Source: Cephalotus follicularis (taxonomy: Eukaryota; Streptophyta; Magnoliopsida; Oxalidales; Cephalotaceae). From it: a stretch of 64,000 nt of DNA. Below the pieces are notes generated by a model. That model did not search any database. It was not told the origin of the DNA and saw only the letters and a list, made by a program, of their open reading frames with translations. The position numbers were made by a program, and so were the translations under genes. Positions 1 through 64,000 of the stretch are shown piece by piece; the stretch's first letter is position 1, and every line of letters begins with the position of its first letter. The stretch is from positions 235,378-299,377 of the forward strand of contig BDDD01001002.1 of NCBI GenBank assembly GCA_001972305.1, read 5' to 3'.

Positions 1-985
1 CATTATGACGATGCCTAGTCAGTGGAAATCCGGAAACAAAGTCCATCGTGATGTGTTCCCATTTCCACTCTGCCACTGGTAATGACTGCAACAGTCCTGC
101 CGGTCTCTGGTGTTCGGCCTTGACCCTCTGGCAAGTCAAACACTTCGCGACATATTCTGCAATCTCGCGCTTCATGCCAGGACACCAGTAAGTCTTCTTC
201 ATATCTTGATACATTTTAGTGCTACCGGGATGAATACTGTCCATAGATTTATGAGCCCGGCGAAGGAACTCATTCTTCAACCCTGGTTCATCTGGGAGAC
301 ACACACGTCCCCGATATCTCAGAAGACCATCATCATGTACTCGAAATTCGGATTCCGATTCTAGGTTCTTCCAAATTCGTTGCAACTCCGGATCGTGCGG
401 TTATGCATCCCTGATGTGATCCAGTAACACTGGCTGGACCTGCATGTCAGCCAAAAAGATTCCCGGTGACTGATTAAATTGAGACCACTCTTGGAAGTCT
501 TCTAACATCTTCCATTGCGACACCATCATACTGGCAACCATAGCCTTGCGGCTCAAGGCATCAACGACTACATTCGCTTTCCTCGGGTGGTATTGGACAC
601 TACAGTCATAATCATTAAAGAACTCCACCCACCTACGCTGTCTCATGTTCAGTGTGTCCTGACAAAACAGGTACCTCAAACTCTTATGATCGGTAAAGAT
701 CTCAAACTGAGTTCCATACAAGTAGTGTCTCCATTTCTGAAGAGCAAACATAATAGCTGCCAGTTCAAGATCGTGAGTCGGGTAATTCTCTTCGTAAGGC
801 TTTAGCTTCCGCGAAGCATAAGCGATCACTGTTCCTCGTTGCATCAACATGCAACCCAAGCCCTTACCCGATGCATTACTATAGACTGCAAAGCCCTCAT
901 TACCCTCGGGTAATGCCAAGATAGGAGAGGAAACCAACCGATCCTTCAGTTCACAGAAACTAGCTTCACAATCTTCATCCCAGAC
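1..985 (-). mobile_element. Ty3/gypsy (Tekay-like) pol fragment
   Basis: Minus-strand reading matches the RNase H part of a Ty3 polyprotein ([11 protein letters not shown]-like strand, [42 protein letters not shown]) and runs on towards the integrase N-terminal zinc region before the window edge cuts it. It closely resembles the same part of the elements at 14775-24913 and 29865-47568, so it is probably a remnant of that family. No LTR is attached inside the window, and its inner end is an abrupt junction with unrelated DNA. It is a broken fossil. Confidence 0.9.
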
Positions 986-1003
986 AAACTAGCTTCACAA
1001 TCT
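957..1003. repeat. 18-bp direct repeat at a junction
   Basis: The 18 bases at 957-974 recur exactly at 986-1003, separated by 11 bp, right where the pol homology stops. A short templated copy at a breakpoint is typical of end-joining repair with filler synthesis. The repeat is seen directly; the repair explanation is inferred. Confidence 0.8.
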
Positions 1004-1704
1004 GCATTGAGATGTATGGGGGAGTTCGCAAGAAGGGATCGTCGCACCCGTGTTGAGGGTTTTAGGCTCTATAACATCTATGACAATTGAAGACATAAAA
1101 TCCTGGCCGGGTACTAGGAGATTTGGAACAAGCGGTTTCCGGGGATATCTCCCATAGTCTCAGTGCGTTGTTAGAATTAAGTTATCGCGGTTTTACCTAA
1201 GGGTGACATTTATCCAAACCCTAGTCCACGGTCAGAGCCGAGATGACGAAGGATATCTGGCACGCAAACCGATAACAGTGATAAAGAACTGGGGCACCGG
1301 TTAACGAATGATAGACGTGGTACTTTTTGGTCTATGGATCCGTATAGATCACACCGGGACTATTAGCTGGATAGTCGTACAAGAACTTTGGGATGTTCTG
1401 AGAAATTTATCATCGTACCGGAAATCCACGGGCCTTTCAGGCCCCGTCCGATTATTGGAAAAGTGACGCATGCTGCACACATGCTCGCTTGGTGGTAATT
1501 CTAGTTTTTAACTAGTATATATTATTTTGACATTAGTGGTTTGTTTTTCGTTCCACTAATAGTCATCTTGATATATAAGAGATTTAAAGCCAGAGCATGA
1601 TTTAATTTTATTAAATCAAAATTAAAGAGAGAGTCTTTAATTTACAAAAGGGAGAAACATTTTAATTTTAGAAGAGACTTTAAAATTATAGAGAACGAGA
1701 AAAG

Positions 1705-1708
<4 letters not shown>

Positions 1709-1751
<43 letters not shown>
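1709..1751. repeat. (GA)n microsatellite
   Basis: About 21 uninterrupted GA units. Reading frames through it give only Ser-Leu repeats and are not genes. Confidence 0.97.
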
Positions 1752-1755
<4 letters not shown>

Positions 1756-2824
1756 ATTTTTATTAAGTCAAAAATGCATTCTAAAATCATTTTTTTTAAA
1801 AACTCTCTCTTAATTTCTCTCACACTCTCTCCCTCATATTCTCTCCCAGCACCTGGCGTGCATTTTAGCCGAGAGAGAGTCTGGGCTTTGTGCGCAGCGC
1901 CCCTTAGGCTCGCGTTTTGGCTGGAGATGGTAACAGCGCTTCGTGCCGGTGTCCTGGTGGAGTCAAGCATCCTTCCCCGGTATGTCTCCTTCCTTCTCTC
2001 TCCCATTTTCTCCTCTCTTTTCTCCCTAACGGCATATCACGTTTTCTGTCGCTCCTTGCTCCTGGCATCTCTTCCACTGTTGATGATCATAGTGGGTGGA
2101 GCCAATCAATGGCTCTATCCATTTTGATCTTTGTTTTACGTTTCCCGTGCGTTTTTTGCCGGTGTTTGTGCGTGGTGAGTCAAATGGGTGAGTTGACACG
2201 TTGGGCTGCTGTGACTGGGCATTCCACACCGAGTCACGGCCAGTCTGGGGTTCGGGTGTGTCGGGCTGGTGTCTCTAAGCCGTTTGGGGGCTTGGCGGCC
2301 ACTGGTGACGAACGACGAGTCAACACCGTGACTCGCCGTTGGCCGTTCTTGGTGGTCCTGGCCGAGTCTAGCCGAGTCTCGCTGAGTCTCGGCCACCTTT
2401 GTGTTCATCGGGGTGTTGGCATCCACATATGTCAAGGCCGGTCAATGGCGTGTTGACCAAGACTCACTAGTCCAAACTCAGTGAGTCGCCGCAGTTGTTC
2501 GCCGTCTTCCGGGGCGCTTCCCGGCATGTCTCTGCCAGAAATGGATAGAGCTGTTTTTTCTGATTAGGATGGTGTCAAGATCGGACCTAACGTGTACTGT
2601 TCGAAATCCAATGGTGTTACCGGTGACCGGCAGTGGCTACTACAATCGGGTAGCGGCAAAGTGGTGGAGCCTCCAACGTTGGTATGATTGCTTCGCTCTT
2701 ACTTTTATTGTTACCGACATGTGTTCGGTTTATCTTTTTGTGCATGCTTGTTCTTGTTTTAGTTCGATTGTTAATTAAACGGATATCCTAGGATTTTCAA
2801 TTTGGTAATAAGATGTAAGTGTGG

Positions 2825-2845
2825 ACCATGACTTTCAGTCATGGT
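2825..2845. other. Perfect 9-bp inverted repeat
   Basis: ACCATGACT and AGTCATGGT flank a 3-base TTC loop, followed by a T run. It can form a small hairpin. No function is evident, and it lies in unassigned DNA 30 bp before the insertion site of element 1. Confidence 0.7.
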
Positions 2846-3217
2846 GTTTTTGAAAAATTAAAATTATACACACCTGCGTTGTCACACCCCGTTATTCCAT
2901 TACATAGACAACATATGTGGTGATATCAGGAATAAGTATATTAATCCAGCATTCCAAATAACAGTTCAAATATATAAGCGGAAGCATTCACATCTTGATT
3001 ATCGAATAAAAGTCATCTACACACAGCCCATACTACGTGCATGTATTATCCAACGATATCGTCATACATAAAGAAAGTACAACCGCAACACAGAGTGTGA
3101 ACCGTTCAATACAATTACAGTACAACATAAGAATAACAACCTTAATAGAAATAGCAACTCTCCAAAAGCTCCAACAGCACCTCCCGTACGCCTTTGCTTA
3201 ATCTAAAATTGTAGGGG

Positions 3218-3242
3218 TTAGCCGTTGTCCTCACTTGGCTAA
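3218..3242 (-). other. Conserved LTR stem-loop block
   Basis: TTAGCC (3218-3223) and GGCTAA (3237-3242) form a 6-bp stem around a loop containing GTCCTCACT. The same 25-bp arrangement recurs at 8053-8077, 12089-12113, 15163-15187, 22595-22619, 39687-39711, 47148-47172 and 62461-62485, the last two with a changed stem base. It is conserved between LTRs that otherwise differ greatly. Confidence 0.8.
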
Positions 3243-4136
3243 GTAGGAAGATAATGCATGTTAAGGAATATATAAATGCATTCCAAGTCCTTTCCCCAAC
3301 TCAATCCTCCAATTCCAGCAGAATTAATCTGTATCATGCATGTTTGGAGGTTCAGTCACTTAATCAGTAAGCTAACTAATTATCTGATTACACCTACTAC
3401 TCCAACAGTAGCTTATCACTAGATCATTAAGTCTATCTTTCACATTATTAAACAACTTCTCTCCACTATTCAATTCCACTTCCAGAAATTAACATGTTTG
3501 CATGTTACAGAAGGTAGGTATAGAGGTGATTAGAACACATATACTTATTGACAACCATAACAACAACTATAATTCAATTTAGAGGCCTATAATCTCAACT
3601 TTTCTTGAAGCCTTTGCTAATTCCATTCCAATTCTAGAAATTTCTAACCTTAGTCATGTTAACAGAAGGCATTCTAACATACTCCTAGTTACATTATTAA
3701 CAATTTACTACATCAGTGGTGAGCTCGGATTTGGGAACTTACCAGGAAAAAATCCAAAGCTTCCAAGTGTCTTGAACACCCCAAATCCTCCAAATGCAAC
3801 TCCTACAATCCTCCAGCAAGTCTCCCTCTATCCTCAGTGTTTTCTATTTCTCAAAACACTAAGGCAGTGTCTATTTATAAGCAAGATGTATCCTCAATCC
3901 CATTTTCAGTCATTAATTCTTCATTCCCTTCCTCCTCCCTCTCTCACATGTTCCCTTCTTTCTCACCTTTCTCCCTTCCCATTTCTGTTTGCAGGTTGCA
4001 GGTCTGCAGAGCACATGCAAAGCAATCATTTTTTTTGCATGTTCTGGTAGCTGCTGTCTCGTATGACACCTGCCCATCATGCACTCCCCTTGCTTCCGTC
4101 ACACAGGCATGCACAGACACCTGTTCTATACCATTC

Positions 4137-4264
4137 CAGTCGACTGTATACACTTGGCAGTCGACTGTCCATTCCTAGCATCAAACAGTCGACTGTTCCC
4201 CTGTGATAGTCGGTTGTTCCTCCATAAACTAGGCAGCCGACTCTTACCCTGTAACAGTCGGCTG
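4137..4264. repeat. GTCGAC-core motif array (alpha type)
   Basis: Six motifs start at 4137, 4158, 4186, 4207, 4234 and 4255: CAGTCGACTG three times, then TAGTCGGTTG, CAGCCGACTC and CAGTCGGCTG. The spacings are 21, 28, 21, 27 and 21 bp. The spacers are not alike. Confidence 0.9.
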
Positions 4265-4412
4265 TTTTGCCTGATTTTAGTTGCTTAAGTTTATTACCTC
4301 AATTGAATTCACCATCACAATTCATATAACAATTAGACATTAAAATTCAAGTAAGTGCATATTTTATTCATCAAGAGTACAATATACACGGATTGAAATT
4401 GCGGTTATTACA

Positions 4413-4424
4413 TTCCCCCCTCCT
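4413..4424 (-). other. Polypurine tract of element 1
   Basis: The minus strand reads GGAGGGGGGAA immediately before the 3' LTR, the expected plus-strand primer of an LTR retrotransposon. Confidence 0.8.
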
Positions 4425-4449
4425 TCAAGAAAATTCGTCCTCAAATTTA

Positions 4450-5760
4450 GCCCTCACATTCCGAACAAGTGGGGAAATGTCACCATCATTTCATCCTCAC
4501 GCTCCCACGTAGCTTCCTCCGCTCCGTGAAAACGCCACAACACTTTTACCATATGAATTGTCTTGTTCCTTAGCACCTTTTCCATTCGATCCACTATCCT
4601 CGTCGATCTTTCTTCATAAGATAATCTAGGACTGATGAATCCAGGGTTGTAGCTCAATATGTGAGATGGGTCAGGCACGCATTTTTGTAGCATGGAAACA
4701 TGAAATACGTTATGCACATCCGACAAACTAGGCGAAAGTGCAATCTGATATGCTACATCCCCCACTCTTTCCAGTATTTCATACGGCCCTACATATCTCG
4801 GTGCCAACTTCCCTCTGAGGCCAAAACGGTGTATCCCTTTTGAAGGCAAGATCTTCAAGAAAACATGATCCCCCTTCTCGAATTCTAGCTTCCTCATCTT
4901 GTCATCGGCGTAACCCTTCTGCCGACTTTGTGCTGCTAGCAGTCGCTTCTTGATTATCTCCACCTTGTCAGTCTTCTCTTGTACCAAGTTCGGTCCCAGC
5001 ACTTGTCTCTCACCTACCTCGTTCTAGCAAATAGGTGATCTGCACTTCCTTCCATACAAAGCTTCATAGGGAGCCATTCCAATGCTGGTGTGAAAACTGT
5101 TGTTGTAGGAGAACTCAATCAGTGCCAGATGATCCTCCTAACTCCCAGCAAAATCAATCATGTAAGCCTGTAGCATATCCTCCAGGGTCTGAATAGTATG
5201 CTCGGGTTGTCTGTCGATCTGTGGGTGGAATGCAGTGCTAAAGTTCAAGATTGTTCCCATCGCTGTTTGGAACTTCTTCCAGAACCTTGAAGTAAATCTC
5301 GCATCTCGATCGCAGACAATACTAACCGGCACCCCATGCAATCTCACTATCTTCCGGATATACAATCGAGCAAGCTTCTCGATAGAATACGTCATGTTCA
5401 TCGGAATAAAGTGAGCAAACTTAGTAAGTCTGTCCACTACTACCCACACTGCCTCATGCTGATTCCATGACCTCGGTAATCCTGACACGAAGTTCATGGT
5501 CACATGCTCCCATTTCCATTCAACCACTGGTAGTGATTGTAGCAGTCCCGTAGGTCTCTGATGTTCAGCCTTCACTCTCTGGCAGGTCAAACATCTTGCT
5601 ACATATTCAACAATTTCTCTTTTCATACCACTCCACCAGTAGTTCTTTTTCAGGTCGTGCCACATCTTGGAACTTCCTGGGTGAACACTGTATTTTGACT
5701 TGTGAGCTTGTTGTAGTAGCTCATTCTTGATGGTCTAATCATTCGGAACACATATCCTTC
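4450..5760 (-). pseudogene. INT and chromodomain region, element 1
   Basis: Integrase features on the minus strand: the zinc-binding part (CLTCQRVKAEHQRP), the core ([52 protein letters not shown]) and the C-terminal GPYEILERVGDVAYQIAL segment. A chromodomain-like end (HMVKVLWRFHGAEEATWE) follows at about 4450-4620. In chromoviruses this domain is thought to steer integration to heterochromatin. Fossil, broken. Confidence 0.88.
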
Positions 5761-5999
5761 CTCGGAACCTCAAGACGCCATCAATACGAATGGAGAACTC
5801 AGAATCAGGGTCTAGGTTCTCACGAATACCCCATAACTCAGAATCACTATACTGAGCAATCAGAATACGCTCCAGAAGTTCCAGTTCTGCTCTCAGACTT
5901 GCCACTATAACTCCACGGGAAACCATGAACGGATTCCATCTCTGAAATTCCTCCAATAGCTTCCACTGTGAAACCATTGCTCCAGCAATCATTGCGTTA

Positions 6000-7660
6000 C
6001 GACTCAGCGCATCAACCACTACATTTGCCTTCCCTGGGTGGTATTGAATGTTACAGTTGTAGTCATTAAAGAATTCCACCCATCGCCTCTGTCTCATGTT
6101 GAGCTCCTTCTGGGAAAAAAATTACTTCAAACTCTTATGGTCAGTAAAGATCTCAAACTGAGCACCATAGAGGTAGTGCCTGCATTTCTGCAAACCAAAC
6201 ACTATGGCTGCCAACTCAAAATTGTGTACGGAATAATTTTCCTCGTATGGCTTTAACTTCCTTGATGCGTATGCAATCACCCTACCATATTTCATAAGAA
6301 CGCATCCTTATCCTTTCCCAGAAGCATCAGTATAGACGGTGAAAACCTCATTACCCTCCGGTAATGCCAACACTGGAGCCGAAATCAACCGACTCTTCAA
6401 TTCTTGGAAACTTGCCTCACAATCATCATCCCACACAAAACTTGACTTCTTCTGAGTCAACTGTGTCAAAGGTGTAGCAAGCTTTGAAAATCCTTTGATG
6501 AACCTTCGGTAGTAGCCATCCAATCCCAAGAAACTACGGACCTCAGTAACGTTCCTCGGTTGGGGCCAATCAATAATAATTTCTATCTTCGAAGGATCAA
6601 CCGACAATTCTTCACTTGACACTATGTGACCTAGGAAAGTCACATGATCCAGCCAAAATTCGCACTTACTGAATTTGGCGTATAGTTGTTCCTTCCGTAG
6701 TGTCTGTAATACAATTCTCAAGTGCTGCATGTGTTCCTCAATGCTCTTTGAATAAATCAGGTTGTCATCCAGGAATATAACAACAAACTGGTCAAGATAA
6801 TGTTGGAACACTTTGTTCATCAGACACATGAAGGCTGCAGGAGCATTTGTCAAACCAAACGGCAGTATCAGAACTTCGTAATGCCCATATCTGGTTCGAA
6901 ATGCGGTCTTCTCCACATCACCTTCTCTGATCCTCAATTGATGATATCCTATTCTTAGGTCAAGTTTTGCGAATACAGTTGAGCCTTGCAATCGGTCGAA
7001 CAACTCCTCAATATGTGGCAGAGGATACTTGTTCTTCACCGTTACTTGATTTAGCAGCCTGTAGTCAATGCATAGCCGCATCGATTCATCCTTCTTTTTC
7101 ACAAACAGAACCGGTGCTCCACACGGTGATACACTCAGTCTGATAAAGCCTTTATCAAGGTAATTCTATAATTGAACCTTCAACTCCTTCAGTTCGGCAA
7201 GAGCCATTCGGTACGGGGCTCTGGATATAGGAGCAGTTCCAGGCAACAGCTCAATACTGAACTCTATATCCCTCTCCGGTGGCAACGAAGTGAGTTCATC
7301 TGGAAATACATCAGGGAATTCACATACAATAGGCACTTGTTCAATATTGGGCGTACCTTTTGTATGATCAATCACATACGCCAAATAGCCTTCGCATCCA
7401 TGCTTGAGATACTTCTGTGCTCGAGTATATGAAATGATCGGAGCAGAAACATTCTTCTCCCTGATAAACTTGCCCTCAGTCCAATCATGAAGGTAAAATG
7501 TCATCATCTTGTTGTAGCAATCAACACAAGCTTGATGAGCATACAGCCAGTCCATCCCCAAGATCACATCGAAATCCCGGATAGGAAACACTATCAAGTC
7601 AGCAGATAATTGGATTCCATCTACCATGATCTCACAATCTTTCATTATGTTGTCAGATAG
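6000..7660 (-). pseudogene. PR-RT-RNase H region, element 1
   Basis: On the minus strand: end of protease ([13 protein letters not shown]), the linker PGTAPISRAPYRMA, RT fingers and palm ([43 protein letters not shown] in place of the usual FIDD) and the RNase H strands. The upstream part of protease lies beyond the solo LTR. Fossil, broken. Confidence 0.88.
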
Positions 7661-8887
7661 AAGTGTCAAACCCCGTTTTTCCTAAGAGGTCAACATCAAA
7701 AGCGGTAAGGCAATCAACACAGAATAATTCAGCTCATGCGATAAACGAATAAACAAAACCTTCGGTAGCGGAAGTAATAACATGAAAAGATGAATTTAAA
7801 CATGTATCACGCATCCCATACTACGTGATACCCAACAAGTTTATAATAAAAACAGAACATCATAGTCGATCGCCCAAAACAGAGCGTGATAAAACAGTAC
7901 AGGATAACAAATAACCCATGTTACAATAATCCAGTTTACATAGTCATTGTTCATTCAGTACATAAAACAAGAGAAATAGCTTAGTCTTCTCCTTAAGTCT
8001 CCTTGTGTGCTCCATATCAAAACCCACTCCATCAATCTGTTACAGTAGGGGGTTAGCCTTTATCCTCACTCGGCTAAGTAGAAAAGTTTATGTATACAGT
8101 TCAAGGTCAAAGGTAAAGCGTATCATGAATGAATGCATAGTGATGCAGTATGGCATGTAATTTTCACAGTGAATATATCTCCGTATGTATATATAAAAAT
8201 ATATGCATGATCACAGTACAGGTATAACCTCATAGGTTATATCAACACAAGCAGTAGTAAGTCCCAAAAAGGAACCAGACAAGCAAGTCGTCATAACCGT
8301 CGCCACCTCCTGGCCCCAACGTCATGCACTCTTACCCCATCCCCGTTTGCGAACGACTTGGAGCAAGTCCTCCGTATGTTGTTTAGCACGGCGGCTAAAC
8401 CAACAGTAGGTTACTAGCACCGTGGCTAAGTAATCAACAGGTTATTAGCACACGGCTAATAATCAACAGGCGCAAGCATTGCACAGTACAAGTCAAGCAA
8501 TAAAATATAATTACTTGATCAAATATATATTTGTTTAAAATACATTACTCCATTCACAAGTTGTGATAAGTTATAAACTTAAAGCAATACATTTGATTGT
8601 GTAACCAGTGCTTTAAAACATTCCTCCATCTTTGGAAATACTTCCCCAATTATTTCGAAAATATATAAAATCATATGTTGACAAATATACATTTTTGCAC
8701 AATAATGATTTTAGTAATCATGCAAGTTTTCCAAGATGGTTAATATATTTTAGAAATCAACCATAATGCAATTCACAGTACAGTAGCAGTTCAAATGCAG
8801 GACAAACATATGCTCAGAATGCACCTAGGGTTGTTGGTAATTAACCTAGGCCTATCACCTTCTCTAAAGGTTCAGTTTCTGTTATAA

Positions 8888-9103
8888 CAGTTGGCTGTTT
8901 TTCCATAACAGTCGGCTGGATCCTTGAGTCAGTCGACTGTTCTTCCCCAACAGTCAACTTGTTCATCATGAGTAATCAGTAGTCGACTGTCTTCCTTCAA
9001 CAGTCGACTGTTCTAGGCAAAAATGCATGCACAGTCGACTGTTCTTACTAGACAGTCGGCTGGATGATCGACTAGTCGACTATTTTACTTAAACAGTCGG
9101 CTG
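8888..9103. repeat. GTCGAC-core motif array (alpha type)
   Basis: Ten motifs start at 8888, 8909, 8930, 8951, 8980, 9001, 9032, 9053, 9073 and 9094. Most are CAGTCGACTG or CAGTCGGCTG with single-base variants. Spacings are 20-21 bp except two of 29 and 31 bp. Confidence 0.9.
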
Positions 9104-9946
9104 TTCTGGGCTGGACAGTACCAGTAATTCACTTCTAAATTCATTCAACAAGCAATTGAAACTTATCCACACATATTCAGACCCCCGAATATTTCCAGTA
9201 ATCATATCATGGTCTAAAACACATCTCACTTCATGCATTATTCTCCGTTTTCATTGTAATTCAAAAGAAACCCAAACATGATATTGCAGGAAAACCAAAC
9301 CAAAACTCCTTCCAAAACTCAGCGTGCATGTTAGGTTATTTATTAACATTAACCACAACATTAACACAGAAGTCCACAACAAAACAACTACACCATTCAT
9401 TTATAACATCATTACTCTTAAACTCAAAATGCATGCATAGAATTCTCTACTATTTCCCCTACCTTTGATTTCAAGTTAGAAATCAGAAGTCCACCTCTTT
9501 GTGTCTCCTTCCCAATGTCTATGAGTCTCCCAGTAGCTCCAACTCCAATTCTAGTAGCTCCAAGAACGGTCCACTAGTTTCAAATCCGAGCTCCAAGCTT
9601 AGCAATGGAGAATCCTCTCAATTTCACACTATTTCCTCTCTCAATTTCTCTGGTTCTTTGGTCTTTCAGTGTCTGGACGAGAAGAGTGAGGAGAGGCGTT
9701 TTATGCACAGACTTTTTCTCTTCCCTTATCCCCTAGCTCCCTCACATGGAACTAAATGCCATCCTCCCTTCTAACACTTGCATGCACACACACATGTCAT
9801 TCCACCCCTTCCCCTCAGTTTCTGTAGGTTCTAGCAGTCATGTGCATGGCATACACGTTTCATGTATCATCAGATGGCGCCTGCAAGATGCTTTTATCAA
9901 TGGCTGCATGTGATCTCGTCACATGCAAATAAAACAGAGCACGATC

Positions 9947-10076
9947 CAGTCGGCTGCCTTTCCTTAGCAGTCAGCTGTTCGCTTGGCAGCCTGTTGCCAA
10001 GTGTCACGATAGTTGGCCAGTCGACTGGTTCATCCCACCAGTTGACTGCTTCCACACGCAGTCAGCCAGTCGGCTG
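9947..10076. repeat. Second alpha motif array of the solo LTR
   Basis: Motifs start at 9947, 9968, 10018, 10039, 10059 and 10067. It lies in the half of the LTR that would be upstream in element orientation, the same place as the second array in the LTRs of element 2. Confidence 0.8.
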
Positions 10077-10339
10077 GTCTGTTGTGCCATTCGACTGCGT
10101 CCCATATAGTTACCAAGTAATCACACTTCTAAATATATAATCGACTTAATATCAATCATCAACATCATCAAATTCAAAAAAAACCCATCATTTTATTAAT
10201 TCCACAAATAAAGCACATTTACATTGTGAAATTACAATACATGAAATTTCCAGGCGTTACAAGAAGACAAGTACCCGCAGGAGTACTCAGCTCCAGTACA
10301 TAAGGTAATCTAGAAGTAATACCATGGAAATTGCGAGCA

Positions 10340-11645
10340 AATTCAAATGCAAATGAATGAATGCGTCGCACCAGGGTCAATCAATACATGAGTTAGTATG
10401 CCAGATATATAAATAGTACCTCCCACAACAGTAGTAGATTCTGGCACATCATATTTAGATAAGGTGTAGACCCTACCTTTCAAAATCCCTTTTCCGGTGT
10501 CCTTTCGCAGTTGAGCAGCCGCAACACTACCACTAGCACCCGCACTTCTCTGTTGGCCGCGTGCTTGATCCCTCATCATTGGGCAATTATTCAGCATGTG
10601 ATCTTGTGAACCACACCTCAAGCTCTTTCCCATATTCTTCTAGCATTCAGTCTCATCATGATTTTGACGACCGCAGAAAGCACATCCACCTGCATTATGT
10701 TGACTGTTTCGGCTAGGTGTCCTTGATCGTGAGTTTCTGCGTCGAGAACCTCCTTGACCTCCTTTGTTAGACTTTGTTGACTTAGCAGGATTATTACTTC
10801 CCTATCCCTGTGACTGTGCGGCCCTCGGTTGATTAGTACGAGACCACTCCGCTCTCCTTTCATTCGCATCTGCTTCAAGAATCATCGCCCTCTCAGCAAC
10901 ATCTACAAAAGAGGTCAGCTGCAACATCAACAGTTTAGATCTGATGTCAGGCTAAAGGCCTTTTAGAAACCTTCAGATCATCCGCGATTCACCCTCCACA
11001 AGATAAGGTGTATGTCTTGCTAGCTCCACAAATCTGGTCTGGTACTGAGCTACTGTCATGTCTCCTTGATGTAACTCCATCAATTCTGTCTTCCATCGGT
11101 CACGCCCTATCTGTGGCACATAAGCCTCAAGAAACTCAGACTGAAATCAATCCCACGTCCTGTCAAGTCCACGAGATTCCCATTTTGCTTCAGTCCTTTC
11201 CCACTAGTAAGTAGCCTCGCCCCATAAGCGGTATATAGCAAAGTTGAGCTTATGCTCATCGGTACATTCCAGGGCAGCAAATATTTTCTCCAAACCTCTA
11301 ATCCATTGCTCGGCCACAGTAGCATTCAGCTCACCCTTGAAAGTCAGAGGATTCTATCTCATGAACCGCTTCAGATCTCGGCTAAATCCACCAGTATGAC
11401 AAGCTTCAGGAGCCTGATGATAGGCCCGGTTAGCCTCGTACATTTGCCAACTTTGTTCCATGTTGGCCGTATTAGCTTCCATCTGTTGTTGAAAGAGGTC
11501 AGCCATGCGGTCAAAGTTACTCCTCTCGTCTTGTACTGGGGGAACACTCACTCCTTCATTCGCTGGCAGACCATTTACATGCATTGGCGGTGCATTGCCT
11601 CATTCGTCGGCTCTACGCCTTCCCCTTCTTCCTCTTCGTAGGTCC
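10340..11645 (-). pseudogene. gag and protease start, element 1
   Basis: The minus strand starts near 11645 (Met-Asp-Leu-Arg-Arg) and carries a gag capsid-like part with QQQMEANTANMEQSWQ, then a CCHC-type knuckle (CGSQDHMLNNCP) and the beginning of protease (TTVVGGTIYISG followed by an active-site-like GATHSF). Gag would form the nucleocapsid of the particle. Fossil, broken. Confidence 0.8.
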
Positions 11646-11735
11646 ATTCAATTTCCTATATGGAATGACATAACCATTAGGAAGCAATTCACTTAATTTC
11701 CGAGAAACTTATCCCAGCTAGCATATATGGAATAT

Positions 11736-11747
11736 GCTCTGATACCA
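11736..11747 (-). other. Primer-binding site, element 1
   Basis: The minus strand reads TGGTATCAGAGC, complementary to the 3' end of initiator tRNA-Met, three bases from the 5' LTR. Confidence 0.93.
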
Positions 11748-11750
11748 TGC

Positions 11751-13324
11751 TGTCACACCCCGTTATTCCATTACATAGACAACATATGCGGTGATATCAG
11801 GAATAAGTATATTAATCCAGCATTCCAAATAATAGTTCAAATATATAAGTGGAAACATTCACATCTTGATTATCAAATAAAAGTCACCTACACACAACCC
11901 ATACTACGTGCATGTATTATCCAGCGATATCCTCATACATAAAGAAAGTACAACCGTAACACATAGTGTGAACCGTTCAATACAATTACAGTACAACATA
12001 AGAATAACAACCTTAATAGAAATAGCAACTCTCCAAAATCTCCAACAGCACCTCCCGTACGTCTTTGCTTAATCTGAAATTGTAGGGGTTAGCCGTTGTC
12101 CTCACTTGGCTAACTAGGAAGATAATGCATGTTAAGGAATATATAAATGCAACATGTATGACATTTATATTGAAAATAACATAGTTAAGTATTCCAATAT
12201 ATAAGCAACCTTCCAAGTCCTTTCCCCAACTCAATCCTCCAATTCCAGCAGAATTAATCTGTATCATGCATGTTTGGAGGTTCAGTCACTTAATCAGTAA
12301 GCTAAATAATTATCTGATTACACCTACTACTCCAACAGTAGCTTATCACTAGATCATTAAGTCTCTCTTTCACATTATTAAACAACCTCTCTCCACTATT
12401 CAATTCCACTTCCAGAAATTACCATGTTTGCATGTTACAGAAGGTAGGTATAGAGGTGATTAGAACACATATAGTTATTAGCAACCACAACAGCAAGTAT
12501 AATTCAATTTAGAGGCCTATAATCTCAACATTTCTTGAACCCTTTACTAATTCCATTCCAATTCTAGAAATTTGTAACCTTAATCATGTTAACAGAAGGC
12601 ATTCTAACATACTCCTAGTTACATTATTAACAATTTACTACATCAATGATGAGCTCGGATTTGGGAACTTACCTGGAAAAAATCCAAAGCTTCTGAGTCT
12701 CTTGAACACCCCAAATCCTCCAAATGCAACTCCTACAATCCTCCAGCAAGTCTCCCTTTATCCTCAGTGTTGTCTAACTCTCAAAACACTTAGGCAGTGT
12801 CTGTTTATAAGCAAGATGTATCCTCAATCCCGTTTTCAGTCATTAATTCTTCATTCCCTTCCTCCTTCTCTCTCTCTCACATGTTCCCTTCTTTCTCACC
12901 TTTCTCTCTTCCCATTTCTGTTTGCAGGTTGCAGGTCTGCAGAGCACATGCAAAGCATTCCCTTTTTTTGCATCTTCTGGTAGCTGCTGTCTCGCATGAC
13001 ACCTGCCCATCATGAACTCCCCTTGCTTCTATCACACAGGCATGCAAAGACACCTGTTCTGTACCATTCCAGTCGACTGTCCATTCCTAGCATCAAACAG
13101 TTGACTGTTCCCCTGTGACAGTCGGCTGTTCCTCCATAAACTAGGCAGTCGACTCTTACCCTGTAACAGTTGGCTGTTTTGCCTGATTTTGGTTGCTTAA
13201 GTCTATTACCTCAATTGAATTCACCATCATAATTCATATAACAATTAGACATTAAAATTCAAGTTAGTGCATATTTTATTCATCAAGAGTACAATATACA
13301 TGGATTAAAATTGCGGTTATTACA
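11751..13324 (-). repeat. 5' LTR of element 1
   Basis: 1574 bp partner of 2880-4412 with the stem-loop block at 12089-12113. Its alpha array (13070-13176) has motif starts 13070, 13098, 13119, 13146 and 13167, one motif fewer than the other LTR. Confidence 0.95.
13070..13176. repeat. GTCGAC-core motif array (alpha type)
   Basis: Five motifs with spacings of 28, 21, 27 and 21 bp, keeping the 21/27-28 rhythm of the partner array at 4137-4264. Confidence 0.88.
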
Positions 13325-14774
13325 TGCGTCCTTGGACCAAATCGACCGAGAACCCTTGCCAGGTTTCCAACATATGTATGCTATTTGTCAGTTGTTTTTG
13401 CCCCCATCGTTTTCTTGTGCCTGGTAGCCGAACCTGCATAATTTGGAGCCTGTTTTGTTCTTCCTTGAGTATCAATCAGGTTTGTTCCTCTCCTGTTATG
13501 GTTAGCTATTGGTTTTGTTTTTAATGTTATCCAGTTGAATGTTCATATAGGCTACTAGTTTGTTTTGTTTTGATCCCTGCCATGTATGTTTTGCTATTGT
13601 TTCTGAGATTTTTAGCAAGTCCTGAGTTGTCTTGTAATGATAGAAAACAGGTTTTGAATATAACAATTGGTGTTTGACAGAAATTTGGTCATGGAATTAA
13701 GTATACAATGATTTAGAAAATTGTTTCTTTAAAGTATGATCACCAATTGCATGATTTTCCTTTTTCCTTATGTTCATGTGCATCTGTTATGTCACATAAG
13801 TCCTATGTTAATGATTAGGAACCTCTGGTAATGTGATAATCAAGTTTTGACAGAAAATTAACATAGTTTTGTTAGAATTTTGCTGTTCGGTCGAGCAGAA
13901 CAGTCGGCTGTCCATTTAAACAGTTGGCTGTTTCCCTTGAGTAGTCGACTGCCCTATAAAACAGTCAGCTGTTTTGTCTTGCACAGTCTACTGGACCCCT
14001 GTCACAGTCGACTGTCTGTAGCTTTGTTTGTATAGTGGGCTGGCCATGTGATTCAGTCGACTTCTATGCCCACAATAGTCAACTGGACTTTGTTAATGTC
14101 GGTTGGTTTTGTCCAGTAAATTTCTGGTTTCAAGCTTTGTTATCCGTTTGTTCTTCTAATGTTTTGGAGTCTTTTTTAGACACTGTTAAATTCATGTTTA
14201 ATGTTCGGAAGTGGTTTTTGAATCCTGATATGAATCATATTGCATCTTTTAGATTTTTGTGCTACAAGGGGCAATTAGAATTTTGTTGATCAATTCGTAA
14301 GACATTTATGTGATCACTTAAGGTACGGATTTTTTGCTCTTTGGCTATCTGATTTTATTCAAAATATCCCGTTTCACTTTGATGATTAAAGTACGAATTT
14401 CTATGTTCTTTGGCTATCTGGTTTTATCAAACTAAAATCAGTTTTGTTTTATGCTATGTTCCTTCATTTTATGAACTGGGTTATGATTTATGGTTTTGAT
14501 ATGCATAGAAATAAAGTCGGTATGATATTTTTGTGAAAATGAATATCTTCCTACTTTATAATTTGATTATGAAATGTTTGCGAAATGTTATGTAATTGTC
14601 TCTTTATTTTGAAAATAAATAGGATGATTTTCCGTTTATGAAAGTATAATGATTTTGATAAGGAACATGACTTCTACTATCGAAGTGTGTTAAATGAACA
14701 AGACTTTCACATTAGGAAGTGTGTTAACGTTGGATAAGGTTATATAGAGATATTTCCCACCTACGGGGCGTACT
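13325..14774 (+). repeat. 5' LTR of element 3, left part
   Basis: Matches the 3' LTR from 27940 onward and, downstream of the motif array, the LTR of element 7 (the stretch with GGTACGGATTTT and TTTGGCTATCTG). It is interrupted at 14774 by element 2 and resumes at 24914. Confidence 0.85.
13901..14014. repeat. GTCGAC-core motif array (alpha type)
   Basis: Six consecutive motifs start at 13901, 13921, 13942, 13962, 13984 and 14005: CAGTCGGCTG, CAGTTGGCTG, TAGTCGACTG, CAGTCAGCTG, CAGTCTACTG, CAGTCGACTG. Spacing is 20-22 bp throughout and the spacers are unrelated. Two or three weaker copies follow to about 14100. Confidence 0.92.
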
Positions 14775-16059
14775 TGTCACACCCCGTTTTTCCCAGAAGG
14801 CAACATTAAGCGGTAAAGGCAATTAACACATAAATTCAGCTCATGCAATTACCATAAAAATTTAAACTTATAAACAAGATGTCAGTTGCGGAAGCATAAG
14901 ATTCATAAGCTAAAAACACGTAGCGTGTATCCCATACTACACGCTACCCAATTACAAACCATTGTTAAAAGCCCACAAACGGAGCGTGATCACAATACAT
15001 TAAAGAAAGCTCAGTCTTATCAAAACCAACAGAACGGTACATTAGAATCTTAACATAACAGTTTATTACAAAGAGAAAGAACATAAGCCAACTACAAGCT
15101 AAGACTTGCTCTTCGTCCATGCTATCCCACCGGTCAGCTGCATCAATTTGTAAAGTAGGGGGTTAGCCTTTGTCCTCACTCGGCTAAGTCATGAAAGTAG
15201 TTCGGGATTAACATTAAAGCATGTCATGATATGAATGCATAGATGATGCAGTGCAGTAGAAATCCAGTTTATATATATGAAAATATATATGTTTAACAGT
15301 ACAGTAAAATATCAGTGGGGGCATATATGTATATGATAATATATGTATGCAACAACAGTACAGTAGTAACCCGGCCAGGGCTACATCAACAGGCACAGTA
15401 ATGTCCGAGAAGGACCAACATGCAGTACAGGATGTCCAAAAGGACCAAAATAGACAGGCAACATATATAACGCCGCCAACTCCTGGCCCTACACTACACT
15501 CCTACTCCGGTCCCTACTTTAGCCAACCGAGCGAGGCAACAGTACAGTATAGTGAGTCACCCAGCCAAATCCTGCCCCCTAGGCCAATCCTACCACTAGC
15601 CGGCGCTGGCAATCTCTGCCATGCAACCAGTGGCTCAAGAACAAACACAGTACAATTCACAGAGCAAACAGTGAATCCAAGCTGTAATAGTACAGTACAG
15701 TAGTGATCGTTTAGATCCACAACAGGCAGTTCGTTGCCAAGATGTTTCCAAAAGTGACAACATTGAAATATGCATTTTCAGTAGAAAATACTTTTAAACA
15801 GTTTCAGTAGTGGAAATCGCTTTCCAAAGATGTTCGAAAATACGAAAACAATATTCATCTCGTACTAAACATAATAGTTTCAATTTATATATGCATTTAT
15901 AAAGTAACCATACCTTAGAATCATAATCCGATTACGAACAGTCCAGAACAGGCAGTAAACAGTGTATATGCAATGCATACAAATGCTCAAATGCATCCTA
16001 GCAGGAATCGGGATCATTTCGCATTGTTTTAAGCAAGAAGAGTCCAACAGCAGTCCAAC

Positions 16060-16328
16060 CAGTCGGCTAGAATCTTTACCAGTCGGCTGTTCTGGGTCGA
16101 GCAGTACCAGATAGTCGGTTGGTTCCTTCTACCAGTCGACTGTCCATTAGGCAGTCGGCTGTTATCCTTCAACAGTCGACAGTTACTGCACACCCGTTCA
16201 AAAGTATTACCCAGATCACACTTCGCGCCACTTTCTGGGCAGGATGAAGTATGAACAGTCGACTGCTTTCCATTGACAGACGACTGGTTCCATTGAGTAG
16301 TCGGCTGTCTTCCTTTGGCAGTCGACTG
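16060..16328. repeat. GTCGAC-core motif array (alpha type)
   Basis: Motif starts 16060, 16080, 16112, 16133, 16152, 16173, then 16257, 16277, 16298 and 16319. Spacings within the runs are 19-21 bp. Most are CAGTCGGCTG or CAGTCGACTG. Confidence 0.9.
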
Positions 16329-17153
16329 CCCCACGAACCAGTTGCATGCAAATCGATCTATCTACTCCAATGGATCATTGTAAACAGAGAATTCAAGCTC
16401 AAGGACATAAACATAACTATAGGTTATCATATCGTCCATATAACACCACATCCAACATACATTTCATCATGCAAGTCGACACCTATGATAAGGTTCAACA
16501 TGCATGCACATAATCTCTTTTGATTCTCAGTAGCAAGCATAGTAGATGAAAAACTGTAGCAACCACGTCCTAAAACCAGTGGCTACAACTCACGCAACCA
16601 GGCATTCAAATCATAGAACATGCAGTAACTTTAAACTCAAAATACCATTACAACTTCCCCTACCTTTTGAGTCCAAGTTAGGAATCTGTAAGTCCACCTC
16701 TCTGTGTTCCAACAGTGACGTTTTGGGCTCCCCAGAAGTTCCATCTCCAAGCCCAGCAGCTCCAAGAATAGCCCAAAAGCTCCAACCCGAGCTCCAAGCT
16801 TCAACAATGGAGAACACTCCCTTCCCTCTTTTCTCTGCGTTTTTCTCTACTATCCACTTTGGTTCGTAGGCTCTTCAGTACAAAGATGAAGGAGATGAGG
16901 GAAGACATTTTATGCAGGGGGGTTTCTCTCCCTCTCTTCCCTAGCTCCTCTCACATGCCACTAAATGCCACTTTCCTTTCTATCACTTGCATGCACACAC
17001 ACATGTCAATCCACCCTTCCCTTCAGTTTCTGCAGGTTCTAGCAGTCATGTCCATGACATACACGTTTTATCTATCATCAGATGGCGCCTGTAAGGTGCT
17101 CTTATTAGTGGCTGCATCTGATCTCGTCACATGCAATAAAACAGAGCACAATC

Positions 17154-17304
17154 CAGTCGGCTGTCCACACCCAACAGCCACCTGCTTGTCTAGTAGTTCG
17201 TTACCACGTGGCTCGACAGTTGGCCAGTCGACTGGTTCATTCCACCAGTTGACTGTTCCAAGACACAGACACCCAGCCGGCTGGTCAACGTACCAGTCGA
17301 CTGC
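17154..17304. repeat. Second alpha motif array, 3' LTR of element 2
   Basis: A looser set of CAGTCGGCTG, CAGTCGACTG and CAGTTGACTG copies, matching 24587-24739 in the partner LTR and 9947-10076 in the solo LTR. Confidence 0.82.
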
Positions 17305-17479
17305 ACTTCATGTACCCACAAGGTAACACACTTGCAAGTACATTAACTGATTTAGAAGCAACATCATCGGAGTTTGGGGAAACATCATCAAAGTTGGAAA
17401 ATCTATTATTTTATTAATTCCACAAATAAGGTACATTTACATTGTGAAATTACAATACATGAAATTTCCAGGCGTTACA

Positions 17480-17491
17480 TCCACCCCTCCT
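17480..17491 (-). other. Polypurine tract of element 2
   Basis: The minus strand reads GGAGGGGTGGA directly before the 3' LTR. Confidence 0.8.
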
Positions 17492-17529
17492 TCAAAGGAA
17501 TTTCGTCCTCAAAATTCAAAACGAGACTA

Positions 17530-18860
17530 GAACAAGTGCGGGTAGCATTCTTGGATATCCTCGTCACGCTCCCAAGTTGCTTCATCCGGTCGGTGGAACG
17601 GCCATTGAACCTTGACCATGGGGATGGCTCGGTTCCTCAAAATCTGCGTCTTCCAATCTAGAATCTGTACGGGCAACTCTTCACAAGATAGGTCATCTTA
17701 TACCAGAACAACATCATAATCCAGCACATGTGATAGGTCCAGGATAAATCTCCTCAACATAGATACATGGAAGACGTCGTGCACGTTTGACAGTGCAGGA
17801 GGTAAGGCAAGCTGGTAGGCTACCTCCCCAACTCTCTCCAAAATCTCGAAAGGACCAATGTAGCGAGGAGCTAATTTGCCCTTTCTCCCAAACCTTTGCA
17901 CGCCCTTCCATGGTGATACCTTTAAGCACACATGATTGCCCACACTGAAGGTCAAAGGCCTCCTCTTGACACTGTCCGCATAGCTCTTCTGCCGGCTCTG
18001 AGCAGCAAGCAGCTTCCTTTTGATCGTCCTGATCTTTTCCGAAGTTTCCTCCACTAACTCAGTCCCGAGTAAAGTTTGCTCCCCGACCTCATCCTAATAT
18101 ACAGGAGATCTGCACTTCCTCCCATACAGTGCCTCAAACGGTGCCATGCCGATACTGGAATGATAGCTGTTATTATAAGAGAACTCTATCAAAGGAATGT
18201 GATCCTCCCAGGTACCAGCAAAATAAATAATGCAAGCCCGTAGCATATCCTCCAAGGTCTGGATGGTACGCTCAGACTGCCCATCGGTCTGAGGGTGGAA
18301 GGCAGTACTCGTGTTCAGCTTCATCCCGAAAGCTGTCTGAAACCTCTTCCAGAAGTTGGAAGTGAAGATGGCATCTCTATCACATACGATGCTGACTGGA
18401 ACACCGTGTAGCCTCACTATCTCCTTCACATACAAACAAGCTAGCTTGCTCGCGGAATCGGTAACATGTGTAGGCAGAAAGTGTGCTGATTTGGTGAGTC
18501 TATCTACGACAACCCACACGGCGTTGTGATGGTTCTGAGTGTGAGGAAAACCCAAACTACAATCCATCGTAACATGTTCCCATTTCCACTCTGGAATTGG
18601 TAAAGGTTGTAGGAAACCTGCCGGTCTCTAGTGCTCAGCCTTGACTGTCTGACAAGTTAAACACCTTGCCACATACTCGGCGATCTCTCGTTTCATGCCA
18701 GGCCACCAGTAAGTCTTCTTCATATCTTGATACATCTTTGTGCTACCAGGGTGAATGCTGTACAAAGATTTATGAGCGCCGCAAAGTAACTCATTCTTCA
18801 ACACTGGTCATTCGGAAGACACACACGTCCCCGATACCTCAGAATACCATCAACATGCAC
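17530..18860 (-). pseudogene. INT and chromodomain region, element 2
   Basis: Integrase core on the minus strand ([68 protein letters not shown]), the [18 protein letters not shown] segment, then chromodomain-like sequence near 17530-17700. Same family as element 4. Fossil, broken. Confidence 0.88.
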
Positions 18861-19049
18861 TCAAAAATCGGATTCCGAGTCCAGGTTCTCCCAAATTCGT
18901 TGCAGCTCCGGATCGTGTGGTTGTGCATCCCTGATGTGATCCAGTAACACAGGCTGTACTCGCATGTCAGCCACAAAGATCCCCGGTGACTGATTGAACG
19001 GAGACCATTCTTGGAAGTCTTCTAGAATCTTCCATTGCGACACCATCGC

Positions 19050-21000
19050 ACTGGCAACCATAGCCTTGTGGCTCAAGGCATCAGCGACTACATTCGCTTT
19101 CCCCTGGTGGTACTGAACACTACAATCATAATCATTAAAGAATTCTACCCACCTGCGCTGTCTCATGTTCAGTGTGTCCTGACAAAACAGGTACCTCAAA
19201 CTCTTATGATCGGTAAAGATCTCAAACCGCGCCCCATAAAGATAGTGCTTCCAATTCTGAAGGGCGAAGATAATAGCTGCAAGCTCAAGGTCATGAGTCG
19301 AGTAGTTTTCTTCATACGACTTTAGCTTCTTCAAGGCATATGCAATCTCTCTGCCTCGCTGCATCAGTACATAGCCCAAACCCTTACCTGATGCATCACT
19401 GTAGACCGCAAAGCCCTCATTACCATCAGGTAATGCAAGGACAGGAGTGGAAACCAACCGAGCCTTTAGTTCACGGAAACTAGCTTCACACTCTCTATCC
19501 CAGACAAAAGGGGTCTTCTTCTGGGTCAGTCTAGTCAAGGGCTCGACTATCCTTGAAAAGTGCCGGATAAACCTTCTGTAATATCCTGCCAATCCAAGGA
19601 AACTGCGCACCTCCGTCATGTTCTTCAGTTGCGGCCAGTCTCGTACCACTTCAGTCTTTGATGGATCCACCGTCAATCCTTCCCCAGATACGATGTGACC
19701 GAGAAAGATCACATGATCAAGCCAGAACTCACACTTGCCGAACTTGGCATACAACCGATGTTCTTTGAGAACTTGCAACACTAGCCTCAGATGATGCGCG
19801 TGCTCCTCCTCACTCCTCGAATATACCAGTATGTCATCAATAAATACCACAACAAAGTGGTCCAGGTATGGTCGGAATACGTCATTCATCAAGGACATAA
19901 AAGTTATCGGTGCATTGGTAACACCGAACAGCATCACCAAGAACTCGTAGTGACCATACCGTGTCTGGAAGGCAGTCGTCTCAATGTCTCCTTCCCTTAC
20001 TCTCAGTTGGTGATATCCTGAACTCAATTCGAGCTTGGAAAACACCCTTGATCCTTGCAACTGGTCAAACAACTCCTCAATGTGGGGTAAAGGATACTTG
20101 TTCTTGATAGTTGCCTTGATAAGCATTCTGTAGTCGATCCAGAGTCTCATCGACCCATCCTTCTCCTTGATAAACAGTACAGGCGCACCCCACAGAGAAA
20201 CACTAGGTCGAATAAAACCCTTATTGATTAGATCTTGCAACTGTAATTTTAGTTCCCTCAATTCTGCAGGGGCGATCCTATATGGTGCTTTAGAAATAGG
20301 AGCTGTACCTGGTATAAGATCGATAACAAACTCCATATTTCTCTTTGGTGGCAAGGATCCCAAGTCATCAGGAAATGGATCTGGAAATTCGCACACAACT
20401 GGAATTTCCTCCAAGCTCAAGCCTTTATCTTTCCTTCGATCAATCACATAGGCCAAATATCCCTCGCATCCCTTCTCTGGGTATCTCGATGCTCGAATAA
20501 ATGATATGATCGGTGTTAAAAACCCTTTGTCTCCCTTGAACTGAAAAGTCGTTCCGTCGGGCAAACAAAAATCCATGATTTTATTATAGCATTCCATACG
20601 AGCACGGTGTGCTGATAGCCAATCCATCCCCAATATAACATTGAAGTCACGGATAGGTAGCACTATCAAATATGCATACAAGGGAGTGCCTGCCATAGAC
20701 ATTTCACAGCCTCTATATATCGAATCAGTATACATAGAAGCCCCGGTCGGTGTACTCACATGAAGTATATATGACATGTAGTCAGGGGTGACATCTAAGC
20801 AAGATGCAAAACGTGCAGATATAAAAGAATGCGATGCTGCAGAATCCATCAATACTCTAGCAGAAAAACCATATATGTACAGAGTACCTCCAACAACAGA
20901 AGTCGACTCTGGAACCTCTGTCTGAGCAAGTACAAAAACTCTACCTTTTGCGATGCCCTTGCCGGTGTCCATCCTCTGTGACGGTCCCGCCGCCGTACCA
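19050..21000 (-). pseudogene. PR-RT-RNase H region, element 2
   Basis: Protease strands ([39 protein letters not shown]), RT ([66 protein letters not shown]) and RNase H ([30 protein letters not shown]) follow in normal order on the minus strand. Fossil; much of it still reads open. Confidence 0.92.
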
Positions 21001-21009
21001 CTACTACTC

Positions 21010-22095
21010 CCCGGCCCAGTAGGCGTTGTAGCAGAACTCTTCGGACAGTCCTTCACTGAATGACCAGGTGCCCCGCACCTCAAGCACAAACCATTGAACC
21101 TCCATCAATCTTTCTGTTGGTGGCCTGTATGACCATAGTAATAGCAACCTCCAGATCTAGCATTACTCCCTTGGCTAGGAGTACTCTGTGAAGCTGTCTG
21201 TTGAGACTTGTTCTTAGATGACTTCATCGGAGAACCACCATCTTGCCATTTCGACGATGCCGGTTGGGGCTGTGTAGGACTCTGTTTACTCTGCTATGCC
21301 CGAGCTCTCTCAGCCCAGTCTTCACTGGATATTGTCTCCAACATTCTTGCTTTCTGAGCAACCTCCACAAAAGTCCTCAGTTCCATAGCTCTAATTCTTG
21401 ACCGAAGATCCGGTCGCAGGCCTCTCAGGAATCTCCGAATCTTCTTCTCTTCATCAGCTACCAGATAAGGTGAATGTCTGGCTAGCTCCATGAACCTTGC
21501 TTGATATTCAGCCACAGTCATCTCTCCCTGTCGTAACTCCAAGAGCTCCGTCTCTCGTCGCTCTTGCTCAATACGTGGAACATATGTCTCCAAGAACTCT
21601 GTCTAGAATCTGTCCCAAGTACTGTCCAGTCTCTGTGATTCCCATTTTGCTTTGACCATTTCCCACCAATGAGTGGCCTCACCCCATATGCGGTACACAG
21701 CAAACTTTAGCTTCTGAGTGTCGGTACAGTCCATTACTTGAAAGATTTTCTCCAAGTCTTGCAGCCATCTTTTAGCAACAGTAGCATCAATTTCCCCCCG
21801 AAAACTGGGTGGATTCAGCCTCATGAACTTTTAAATGTCTCTCCCAAACTGGTTACCGTCCTCCACTGGGTAGTGGTCAGGAGCCCTATGTTACGGTCGA
21901 GCTTGCGCGTAGTGCTGGCGCATCTCCTCCGCATTAGCCCTGTTAAAGGCCATCTGTTGCTGAAAATAGTCCGCAATCCGAGCCATCGGATCTCTGTCAT
22001 CTTGGGGAATATTCATCCCTTGCAGAATATTTGCTTCCTCAAGGGCATTAGCTCCAACAGCTCTAGCCCTAGCACGTGTTCTCCTTCGGTCCATT
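21010..22095 (-). pseudogene. gag region, element 2
   Basis: Starts with a basic N-terminus (MDRRRTRARARAVGAN). A capsid-like part follows (FRGEIDATVAKRWLQDLEKI, AVYRIWGEATHWWEMVK, ELRQGEMTVAEYQARFMEL, RRFLRGLRPDLRSRI), then a CCHC knuckle ([15 protein letters not shown]). Typical Tekay gag. Fossil, broken. Confidence 0.88.
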
Positions 22096-22190
22096 TGTTC
22101 CTATAAGAAGGTTGACAGTTAGTCACGACTTTAGGAAAACAATTCATTAATTGCCAAGGAAAGTATCCTAGCTAAGCATATATGGAATAT

Positions 22191-22202
22191 GCTCCGATAC
22201 CA
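22191..22202 (-). other. Primer-binding site, element 2
   Basis: The minus strand reads TGGTATCGGAGC, one mismatch from the usual tRNA-Met site, four bases from the 5' LTR. Confidence 0.88.
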
Positions 22203-23492
22203 CTCTTGTCACACCCCGTTTTTCCCATAAGACTACATTAACCGGTAAAGGAAATTAACACATAAATTCAGCTCATGCAATTACCATAAAAATTTAAACT
22301 TATAAACAAGATATCGGTTGCGGAAGCATAAGATTCATAAGCTGAAAACACGTAGCGTGTATCCCATACTACACGCTACCCAATTACAAACCATTGTTAA
22401 AAGCCCACAAATGGAGCGTGATCACAGTACATTAAAGAAAGCTCAGTCTTATCAAAACCAACAGAACGGTACATTAGAATCTTAACATAACAGTTTATTA
22501 CAAAGCGAAAGAACATAAGCCAACTACAAGCTAAGACTTTCTCTTTGTCCATGCTATCCCACCGGTCAGCTGCATCAATCTGTAAAGTAGGGGGTTAGCC
22601 TTTGTACTCACTCGGCTAAGTCATAAAAGTAGTTCGGGATTAACATTAAAGCATGTCATGATATGAATGCATAGAAGATGCAGTGCAGTAGAAATCCTAG
22701 TTTATATATATGAAAATATATATGTTTAACAGTACTGTAAAATATCAGTGGGGGCATATATATATATGATAATATATGTATGCAACAACAGTACAGTAGT
22801 AACCCGGCCAGGGCTACATCAACAGGCACAATAATGTCTGAGAAGGACCAACAGGCAGTACAGGATGTCCAAAAGGACCACAACAGACAGGCAGCATATG
22901 TAACGCCGCCAACTCCTGGCCCCACGCTACACTTCCACTTCGGTCCCTACTTCAGGCAACCGAGCGAGGCAACAGTACAGTACAGTGAGTCACCCAGCCA
23001 ACTCCTGGTCCCTAGGCCAACCCTACCACTAGCCGGTGCTGGCAGTCTCCGCCATGCAACCAGTGGCTCAAGCACAAACACAGTACCATTCACAGAGCAA
23101 ACAGTAAATCCAAGATGTAATAGTATAGTACAGTAGTGATCGTTTAGATCCACAACAGGCAGTTCGTTGCCAAAATGTTTCCAAAATTGACAACATTGAA
23201 ATATGCATTTTCAGTAGAAAATACTTTTAAACAGTTTCAGTAGTGGAAATCGCTTTCCAAAGATGTTCAAAAATACGAAAACAATATTCATCTCTTACTC
23301 AACATAATAGTTTCAATTTATATATGCATTTCTAAAGTAACAATACATTAGAATCATAATCCGATTACAAACAGTACAGAACAGGCAGTAAACAGTGTAT
23401 ATGCAATGCAAACAAATGCTCAAATGCATCCTAGCAGGAATTGGGATTGTTTCGCATTGTTTTAAGCAAGAAGAGTCCAACAGCAGTCCAAC

Positions 23493-23761
23493 CAGTCGGC
23501 TGGAATCCTTACCAGTCGGCTGTTCTGGGTCGAGCAGTACCAGATAGTCGGCTGGTTCCTTCTACCAGTCGACTGTCCATTAGGCAGTCGGCTGTTATCC
23601 GTCAACAGTAGACTGTTACTGCACACCCGTTCAAAAGTATTAGCCAGATCACACTTCCCGCCACTTTCTGGGCAGGATGAAGTATGAACAGTCGACTGCT
23701 TTCCATTGACAGTCGACTGGTTCCATTGAGTAGTCGGCTGTCCTCCTCCGACAGTCGGCTG
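23493..23761. repeat. GTCGAC-core motif array (alpha type)
   Basis: Partner of 16060-16328 with the same motif order and 19-21 bp spacing within runs. Confidence 0.88.
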
Positions 23762-24586
23762 CCCCATGAACCAGTTGCATGCAAATCGATCTATCTACTC
23801 CAATGGATCGTTGTAAATAGAGAATTCAAGCTCAAGGACAGAAACATAACTACAGGTTATCATATCGTCCATATAACCCCATATCAAACATACATTTCAT
23901 CATGCAAGTCAACACCTATGATAAGGTTCAACATGCATGCACATAATCTCATTTGATTCTTAGTAGCAAGAATAGCAAATGCAAAACAGTAGCAACTACG
24001 TCCTAAAACCAGTGGCTACAACTCACGGAACCAGGCATTCAAATCATAGAACATGCAGTAACTTTAAACTCAAAATACCATTACAACTTCCCCTACCTTT
24101 TGATTCCAAGTTGAGAATCTGTAAGTCCACCTCATTGTGTTCCAACAATGACGTTTTGGGCTCCCCAGAAGTTCCAACTCCAAGCCCAGCAGCTCCAAGA
24201 ATAGCCCAAAAGCTCCAACCCGAGCTCCAAGCTTCAACAATGGAGAACACTCCCTTCCCTCTTTTCTCTGCGTTTTTCTCTACTATCCACTTTGGTTCTT
24301 AGGCTATTCAGTACCAGGACGAAGGAGATGAGGGAAGACATTTTACGCAGGGGGGTTTCTCTCCCTCTCTTCCCTAGCTCCTCTCACATGGCACTAAATG
24401 CCATTTTCCTTTCTATCACTTGCATGCACACACACATGTCAATCCACCTTTCCCTTCAGTTTCTGCAAGTTCTAGCAGTCATGTGCATGACATACACGTT
24501 TCATCTATCATCAGATGGCGCCTGCAAGGTGCTCTTATCAGTGGCTGCATGTGATCTCGTCACATGCAATAAAACATAGCACAATC

Positions 24587-24739
24587 CAGTCGGTTGTCCA
24601 CACCCAACAGTTGCCTGCTCATCTGGCAGTTCGTTACCACGTTGCTCGACAGTTGGCCAGTCGACTGGTCCATCCCACTAGTCGACTGTTCCAAGACACA
24701 GACACCCAGCCAGCTAGTCAAACGTACCAGTCGACTGCA
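24587..24739. repeat. Second alpha motif array, 5' LTR of element 2
   Basis: Partner of 17154-17304. Confidence 0.8.
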
Positions 24740-24913
24740 CTTGATGTACCCACAAGGTAACACACTTCTAAGTACATTAACTGATTTAGAAGCAACATCA
24801 TCGGAGATTGGGAAAACATCATCAAATTCGGAAAATCTATTATTTTATTAATTCCACAAATAAGGTACATTTACATTGTGAAATTACAATACATGAAATT
24901 TCCGGGTGTTACA

Positions 24914-26021
24914 GTACCATAGGCATGCCGTAGGCCTGGCATGGGGACATGACATTTCCGTAGCGATGTGATTAGACTACGACGTCTCGTTATGTTATGA
25001 ATAAATCCCATGAGTTGTTTTATGGATCCGTTATGTATGATAAAGTCGTATAGGTCGATCCTAGGATATGTTAAGGATTCAGATTTTGGGGATTGATTGT
25101 GTAGTGCCGTACATGTCTTTCCGTCGAAGCATGTGGGCCTTGCAAACCCCTTGCACTTATGCATATGTACTTTGGATCTCTATGATGAGATTTCTGAGTT
25201 GGATAAGTCTCTGTTATATGTTTTTGATCTCTATGATAAGATTATAGAATCGGAAGAGTTTTTGTTTTGAAATATTTAACTCAGATAATGTTAAAGAAAT
25301 TTTGAATATTGTTTCGGGTACCGTTTTGAATTTTAGATTTGGCTATGAAACTTGGATTATGATTTGAAACTTGAATTATGCTTTGGAAATCAGATTTTGT
25401 TTTCACATATCGTTTTGAAAATTTGTTTACATTTTGAAATTTGGATATTGGTTTTGAATTGATAGAGTTGTTTATGTGACTGCTTTCCTTCGTTTCCTGA
25501 AATAATGTTAAATTACTTTATGCATGAGTTACATTCCATTTAAATGTTCAGGTATTTTTTGTTCCTTAAAGTATCATTTTATGTTTTATGACTCTATATC
25601 CGTACTGAGGTTTGCTCAGCCGCGTTTTTGTTTTCCATGCGGCAGGTATTCTGGGACAGCATCCGAAAAACGTGTGATGAGTGATATCTACCATGTCTGA
25701 GGATCATCTAGGAGTGTGATATTACTAGGTTTATGTTAGGATTAGTTTATGAATTATAAGTGTTTGTTCTTTGGTTTATTATTTCAGTATTTGACTTAAG
25801 GATTATGTTTAAGAATTTGGCTTATGTTTATGTTTTTAGTTTATGAATAAAGTTTCAGACTATGTCTTATATTATAAATGTTATGTTTAGACCATCACGC
25901 ATTTGAGAAAAAAAACTAAAATTTTGATAAAAGGAACAAAATCGAGCATGGTTATAAGATATGTTATGTTTAGTTTCGGATTAGGAAATCATAACGACTA
26001 CCGCTGTTTGGAGGTGTTACA
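24914..26021 (+). repeat. 5' LTR of element 3, right part
   Basis: Continues the LTR interrupted at 14774. It begins GTACCATAGGCATG as in element 7 (54275) and ends GGTGTTACA just before a primer site. It holds a GCCGC/GCGGC hairpin at 25619-25643, also present in the LTRs of element 7. Confidence 0.88.
25619..25643 (+). other. LTR hairpin (GCCGC...GCGGC)
   Basis: 5-bp stem with a T-rich loop, about 380 bp before the end of the LTR. The same hairpin is at 54734-54757 and, with one changed stem base, at 62079-62102. It occupies roughly the place that the TTAGCC/GGCTAA stem-loop takes in the other Ty3 families. Confidence 0.65.
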
Positions 26022-26025
26022 GAAA

Positions 26026-26037
26026 TGGTATCAGAGA
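26026..26037 (+). other. Primer-binding site, element 3
   Basis: TGGTATCAGAGA, matching initiator tRNA-Met, four bases after the LTR. Confidence 0.9.
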
Positions 26038-26189
26038 ATAGGTTTTTCTTTCCTTAGAAGACCTATCTAGGTTTGATCTGTGAGATTGGGCAGACTTTGG
26101 GTTCTGATCTTTTCGTACTGGTCTTTCTAACATGTCTTTTGTTTCGAATTTGGTTTCTTTTGTTGTTGTGTTATGCTTTTGATCTATGT

Positions 26190-27292
26190 TTCGTAGATGG
26201 TACGAACAAGGAATACCCCACAAGGAAACGAACCAACTGAAACTCGTGAAGAGGTACGAAATGAGCCTACGGTTGAGGGGTTGGTGCGACAGGCAGTTTC
26301 CAAAGAAGTGGATTGACTAATTCATGCCATGCAAAATCAAGGGCAAGGACACCAAGAGCAACTGGTGGTGGAGAATGCATCGGCTGATGTTCAGACTGGT
26401 AGGGAAACTGGGGACCAGCCCGACACTCCTGTATATGCTGGCTTGAGCGGTTCCAAAAGCAGAGGCTGCAGTCTTTTAGTTCAGCCCCGACACCTGTAGA
26501 GGTTGAGCATTGGATTGTGCACATGGAGAAAATATTTAATGTGTTGGGATGTGATGATGGACAGAAGGTAAGGTTGGCAGCATATAAGTTGGAAGGAGAT
26601 GCTCAAAAGTGGTGGCAAACTTTGAGGTTGGCTAAGGGAGGAGACTACATTGATGCCTTGACTTGGTTTGAGTTCTGTGAGGTCTTCTATCAGCCGTATT
26701 TCCATACTGCTGATAAGGAGGCTTACGCAAGGGAGTTTGTTAATACTAGGCAGAAAGACGGTGAATTAGTTACTGAGTTTTTGGCTCGGTTCACTAGGTT
26801 AGCGGGTTCTGCTGGATCCACTGCGGGGTCGACATTTGACCAACCTGAGAAGTTCAAATGGAAACTACAGTACCAGCTTAGAGGGAAACTGATAAATTCC
26901 AGATTTACTGACGTGGCAAATGTAGCAAATGCTGCGAAGAATATTGAATTGGAGAGGTTGGACTTTCAGGCAGCACGGCAAGAAGGAGAAAGGAAGCGGA
27001 TAGGAGTGATTCCCAAGGGCAGGTATCTAGGCAACAAGGTGATGGTAAGCAGCATAAAAAGGATCATAATCAAAATAAGGATGGGGGTAACCCAAATGTT
27101 CAGGTTGCTTTGTGCGATACGTGTGGTAGGCGACATCCAATTGGAACATGTTACAAGGCCACTGGGGCATGTTTTGCATGTGGACAAATGGGCCATCTCT
27201 TTAAGGATTGTCCAAACCTCGTACAAGAAATAAAGGAGGAGATTGTAAAGATGCGGGACAGCGCAACGTGGGAGGTAGAGTCTTCACCTTAA
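26190..27292 (+). pseudogene. gag region, element 3
   Basis: N-terminus MVRTRNTPQ as in element 7. Capsid-like part with VRLAAYKLEGDAQKWWQTL, AREFVNTRQKDGELVTEFLA and KFKWKLQYQLRGKLINSRF, then a CCHC knuckle (CFACGQMGHLFKDCP). Only a short protease-like tail follows before the purine tract. Fossil, broken. Confidence 0.88.
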
Positions 27293-27480
27293 CGACGCAT
27301 CAGGCTGCAAACGCCCCAGGTATTGTTTTGGTTTTGTTTTTGTTTGGTAACTGTGAGGACTTTGTTTTGTTGATATGACCACTTATTCTATGGTAACTGA
27401 ATCTTTTGTTTTGCATCTTGGTGTGCCTTTTCTGTTATTTTTTTCGGGTTGACATATGCTAAGATTTCGGGACAAAATCT

Positions 27481-27497
27481 TTTTAAGGGGGGAAGGA
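27481..27497 (+). other. Polypurine tract of element 3
   Basis: TTTTAAGGGGGGAAGGA immediately before TGTAATACCCCG, the start of the 3' LTR. Confidence 0.85.
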
Positions 27498-28370
27498 TGT
27501 AATACCCCGTTTGTTCGTGTGCATATTTTGGGGTTTTATTTTTGATTTGTTATATTGGTGGTCCATTTTAAATTTTTGGGCTTTTATGTTTTGGGCTATA
27601 TAATACCAATTATGTTGCCTTTTGGATAATTGATAAAATGTAATTATAGATAAGTAATATTTGTTGTTTAGTATTTTAAATTGATTAAAATTAGTTTTAA
27701 TATTAATAAGGTAAAAAGCGTGTTATTAAGAAACAAATATTGTATTTTGGTTTAAAAACTTAAATTCCTTATTTCTTCTCTCCCTCTCCCATACGTTTCC
27801 CTCTCTCTTCTCCACAAAATCGATTCCTTTCTTTATTTCTCTCCCTCAATCCCAAAAATTTCTGCCCTCTTCCCATATCCTATTAGATTTTGGATTTTTT
27901 TTCCTTATCCAAGCCGAAATTGCCTCTCCCTGTATGTTTATGTATGCTATTTGTCCATTGTTTTTGCCACCATCATTTTCTTGCGCTTGGTAGCCGAACC
28001 TGCATAATTTGGAGCATGTTTTGTTCTTCCTTGAGTATCAATCGAGTTTATTCCTCTGCTGTTATGGTTAGCTATTGGTTTTGTTTTTAATGTTATCCAG
28101 TTGCATGCGCATATAGGCTGCTACTGTGTTTTGTTTTGATCACTGCCATGTATGTTTTGCTATTCTTTCTGAGATTGTTAGCAAGTCCTGAGTTGTCTTG
28201 TAATGATAGAAAACAGGTTTTGAATATAACAATTGGTGTGTGACAAAAATTTTGTAATGGAATTAAGTATACAATGAATTGGGAAATTGTCTCTATAAAG
28301 TATGATCACCAATTGCATGATTTTCCTATTTGTTTATGTTCATGTGCATCTCTTATGTCACATAAGCCCT
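27498..28370 (+). repeat. 3' LTR of element 3, part
   Basis: Begins TGTAATACCCCG. From about 27940 it matches 13372 onward in the 5' LTR. At 28371 it passes directly into pol sequence of another element, so only the first part of this LTR is here. Confidence 0.85.
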
Positions 28371-29864
28371 GTTACGAGATTTCGATGGCAGGTGTTGCAG
28401 TGTATGCAGATTTGATCGTATTGCCCGTACATAATTTCAATGTCATCTTGGGTATGGACTGGTTGTCAGATTATCGTGCACGCCTTGACTTTTATAGCAA
28501 GACTGTGGATCTTTGTCTACCAGATGGAACTACATCTCAGTTCAAGGGAGACAAAGGATTATCGACACCAATTATATCATTTATTCATGCATCGAGATTT
28601 CTGAAGAGGGGATGTGAAGGGTTTATGGCGCATGTGTATGACAGAAGAAAGGAGAAAGGTAAGCCTGGAGGAAGTTCCGATTGTGAATGATTTTTTGGAT
28701 GTGTTCCCTGCAGACTTGGTGTCTTTACCACCAAAGAGGACCATGGAGTTCCTGATTGACCTAGTACTAGGTACGACTCCTATCTCTAAGGCGCCCTACC
28801 GAATGGCTCCTGCGGAGTTGTGAGAACTGAAGTTACAGTTGCAAGACCTAATTGATAAGGGTTTTAAGCAACCCAATGTTTCTCCATGGGGCGCGCCTGT
28901 GTTATTTGTGAAAAACAAGGATGGGTCGATGAGGCTTTGCATCAACTACAGGATGTTGAATAAGGACACCATCAAAAACCAGTATCCTCTTCCACACATT
29001 GAGGATTTGTTTGACCAGCCACAGCGGTCAAGGGTGTTTTCCAAACTGGATATGAGGTCGGGTTATCACCAGCTTAGGGTGAAGGAAGGAGATGTGGAGA
29101 AGACTTCCTTCCGGACAAGGTATGGTCCCTATGAGTTCTTGGTAATGTCGTTTGGTGTCACCAACACACCAGCAGCATTCATGTCGCTGATGAATGATGT
29201 GTCCAGCCTTACCTGGATCAGTTTACTTGGATCAGTTTGTGGTAGTGTTTATCGATGACATATTGGTGTAGTCAGGGAGTGAGGAGGAACACGCCTATCA
29301 TCTGAGATTAGTTTTGCAGATTCTCAGAGAGCATCAATTGTATGCCAAGTTTGGCAAGTGTGAGTTCTGGCCTGATCATGTGATCTTTCTTGGTCACATT
29401 GTATCTGGAGAGGGTTTGGTGGTGGACCCGTCGAAGACTGATTTGGTGCGAGATTGGCCGCAACCAAGAAATATGACGGAGGTGCACAGCTTTCTTGGCT
29501 TTGCGCGATATTATCAGATATTCATTTAGAACTTCACGAGGATAGTCGCACCATTGACGAAGCTAACTCAGAAGAAGACTTTGTTCGTATGGAATGAGGA
29601 TTGTGAGGTCAGCTTTCGAGATCCGAATGATCGGTTGGTTTCCGCTCCTATTTTGTTGTTACCTGAGGGTAATGAGGGCTTTCAGTTTATAGTGATGCTT
29701 CGGGTAAGGGATTGGGTTACGTGCTGATGCAACGAGGCAGAGTGATTGCTTATGCTTCGCGGAAGCTAAAGCCGTATGAGGAGAACTACCCAACGCATGA
29801 TCTTGAATTGGTCGCGATTATTTTTGCTCTTCAGAAATGGAGACATTATTTATATGGGGCACAG
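28371..29864 (+). mobile_element. Ty3 pol of element 6, piece 1 (PR-RT-RNase H)
   Basis: Plus-strand Tekay-like pol: end of protease (MAGVAVYADLIVLPVHNFNV), RT ([40 protein letters not shown]) and RNase H ([20 protein letters not shown]). It stops at CACAG, the target site of element 4, and continues at 47569. Broken fossil, several interruptions. Confidence 0.9.
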
Positions 29865-29910
29865 TGTAACGCCCGGTATTTTCCGGAATGTAATATTTCG
29901 ATTTATGATG

Positions 29911-31177
29911 TGTTGGAAGTCTAGAGGGGGGGTGAATAGACTAATAAAAATTTATGTAGCAAATATACCACCAATAAAATCAATTAACACAAACACACAA
30001 AGCGGAAAGTAAAGAGTTTAGGGTTTAGAGATTGCAAACGGATATATAGTGGTTCGGCAAACCGCCTACGTCCACTCCCCAAGGCCTCCCCTTGAGTATT
30101 TCACTAGTATGCCCCAATCCGGGCTTGAAACTCCCACCGAGCTCCAACAACTTTCGCTCCAACCAAGCGAATTACAAATGAGCTCCAACCGAGCAATACA
30201 AGAGACAACCTCTCTTGTATGAGTGAAGTAAATGTTTAAAGGTTTACAAATTCGTAGTGAATTTGTTTACAATGAAGCTCACTATGAACAAAGCTTAGAA
30301 ATGTGTATGTAATATAAAAGTAAAGCTTTGAAATGTGTAGGAATGCTTGAATTTGATCTCTTTTGATTGTATGAATGCTTTGTATTGATCTTGAGATAGC
30401 TTGAGAGAATGTGTAACTTGAAAGCTTGATCACTTGTGCAAGAAGTCCAATTTTCCTCTTATAGTTGAGCCTCCAACGGATCTATTTTTAACTGTCTGAT
30501 ACAAATCCAGTCGGCTGGATTTGGACGGCAGCTGGCTGGATTGATGGCGCGTTTATTTGAATATAGCCGTTGGGAGTGGGTAGTCGACTGGATTCTGTAG
30601 GCAGTCGGCTGGATGTCTGGGCAGTCGACTGATGCCCTGCTTCAGTCGGCTGTTGAGGCTAATTTAGAAGTTACAAAACCTACTGCCAGATTTTGCACAA
30701 TTGAAGGCAGTCGGCTGGAACCCTGTGGCAGTCGACTGGACCCACTGGCAGTCGACTGGTACCCTGCTTCAGTCGGCTGGATTGGGTGTAAAATGATACA
30801 GAAGCTTCTGCCTGTAATTGTACCCATGGCAGTCGACTGATGCCCTGTGACAGTCGACTGGAATTGCCTGGCAGTTGACTGGAACCCTGTGTCAGTCGAT
30901 TGGTGTGCTGTTTCTGCAGATTCTTGGTTTAGGTTAAAGATGCAGTCGACTACATGATTTTGGGAGTCGACTCCTAGCCTTGGCAGTCGACTGGATTTCT
31001 CTCCAGTCGGTTGGAATTGCCTGTACCTGCATAAACATCCTTGGCACAACTTTGGACACAAGATCAAGTGAGTATATGCATTTATAACTTAGAGAATTAT
31101 GCAAACAAGTAATCTTCGTTTGTTAATCATCAAAATAACTCATGGTAAACATTTAATCGGGGTGGCAAAGGCCAACA
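29911..31177 (-). repeat. 3' LTR of copia element 5
   Basis: 1267 bp, about 90 bp longer than its partner. The length difference falls in the motif array. The array (30508-31013) takes up some 40% of the LTR. Confidence 0.95.
30508..31013. repeat. GTCGAC-core motif array (alpha type), largest
   Basis: Eighteen motifs start at 30508, 30529, 30581, 30602, 30622, 30643, 30708, 30729, 30749, 30770, 30830, 30851, 30872, 30893, 30943, 30964, 30984 and 31004. Runs of two to four copies are spaced 20-21 bp, and gaps between runs are 50-65 bp. CAGTCGACTG and CAGTCGGCTG alternate irregularly. Confidence 0.95.
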
Positions 31178-31191
31178 ATCTCCCCCTTTTT
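31178..31191 (-). other. Polypurine tract of copia element 5
   Basis: The minus strand reads AAAAGGGGGAGAT beside the 3' LTR. Confidence 0.85.
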
Positions 31192-31905
31192 GATGATTGA
31201 CAAAACATGCATATTTTGCATAAATCTTGACAAATTATACTCAATTTAGTTCAAAGTCCAAATTTTTTTTTTATCAATTAGGCATATCCAAGACACATGT
31301 CATATCAAAGTACACTTGCTCTTGCTCAATGCAAGAGTACAACCTTTTCCATCTCAAAATGCAATATATTACCAAATATCATTTCAATATGCAACTTCAA
31401 TGTAATGTGCAGAAATATAAATCTTCTCTCCCCCTTTTTGTCAAACAACAAAAAGAGAAGTGGAAGCTCCCCCTTAATCATAGCACGGATTGAAGAGCTC
31501 CCCCTCAACTTATGCATTCCTATAAAATTTAATCAATAAAAACAATGCAATAGGAGAGATCCAATAAGATCGAAGCACAATTCTATTAAACACTTGAAGT
31601 AAACACATCAAAGCAATAATATGAAGTACTTTTGCATTCAACACATAATCAAAATACATAATGTCATTAAAAGCTTAAAAACATTAGTAACATAAACACA
31701 TTGTCTTTCATATTCTTAAAACAACTAAAGACATTACAAGTGCAAAGTTCGAAAATACAAGTAGAAAAAGCATGATGATGCAAATATAAGCTCAAGATGG
31801 AGGAGGGTGCTGTGGGAAAGCGTTATGAAGCCACTGGAGGATGTCAGCTTGTCCCTGTCGAATGTCGGCCTGTCCTTGAAGAATGTTTGCTTGCCCCTCA
31901 CGAAA

Positions 31906-32946
31906 TTAATGCATTTCACCTTTGATAAACTCCATATCAGCTTGGGAAATATCCATTCTGGCCATAAGTGAATCAAGAGTAGGCCTGCTGCTACTACTCC
32001 CCGCTCCAGCACTCGGACGCATCTCATACTGCTGTGGATCGTCCTCCTCCTCCTCCTCATCATCCCCAGCCCTAACCGGCTCTGGCTCTCTTGCTTGCTC
32101 TCTACCTCTCCCTCTCACCTTGACCCACTCTCCTTCCTCAAATTCAAGGTTTAATTGTCTAAGTCCCGCCTTATTCACCAAATGCTTATGGGAAGGCTTA
32201 ACACTTTGCTCATCATCAGGGATATCTATGTTAAAAGAAGCTAGGACAGTCGAAATAATCCTACTAAGAAGCATAGGATAAGGAGTGTGATTTGGCCTAG
32301 ACAATAAGTGGTTTACAATAAGATATGGAAGGTTAATTTGGGTTCCATTCTTGACACAAGCGACGAATTTAAGGTCACGCTCGGAGGGGAGGGTGTGTGA
32401 TCCTTGTTTTGGAAGAAAAGTGTTGGTAACAAGGAGTAGAATAATCCTAGAGGCAATAGGTAAGTGACTACTAGTCACATTCATGATTGGATTGACATTT
32501 GGTTGCTTTAAACAAATCCCTAGTGCCTCGATTTTTCCTATGTCATGAAAATTAGTAATTCCCTCATTGAGAATTCCTAATGTTTCGGCAACAAGATCGG
32601 GAGTAATACAAATTGGAGTGCCTAGAACAAACGAATTGGCAATGCAAGTGGTGGAGGTTGCTAAATTGGCATAAAACATTTTGACCAACCTAGGGTATAT
32701 GGTATGTGATGAGCAAATATAGTCTAGCCAACCCATAGCATCAAACCAAGTAATTACCACAGCAAGATTACTAACCAAAACATCCTTACACAGCCATTTC
32801 TCACAATGTAGCTTAACTGAGCTAAAATAGGAATTATACCTCATCTCTTTCTCCTTTGAGAGAAAGAGGTTGTTGTCATAATCTAACTCCTCTTGAGATC
32901 CTCTTGCAAGCCTTGAAGAACTTCCTCTTTGTCTTTTAGGACCCAT
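31906..32946 (-). CDS. Extra ORF downstream of copia pol, 346 aa
   Basis: A long uninterrupted frame lies between RNase H and the 3' LTR, on the element's coding strand. It starts MGPKRQRGSSSRLARGS, has a mixed alpha-helical middle (SRIILLLVTNTFLPKQGSHT, LPYLIVNHLLSR) and an acidic Glu/Asp run followed by a Ser-rich stretch near the C-terminus. It resembles proteins catalogued as a putative plant transposon protein domain in plant retroelements. SIRE-lineage elements often carry an additional frame here, but I see no signal peptide, clear membrane segment or envelope motif. An alpha motif array lies 116-187 bp upstream of its start codon (33062-33133). Function unknown. Confidence 0.7.
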   Translation of the reverse strand: MGPKRQRGSSSRLARGSQEELDYDNNLFLSKEKEMRYNSYFSSVKLHCEKWLCKDVLVSNLAVVITWFDAMGWLDYICSSHTIYPRLVKMFYANLATSTTCIANSFVLGTPICITPDLVAETLGILNEGITNFHDIGKIEALGICLKQPNVNPIMNVTSSHLPIASRIILLLVTNTFLPKQGSHTLPSERDLKFVACVKNGTQINLPYLIVNHLLSRPNHTPYPMLLSRIISTVLASFNIDIPDDEQSVKPSHKHLVNKAGLRQLNLEFEEGEWVKVRGRGREQAREPEPVRAGDDEEEEEDDPQQYEMRPSAGAGSSSSRPTLDSLMARMDISQADMEFIKGEMH

Positions 32947-33061
32947 TGTTGATTGCAGGTTCGAAAAATGAGAGAGAAATGTGTTTTTGGCGATTTAAGG
33001 TTTGAGAGAAGTGAAGAGGGCAGGTGACAAATTGGGTTTAAAACCCTGTCTGTCAAAATTC

Positions 33062-33133
33062 CAGTCGACTGGCCACTAATGGCAGTCGACTGGATTAGCA
33101 CGCAGTCGACTGGACTAGTTGTCCAGTCGGCTG
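33062..33133. repeat. Internal alpha motif array, upstream of the extra ORF
   Basis: Four motifs start at 33062, 33083, 33103 and 33124 (CAGTCGACTG three times, then CAGTCGGCTG), spaced 21, 20 and 21 bp. This is the only such array found outside an LTR or LTR-like block, and it lies just 5' of the extra frame. Confidence 0.92.
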
Positions 33134-33350
33134 TTTTCTGTAGAAAAGGAAATGCAAAAAATTTGCCAATCCAATAGAGTTGCAACCCTTTGGTATACTA
33201 TTATAGACTAATAGCAACCAAGGTAAGTGAGCTAAATATATGTTATTGAGTTTGAAACCTCAATGTTTAAATGCAAGATGACTTTTGAAAACATTTTTCA
33301 CTCAAATCAATCAAAAATCAATTAAGCATCACAAATACACATAAAATGAG

Positions 33351-34560
33351 TTAGGAAGGATTTTGCATACCTAGCTCTCTCCGTAAAGTGCAGAAACGTT
33401 CGTTGTCCAGCTGCTTGGTGAAAATATCTGCAACTTGGTTGAACGTGTCAATATATTCAAGAAATATATCACCCTTTTCAACATGATCTCTAAGAAAATG
33501 GTGTCTAATTTCAATGTGCTTAGACTTAGAGTGTTGAACGGGGTTTCTACTTAAATTAATGGCACTAGTATTATCACATTTAATACATACATTGCTAATG
33601 CTAATTCCGAAATCGCAAAGTTGTTGCTTAAGCCACAAGACTTGAGCACAACAACTCCCCGCCGCAACATATTCGGCTTCGGTGGTGGATAGAGCTACAC
33701 TATTTTGTTTCTTGGAAAACCAAGACACCAAAGAGTTACCTAGAAATTGGCAAGTGCCACTAGTACTCTTTCTATCCAATTTGCAACCACCATAGTCGGC
33801 GTCGGAATAAGCATGCAAGTTAAACAATGAATCATGCGAATAAAACAATCCTAATAGTGGTGTATATGCGAGATATCTAAAAATTCGCTTAACCGTGGTT
33901 AAGTGAGATTCTATAGGTGATGATTGATATCTAGCACATAGACAAACACTAAACATTATATCTGGTCTACTTGCGGTTAAGTAAAGAAGTGATCCTATCA
34001 TGCTTCTATATAGTTTTTGATCTACCTCTTTACCATCCTCATCCTTGTCAAGTTTTGTTGCAATGCTCATAGGTGTCTTGCAAGGTTTTGAGTGCTCCAT
34101 TCCAAATCGTTTGAGAAGATCCTTGGTGTATTTGGATTGGTTGATGAAAGTCCCCTCATTTCCTTGTTGGATTTGAAATCCAAGGAAATACTTGAGTTCC
34201 CCCATCATGCTCATTTCGAATTCACCTTGCATAGTGTTAGCAAACTCAACGGAAAGAGAATCGTTAGTAGAACCAAATATAATATCATCTACATAAATTT
34301 GAACAATAAGAATGTCATTAAATTTGGTTTTAACAAAAAGAGTTTTATCCACTAAACCTCTTCTAGAATCATTTTCCAAGAGAAATTTAGAAAGCCTTTC
34401 ATACCAAGCTCTTGGTGCTTGCTTCAAACCATAAAGTGCTTTAGAAAGCTTAAAAACATGATCGGGAAAATGAACGTTTCGCAAGCATTGTTCCACCTAC
34501 AAAAGTATTGAAAGAATTTGATCTTGGTACCCATTGTTTATTGGGTCCTTTAATGTTACT
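33351..34560 (-). pseudogene. RT-RNase H region, copia element 5
   Basis: Ty1-type RT (FKLSKALYGLKQAPRAWYE, YVDDIIFGSTN, FLGFQIQQ) followed by RNase H (YSDADYGGCKLDRKSTSG, ALSTTEAEYVAAGSCCAQ, KHIEIRHHFLRDHVEKG). The FGSTN and SCCAQ words are typical of the SIRE lineage. Fossil. Confidence 0.93.
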
Positions 34561-34599
34561 TTTAGTACTAATAGTTCCCTTGGGAACCCACACTTGTCT

Positions 34600-36231
34600 A
34601 AAAGTAATTGCAGCATAATAAGGTGATGGTCTAGTGTGTGAGTGATGTGAATGTGCAATTCTTCTAAAGCATTTATTCCTAGTATGTCCCATTTTATTGC
34701 AATATGTGCAATGAGGTCTTTTCCTAGCCTTTTTCAATTTAGCCTTAACCTCTAAAGGGGCATAACCTATTCCGGTCTTATCTAGGTATGACCTTTGACT
34801 ACCTAACATTTCTTCTAACTTCTTACTTCCTAATGTGAATTTACTAAAAGATTTCTCTAAATTCACATTCTTTTCTCTTAGGGTCTCTACTTCCTTTTCT
34901 AAGGTAATGTCACTAGGTGAAGTAGGTTTAGCTATGTCATTTTCCTTTTAAGCTAATTCATGTTCTAACATAGCAATGTAATTTTTTAAGTGCTCATTTT
35001 CTACAACTAGTAATTCCTTTTCCTTTTCTATACTAGTCATATTTTTCTTAAGTGAAGTGCATTGTGAACATTTTTTCTTAAACTCTACAAGCAATTCATC
35101 AAATGGAAATTGCAATTCACCAAAGGTGTAAGAGTCACCTACCTCATTTTCGATATCCTCGTCATCGTCACTCAACGCCATAAAGCATAGGTTTGCTACT
35201 TGCTCGGTGACTTCATCTTCGGAGGAGTCATCATCACTTAGGTGCCAAGCCTTGAGTACTTTCTTCTTGAATAGCTTCTTTTTCTTCAATTGTTGACAAT
35301 AACCTTTGATGTGCCCCGGTTTGTTGCATTCGAAGCATGTGGGAGGATCCATCTTGCTTCCTTCTCCCTTGTTGAAGTTTCTCCTTTGAAATCTTCTTGC
35401 CTTGTTCATCTTTGCGAATTTTGTAAACCGTTTCACAAAGAGAACATAATCCTCTTCTTCTAGCTCCTACTCACTTGATGCTTCTTCCTTGTGAGTGCTC
35501 TTGAGGGCAATGTCTTTTCTTCTTTCCTCTTGTGGCTTTGTCTCCACAAGTTTTACCGATTTCTTGTTCAACTTAACCTCATGAGTCATGAGGGAACCAA
35601 GCAATTCTTCAATCTCCATAGTCTTCAAATCTTTAGATTCTTGGATTGCCGTCACTTTGGGTTCCCATTCATCGTCGAGACACCCTAGCAATTTCCTCAC
35701 TAATTCATCATGTCCAAATACCTTACCAAGACCAAGCAAACCATTAGTAATGTCAAGCAACCGATTATACAAATTCTTAATAGATTCATTCGGTTGCATT
35801 TTGAACAATTCATAATCTCTATTTAGCAAGGCAAGTTTGGCATTCTTAACTTGCTCGGTACCCTCGTGGGTAAGAATGAGCAATTTCCACACCTCATGTG
35901 CGGAAGTACATCTCCTAACGAGATTGTATTCGGTCTTGTCTAAGGCTACAAGTAATATGTTCAAGGCCTTGTTATCTATAGTCAATTTTCTAAAGTCCTC
36001 TTCATCCCATTCGTCTTCCGGTTTGGAAACGAGTTCATTTTTGTCATTGAGCTTCATAGGGGTGTGAGGGCCATTTTTAACACTAAGCCAATTCCTAAAG
36101 TCTCTAGACTTAAGGTATATCTCCATACGGCTTTTCCAATAAGGAAAATCGTCACCACTAAAGAATGGGAACTTAAATTCGGAGACGTCGTCATTGTGTC
36201 GGGATTGGTTGTTCATGCTAGTAGAGGCCAT
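34600..36231 (-). pseudogene. gag and adjoining region, copia element 5
   Basis: Gag begins near 36231 (MASTSMNNQSRHNDD, FPFFSGDDFPYWKSRMEIYL). A capsid-like part follows (CTSAHEVWKLL, LLDITNGLLGLGKVF), then a CCHC knuckle (CFECNKPGHIKGYC) and a coiled Lys/Glu-rich stretch. A second zinc-knuckle-like segment (CTYCNKMGHTRNKC) lies downstream. Fossil, broken. Confidence 0.88.
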
Positions 36232-36273
36232 TGATCTAAACTCAAGATGTTAATCTTAATAAAGAGTTAACCC

Positions 36274-36285
36274 TCTCTGATACCA
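36274..36285 (-). other. Primer-binding site, copia element 5
   Basis: The minus strand reads TGGTATCAGAGA next to the 5' LTR, complementary to tRNA-Met. Confidence 0.92.
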
Positions 36286-36287
36286 AT

Positions 36288-37463
36288 TGTTGGAAGTCTA
36301 GAGGGGGGGGTGAATAGACTAATAAAAATTTATCTATCAAATATACCACCAATAAAATCAATTAACACAAACACACAAAGCGGAAAGTAAAGAGTTTAGG
36401 GTTTAGAGATTGCAAACGGATATATAGTGGTTCGGCAAACCGCCTAAGTCCACTCCCCAAGGCCTCCCCTTGAGTATTTCACTAGTATGCCCCAATCCGG
36501 GCTTGAAACTCCCACCGAGCTCCAACAACTTTTGCTCCAACCAAGCGAATTACAAATGTGCTCCAACCGAGCAGTACAAGAGACAACCTCTCTTGTATGA
36601 GTGAAGTAAATGTTTAAAGGTTTACAAATTCGTAGTGAATTTGTTTACAATGAAGCTCACTATGAACAAAGCTTAGAAATGTGTATGTAATATAAAAGTA
36701 AAGCTTTGGAATGTGTAGGAATGCTTGAATTTGATCTCTTTTGATTGTATGAATGCTTTGTATTGATCTTGAGATAGCTTGAGAGAATGTGTAACTTGAA
36801 AGCTTGATCACTTGTGCAAGAAGTCCAATTTTCCTCTTATAGTTGAGCCTCCAACAGATCTATTTTTAACTGTCTGATACAAATCCATTCGGCTGGATTT
36901 GGACGGCAGCTGGCTGGATTGATGGCGCGTTTATTTGAATATAGCCATTGGGAGTGGGCAGTCGGCTGGATTCTGTAGGCAGTCGGCTGGATGTCTGGGC
37001 AGTCGACTGATGCCCTGCTTCAGTCGGCTGTTGAGGCTAATTTAGAAGTTACAAAACCTACTGCCAGATTTTGCACAATTGAAGGCAGTCGGCTGGAACC
37101 CTGTGGCAGCCGACTGGACCCCCTGGCAGTCGACTGGTACCCTGCTTCAGTCGGCTGGATTGGGTGTAAAATGATACAGAAGCTTCTGCCTGAAATTGTA
37201 CCCATGGCAGTCGACTGATGCCCTGTGACAGTCGACTGGAATTGCCTGGCAGTCGACTGGAACCCTGTGTCAGTCGACTGGTGTGCTGTTTCTGCAGATT
37301 CTGGGTTTAGGTTGAAGATGCAGTCGACTACATGATTTTGGACACAATATTAAGTGAGTATATGCATTTATAACTTAGAGAATTATGCAAACAAGTAATC
37401 TTCGTTTGTTAATCATCAAAATAACTCATGGTAAACATTTAATCGGGGTGGCAAAGGCCAACA
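36288..37463 (-). repeat. 5' LTR of copia element 5
   Basis: 1176 bp partner of 29911-31177, with the alpha array at 36886-37330. Confidence 0.95.
36886..37330. repeat. GTCGAC-core motif array (alpha type)
   Basis: Same order and 20-21 bp rhythm as 30508-31013, with three fewer motifs at one end. It contains one CAGCCGACTG in the opposite sense (near 37107). Confidence 0.92.
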
Positions 37464-37596
37464 TGATGTAATCATTAAACTTTATTTAATGAGAATGTTG
37501 AGTTTTTGGACTCAAAAGATGCTTACAAACCCTAGTTATGGTTTTGGAAATGGAATATGTGTATCAAAGCTTGAAACGGCGCTGTCTTGGGGTAAA

Positions 37597-37746
37597 GACA
37601 TCGACGTCTTTTTAAAGACGTCGATGCCTATTGGAACCGAGGTACACGTGACTGCATGGGCATGCACGTCGACATTTCGAGAAGGCATCGACACCTAATT
37701 AAAAAAGAAGAAAAGACATCGACGTCTAAGGAAAGACGTCGACACC
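37597..37746. repeat. GTCGAC-core motif array (beta type), element 4 5' LTR
   Basis: Motifs of the form GACATCGACGTC or GACGTCGATGCC start at 37597, 37617, 37684, 37715 and 37735, often within AAAGAC...CTTT. Neighbours are 20 bp apart in pairs. Confidence 0.9.
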
Positions 37747-38453
37747 TTTGTAAAGAACATCTGTCATGCTTTTTCGCTGGAAGAGTAACGTGCAATGGGA
37801 TCTTTGGGGGCTTCACCAGACGCCTTTTCAAGTGCCTTGTGACGTGTTGAGCATGTCGGTGTGTTGCCAAGAATGCTTAAGCATGCTCCTCACATGAAAC
37901 ATGCAAGGGAATACCACCCTAACATGAAACCTGTAAAAGAAAGAAGAATTGAAAACAAAAAGGAAACGCAGAGACCTGGAAAGTGGGAGAGAGCACGAGG
38001 GTGGCTTATTAAATGTAAAGAGAAGAATGTTGTGGGGGAGCCATCGGCATAAGAATAACCCTCCCCACTTATCTCTCTCGTTTTAGAACACCAAAGGAAA
38101 GAAAATAAAGGAAACAGTGAGTGTGAGAGCCACCATTGTTGAGCCTCGTAGCCTGAACTTGGGAACTCAAAGAGGTGGACTTTCCAGTTCCTAACTTGGA
38201 ACAATAAGGTAGGGGAAAGCCATACTGTAATTTTGAGTTTAATGTCCATGCATGGTCTATGATTCTAGATGTATAAAATGCATGATTCTTGAAATGATAT
38301 TGTTACCGGATTGATGCCATGATATGCTAGATATGTTTGGAGTATCTGCATGTTGTTTTCTTGCCATGAAAACATGTTATTATGCATGATTATGGGTTAT
38401 TAAGGCTACTGTTTATTAAGTCGTGAGGTAGAAGACGATTACTGTTGGAAAAA

Positions 38454-38779
38454 GACATCGACGCCTTTTAATTTGACATCGACGTCTTTTTCGTTTTTCC
38501 TTGTTAGTGATTGAAAGGGATTGACGTCTATGGAAAGACATCGACGCTCTAGGCTACCCACCTGGATTTTGACGTGAGAGACGTCGATGCCTAATGTTCC
38601 TACCTTAACGCGTCGACGCCATCAACAACACGCTATCGTTTTAAGGTTCCAGACCTTGAGCGTCGACGCGTGAGAAATGGACATCGACGTCTTCTGTGGA
38701 AGAACGCACTGACACTGAAACTTGGACATCGACGCCTGACGTAAAAGACATCGACGCCTTTTGGAAAGACATCGACGTC
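38454..38779. repeat. Second beta motif array, element 4 5' LTR
   Basis: Motif starts at about 38454, 38475, 38517, 38537, 38580, 38609, 38659, 38680, 38725, 38747 and 38768. Paired spacings are 20-22 bp and longer gaps are near 42-50 bp. Confidence 0.9.
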
Positions 38780-39393
38780 TTTGTTAGTGTTTGGGATTTT
38801 CTTCACCCAATGAGACGAAACGATCCCAATTCCTGTTAAGGTGCATTTGAGCATATGTATGCATTGCATATGCACTGTTTACTGCCTGATTGTATACTGT
38901 TTTTGAATTGTTTATGATTTTTAAAGTATTGGTATTTAGAAACGCATATATGAACTAGAAATAGAATATTTTGAGTATGAAAATATGTATTAGTTAAATA
39001 ACGTATTTTCGACCCAAATGATAAACAATTTACACTACTGAAACTGTTCTTTGATATTTTCTACTGAAAATGTCTATTTTCAAATGTTGTCTTTTGGGAA
39101 ACATTTTGGAAAACAACTGCCTGTTGTTGATCTGATCGATCATTACTGTTTACTGTACTGTTACTGTTTGAATTCACTGTTTGCTCTGTGAATTGCTATG
39201 TGTTTGTGTTTGAGCTACTAGTTGCATGGCGGAGGTTGCCAGCGCCGACTAGTGGTAGGGTTGTACCTAGGGGACAGGAGAATGGCTAGGTGACTCACTG
39301 TACTGTTGCCTCGCTCGGTTGCCCGAAGTGGCGACCAGAGTGGGAGTGTAGCGTGGGGCCAGGAGTTGGCGGTGCTATACATACTGTTGTTGT

Positions 39394-39481
39394 GGTCCTA
39401 TGTGGACATACTGCCTGTTGTCGTGGTCCTATGTGGACATACTGTACTGTACTGTTTATTGGTCCTTTACGGACATTTCTG
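39394..39481 (+). repeat. Tandem GGTCC...GGACAT units in the LTR
   Basis: Three copies of a GGTCCTATGTGGACAT-like unit start at 39394, 39425 and 39461. Each contains a GTCC/GGAC inverted repeat. The partner LTR has them at 46855-46943, and the LTRs of element 2 carry the reverse-strand equivalent near 15400-15450. Confidence 0.8.
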
Positions 39482-39686
39482 TGATTGTTGATGTAGCCCT
39501 GGCCGGGTTACCGCTGTACTGTTACTGTATACATATATCCCTTATATATGTAACACTGATATTTTACTGTACTGTTATACATATATATTTTTTCATATAT
39601 GTATAAACTGGTTCTCCACTACACTGCATCATTTATGCATTCATATCATGACACGCATTATGTTGATCCCGAATTACTGTTATGAC

Positions 39687-39711
39687 TTAGCCGAGTGAGG
39701 ACAAAGGCTAA
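39687..39711 (+). other. Conserved LTR stem-loop block, element 4
   Basis: TTAGCC (39687-39692) and GGCTAA (39706-39711) with loop GAGTGAGGACAAA, about 400 bp before the LTR end. Same block as at 3218-3242 on the other strand. Confidence 0.82.
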
Positions 39712-40111
39712 CCCCCTACTTTACAGATTGATGCAGTGGACTGTTGGGCCGACATGGACGAAGATCAAGCTGTTATAATCTTGATTCTGTTTGTCTTCCT
39801 GTTTTGTTTAAACCCATGTGGATCATGGTTTTCGGATGTGCCATTGTAATGGTATTGTTTCTGAAGGAATTTTGTATTGTACTGTAATTCACGCTTCGTT
39901 TTATGGGAGATTAACTTTGATGACTTGTATTTGGGTAGCGTGCGGTATGGGACGCACGTTACGTGTTACAGCTTATGAACTTGTTATGCTTCCGCAACTG
40001 ACAGTTTGTTTAAAAGTTTTAAATTTTATGGTTTTTGCATGAGCTGTATTTTATGTTAATTGCCTTTACCGCTTTGATGTCTGCTATCTCTTAAACGGGG
40101 TGTGACAACAG

Positions 40112-40123
40112 TGGTATCAGAGC
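40112..40123 (+). other. Primer-binding site, element 4
   Basis: TGGTATCAGAGC, four bases after the 5' LTR, complementary to initiator tRNA-Met. Confidence 0.95.
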
Positions 40124-40218
40124 ATATTTCATATATGCTTAGCTAGGATAAGTTCCTTGGCAATTAATGAATTGTTTTCCTAAAGTCGTGACTGACCGTC
40201 AATCTTCTTATAGGAACA

Positions 40219-41290
40219 ATGGACCGACGAAGAACGCGTGCTAGGGCTAGAGCCGTTGGAGCTAATGCCCCGGAAGAAGCTAATGTTTCGCAAGGGATGG
40301 ATATGCCCCAGGATGACAGAGATCCGATGACTCGGACCGCAGACTATTTCCAACAGCAAATGGCCTTTAACAGGGCTAGTACGGAGGAAATGCGCCAATA
40401 CCATGCGCAAGCTCGACCGCAGCATAGGGCTCCTGACCACTGCTCAGGAGAAGATAGTTTTGGGAGAGATATTGAGAAGTTCATGAGGCTGAACCCACCC
40501 AACTTCAAGGGGGAACTGGATGCTACGATTGCTGAGAGATGGCTACAGGACCTGGAGAAGATCTTTCAGGTGATGAACTGTACTGATGATCAAAAGTTGA
40601 GATTTGCTGTGTACCACCTATGGGGTGAGGCCACTCATTGATGGGAAATGGTTAGAGCGAAGTGCGAATCACAGGGACTGGATAACACTTTGGACCGATT
40701 CCAGAAATAGTTCCTGGAGACATATGTTCCATACATTGAGCAAGAGCGACAAGAGACTGAGCTCTTGGAGTTACGGCAGGGAGAGATGACTATTGCAGAA
40801 TATCAGGCAAAGTTCATGGAGTTGGCCAGACATTCACTGTATCTGGTAGCTGATGAAGCAAAGAAGATACGGAGGTTCTTGAGAGGATTGCGACCGGATC
40901 TTCGGTTGAGGATTAGAGCCATGGAGCTGAGGACTTATGTAGAGGTTGCTCGGAAAGCTAGACTGCTGAAACGATATCTAGTGAGGACCAGGCTGAGAGA
41001 GCTCGGGCGAAGGAGAGTAAGCAGGGTCCTACACAGTCCCGACCGGCATCGTCGAAGTGGCAAGATGGTGGTTCTCCGACGAAGTTGTCGAAGAACAAGT
41101 CTCAGCAGACTGCTTCTCAGGGTACTCCCATCCAGGGGAGCAATGCAAGATCTGGAGGATGCTTTTACTGTGGTCGTACCGGCCACCAACAGAAAGACTG
41201 CTGGAGGTTCAATGGCTGGTGTTTGAGGTGCGGGGCACCGGGTCATACGGTGAAGGACTGTCCGAAGAGTTCTGCTACAGCGCCTACTGG
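40219..41290 (+). pseudogene. gag region, element 4
   Basis: Starts MDRRRTRARARAVGAN. Capsid-like part (FKGELDATIAERWLQDLEKI, ELRQGEMTIAEYQAKFMEL, RRFLRGLRPDLRLRI), then a double knuckle ([14 protein letters not shown] and [14 protein letters not shown]). Same family as element 2. Fossil, broken. Confidence 0.9.
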
Positions 41291-41339
41291 GCCGGGGAGC
41301 AGCAGCGGTGCGGCTGCGGGACCATCGCAAAGGAGGGAT

Positions 41340-43240
41340 ACCGGCAAGGGCATCGTAAAAGGTAGAATTTTTGTACTTGCTCAGACTGAGGTTCCAGAGT
41401 CAACTTCTGTGGTTGGAGGTACTCTGTATATATATGGTTATTCTGCTAGAGTACTGATGGACTCTGGAGCATCGTATTCATTTATATCTGCACATTTTAC
41501 ATCTTGCTTAGATGTCACCGCTGACTGCTTATCTTATACACTTGATGTGAGTACACTGACTGGGACTTCTATGTATACTGACTCGGTATATAGGAGTTAT
41601 GAGATGTCTATGGCAGGCATTACTTTATATGCATATTTGATTGTACTGCCTATCCGTGACTTCGATGTGATATTGGGGATGGATTGGCTATCGGCGCACC
41701 GTGCTCGTATGGATTGCTACCACAAGTCTGTGGATTTTTGTCTGCCCGAAGGAACCACTTTTCAGTTCAAGGGAGACAAGGGATTTTCAACACCGATCAT
41801 ATCTTTTATCCGAGCATCGAGATACCTGGAGAAGGGATGCGAGGGATATTTGGCATATGTTATTGACCGAAGAAAGGAGAAGGGCTTGAGCTTGGAGGAA
41901 ATTCCAGTTGTGTGCGAATTTCCGGATGTGTTTCCTGATGACTTGGGATCCTTACCGCCCAAGAGGAGTATGGAGTTCGTTATTGACCTTGTTCCTGGAA
42001 CGGCTCCTATCTCTAAATCACCCTATCGGATGGCTCTGGCTGAGTTGCGAGAGCTGAAGCTGCAGTTACAAGACCTGATTGATAAAGGTTTTGTACGGCC
42101 CAGTGTTTCTCCATGGGGTGCTCCTGTGCTGTTCGTTAAGAAGAAAGATGGGTCAATGAGACTCTGTATTGATTTCCGAATGTTGAACAAAGAAACTATC
42201 AAGAATAAATACCCTTTACCCCATGTTGAAGATTTATTTGATCAGTTGCAAGGATCGATGGTGTTTTCTAAGCTCGATTTGAGATCGGGTTACCACCAGC
42301 TGAGAGTAAAGGAAGGAGACATCGAGAAGACTGCCTTCCGAACGCGGTATGGTCACTACGAGTTCTTGGTGAAGCCCTTCGGTGTTACCAATGCACCGGA
42401 AGCTTTTATGTCATTGATGAATGACGTATTTCGACCTTACCTGGACCAGTTCGTTGTGGTATTTATAGATGACATACTGGTATATTCGAGGAGTGAGGAG
42501 GAGCACACTCGACTCCTGAGGATGGTATTGCAGGTTCTTAGAGAGCACCGATTGTACGCCAAGTTCGGCAAATGCGAGTTCCGGCTTGACCATGTGATCT
42601 TTCTCGGTCACCTAGTATCTGGAGAAGGCTTGACGGTGGATCCATCAAAGACTAAGGTAGTGAGAGACTGGCCGCAACTAAAGAATGTGACTGAGGTGCG
42701 CAGTTTCCTTGGTTTGGCGGGATATTACCGGAGGTTTATCCAGAATTTTTCGCGGATAGCTGAACCTTTGACCAGACTGACCCAAAAGAAGACTCTTTTT
42801 GTCTGGGACAATGACTGTGAGGCTAGTTTCCGTGAGTTGAAGGACCGGTTAGTTTTTGCTCTATCTTGGCATTACCTGAGGGTAATGAAGGCTTTGCAGT
42901 GTACAGTGATGCATCGGGTAAGGGTTTGGGCTGTGTGTTGATGCAGCGAGGCAGAGTGATTGTATATGCCTCGCGAAAGCTTAAACCGTACGAAGAAAAC
43001 TACCCGACTCATGACCTTGAGCTTGCAGCTATCATCTTCGTCCTTCAGAAATGGAGCCATTACCTTTATGGGGTGCAGTTTGAGATCTTTACCGATCATA
43101 AAAGCTTGAGGTATTTGTTTTGTCAAGATACACTGAACATGAGGCAGCGCAGGTGGGTGGAATTCTTCAATGATTATGATTGCAGTGTTCAGTATCACCC
43201 GGGGAAGGCAAATGTGGTTGCTGATGCCTTGAGCCGTAAG
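41340..43240 (+). pseudogene. PR-RT-RNase H region, element 4
   Basis: Protease ([35 protein letters not shown]), RT ([55 protein letters not shown]) and RNase H ([25 protein letters not shown]). The domains are well preserved and in standard Ty3 order. Fossil. Confidence 0.93.
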
Positions 43241-43299
43241 GCTATGCTTGCTAGTACGATGGTGTCGCAATGGAAGATGTTGGAAGACTTCCAAGAATG

Positions 43300-44780
43300 G
43301 TCTCCATTCAATCAGTCACCGGGGATCTTTCTAGCTGACATACGGGTAGAACCAGTGTTACTGCATCGCATCAAAGAGGCACAACCACATGATCGTGAAT
43401 TGCAGCGGATTCGAGAGAATCTGGATTCAGAGTCTGATTTTAAAGTGCACGAAGACGGTATTATGAGATATCGGGGACGTGTATGTCTTCTAAATGAGCA
43501 TAGAGTGAAGGATGAGGTACTCCGCGGGGCTCATAAATCCCTGTACAGTATTCATCCGGGTAGAACGAAGATGTATCAAGACATGAAGAAGTGTTACTGG
43601 TGGCCTGGCAAGAAGCGGGAGATCGCTGAGTATGTGGCAAGGTGTTTGACTTGCCAGACAGTTAAGGCCGAGCACCAGAAACCGGCAGGTTTGCTACAGC
43701 CTTTACCGATTCCGGAGTGGAAGTGGGAACACATTACGATGGATTTCATTTCGGGTTTTCCTCTGACTAGGAACCATCATAATGTCGTGTGGGTCATTGT
43801 GGATAGACTCTCCAATTCAGCGCACTTTCTACCTACACACGTTACTGATTCTGCGAGCAAGCTGCTCGGCTGTATGTGAAGGAGATAGTGAGGCTACACG
43901 GGGTTCTAGTCAGCATCGTATGTGATAGAGATGCTATTTTCACTTCCAACTTTTGGAAGAGATTTCAGTCAGCTTTCGGGACGAAGCTGAACTTGAGTAC
44001 TGCCTTCCACCCTCAGACCGATGGACAGTCTGAGCGTACCATCCAGACCTTGGAGGATATGCTAAGGGCTTGCGTTATTAATTTTGCTGGTACATGGGAG
44101 GATCATATTCCTCTGATAGAGTTTTCTTACAATAACAGCTATCACTCCAGTATCGGCATGGCACCATTCGAGGCACTGTATGGGAGGAAGTGCAGATCCC
44201 CTGTGTGTTGGGATGAGGTCGGAGAGCGACCTTTACTCGGGACTCAGCTAGTGGAGGAAACTTCGGAGAAGATCGGGACGATCAAGAAGAAGCTGCTTGC
44301 TGCTCAGAGTCGGCAGAAGAGTTACACTAACAGTCTGAAGAGGAGACCTCTGGTCTTGAACGTGGGTGATCACGTGTTCCTGAAGGTATCACCATGGAAG
44401 GGCGGGCAACGGTTGGGAAGAAAGGGCAAATTAGCTCCTCGCTACATTGGTCCTTTCGAGATTCTAGAGAGAGTTGGGGAGGTAGCCTATCAGCTTGCCT
44501 TACCTCCTGCACTGTCAAACGTGCACGACGTCTTCCACATATCCATGCTGAGGGATATATATCCCGGACCCATCACATGTCCTGGATTATGATACTGTTC
44601 CTGTACAAGATGATCTATCTTGTGAGGAGTTACCTGTGTGGATTCTCGATCGAAAGACGCAGACCTTGAGGAACCGAACCATCTCCATGGTCAAGGTTCA
44701 ATGGCAGTTTCACAAACCTAATGAGGCAACTTGGGAGCGTGACGAGGACATCCGAGAATGCTACCCGCACTTGTCCTAGT
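43300..44780 (+). pseudogene. INT and chromodomain region, element 4
   Basis: HHCC zinc part ([31 protein letters not shown]), DDE core ([37 protein letters not shown]), the [18 protein letters not shown] segment, and a C-terminal chromodomain-like part at about 44620-44780 with ATWERDEDI. Fossil, broken. Confidence 0.9.
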
Positions 44781-44810
44781 ATTGTGTTAATTTCGAGGAT
44801 GAAATTTCTT

Positions 44811-44824
44811 GAAGGAGGGGTGGA
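44811..44824 (+). other. Polypurine tract of element 4
   Basis: GAAGGAGGGGTGGA directly before the 3' LTR. Confidence 0.9.
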
Positions 44825-44998
44825 TGTAACGCCCGGTATTTTCCTGAATGTAATATTTTGATTTATGATGTAATCATTAAACTTGATTTAATGATAATGT
44901 TGAGTTTTTGGACTCAAAAGATGCTTACAAACCCTAGTTATGGTTTTGGAAATGGAATGTGTGTATCAAAGCTTGAAACGACGCTGTCTTGGGGTAAA

Positions 44999-45148
44999 GA
45001 CATCAACGCCTTTTTAAAGACGTTGATGCCTATTGGAACCGAGGTACACGTGAATGCATGTGCATGCACGTCGACATTTCGAGAAGGCATCGACACCTTC
45101 TTACAAAAGAAGAAAAGACATCGACGTCTAAGGAAAGACGTCGACGCC
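44999..45148. repeat. GTCGAC-core motif array (beta type)
   Basis: Partner of 37597-37746. Motifs in pairs 20 bp apart, framed by AAAG and CTTT or CTAAG. Confidence 0.9.
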
Positions 45149-45915
45149 TTTGTAAAGAACATCTGTCATGCTTTTTCACTGGCAGAGTAACGTGTAATGG
45201 GATCTTTGGGGGCTTTACCAGACACCTTTTCAAGTGCCTTGTGACGTGTTGAGCATGTCGGTGAGTTGCCAGGAACGCTTAAGCATGCTCCTCACATGGA
45301 ACATGCAAGGGAATACCACCCAAACATGCAACCTGCAAAAGAAAGAAGAATAGAAAACAAAAAGGAAACGCAGAGACCTGGAAAGTGGGAGAGAGCACGA
45401 GGGTGGCTTATTAAATGTAAAGAGAAGAATGTTGGGGGGGAGCCATCTGCATAAGAATAACCCTCCCCACTTATCTCTCTCGTTTTAGAACACCAAAGGA
45501 AAGAAAAGAAAGGAAATAGTGAGTGTGAGAGCCACCATTGTTGAGCCTGGATTGAGCAAGAGATCGGAGCTCGTGGGTAGCAACTGCTAAGGGGATCTTG
45601 GAGCTGCTGGTAGCCTGAACTTGGGAACTCAAAGAGGTGGACTTTCCAGTTCCTAACTTGGAACAATAAGGTAGGGGAAAGCCATACTGTAATTTCGAGT
45701 TCAATGTCCATGCATGGTTTATGATTCTGGATGTATAAAATGCATGATTCTTGAAATGATATTGTTACCGGATTGATGCCATGATATGCTAGATATGTTT
45801 GGAGTATCTGCATGTTGTTTTCCTGCCATGAAAACCTGTTATTATGCATGATTATGGGTTATTAAGGCTACTGTTTATTAAGTCGTGAGGTAGAAGACGA
45901 TTACTGTTGGAAAAA

Positions 45916-46240
45916 GACATCGACGCCTTTTAATTTGACATCAACGTCTTTTTAGTTTTGCCTTGTTACTGATTGAAAGGGATCGACGTCTATGGAAAGA
46001 CATCGACGCTCTAGGCTACCTACCAGGATTTTGACGTGAAAGACGTCGACGCCTAAGGTTCCTACCTTAACGCGTCGACGCCATCAACAACACGCTGCGT
46101 TTTAAGGTTCTAGACCTTGAGCGTCGATGCGTGAGAAATGGACATCGACGTCTTCTGTGGAAGAACGCGCTGACACTGAAACTTGGACATCGACGCCTGA
46201 CGTAAAAGACATTGACGCCTTTTGGAAAGACATCGACGTC
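45916..46240. repeat. Second beta motif array, 3' LTR of element 4
   Basis: Partner of 38454-38779. For example, motif starts 46208 and 46229 are 21 bp apart. Confidence 0.9.
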
Positions 46241-47568
46241 TTTGTTACTGTTAGGGATTTTCTTCACCCAATGATACGAAACAATCCCGATTCCTGTTAA
46301 GGTGCATTTGAGCATATGTATGCATTGCATATGCACTGTTTACTGCCTGATTGTATACTGTTTGTGAATTGTTTATGATTTCTAAAGTATTGGTATTTAA
46401 AAATGCATATATGAACTCGAAATAGAATATTTTGAGTATGAAAATATGTATTAGTTAAATAACGTATTTTCGACCGAACTGATAAACAATTTACACAACT
46501 GAAACTGTTCTTTGATATTTTCTACTGAAAATGTCTATTTTCGAATGATGTCTTTTGGGAAACATTTTGGAAATCAACTCCCTGTTGTCGATCTAATCGA
46601 TCATTACTGTTTACTATACTGTTACTGTTTGAATTCACTGTTTCCTCTGTGAATTGCTATGTGTTTGTGTTTGAGCTACTAGTTGCATGGCGGAGGTTGC
46701 CAGCGCCGACTAGTGGTAGGGTTGTACCTAGGGGCCAGGAGCATGGCTAGGTGACTCACTGTACTGTTGCCTCGCTCGGTTGCCCGAAGTGGGGACTGGA
46801 GTGGGAGTGTAGCATGGGGCCAGGAGTTGGCGGCGCTATACATACTGCTGTTGTGGTCCTATGTGGACATACTGCCTGTTGTCATGGTCCTATGTGGACA
46901 TACTGTACTGTACTATTTATTGGTCCTTTACGGACATTTCTGTGATTGTTGATGTAGCCCTAGACGGGTTACCACTGTACTATTACTGTATACATATATC
47001 CCTTATATATGTAACACTGATATTTTACTTTACTGTTATACGTATATATATTTTCATATATGTATAAATTGGGTCTCCACTGCACTGCATCATTTATGCA
47101 TTCATATCATGACACGCATTATGTTGATCCCGAATTACTGTTATGACTTAACCGAGTGAGGACAAAGGCTAACCCTCTACTTTACAGATTGATGCAGTGG
47201 ACTGTTGGGCCGGCATGGACGAAGAAAAGGCTGTTATAATCTTTATTCTGTTTGTCTTCCTGTTTTGTTTAAACCCATGTGGATCATGGTTTTCGGATGT
47301 GCCATTGTAATGGTATTGTTTCTGAAGGAATTTTGTATTGTACTGTAATTCACGCTCCGTTTTATGGGCGATTAACTTTGATGACTTGTATTTGGGTAGC
47401 GTGCGGTATGGGATGCACATTACGTGTTACAGCTTATGAACTTGTTATGCTTCCGCAACTGACAGTTTGTTTAAAAGTTTTAAATTTTATGGTTTTTGCA
47501 TGAGCTGTATTTTATGTTAATTGCCTTTACCGCTTTGATGTCTGCTATCTCTTAAACGGGGTGTGACA

Positions 47569-47901
47569 CACAGTTTGAGATTTTCACTGACCACAAGAGT
47601 TTCAGGTATCTTTTCTGTCAAGATACACTGAACATGAGGCAACGGAGATGGGTTGAGTACTTTAATGACTATGGCTGCAGTATTCAGTACCATGTTGGGA
47701 AAGCGAATGTGGTCGAGAATGCCTTAAGCCGTAAGGCTGTGATTGCTAACACGATGATATCTCAGTGGAAGATGTTAGAGGACTTCCAAAGGTGGTCTCC
47801 ATTTAATCAGTCACCGGGGGTCTTCGTGGTTAGCATGCGAGTGTAGCCGGCGCTACTGGACCATATAAAGGATGCACAGTTGCGTGATCCTGAACTACTG
47901 A
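47569..47901 (+). mobile_element. Ty3 pol of element 6, piece 2 (RNase H end)
   Basis: Resumes exactly at the CACAG duplication after element 4: RNase H words ([49 protein letters not shown]) and the start of the integrase linker. It ends at the TGTCACGCCC start of the next insert. Confidence 0.9.
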
Positions 47902-48879
47902 TGTCACGCCCTGAATCGCGAGGGTAAACCCCCACGACTCGACGCGTGAGATATCTTCCGTTCAAACCATCCATTCATATCATGTCAACCTCCAAAAGTG
48001 CTATATGTATAAAACTTTAAATCAAAGTCATACAAGCGAAAGAGTCATTATATAACACCAGCGGAATAATCAATCCAAATAAAAACTAACTCTTAAAATC
48101 TCTCGAAATTTCAGCATGAAGTATTCGTTTATCGGACTATATCCCCCTGTAAAGAAAAACACATTTCATATATGGGCTCAGCCCTCAATAACCACACTCC
48201 CGTATGAGGAAATCAGCAATATATCACAATATCAGGACCCATCCATATCTTTTACATCAACACCCATACGAATACAGCACAGCCACAAGCCGGTAGGTCA
48301 AATACAGAAATAAAATATATCTCGATTTCATCTTTAGATTTGTCTCTTATATAATAACCATATACACATCCATATTCAATATCTATCCATTTACAAATAC
48401 CACATAATACAAAGTAGGTCGGAGGAGATGTAAATCTTTACCTTGGGTTTTAACCTGGCTAGTCACTGTTGCGCGTCATCTGGACCTGTACCTGACCCAT
48501 TACATTACAATACAATGCAATGGGTCAGCAACCCGAAAGTTGTGTAGGATACACATATTCAAGGTACATATAGGAGTGCAGCAGATAAGTATGCCATATG
48601 AGATGTATGTACAATATGAGAGATATATGCACGACAGTCGATATAAACCTTGCTATGAAAACTAGCATTTAGAAACATGTCATTATCATCAACGTCCATA
48701 TCATTCTAAAACACTTTCAAGTGTATATAGATTCTTCTCGGCCTTCTCTGCCGAGGTAACAGACTAGGTGCTCTTAGAGTCCTAGGAAGAAGTCCTCATT
48801 CCACAGGCAGATTCAAGTAGCATCCATAAGTAGAACAGGGAAGAGCAGATGGACCTTCTCTAACACTGGTCTCTCTAGC

Positions 48880-49110
48880 AACTGCCACCATCAATATCCA
48901 TATACCATCACAATCCGGACCATTACGATCCATAACGATAGGATCCATAACCATATCGTATACATTCCATAACCATTCCGTAATCGTTTCGTGACCATTC
49001 CATAACCGTACGATCCATAGCCCTTCAATCCGAAACCGTTCGATCCATAATCGCACGATCCATAACCGTACCATAAGTAGTCATACCATCCGTAACCATA
49101 TCATCCGTAT
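48880..49110. repeat. CCATAACCGTACGATC-like degenerate simple repeat
   Basis: Many copies of CCATAACC(A/G)T separated by short variable words, with no constant period. A similar CCATAAACCATTT run is at 49836-49985. Confidence 0.85.
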
Positions 49111-49486
49111 AGCGAAAGACTATACTATATGCCATGCGATGCAACAATGTAACGATATGCCATGCATGCAATAGGGTATCATTATGCTATTCATGTAACC
49201 AATATAACCATCAAAACGTATGCCATGTAGTGAACAATATATCCATATGCATTGTAATGTCATGTACATGAATGAAAATTGCGGACAACTTCAATATACC
49301 ATCCGTCCCTAAGCGGGGGCATATTTAGCTAGTCCTAATCACATCAAAGGCCATAGGCCTACAGACAATCCATATCAATCCATAACCATACCATGTGTCA
49401 AACAATCCATAAGGTCTATCCCACTATCTACGCACTCTCGGTGTCATAGACATATGGGGTCGAGATAACACTAACCACATCGTCCA

Positions 49487-49634
49487 TACCATAGGGTTTG
49501 TCCTCAATGGTCCCAGCCCTTACCATTTGGCTTGTCCGCATATGGTCCCATCCAATACCATCCATAAGGCTTGTACATGACAGTCCCAGCCTATACCATT
49601 CGGCTTGTCCACAGTAGTCCCAGCCGATACCATC
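49487..49634. repeat. About 35-bp tandem repeat, four copies
   Basis: Units begin TACCAT and contain GGCTTGTCC (or GGTTTGTCC, GGCTTGTAC) and GTCCCAGCC. The four units are 34-38 bp long. Confidence 0.85.
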
Positions 49635-49835
49635 CATATTCCGTTAATTCCATAGGATGTGGTTTGACACTCATAATCCCTATGACGGAGATAAAGATTA
49701 TGAATAGGTTATCTCGTTAGGTCTCATACAATACAATCAATCAATCCATACGATAGACATAACCCATAACCATATACCCATTTAAAAGATATGGACTTTT
49801 TATAAAGGATCACATAGGATCCACATCCGTCAAAA

Positions 49836-49985
49836 CCATTTATAACCATTCCATAACCATAACCATTTTCCATAAACCATTTGCAATTTCCATAAACCAT
49901 TTCCATAGCCATAAACCATTTTCCATAAACCATTTGCCATTTCCGTAAACCATTTCCATAGCCATAAACCATTTCCCATTGATTA
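49836..49985. repeat. CCATAAACCATTT simple repeat
   Basis: Repeated CCATAACCATT, CCATAAACCATTT and GCCATAAACC words over about 150 bp. Confidence 0.85.
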
Positions 49986-50320
49986 GTCCCTATCGGAGTT
50001 GAAAAACAATGGAGAGGAAGTCCAACTAGGGTATCCGCGTCAAGACATCCCACTCGGGCCATCCTAACCATCCATTGGAAACCATTTCGAAAACCATTGA
50101 AAACTATTTTGATATCAATTTGAGAACCATTTCAATATACATTTGAGAACCATTTCGATATCCATTTGAAAATCAGTTTGGAGTTTAAAAATACTAAAAG
50201 AGGATTTCCATAGGCTACAAGGCCTTAGGGGAGCTTCCGATGGAATCCTTCTGAAGACAAAACCATTTTGAATTGAAAACCATATAAAACAGTGTGTTTC
50301 GGATAAACAAGGTATTAAGC

Positions 50321-50406
50321 ATCGACTTGTTTTGTTTAAAAGCGTAAAGTGTCGACTATTCAGTTTAACACACAAAAGCGTCGACAGTAAAGAAGAAAGC
50401 ATCGAC
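50321..50406. repeat. GTCGAC-core motifs (sparse)
   Basis: Cores start at 50321 (ATCGAC), 50351 (GTCGAC), 50380 (GTCGAC) and 50401 (ATCGAC), with spacings 30, 29 and 21 bp. Three are preceded by AAGC, AAGT or AAGC-like sequence, close to the gamma type read on the other strand. Confidence 0.75.
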
Positions 50407-50468
50407 GGTTTTGGTAGAAATATCATTTTGTAAAACAGTTCGCAATTCAATGAAAACCATGTCCAAAA

Positions 50469-50471
<3 letters not shown>

Positions 50472-50500
<29 letters not shown>
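50472..50500. repeat. (AT)n microsatellite
   Basis: Uninterrupted AT dinucleotides, about 14 units. Confidence 0.97.
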
Positions 50501-50503
<3 letters not shown>

Positions 50504-51583
50504 TCATGCATCCATACAATTACAATACGTACACATATCAATCTATATAACCATTTAGAATGCATGAAGGCAAGTAAAACAGTGAAACCTAATCTAGTGA
50601 TCTACCATTCGTATACCACCGTCCCATCCCGACGTATACGAATGGGATCAAGGCAACAGCCATCTAAGCACGTACCATCGGAACATATGTATACCTACCT
50701 GTTATCAATTGAGCTGCGAATCGGGAGGACTTCCAGTGGAATCGACTAGCTGCCTCCTCCTCTAAGCTTCACTCACTGTCATGAGCACAACTGCAACTTT
50801 TGTCAACGGAGTTATCATTCTCTCCTCGTATCGCTGCAATAACCATCACACATTTTGTTACGACTTACACAAATGTCGCAAATACACATCGTCGTCATCG
50901 GAGTTCTGGCCAAATTCTGGGAAACACATCGAAACTCCGGTCATGCCATAAACAAGTTCCAAATTGAACGGTCTATTCAAAGCCATCGGAGGTTCACCGT
51001 GACTCGCCGTGAAACGCGCTGTCACGGCCGGCCAATGAGTTGAACTCACTGAGTTGACTCGCTGGTCGTCCACAACTCTGGCTACCTCACAAACGAACCT
51101 CCACATTACCCATTCTACACATCTCTAGCCTAGACTCACCGTGACTCGCCAAGGAACCGACGGTCACAGCAGGCAACGAGTCAAGCTCGTTGGGTTGACT
51201 CAGCCTTCACATTCCGGCCGATTTCTGCCGAAAAACGCCTCTACAATCACCAAAATAGGCGTAGCTAGTCCTCGGGATGAAAACCCGCTCCTCCCACGAC
51301 CCTAACGGCGGCGGGAAACGGCCAATAGTGGCAAGGCGTCAGGCGACAGAGAAAAGAAAACAAAGAGAAGAAGAGGGGTGGGGGGTTACCAGACAGAAGA
51401 GCTCGCCGTTTCTCTCTCCCCGGTTGCTGGTCTCCACTTCGTCGGCGTCTCTTTCTTCTCCCGCTCTCTGGTTCTCTCTCTCGCAAGGCACTGGCACTAA
51501 TGGGCCCGCTGCCTTTGTGTTGAAGTGCTTGGCGTTTAACGCCAGGTGCTTGTCTTTATTTTTCTTTAAATATACAAATAACC

Positions 51584-52376
51584 AAGATGTATCAAGACAT
51601 GAAGAGGAACTACTGGTGGTCTGGCATGAAGAGAGAGATTGCTGATATGTTACGAACTGTTATACTTGTTAGACAGTTAAGACTGAGCACCAGAGGCCAG
51701 CGGGTTTGCTACAACCTTTACCAATTCCATAGTGGAAATGGGAGCACGTGATGATGGATTTTGTTTCGGGTTTTCCTCTGACTCGAAATGGTCACAATGC
51801 GGTGTGGGTCATTGTGGATTGGCTTACCAAATCAGCTCACTTTTTGCCCACGCATGTCACGAATTCGGCGAGCAAGTTGGCTCATTTGTATGTGAAGGAG
51901 ATCATAAGGTTACATGGTGTTCCCGTGAGTATAGTTTTTGATAGAGATTCGATCTCTACTTCCAATTTTCGGAAGAGGTTTCAGACAGCTTTTGGCACAA
52001 AGCTGAACCTTAGCACTACCTTTCACCCACAGACAGATGGCCAATCATAGCGCACCATCCAGACCTTGGAGGATATGCTCCGAGCTTGTATTATCGACTT
52101 TGTTGGTACTTGGGAGGACCACATTCCTCTGATAGAGTTTCCTTATAATAACAGCAGTCATTCCAGCATCAGCATGGCACGATACAGGGCTTTGTATGGG
52201 AGAAAGTGTACATCGCCCATTTGTTGGGATGAGGTTGGTGAGAAACCGTTGCTTGGGTCGGACCTGGTAGAGGAGACTTCTGAGAAAGTCCGGTTTATCA
52301 GGGAGAAATTGCTTGCAGTGCATAGCCGGCAGAAGAGCTATGTGGATAGCGTGAAGAGGAGGCCTCTGACCTTCAA
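51584..52376 (+). mobile_element. Ty3 pol of element 6, piece 3 (integrase)
   Basis: Plus-strand integrase: KMYQDMKRNYWWSGMKREI, then the core ([64 protein letters not shown]) up to KRRPLTFNV. Same family as elements 2 and 4. It stops at a TGTCACACCCCG LTR. Broken fossil. Confidence 0.9.
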
Positions 52377-52757
52377 TGTCACACCCCGTTTTCCAAAGAC
52401 AGCATATATGGAGATATCAGTTAAAATAATCCAGCATTCAACATTAATCAAAATTCATTAACCAAAAGCGGAAGCATTCCATAACCGGATTATTAAGATT
52501 ATCCACACGCAGCCCATACTACGTGTTTACACAACACAAAACAAGTTACCTTTTGTATATTGGAAATGTAAAAATAACAAACGGAGTATGATTATTACAA
52601 TACAGTCTTTAACAACCATAAGAAGATAAAAGATGTAATATCCCGTTCCTATGCTTACATGTTTTATGTTGGGTTTATACCTTTGGATATATGCTATGGT
52701 TCGTGAATGCTTTGATTTTTGGTTTGAATTTCTTTTATTTTGTTTTCTGGGCACAAA

Positions 52758-52815
52758 GCGCCGACGCTCTTATTAGAACCGCCGACTCTTTGTCTGTTGT
52801 GTGGCACGTCGACGC
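52758..52815. repeat. GTCGAC-core motif array (gamma type)
   Basis: Cores GCCGAC at 52760, GCCGAC at 52781 and GTCGAC at 52808, spaced 21 and 27 bp, each followed by GCT, TCT or GCTTTG. The partner array at 59967-60096 has six cores. Confidence 0.85.
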
Positions 52816-53532
52816 TTTGTCTTTCCTTAAACTGGCCAAATGTTTTCCTAAATAGCTGAACACATTTTTACCCATAAGGAAAGTTTTTAACATACCGAAT
52901 TTTGCCATTAAACACATGATTTGTGCATTTATCAGAAAAAATTCTTTTAAAACTCAAAACTCATATATGCACTTTTTAAACACACGAACAGCAACCTTGA
53001 ACGCATTTTTCTACATCGATTTCGACGTTTTCTGAAGGTAATTTCTAAACGAAAGTTGTAGTTTATATTATGTAGTTTCTGTATCATCCTTTCATTTGTA
53101 TTAAAACCGACTATAACTTGATTTCGAGCATGATTTTTGAGGCCGGTTGAAACTAAATTCCGCTGTTATTTTTATATGTTCATTCATGGGTTTTATGCAT
53201 AACTATTGATGTTGATCCTTAAAAACAAAGAAATCATGCTATTGACGTATGTAGATATATGTATATGTCACTGATTTTAGGATTTATACAGAAAAATTCA
53301 GATTATGGTGCATGATTTACAAACTGTTCTAAACTAGAAATTTTAGTTCAAAGATTTCCATACCTTTGTTTTACTTTTGATCATGCACTAAGATAGTATA
53401 TACTGGCTTTTTTGAATTGGTATAACATGTCACAGAACCTGCATATTTGTGCTCATTGATTTTTAAAAATCGGATTTACTCATGTTTTGCAAGAAATTTT
53501 CTGCAATTGGTAATCTGTGTCTGACGCAAACC

Positions 53533-53642
53533 GTCGACGCTTTCGTTCTGAGCGTCGCCGCTTTGTACTGTTTTGTGCTTTGGTCAGTCAACACTTTGCT
53601 CGGTGCTTTGAAACCGTCGACGCCTAAGAACAGACTGTCGAC
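53533..53642. repeat. Second gamma motif array, element 7 5' LTR
   Basis: Cores at 53533 (GTCGAC), 53554 (GTCGCC), 53587 (GTCAAC), 53616 (GTCGAC) and 53637 (GTCGAC). Spacings are 21, 33, 29 and 21 bp, most followed by GCTTT. Confidence 0.88.
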
Positions 53643-54733
53643 GCTTTATGGCAGTTTTAGTGATTTGTCCTTTTTATGTTATGTGATGTTTTGACTCATA
53701 TGTTTAGGTATTGATATCATCAGTGGTGGAGTTTAGGATACTTATAGAGTGCTTTTGTTCGATATTCTAGTTGTTTAGATTTTCGACCTGCTAAGGTACG
53801 GATTTTCTGTTCTTTGGCTATCTGATTTTATTGGAATTGTCCCGTTTCACCTGTATGATTAAAGTATGGATTTTCATTTCTTGATAAACTCTTACTGATT
53901 CAGTTCTGTTTTGAGAATAAATACAGATTCTTTGTTTTGGTTATTATGCGGTTTAATGAATATGTCCTTTTCAGATTATGAACTCCGTTTTGTTGGATTT
54001 TGAAATGAAGTCAGTTAATATTTTATTGAATATATATTTTCTGGCTTAATGGATTCAGCTATGTTATGTTTACAAAATGCTATGCAAATGTCTCTTTATT
54101 GTGAAAGTAAAAGAGTTGCATTTTGATTATGAAAGTATATGTTATGTGAAACTATATCGTTTGTGAAAGATTTATGATTATGTTTGGGAAGCCTTTCTAC
54201 GTATTTTAAATTGGTTTGATGAAATCAAGTTTTTGAAATGGTGAAATACTGAGCTTTTTATAACCACCTATGGGGGTACCATAGGCATGTTGTGGGCTTG
54301 GCACGGGGGCTTGACACTTTCCGTAACGGTGTGATTAGCTTACGGCGTCTCTCTGGGATATCCTTGGATAGGATTTGTGATAGAGGCGTATGGATCGATC
54401 CTAGTTATATGTTTTGGGATATGGGAATTTTATGTGTAGTGTCGTACACTGCAATTCCATTTGGCAATGTGGGTGTCGTAAACCCCTTGCTACTATGTGT
54501 TTCTGATATGTTATGGGTTTTGGTGCTCAGTTATGGAACCTATGTTTTGGAAAGGTGTACTTTATGGTTTCAAAGTTATGAACTTGGTTTATTTGTTTTG
54601 CCGTGGGCATTTACAAAGTAAGTTTAAATTATTTTATTGCTCAAGATTTCTACTTTTAAGTACTTTTAAAATCTTCTTGCTTTAAAATACCGTTTACTGT
54701 TTTATATTCTATATCCGTACTAAGGTTTGCTCA

Positions 54734-54757
54734 GCCGCGTTTTTGTTTCCATGCGGC
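54734..54757 (+). other. LTR hairpin (GCCGC...GCGGC), element 7
   Basis: Perfect 5-bp stem about 320 bp before the LTR end; same as 25619-25643 in element 3. Confidence 0.65.
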
Positions 54758-55065
54758 AGGTTATCAGGAGCAAAGGGGCAATGTGTGATAAGAGTGACTC
54801 CCATATGTCTGAGGATCGTCTAGTAGCTGATCCCTTTATGTTTATGTGGTCATAGTGTGACCCGTTTAATAAACAATATGTTAATTTGATTTATGACTTT
54901 TGGATTTTGAATAAGTTTCAGTTTATGATCAGTTTCGGTATGTTATTGGTTATGCTTTAAACCATCACGTTTTTAATAAAGTTGAACCTTTAGTATGATA
55001 TGTTATGTTAAGTTTCCGTATATGCACCTGTGGCGACTCCCACAGCTCGGGGGTGTTACAGTTTA

Positions 55066-55077
55066 TGGTATCAGAGA
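55066..55077 (+). other. Primer-binding site, element 7
   Basis: TGGTATCAGAGA, five bases after the LTR, complementary to tRNA-Met. Confidence 0.93.
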
Positions 55078-55228
55078 CAGGTTTTGTTCCTTAGAAGACC
55101 TAACTAGGTTTAACCTGTGAGCTTGGGTAGACTTGGGTTAGGGCTATTATGTTTCGGCCTTTCTGATATGCTTTCTATTTTGATTTTTTGTTTCGGTTTG
55201 ATATCACGTGTTTCGGTTTCCTTCGTAG

Positions 55229-56320
55229 ATGGTACGCACAAGAAACACTCCTCAGAGAACTGCACCAGCTGGGGCTCGAAATGAAGTCGGAAATGAGCCT
55301 TCTGTGGAAGAGTTGGTTCATCAAGCAGTTGCTCAGGAAGTGAATTGTGTTATGCAACAACAAAATCGGGAACAAGTTGTTGAGGAGAATGCTCCGGCAG
55401 AGGTTCAGACGGGTATGGAAACTGGGGATAGGCATGGCACACATACTCATGTTTGGCTTGAGCGGTTTCAGAAACAGAGGCCGCAGTACTTCTGTTCGGC
55501 TGTGACTCCTGTAGAAGCCGAACAATGGGTAACACATATGGAGAAGATCTTTAGTGTTCTGAGGTGGGATGATCAGCAGAAGGTAAGGTTGGCTGCTTAC
55601 AAACTCGAAGGGGATGCTCAGAAGTGGTGGAATACTCTGAATTTGGCTAAGGGTGAAGGTTATGCATATGCTCTATTGTGGTCTGAGTTCTGGGATGTCT
55701 TCTATCAGCAGTATTTCCCCACTGCTGATAAGGAGGCCCATGCTAGAGAGTTCGTAAATACCAGGCAAAAGGATTGAGAAACAGTTTCGGAGTTCTTGGC
55801 CCGTTTCACCAGATTGGTTGGGGTTGCTGGATCTGCAGCGGGGTCAGTATCAGAGCAAGCTGAAAAATTCAAGTGGAAGCTACATTACCAGTTTAGGGGA
55901 AAGCTGATAAACTCCATGTTTGCGGATGTAGCTGAAGTTGCCAATGACGCAAAAAACATTGAGCTGGAGAGATTGGACTTCCAGGCAGCACATCAAGAAA
56001 GGGGTAAAAAGCGGTATAGGAGTGAATAAGATTCTGGACAGCAGAGCAAGGGTCAAGGTAGTTCATGGAACAGGGGCAGAGGAGGCAAACAACATAAGAG
56101 AAATCACAAGCAGAATAAAGATGGCAATCAACAGCGTCAGCAAAGAAATGATCCGAAGAATGCATAGGGAGCTGATGGGGGTAACCCCGATGTTCAGATT
56201 GCTAGATGTGATGCTTGTGGTAGGTATCATCCAGTCGGCACCTATTATAAAGTCTGTGGGGCTTGTTTTGTATGTGGATAGATGGGACACTTCGTGAAGG
56301 ATTGTCAGGATCCTCGTGCT
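55229..56320 (+). pseudogene. gag region, element 7
   Basis: Starts MVRTRNTPQRTAPAGARNE. Capsid-like part with VRLAAYKLEGDAQKWWNTL, ADKEAHAREFVNTRQKD and KFKWKLHYQFRGKLINSMF, then a knuckle region ending GHFVKDCQDP. Fossil, broken. Confidence 0.88.
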
Positions 56321-56379
56321 AAGGAAAGGAAGGGTAGTGGTGCGAATGCTGGGCAGCGCAATGTGGGAGGACGAGTCTT

Positions 56380-58240
56380 TGCAATTACGACTCATCAGGC
56401 AGCTAATGCTCCATGTACGGTTTTGGGTTTTATTTCTTTTGGTAATCGTAGAGCTTATGTGTTAGATGATACTGGATCGACGCACTCGGTTGTAGCGAGA
56501 TCTTTTGTTCAGCATCTTTGAATGCCTTCACAGTTGTTTGATCCAGCTTTGGTTCTTTCTACCCCTATGGGGACATCTGTTGTGATATCTGAGTGTTTTT
56601 ATGCTTACCCTATTGTTTTTGATGATCGGGTCCGTGATGCGGATCTTCTTCCTCTTGATATGTATGATTTTGATGTAATTCTTGGGATGGATTGGTTGGA
56701 GCGCCATCGGGCTACGATTGATTGTCATGCTCGGAGGATTCTGTTTGGAGAAGTGGATCGACCTGATTTTGTTTATCAGGGTTCACGGCCTATGAAAGAT
56801 GTCAAGATCATGTTTGTTATGAAAGCTCAAAAGTTAGTGGCTAAGGGTGCAGAAGGGTTTCTAGCGGTTGTGAAGGATGTCTCAAGGGTCAAGCCTCACC
56901 TTGAGGATTATCTTGTGGTTAGAGAATTTTTTTGATGTGTTTTCGAAGGAGTTACCGGGTTTGCCACCGCAACGGCAAGTGGAGTTTACCATCGAACTCA
57001 TTCCTGGGGTGGCACCTATATCTAAAGCACCTTATAGGATGGCACCGCTTGAGTTGCAAGAGCTGAAAGAGCAGTTTCAAGAATTGTTAGATCAGGGTTT
57101 TATCCGGACGAGTGTTTCACCGTGGTGAGCTCCGGTTTTGTTTGTGAAGAAGAAGGATGGATCTATGAGACTGTGTATTGACTACAGAGAACTGAATCGG
57201 ATCACTGTTCGTAATAAATACCCTTTGCCTAGGATTGATGACCTATTTGATCAACTCCAAGGTGCACGGTATTTTTCTAAGATTTATTTGAGATCTGGAT
57301 ATCATTAGTTACGGATAAAAGATGAAGATGTGCCTAAGACCGCTTTCCGCACACGGTATGGGCATTATGAATTTTTGGTGATGCCGTTTGGGCTTATGAA
57401 TGCACCGGCAGTTTTCATGGACCTAATGAATCAGGTTTTTCATGAGCTTTTGGATCGGTTTGTGATTGTGTTCATCGATGATATCCTTGTGTATTCGAAA
57501 TCGAAGGAGGAACATGAAGATCAACTTCGTATAGTGCTTGGTATTCTGAGGAAGAATCAGCTATACGCAAAGTTCTCGAAATGTGAGTTCTGGTGGGAAC
57601 AGGTGGCATTTTTAGGCCATGTGGTTACAGCAGAAGGGATTACTGTGGATCCTGCTAAGGTTGAAGCTTTTACTATATGGCCGAGACCTACTACAGTATC
57701 AGAAGTTAGGAGCTTTTTGGGTTTAGCTGGTTACTATAGGCGGTTCATGGAAGGCTTCTCCTCTATAGCCTTGCCACTGACTCAGCTTATGAGGAAGGGA
57801 GCAAAGTTTGTGTAGAATGATGAACGGGAAGCAAGTTTCGAGAAACTGAAGAACGGTCTTGTGTCTGCACCGATTCTTCGTTTACCATCTGGGTCGGGAG
57901 GATACCAGATTTATAGTGATGCTTCTAAAAAGGGTTTAGGTTGTGTTCTGATGTCACATGGTCATGTGATAGCATATGCTTTGAGATAGTTGAAGCCTTA
58001 CGAATTGAATTACCCTACGCATGATCTCGAGTTGGCGGCAGTTGTGTTTGCATTAAAGATTTGGAGGCACTACTTGTATGGGGAAACTTGTGACGTATTT
58101 ACCGATCACAAGAGTCTCAAGTACAGCTTCATGCAAAAGGAGTTGAATATGCGTCAGAGGCGTTGGTTAGAGCTTTTGAAGGATTACGATCTGAATATTT
58201 AGTACCACCCTGGTAAAGCAAATGTGGTAGCTGATGCTCT
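56380..58240 (+). pseudogene. PR-RT-RNase H region, element 7
   Basis: Protease ([38 protein letters not shown]), RT ([83 protein letters not shown]) and RNase H ([32 protein letters not shown]). Fossil, broken. Confidence 0.92.
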
Positions 58241-59790
58241 AAGTAGAAAGAGTTCTGGGAGTGTGGCGGCTTTGGTTACTCAGTCGCACTTGATAGCAGA
58301 TATGGAGCGATTGGATTTGAATCTGTTTGTTCGGGGTTCAGATGGATATATGCCTGGCATGTGTATGGAACCTACCCTTATATCTCGAATTAAGGCAGCT
58401 CAGAGTGATGACGGTGAGCTTTGGGCCTTGGTTCAGAATGTTGAAAAGGGAAAACAGTCAGAATGTCGTGTGGATGAGCATGGAGTGATCTGGTTGGGTA
58501 ATCGGTTATGTGTTCTAGCAGATACTTCTATCAGAGATGATGTCTTGTCTGAAGCGCATAGTTCTCTATTCTCTATACATCCGTCTTCTACAAAAATTTA
58601 CAAAGACTTGAAGGAAAATTTCTGGTGGAGCGGAATGAAGAGGGATGTAGCAGAATTTGTCGGGAAGTGTTTGGTCTGTCAGCAGGTGAAGATCGAACAC
58701 CAGTGTGCTAGTGGTTTGTTATAGCCCTTGGAAGTTCCGGTATGGAAATGGGAAAGTATTGCGATGGACTGTGTTACAGGTTTGCCGAGAACTTACAGAA
58801 GAAACGATGCTATTTGGGTTGTGGTGGATCGGTTGACCAAATTAGCTCATTTCTTGGCAATCCAAGAGGATTTTTCTGTGGACCGCTTGGCGGAAGTTTT
58901 CCAGTAGGAGATTGTGAGATTGCATGGGACTCCCGTATCTATTGTTTCGGATAGAGATCCTCGTTTCACTTCACGGTTTTGGAAGGGATTTCAGAAAGCT
59001 TGGGGTACGAGGCTAAATTTCAGTACAACTTTCCATCCACAGACAGATGGGCAGACAGAAAGGACTATATAGACCTTAGAAGATATGTTGAGGTCTTGTG
59101 CTTTGGAGTGGACTGGGAGCTGGGATGAGTATTAAAGCCTACAATAACAGTTGGCATGCTAGTATTCGTATGGCTCCGTTTGAAGCTCTTTATGGGAGGA
59201 AATGTCGAGCTCCAGCGTGCTGGGATGAAGTCGGAGAAAGAGTTATCGAGGGGCCAGAGTTAGTACGAATCACTACTGAGGAAGTGGCAATCACAAGGGA
59301 GAGGTTGAATGTAGCTCAATCTCGACAGAAAAGTTATGCGGACAAACATCGAAAGGATTTGGAGTTCAAAGTGGGTGAACATGTGTTCTTAAAAGTTTCA
59401 CCATGGAAAGGAGTTCCAAGGTTTGGATTGAAGGGAAAGTTGAGTCCATGGTTTATAGGACCATTTGAAATTCTGGAAAAGATTGGGGCAGTTGCGTATC
59501 GGTTAGCTTTGCCTCCACAGTTAGCACATGTCCATAATGTGTTCCATGTGTCTCTGTTGAGGGGTTATCAGTATCATCCCCTACACGTGGTCCACTATCC
59601 TTTGGACAGCATTCGGGAGGATTTATCTTATGATGAGGAGGCGGAGGCTATTTTGGATCGACAGGAACGGGTTACGCGTAGCAAGACCGTTCCATTTGTG
59701 AAGGTGTTGTGGAGGAACCATCCCGAACGTGAGGTTACTTGGGAGATGGAGGAGCACATTCGGGAACGATACCCTCGTTTGTTCGTTTAA
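58240..59790 (+). pseudogene. INT and chromodomain region, element 7
   Basis: Zinc part (HPSSTKIYKDLKENFWWSG, CLVCQQVKIEHQ), core words (WVVVDRLTK-like, [17 protein letters not shown]) and the C-terminal GPFEILEKIGAVAYRLAL segment. A chromodomain-like end follows at about 59620-59790 (VPFVKVLWRNHPEREVTWE). This C-terminus is the clearest support for the Tekay assignment. Fossil, broken. Confidence 0.92.
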
Positions 59791-59830
59791 GGTATGTGTA
59801 TGTCAAGACTTCGGGACGAAATCTTTTTTT

Positions 59831-59842
59831 TAGGGGGGTGGA
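59831..59842 (+). other. Polypurine tract of element 7
   Basis: TAGGGGGGTGGA directly before the 3' LTR, preceded by a T run. Confidence 0.85.
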
Positions 59843-59966
59843 TGTAATATCCCGTTCCTATGCTTACATGTTTTATGTTGGGTTTATACCTTTGGATATA
59901 TGCTATGGTTCGTGAATGCTGTGATTTTTGGTTTGAATTTCTTTTATTTTTTTTTCTGGGAACAAA

Positions 59967-60096
59967 GCGCCGACGCTCTTATTAGAACTGCCGACGCTTT
60001 GTCTGCTGTGTGGCACGTCGACGCCTAAACGTGTGACATCGACGCGTTTTGTGTTTAAGCGTTTAACCGTCGATGCTTTAAGTAAACAGTCGACGC
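59967..60096. repeat. GTCGAC-core motif array (gamma type)
   Basis: Cores at 59969 (GCCGAC), 59990 (GCCGAC), 60017 (GTCGAC), 60038 (ATCGAC), 60069 (GTCGAT) and 60089 (GTCGAC). Spacings are 21, 27, 21, 31 and 20 bp. Confidence 0.9.
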
Positions 60097-60866
60097 TTTA
60101 GTCATCTTCCTAAATTGTTTTGGACGGTGACAGTATTTTTGGTATGTTGGATTCTTTCCTTAAACTGGCCAACTGTTTTCCTAAATAGCTGAACGCTTTT
60201 TTACCCATAAGGAAATCTTTTAACATACCGAATTTTGCCATTAAACACACGATTTATGCATTTATTAGATTATTTTAAAACTCAAAACTCATATCTGCAC
60301 TTTTTACAAACACGAACAGCAACCTTGAACGCATTTTTCTACATCGATTTTGATGTTTTCTGAAGGTAATTTCTAAACGAAAGTTGTAGTTTATACTATG
60401 TAGTTTCTCTATCATCCTTTAATTTGTATTAAAACTGACTATAACTTGATTTCGAGCATGATTTTGGAGGCCTGTTGAAACTAAATTCTGCTGTTGTCTT
60501 TATATGTTCATTCATGGGTTTTATGCATAACTAGTGATGTTGATCCTTAAAAACAAAGAAATCATGCTACTGACGTATGTAGATATACGTATATGTCACT
60601 GATTTTAGGATTTATATAGAAAAATTCGGATTATGGTGCATGATTTACAAACTGTTCTAAACCAGAAATTTTAGTTCAGAGATTTCCATACCTTTGTTTT
60701 ACTTTTGATCATGCACTAAGATAGTATATACTGGCATTTTTGAATTGGTATAACATGTCACAGAACCTGCATATTATTGTTTGTGCTAATTGATTTTTAA
60801 AAATTGGATTTACTCATGTTTTGCAAGAAAATTTCTACAATTGGTAATCTGTGTCGGACACAAACC

Positions 60867-60980
60867 GTCAACGCTTTCGTTCTGAGCGTCGCCGCTTTGT
60901 ACTGTTTTGTGCTTTGGTCAGTCGACAGTTTGCTCGATGCTTTGAAACTGTCGACGCCTAAGAACAAACTGTCGACGCTT
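60867..60980. repeat. Second gamma motif array, element 7 3' LTR
   Basis: Cores at 60867, 60888, 60921, 60950 and 60971. The spacings of 21, 33, 29 and 21 bp are identical to the partner array at 53533. Confidence 0.9.
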
Positions 60981-63120
60981 TATGGCAGTTTTAGTGATTT
61001 GTCCTTTTTATGTTATGTGATGTTTTAACTCATATGTTTAGGTATTGATATCATCAGTGGTGGAGTTTAGGATACTTATAGAGTGCTTTTGTTCGATATT
61101 GTAGTTGTTTAGATTTTTGACCTGCTAAGGTACGGATTTTCTGTTCTTTGGCTATATGATTTTATTGGAATTGTCCCGTTTCACCTTTATGATCAAAGTA
61201 TGGATTTTCGTTTCTTGATAAACTCTTACCGATTCAGTTCTGTTTTAAGAATAAATACAAATTCTTTGTTTTGGTTATTATGCGGTTTAATGAATATGTC
61301 CTTTTCAGATTATGAACTCCGTTTTGTTGGATTTTGAAATGAAGTCAGTTAATATTTTATTGAATATATATTTTCTGGCTTAATGGATTCAGCTATGTTA
61401 TGTTTACAAAATGCTATGCAAATGTCTCTTTATTGTGAAAATAAAAGAGTTGCATTTTGATTATGAAAGTATATGTTATGTGAAACTATATAGTTTATGA
61501 ACGATTTATGATTATGTTTGGGAAGCCTTTCTACGTATTTTAAATTGATTTGATGAAATCAAGTTTTTGAAATGGTGAAATACTGAGCTTTTTATAACCA
61601 CCTATGGGGGTACCATAGGCATGATGTGGGCCTGGCACGGGGGCATGACACTTTCCGTAACGGTGTGATTAGTTAACGGCGTCTCTCTAGGATATCCTTG
61701 GATAGGATTTGTGATAGAGGCGTATGGATTGATCCTAGTTATATGTTTTGCGATATGTTTTGGGATATGGGAATTGTATGTGTAGTGCCGTACACTGCAA
61801 TTCCATTTGGCAATGTGGGTGTCGCGAACCCTTGCTACTATGTGTTTCCGATATGTTATGGGTTTTGGTGCTCAGTTATGGAACCTATGTTTTGGAAAGG
61901 TATACTTTATGGTTTCAAAGTTATGAACTTGGTTTATTTGTTTTGCTGTGGGCATTTACAAAGTAAGTTTAAATTATTTTATTGCTCAAGATTTCTGCTT
62001 TTAAGTACTTTTAAAATCTTCTTGCTTTAAAATACCGTTTACTGTTTTATATTCTATATACGTACTGAGGTTTGCTCAGCCGCGTTTTTGTTTCCATGCG
62101 TCAGGTTATTGGGAGCAAAGGGGCAATGTGTGATGAGAGTGACTCCCATATGTCTGAGGATCGTCTAGTAGCTGATCCCTTTATGTTTATGTGGTCATAG
62201 TGTGAGCCGTTTATGCTAATTTGATTTATGACTTTTGGATTTTGAATAAGTTTCAGTTTATGATCAATTTCGATATGTTATTGGTTATGCTTTAAACCAT
62301 CACGTTTTTAATAAAGATGAACCTTTAGTATGATATGTTATGTTAAGTTTCCGTATATGCACCTGTGGCGACTCCCACAGCTCGGGGGTGTTACAAAAGC
62401 TCTCCAATAAAGCTTCAAAAGCACTTGACCAACACCTTTGTCAATATGAAATTGTAGGGGTTAGCCTTTGTCCTCACTCGAGTAAGTAGGAATAAAGCAT
62501 GAGAAAGAATATATAACTTTAAACATGTATGATAGTTTATCTTGAAAAACATATATATTTAAGTATTCCAATATCTATGAGCAATCATGCCAAGTGTCCA
62601 GAGACAATACAATTCAAGAATACCTCATAAGGGTAAAATCAATCAAAACAGTGATTTGGGCATCACACGTCGCTAACTCCTAGCACCACCTAACTATCAC
62701 CCTACACTCCAAAGATGATAGATCAGGTAACAATTCTGCCGACATTTAGCGGGTAGGTAACAACAAGGAGCTACATTGCAGATTAGTTTGGTAGGTGCTC
62801 TAGCCAACTCCTGGCACATAGGACCATCCCGTAACCAGTGATGTCTCCTATCACTCAACTAATGGCAATAAAAATAGACAAAAAATTCAATAACAATATT
62901 ACATATATCTATAATCTGCAATATAGTAGTTGTTTTTCTTTTTAGAAACATTTAACAGTTCAACGACCATACCACTTTTTTGGAGGAACAGTATTCAATA
63001 CAGTAGTGGTACCTCTCATTGGAGGAAAATTAGTAAATCATTTGACAGTAAGTTTTAGTTTTGAAAACCATAGTTAAATTCATATTTGCGCTTATAGCAC
63101 TTAGTTGGTTCAATCCTTGA

Positions 63121-64000
63121 TGTTGGCCTTTGCCACCCCGTTAATTGTATTAACATATGTTATTTTGATGATTAACAAACATATAACACTTGTATGCATA
63201 ATTCTCTGAGTTACAACTTCATATACTCACTTGATTTTGTGTCCAAAGTTGTGCCTAGGCTATTTCTGCAGGTACAGGGCAATCCAGCCGACTGCCAAGC
63301 AATCCAGCCGACTGCCAAGGATGAGTAGTCGACTGCCATAGGTTGAGTAGCCGCCTGGTTCTTCAAACAAGTCCAGAAACTGCAGGAACACATGATCCAG
63401 CTGACTGCCACAGGGGAGCAGTCGACTGCCAGACCAAGACAGCCGACTGAAGCAGGGCACCAGTCGACTGCCAGGGGATCCAGTCGACTGCCAGGGAATC
63501 CAGCCGACTGTCCACATTTGTGCAATTTCAGGCAGTGACTTCTGTAAACTCCATTTCTAGCTCCAACAGCCGACTGGAACAGAGCACCAGTCGAATGCCA
63601 TGTCCACCAGTCGACTGCCCAGAGGAAGCAGCCGACTGTCCATCACCAACGGCTATATTCAAAATACGCGTCATCATATCCAGCTTACTGCCGTATAAAT
63701 CCAGCCGACTGGATTTGTAACAGAACTTCAAAAATAGATTCGTTGGAGCACAAGTATAAATGCCAAAGTGGAGCATTCTTGGGGGACTCTCTTGCAATCA
63801 AAGTGAACATTCATTCTAGTCATCTCAAGCACAATTCCAAGCATTCAAAACATCAAAAGAGATCATATCAAAGTGTTTAGCATAAAAATGTGTTGTTTTT
63901 AATGCATTATTTGTGATATTTTTATGCTTGGAATAGACTACTTTGGTTGTGTTTTAATGATTTTCAGGTACAAGTTCTAAATGACCAAAGTGCAAAAATA
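63121..64000 (+). mobile_element. Start of a plus-strand copia LTR, cut by the window edge
   Basis: Begins TGTTGGCCTTTGCCACCCCG, the reverse complement of the LTR end of copia element 5, and shares the following ATAACACTTG...CTCACTTGAT stretch and an alpha motif array with it. It is therefore the 5' part of a related SIRE-like element in the opposite orientation. Internal region and second LTR lie outside the window. Confidence 0.85.
63285..63711. repeat. GTCGAC-core motif array (alpha type)
   Basis: Motif starts 63285, 63305, 63326, 63348, 63398, 63419, 63440, 63461, 63481, 63501, 63567, 63588, 63608, 63629, 63681 and 63702. Spacings within runs are 20-22 bp. CAGCCGACTG and CAGTCGACTG are intermixed, all non-palindromic copies in the same sense. 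Confidence 0.95.

What the first reader, a model, noticed from the sequence alone, without database searches (positions are those of the whole stretch)
30508..31013. Arrays of a GTCGAC-core motif at 20-22 bp spacing across unrelated retrotransposon LTRs
A 10-12 bp motif with core (G/A)(T/C)CGAC occurs in about 22 arrays in this window. Copies sit 20-22 bp apart in runs of two to six, with spacers that do not resemble one another. Clear cases are 13901-14005, 30708-30770, 30830-30893, 33062-33124 and 63398-63501. Longer gaps are often 27-33 or 50-65 bp. Twenty-one bp is two turns of B-DNA, so copies would lie on the same face of the helix. The arrays are in Ty3 and Ty1 LTRs, which share no common LTR ancestry. 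That points to selection for a cis-acting site, or to a spreading minisatellite. I know of LTR enhancer repeats in plants (for example in Tnt1 and Tto1) but not of this one, and I could not search the literature.
Basis: partly seen in the sequence, partly recalled or inferred. Interest (0 to 1): 0.88.

Follow-up and report, generated by a model that had tools for sequence, protein, structure and literature searches.

The report
Shared directional LTR enhancer-like motif arrays
In this pitcher-plant genome, unrelated families of jumping genes carry rows of the same ten-letter DNA word, mostly pointing the same way and spaced two turns of the double helix apart in front of their promoters, which looks like a shared set of landing sites for a DNA-binding protein.

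Summary
The host is Cephalotus follicularis or a near relative. The genome holds 176,554 GTCGAC pairs 19-24 bp apart, against 1,985 for the reversed pattern. The main word, CAGTCGACTG/CAGCCGACTG, is directional: direct CAGCCGACTG pairs number 32,649, convergent pairs 376. Longer gaps also follow the helical period. Arrays occur in a Sirevirus (Ty1/copia; LTRs and just upstream of its env-like ORF) and in several Ty3 LTR families. The Sirevirus arrays match the known 'repeated motif' (Bousios 2010) in layout. New here: the same word in Ty3 LTRs whose U3s show no homology to the Sirevirus one, at least three motif 'dialects', and dialect change between elements with 83-91% identical interiors. 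Motif cores diverge as fast as spacers between the two LTRs of one element (ratio 1.03), but half as fast between elements (0.48-0.53), fitting selection while elements are active. Best reading: modular U3 arrays of dsDNA protein sites, probably enhancers for a host factor that reads RYCGAC (CRT/DRE-like). The binder is unidentified. A VANC-like anti-silencing role remains open.

The parts
29911..31177 (-). E5a, 3' LTR of the Sirevirus (TGTTGG...CCAACA)
36288..37463 (-). E5b, 5' LTR of the Sirevirus; TSD TGATG at 29906-29910 and 37464-37468
36961..37328 (-). array of 13 cores, dialect A, in LTR E5b
33064..33131 (-). array of 4 cores, dialect A, between pol and the env-like ORF of the Sirevirus
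31906..32994 (-). env-position ORF of the Sirevirus, Pfam PF20167
33351..34496 (-). copia reverse transcriptase ORF (RVT_2)
35467..36249 (-). copia gag ORF (Retrotran_gag_2)
31180..31505 (-). four polypurine tracts AGGGGGAG (first bases 31505, 31474, 31435, 31187), the last followed by AT and the LTR
63287..63709 (+). 12 cores (two arrays), dialect A, in a second Sirevirus LTR (E6, 63120-63868) in the opposite orientation
4139..4262 (-). array of 6 cores, dialect A, in Ty3 LTR E1a (2880-4413)
13072..13153 (-). 3 cores, dialect A, in Ty3 LTR E1b (11751-13325)
8911..9101 (-). array of 9 cores, dialect A, in an E2-like Ty3 LTR remnant
13903..14103 (-). 5 cores plus degraded copies, dialect A, remnant with weak homology to E4-lineage dialect-A LTRs
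16062..16326 (-). two arrays (9 cores), dialect A, in Ty3 LTR E2a (14775-17479)
23495..24735 (-). three arrays (13 cores), dialect A, in Ty3 LTR E2b (22207-24913)
37600..38776 (+). two arrays (16 cores), dialect B (GACATCGACG[TC]C), in Ty3 LTR E3a (37464-40107)
45070..46237 (+). two arrays (13 cores), dialect B, in Ty3 LTR E3b (44866-47570)
52760..53642 (+). 7 cores, mostly dialect C (GTCGACGCTTT-like), in Ty3 LTR E4a (52632-55060)
59969..60976 (+). two arrays (9 cores), dialect C, in Ty3 LTR E4b (59841-62395)
50321..50406 (+). array of 4 cores, dialect C-like, element not assigned

Best explanation
The arrays are modular cis-regulatory cassettes in the U3 part of LTRs, upstream of the promoter; in the Sirevirus a second cassette lies upstream of the env-like ORF. 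Each 10-12 bp word is a directional binding site on double-stranded DNA for a sequence-specific protein. Sites sit 20-21 bp apart, or at other near-multiples of the helical period, so that bound molecules line up on one face and can act together. Array members usually point the same way. Arrays grow and shrink by local tandem duplication, but selection keeps the words while an element family is active. Elements can exchange or rebuild this module and so move between at least three dialects that share the core RYCGAC. Shown here: direction, spacing and helical phasing, position in the 5' part of the LTR, dialect change between close relatives, and conservation between elements. Inferred: that a protein binds, that the effect is activation, and that the binder is a host factor with CRT/DRE-like (AP2/ERF, CBF/DREB-type) recognition; this last step is the weakest.
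For: Spacing. Helical phase of gaps of 25-90 bp: R = 0.44 at 10.5 bp, 0 of 20,000 simulations for the 20 stretches (n = 81 gaps) and p = 5e-5 in the window (n = 53). Direction: 32,649 direct against 376 convergent CAGCCGACTG pairs genome-wide (reversed-pattern controls 92 and 0); 106 same against 6 opposite neighbours in all fetched sequence used. Doubly substituted CAGCCGGCTG: 3 found, 35 expected if the half-sites were independent. Selection: core/spacer divergence 1.03 in seven LTR or local duplicate pairs, 0.48 in eight between-element pairs, 0.53 (Fisher p = 0.003) in the five pairs with spacer divergence under 0.2. Module change. Same word in Ty1 and Ty3. PLACE lists GTCGAC as the preferred HvCBF2 site and RYCGAC as CBFHV.
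Against: No binding, expression or methylation data exist here. RYCGAC was also my search pattern, so its fit to CRT/DRE is partly built in. A CBF site in the tomato Rider U3 did not confer a cold response (PMC6762207, passages). Orientation relative to transcription is not universal: E4-lineage dialect-A arrays (3 sense, 8 antisense) and L010/L011/L026 dialect-B arrays run the other way. TATA-like boxes downstream of the arrays were found by a strict pattern in E5, E1 and E2, but not clearly in E3 and not in E4. The best period of the long gaps is 11.0, not 10.5, in the 20 stretches, and for window gaps of 25-60 bp it is 15.9. One of the five well-aligned pairs (L024-L025) shows no core conservation (0.073 against 0.060), and alignment of repeats can favour motif-to-motif matches. 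Genome-wide, double-substituted sites do exist (2,096 + 2,083 pairs). The dialect-B full palindrome, absent from the first sample, occurs 4 times in the second.
Confidence: 0.6

Rival explanations
1. VANC-like anti-silencing targets: the words are target sites of a mobile-element-encoded protein that removes DNA methylation, and unrelated elements have captured the target of that protein.
For: [quoted passage not shown] The arrays here share the same-orientation and dialect features.
Against: The VANC21 word (YAGTATTAY) is different. No VANC-type gene was sought in this genome. Where TATA-like boxes were found (E5, E1, E2) the arrays sit upstream of them, as in Sireviruses.
Confidence: 0.15
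2. Neutral spreading minisatellite: the arrays are ordinary 21-bp tandem repeats that spread by duplication, gene conversion and copying, without function.
For: Tandem Repeats Finder reports many of them as 20-22 bp repeats. Spacers within an array (mean identity 0.384) are somewhat more alike than shuffled ones (0.278), and Sirevirus against Ty3 spacers (0.318) lie a little above shuffled.
Against: Duplication should carry the spacers along, yet the word is conserved far better than the spacers. Gaps of 29-31, 50 and 71 bp keep the helical phase without being multiples of 21. Core conservation appears between elements and is absent between LTRs of one element.
Confidence: 0.12
3. Shared origin: one array module moved between Copia and Ty3 elements by template switching or insertion, and has diverged since. 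This concerns the source and can be true together with the best explanation.
For: The spacer word CAGGG stands mostly at the same place (+11 from the core) in Sirevirus (15 of 59 spacers, 0.7 expected) and Ty3 E1 arrays (3 of 17, 0.15 expected), and inverted in E4-lineage arrays (CCCTG in 5 of 43, 0.35 expected; CAGGG in 2 of 43, 0.25 expected). Spacer columns of Sirevirus and Ty3 correlate (0.35, p = 0.0004).
Against: CAGGG is absent from E2 spacers (0 of 15). With motifs masked, the Sirevirus U3 group shows no homology to the Ty3 U3 groups at E 1e-3, apart from a 37-bp overlap at a slice edge in L010. CAGGG could itself be a second binding site, one helical turn away.
Confidence: 0.35
4. RNA-level role: the self-complementary words form hairpins in the transcript for packaging, dimerisation or small-RNA production, as proposed for maize Sirevirus palindromes.
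For: Clusters of palindromes in maize Sirevirus LTRs attract small RNAs (Bousios 2016 as described in PMC10760457, passages). Six of the seven arrays folded better than shuffles on the sense strand at z about -1.9 or lower; the array before the env-like ORF (-8.6) and the dialect-B array of L011 (-10.4) strongly so.
Against: In four of the five dialect-A arrays tested, and in dialect-B E3a, the sense strand folds less well than the antisense (E5a z -3.4 against -9.3; L014 +0.4 against -5.6); L011 is the opposite and the array before the env-like ORF is equal. The favoured sense variant CAGCCGACTG puts C opposite A when it pairs with another copy. Helical phasing is a DNA property.
Confidence: 0.07

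Closest known systems
Sirevirus repeated motif (RM), Bousios et al. 2010, PMC2829016
   Same: Many copies of a short dyad word in the upper half of the LTR before the TATA box, plus extra copies just upstream of the ENV gene; spacers diverge; one listed RM (Vitis, CGGTCGACCG) contains GTCGAC.
   Different: Described there as Sirevirus-specific, absent from the classic Ty1/copia elements compared, with a CGG-CCG signature. Here the main word lacks that signature, is directional, is helically phased, and also sits in Ty3 LTRs. Neither Ty3 elements nor spacing are treated in the sections I read.
Modular U3 evolution of the Tnt1 superfamily (PMC1838419, passages)
   Same: Related elements with similar coding regions but different U3 regulatory modules.
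   Different: There one Copia superfamily in Solanaceae. Here U3 modules differ while a shared word crosses the Ty1/Ty3 divide.
VANC target motifs of VANDAL elements (PMC5735166, passages)
   Same: Short words in one orientation, tandem and dense in non-coding DNA, differing between related elements.
   Different: DNA transposons with their own VANC protein and a different word; no LTR or promoter position.
CRT/DRE elements (PLACE CBFHV RYCGAC; CRTDREHVCBF2 GTCGAC; seen in tables of PMC4222965 and PMC4553201)
   Same: The core RYCGAC, directional.
   Different: By recall, known sites are single or few in cold and drought promoters; no binding shown here.
SIRC, short interrupted repeat cassettes in Arabidopsis (PMC10342631, passages)
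   Same: Short direct repeats with unlike spacers, common in mobile elements.
   Different: Defined by software on 2-8 repeats of 10-29 bp of any word; no common word, helical phase or LTR position in the passages I saw.

Membership tests
Sirevirus (element E5) | Several AGGGGGAG polypurine tracts upstream of the 3' LTR | tested here: met
   4 copies at 31505, 31474, 31435, 31187 (minus strand); definition from PMC2829016
Sirevirus (element E5) | AT/TG attachment site after the terminal PPT | tested here: met
   AGGGGGAG-AT-TGTTGG read on the minus strand at 31187-31172; definition
Sirevirus (element E5) | CA/ATTGG junction and PBS TATCAGAGC | tested here: met
   CCAACA-ATTGG-TATCAGAG, 8 of 9 PBS bases (last base differs); definition
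Sirevirus (element E5) | ENV-like ORF downstream of pol (present in some members) | tested here: inconclusive
   ORF 31906-32994 in that place matches PF20167, 'putative plant transposon protein'; no search names it envelope
Sirevirus repeated motif (E5 arrays) | At least 8 copies in the upper half of the LTR, upstream of TATA | tested here: met
   16 cores at LTR positions 166-662 of 1267 (E5a) and 13 at 135-497 of 1176 (E5b), TATA-like box at 714 and 622; another TATA-like match lies at 91 in both
Sirevirus repeated motif (E5 arrays) | Further copies before ENV in ENV-bearing members | tested here: met
   4 copies at 33064-33131, between pol and the env-like ORF
Sirevirus repeated motif (E5 arrays) | Dyad-symmetric word with CGG-CCG signature | tested here: not met
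   Main words CAGTCGACTG and CAGCCGACTG; the full CGG-CCG form CAGCCGGCTG is rare. One listed RM, Tnd-1, lacks it too
Sirevirus repeated motif (Ty3 arrays) | Resides in a Sirevirus | tested here: not met
   E2 and E3 have RVT_1 and RVP_2 ORFs, E4 SH3_Tf2-1 and a chromodomain, E1 SH3_Tf2-1 and an integrase C-terminal domain, E1 with 67% nucleotide identity to E3 over 3.2 kb
CRT/DRE enhancer | RYCGAC core | tested here: inconclusive
   The dialects fit, but the pattern was also the search pattern; among one-mismatch neighbours of CAGTCGACTG the GCCGAC form is by far the commonest (84; next 30, the rest at most 7)
CRT/DRE enhancer | Binding by CBF/DREB and cold or drought response | not testable with these tools
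   no binding or expression data
VANC targets | Same-orientation tandem words that differ between related elements | tested here: met
VANC targets | YAGTATTAY-type word and a VANC gene | not tested
   The word seen here is different; no search for a VANC gene was made

The most novel reading that the evidence does not exclude
Most LTR retrotransposons of this genome, from both superfamilies, run on one shared cis-regulatory code: helically phased, directional RYCGAC words with interchangeable dialects. Element families switch dialect by swapping U3 modules, following changes in a small set of paralogous trans-acting factors (host or element-encoded). This would be a coevolving lock and key that drove much of the genome's growth.
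Probability: 0.35. Interest if true: 0.87.

Novelty: new variant of a known kind. Interest (0 to 1): 0.68.

Why it matters
Why a few retrotransposon lineages come to fill a plant genome is an open question. Here a short core with fixed spacing and direction recurs more than a hundred thousand times in one genome. In the parts sampled it lies in unrelated element families, changes dialect between close relatives, and behaves as if selected while elements are active. That makes a shared trans-acting factor directly testable (pull-down with a phased array, DAP-seq). It also extends the Sirevirus repeated motif, described as specific to one Copia genus, to Ty3 elements.

Tried and rejected
Simple palindrome model: rejected for dialect A, because direct neighbours outnumber convergent ones and the doubly substituted form is depleted. 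For dialect B it is open: the full palindrome was 0 in the window and first 20 stretches but 4 in six further stretches.

Universal sense-strand polarity: suspected from the window, then dropped; E4-lineage dialect-A arrays and the L010/L011/L026 dialect-B arrays run the other way.

Spacers wholly unlike: dropped after the CAGGG count. One control pattern, CAGC[TC][AG], overlaps CAGCCG and is not a clean control (24 of 69 gaps at 19-22 bp); the other three gave 2 of 22, 1 of 5 and 1 of 20. The genome-wide reversed-pattern control is itself enriched 4-fold at 19-24 bp.

Relatives elsewhere: the exact array pattern found nothing in viral contigs, and pol pieces of E2 and E5 found no confirmed relative there. 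Other plants could not be searched, so 'in related species' is untested except through PMC2829016.

Collecting more elements of the E3 lineage by DNA search did not complete, so the dialect picture rests on the window and 26 stretches (homology worked out for 20 of them). For doubly substituted pairs genome-wide, one search gives 2,096 + 2,083, but no matched count for single substitutions with any neighbour was obtained, so I claim depletion only from the local sample.

Literature: Bousios 2016 (PMC4728375) is not held; it is cited only as described in PMC10760457. Xue 2003 was seen only as a title in a reference list; HvCBF1 work of 2002 is recalled.
Full report
What the window is. It is a stretch of nested LTR retrotransposons from a plant. 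Its env-position ORF is 96% identical (over 86% of its length) to a Cephalotus follicularis protein, and the 120 listed of 296 hits are all named Cephalotus. It lies in a 1.58 Gb assembly as contig C1002:235378-299377. Self-comparison gives five LTR pairs. E1 (2880-4413 and 11751-13325), E2 (14775-17479 and 22207-24913), E3 (37464-40107 and 44866-47570) and E4 (52632-55060 and 59841-62395) belong to Ty3 elements; E5 (29911-31177 and 36288-37463) belongs to a Copia element. E6 (63120-63868) is an LTR related to E5. The Pfam domains agree: RVT_1 and RVP_2 in E2 and E3, SH3_Tf2-1 with a chromodomain in E4, SH3_Tf2-1 with an integrase C-terminal domain in E1, and RVT_2 and Retrotran_gag_2 in E5.

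E5 is a Sirevirus by tests taken from Bousios et al. 2010 (PMC2829016; I read the abstract, sections 6, 7, 9-12 and 19, and passages). It has four AGGGGGAG tracts, the AT/TG attachment site, and the CA/ATTGG junction with 8 of 9 PBS bases. That paper describes a 'repeated motif' in 13 Sireviruses: a dyad word in many copies in the upper LTR half before the TATA box, with more copies before the ENV gene. The arrays in E5 fit this layout, including the four copies at 33064-33131 between pol and the env-like ORF. So the Sirevirus part is a new member of a known kind, although the CGG-CCG signature is not met by the main word.

Chance. With the core [AG][CT]CGAC on either strand the window has 187 sites against 48 in shuffles, and 66 neighbour gaps of 19-22 bp against 0.19. 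In 20 stretches of 10 kb from the same genome the gap histogram peaks at 21 bp (82), with small peaks near 42 and 64, and CAGCCGACTG, CAGTCGACTG and AAGACATCGA stand among the commonest 10-mers after low-complexity words. Six further stretches of 6 kb repeat the peak. Genome-wide, GTCGAC pairs with starts 8-38 bp apart number 219,038 (reversed pattern 3,939), and 176,554 of them (reversed pattern 1,985) lie at 19-24 bp; the tool calls its repeat counts lower bounds. Per distance that is 17 times more than elsewhere in the range. The reversed pattern, CAGCTG, is also enriched there, about 4-fold, probably because degraded copies of the word give CAGCTG (CAGCTGACTG is seen 9 times in the sample).

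The word. The exact word CAGTCGACTG occurs 83 times in the window plus 20 stretches and CAGCCGACTG 84 times. Apart from a change of the terminal base (30), no other one-mismatch neighbour exceeds 7. The doubly changed CAGCCGGCTG occurs once where 21 are expected if the two halves vary independently; with all fetched stretches and a free terminal base, 3 where 35 are expected. Neighbouring asymmetric copies point the same way 106 times and opposite 6 times. Genome-wide, direct CAGCCGACTG pairs number 16,269 + 16,380 (controls 55 + 37) and convergent pairs 376 (control 0); divergent pairs were not counted. Over 57 arrays, 178 of 200 asymmetric copies agree with their array's majority, against 140 expected. 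The apparent palindrome is thus a directional site, CAG[TC]CGACTG. These counts include related copies, so p-values are not independent evidence. Double-changed sites do occur genome-wide (2,096 + 2,083 pairs).

Phase. Gaps longer than 24 bp are not mainly multiples of 21; 27-31, 49-52 and 70-73 are common. They still follow the helix: for neighbour gaps of 25-90 bp the resultant at 10.5 bp is 0.44 in the 20 stretches (n = 81, none of 20,000 simulations as high; best single period 11.0) and 0.44 in the window (n = 53, p = 5e-5; best 10.6). For window gaps of 25-60 bp alone it is 0.45 (p = 0.0016), but there a period of 15.9 fits slightly better (0.485). The mean angle is 1-2 bp short of an exact multiple.

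Dialects. Dialect A is CAG[TC]CGACTG (E1, E2, E5, E6 and others). Dialect B is GACATCGACG[TC]C, which also occurs as GACGTCGACGTC (E3, L010, L011, L026, L033, L034). Dialect C is GTCGACGCTTT-like (E4). Two comparisons show a change of dialect between close relatives. First, E2 and E3 are 83% identical over 6 kb of interior plus adjacent LTR, and their LTRs align on both sides of the array interval (E2 770-871 and from 1459; E3 699-801 and from 1353) but not across it. E2 has dialect A and E3 dialect B. Second, E4 and L018 share 91% of an internal stretch and 83% of the LTR after the array, but over the first 1230 bp of the LTR no alignment is found at E 1e-4; E4 has dialect C and L018 dialect A. 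L026 joins the E4 lineage by 76-77% over about 675 columns of LTR and has dialect B.

The reverse also holds. With motifs masked, dialect-A arrays fall into separate U3 groups at E 1e-3: Sirevirus; E1 with L017 and an L018 array; E2 with the 8.9-kb remnant; and L018-type E4 relatives (with L021, L023, L024, L025 and, by shorter matches, the 13.9-kb remnant and a second L024 array). A further small group (L009, L018 and L023 arrays) lies in or near stretches that match the interior of E5. The Sirevirus group has no link to the Ty3 groups beyond a 37-bp overlap at a slice edge. Among the Ty3 groups there are two weak links from L017 (60 bp to L024, E = 0.001; 69 bp to a dialect-B LTR of L026, E = 4e-4), and E2 shares U3 backbone with dialect-B E3. 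Dialect B falls into two groups. Some members of a group join only through others.

Selection. In seven pairs that were identical or nearly so when formed (five LTR pairs, and two local pairs at 93-94% identity that I take as duplicates), cores and spacers differ equally: 39/852 against 412/9233, ratio 1.03. In eight between-element pairs the ratio is 0.48. In the five of these with spacer divergence under 0.2, where alignment is safer, it is 0.53 (37/504 against 376/2713; counts run in both directions and were halved for a Fisher test, p = 0.003). One of the five, L024-L025, shows no conservation. The pattern is what a site would give that matters to the active element and is neutral after insertion.

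Spacers. Mean identity of the 10-11 bp spacers is 0.384 within an array, 0.398 between arrays of one family, 0.318 between Sirevirus and Ty3, and 0.278 after shuffling. Part of the excess is CAGGG, mostly at +11 from the core: 15 of 59 Sirevirus spacers (0.7 expected), 3 of 17 E1 spacers (0.15 expected), 0 of 15 E2 spacers (0.14 expected), and inverted (CCCTG) in 5 of 43 E4-lineage spacers (0.35 expected), where CAGGG itself is in 2 of 43 (0.25 expected). This may be a second weak site one turn away, or a trace of shared origin.

Mechanism. A selected, directional, helically phased word upstream of promoters is best read as a protein site on DNA. RNA structure is less likely but not excluded. 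Of seven arrays folded, the sense strand folds less well than the antisense in five (four of five dialect-A arrays, and E3a); the array before the env-like ORF folds strongly on both strands, and dialect-B L011 folds better on the sense strand; one (L014) is no better than shuffles on the sense strand. The core RYCGAC is listed in PLACE as the site of barley CBF1/CBF2 and GTCGAC as the preferred HvCBF2 site (tables in PMC4222965 and PMC4553201, passages only). This makes a CBF/DREB-type AP2 factor the first candidate, with the warning that a CBF site in the tomato Rider U3 gave no cold response (PMC6762207, passages). The same-orientation, dense, dialect-changing layout also recalls VANC targets (PMC5735166, passages), so an anti-silencing factor is the main functional rival.

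Known or new. Modular U3 change is known in Tnt1 (PMC1838419, passages), and repeated motifs are known in Sireviruses. In the listings of the searches made I found no account of one word shared by Copia and Ty3 LTRs of a plant, of its helical phasing, or of dialect change. The library holds open-licence papers only, and I saw most listed papers by title or abstract start, so this is not proof of absence. PMC10760457 reports that the maize Sirevirus palindrome is also the commonest motif in structured regions of Helitrons (passages), so sharing of such a word across element types has a precedent. I rate the whole a new variant of a known kind.

Noticed in passing
29906-29910 and 37464-37468: The Sirevirus E5 inserted into the first five bases of the E3 5' LTR; the target duplication TGATG is the start of that LTR.
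   Followed up: partly
48927-50172: A run of degenerate tandem repeats (CCATAACCAT-like, periods 11-53 bp) unlike the arrays studied here.
   Followed up: no
39384-39444 and 46840-46911: A 31-bp tandem duplication in both LTRs of E3, outside the arrays.
   Followed up: no
31834-31886: A 21-bp repeat (2.5 copies, GTCAGC-like core, one copy with GTCGGC at 31864) just past the 3' end of the env-like ORF 31906-32994; perhaps a decayed small array, not counted as one.
   Followed up: no
spacers of 30510-31011 and 4139-4262: CAGGG recurs 11 bp from the core start in Sirevirus and E1 arrays, possibly a second site one helical turn away.
   Followed up: partly
L011:1364-1786 and L011:7141-7500: Dialect-B arrays on both sides of a stretch 71-81% identical to window 24914-29865, suggesting that this lineage's LTR uses dialect B.
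   Followed up: partly
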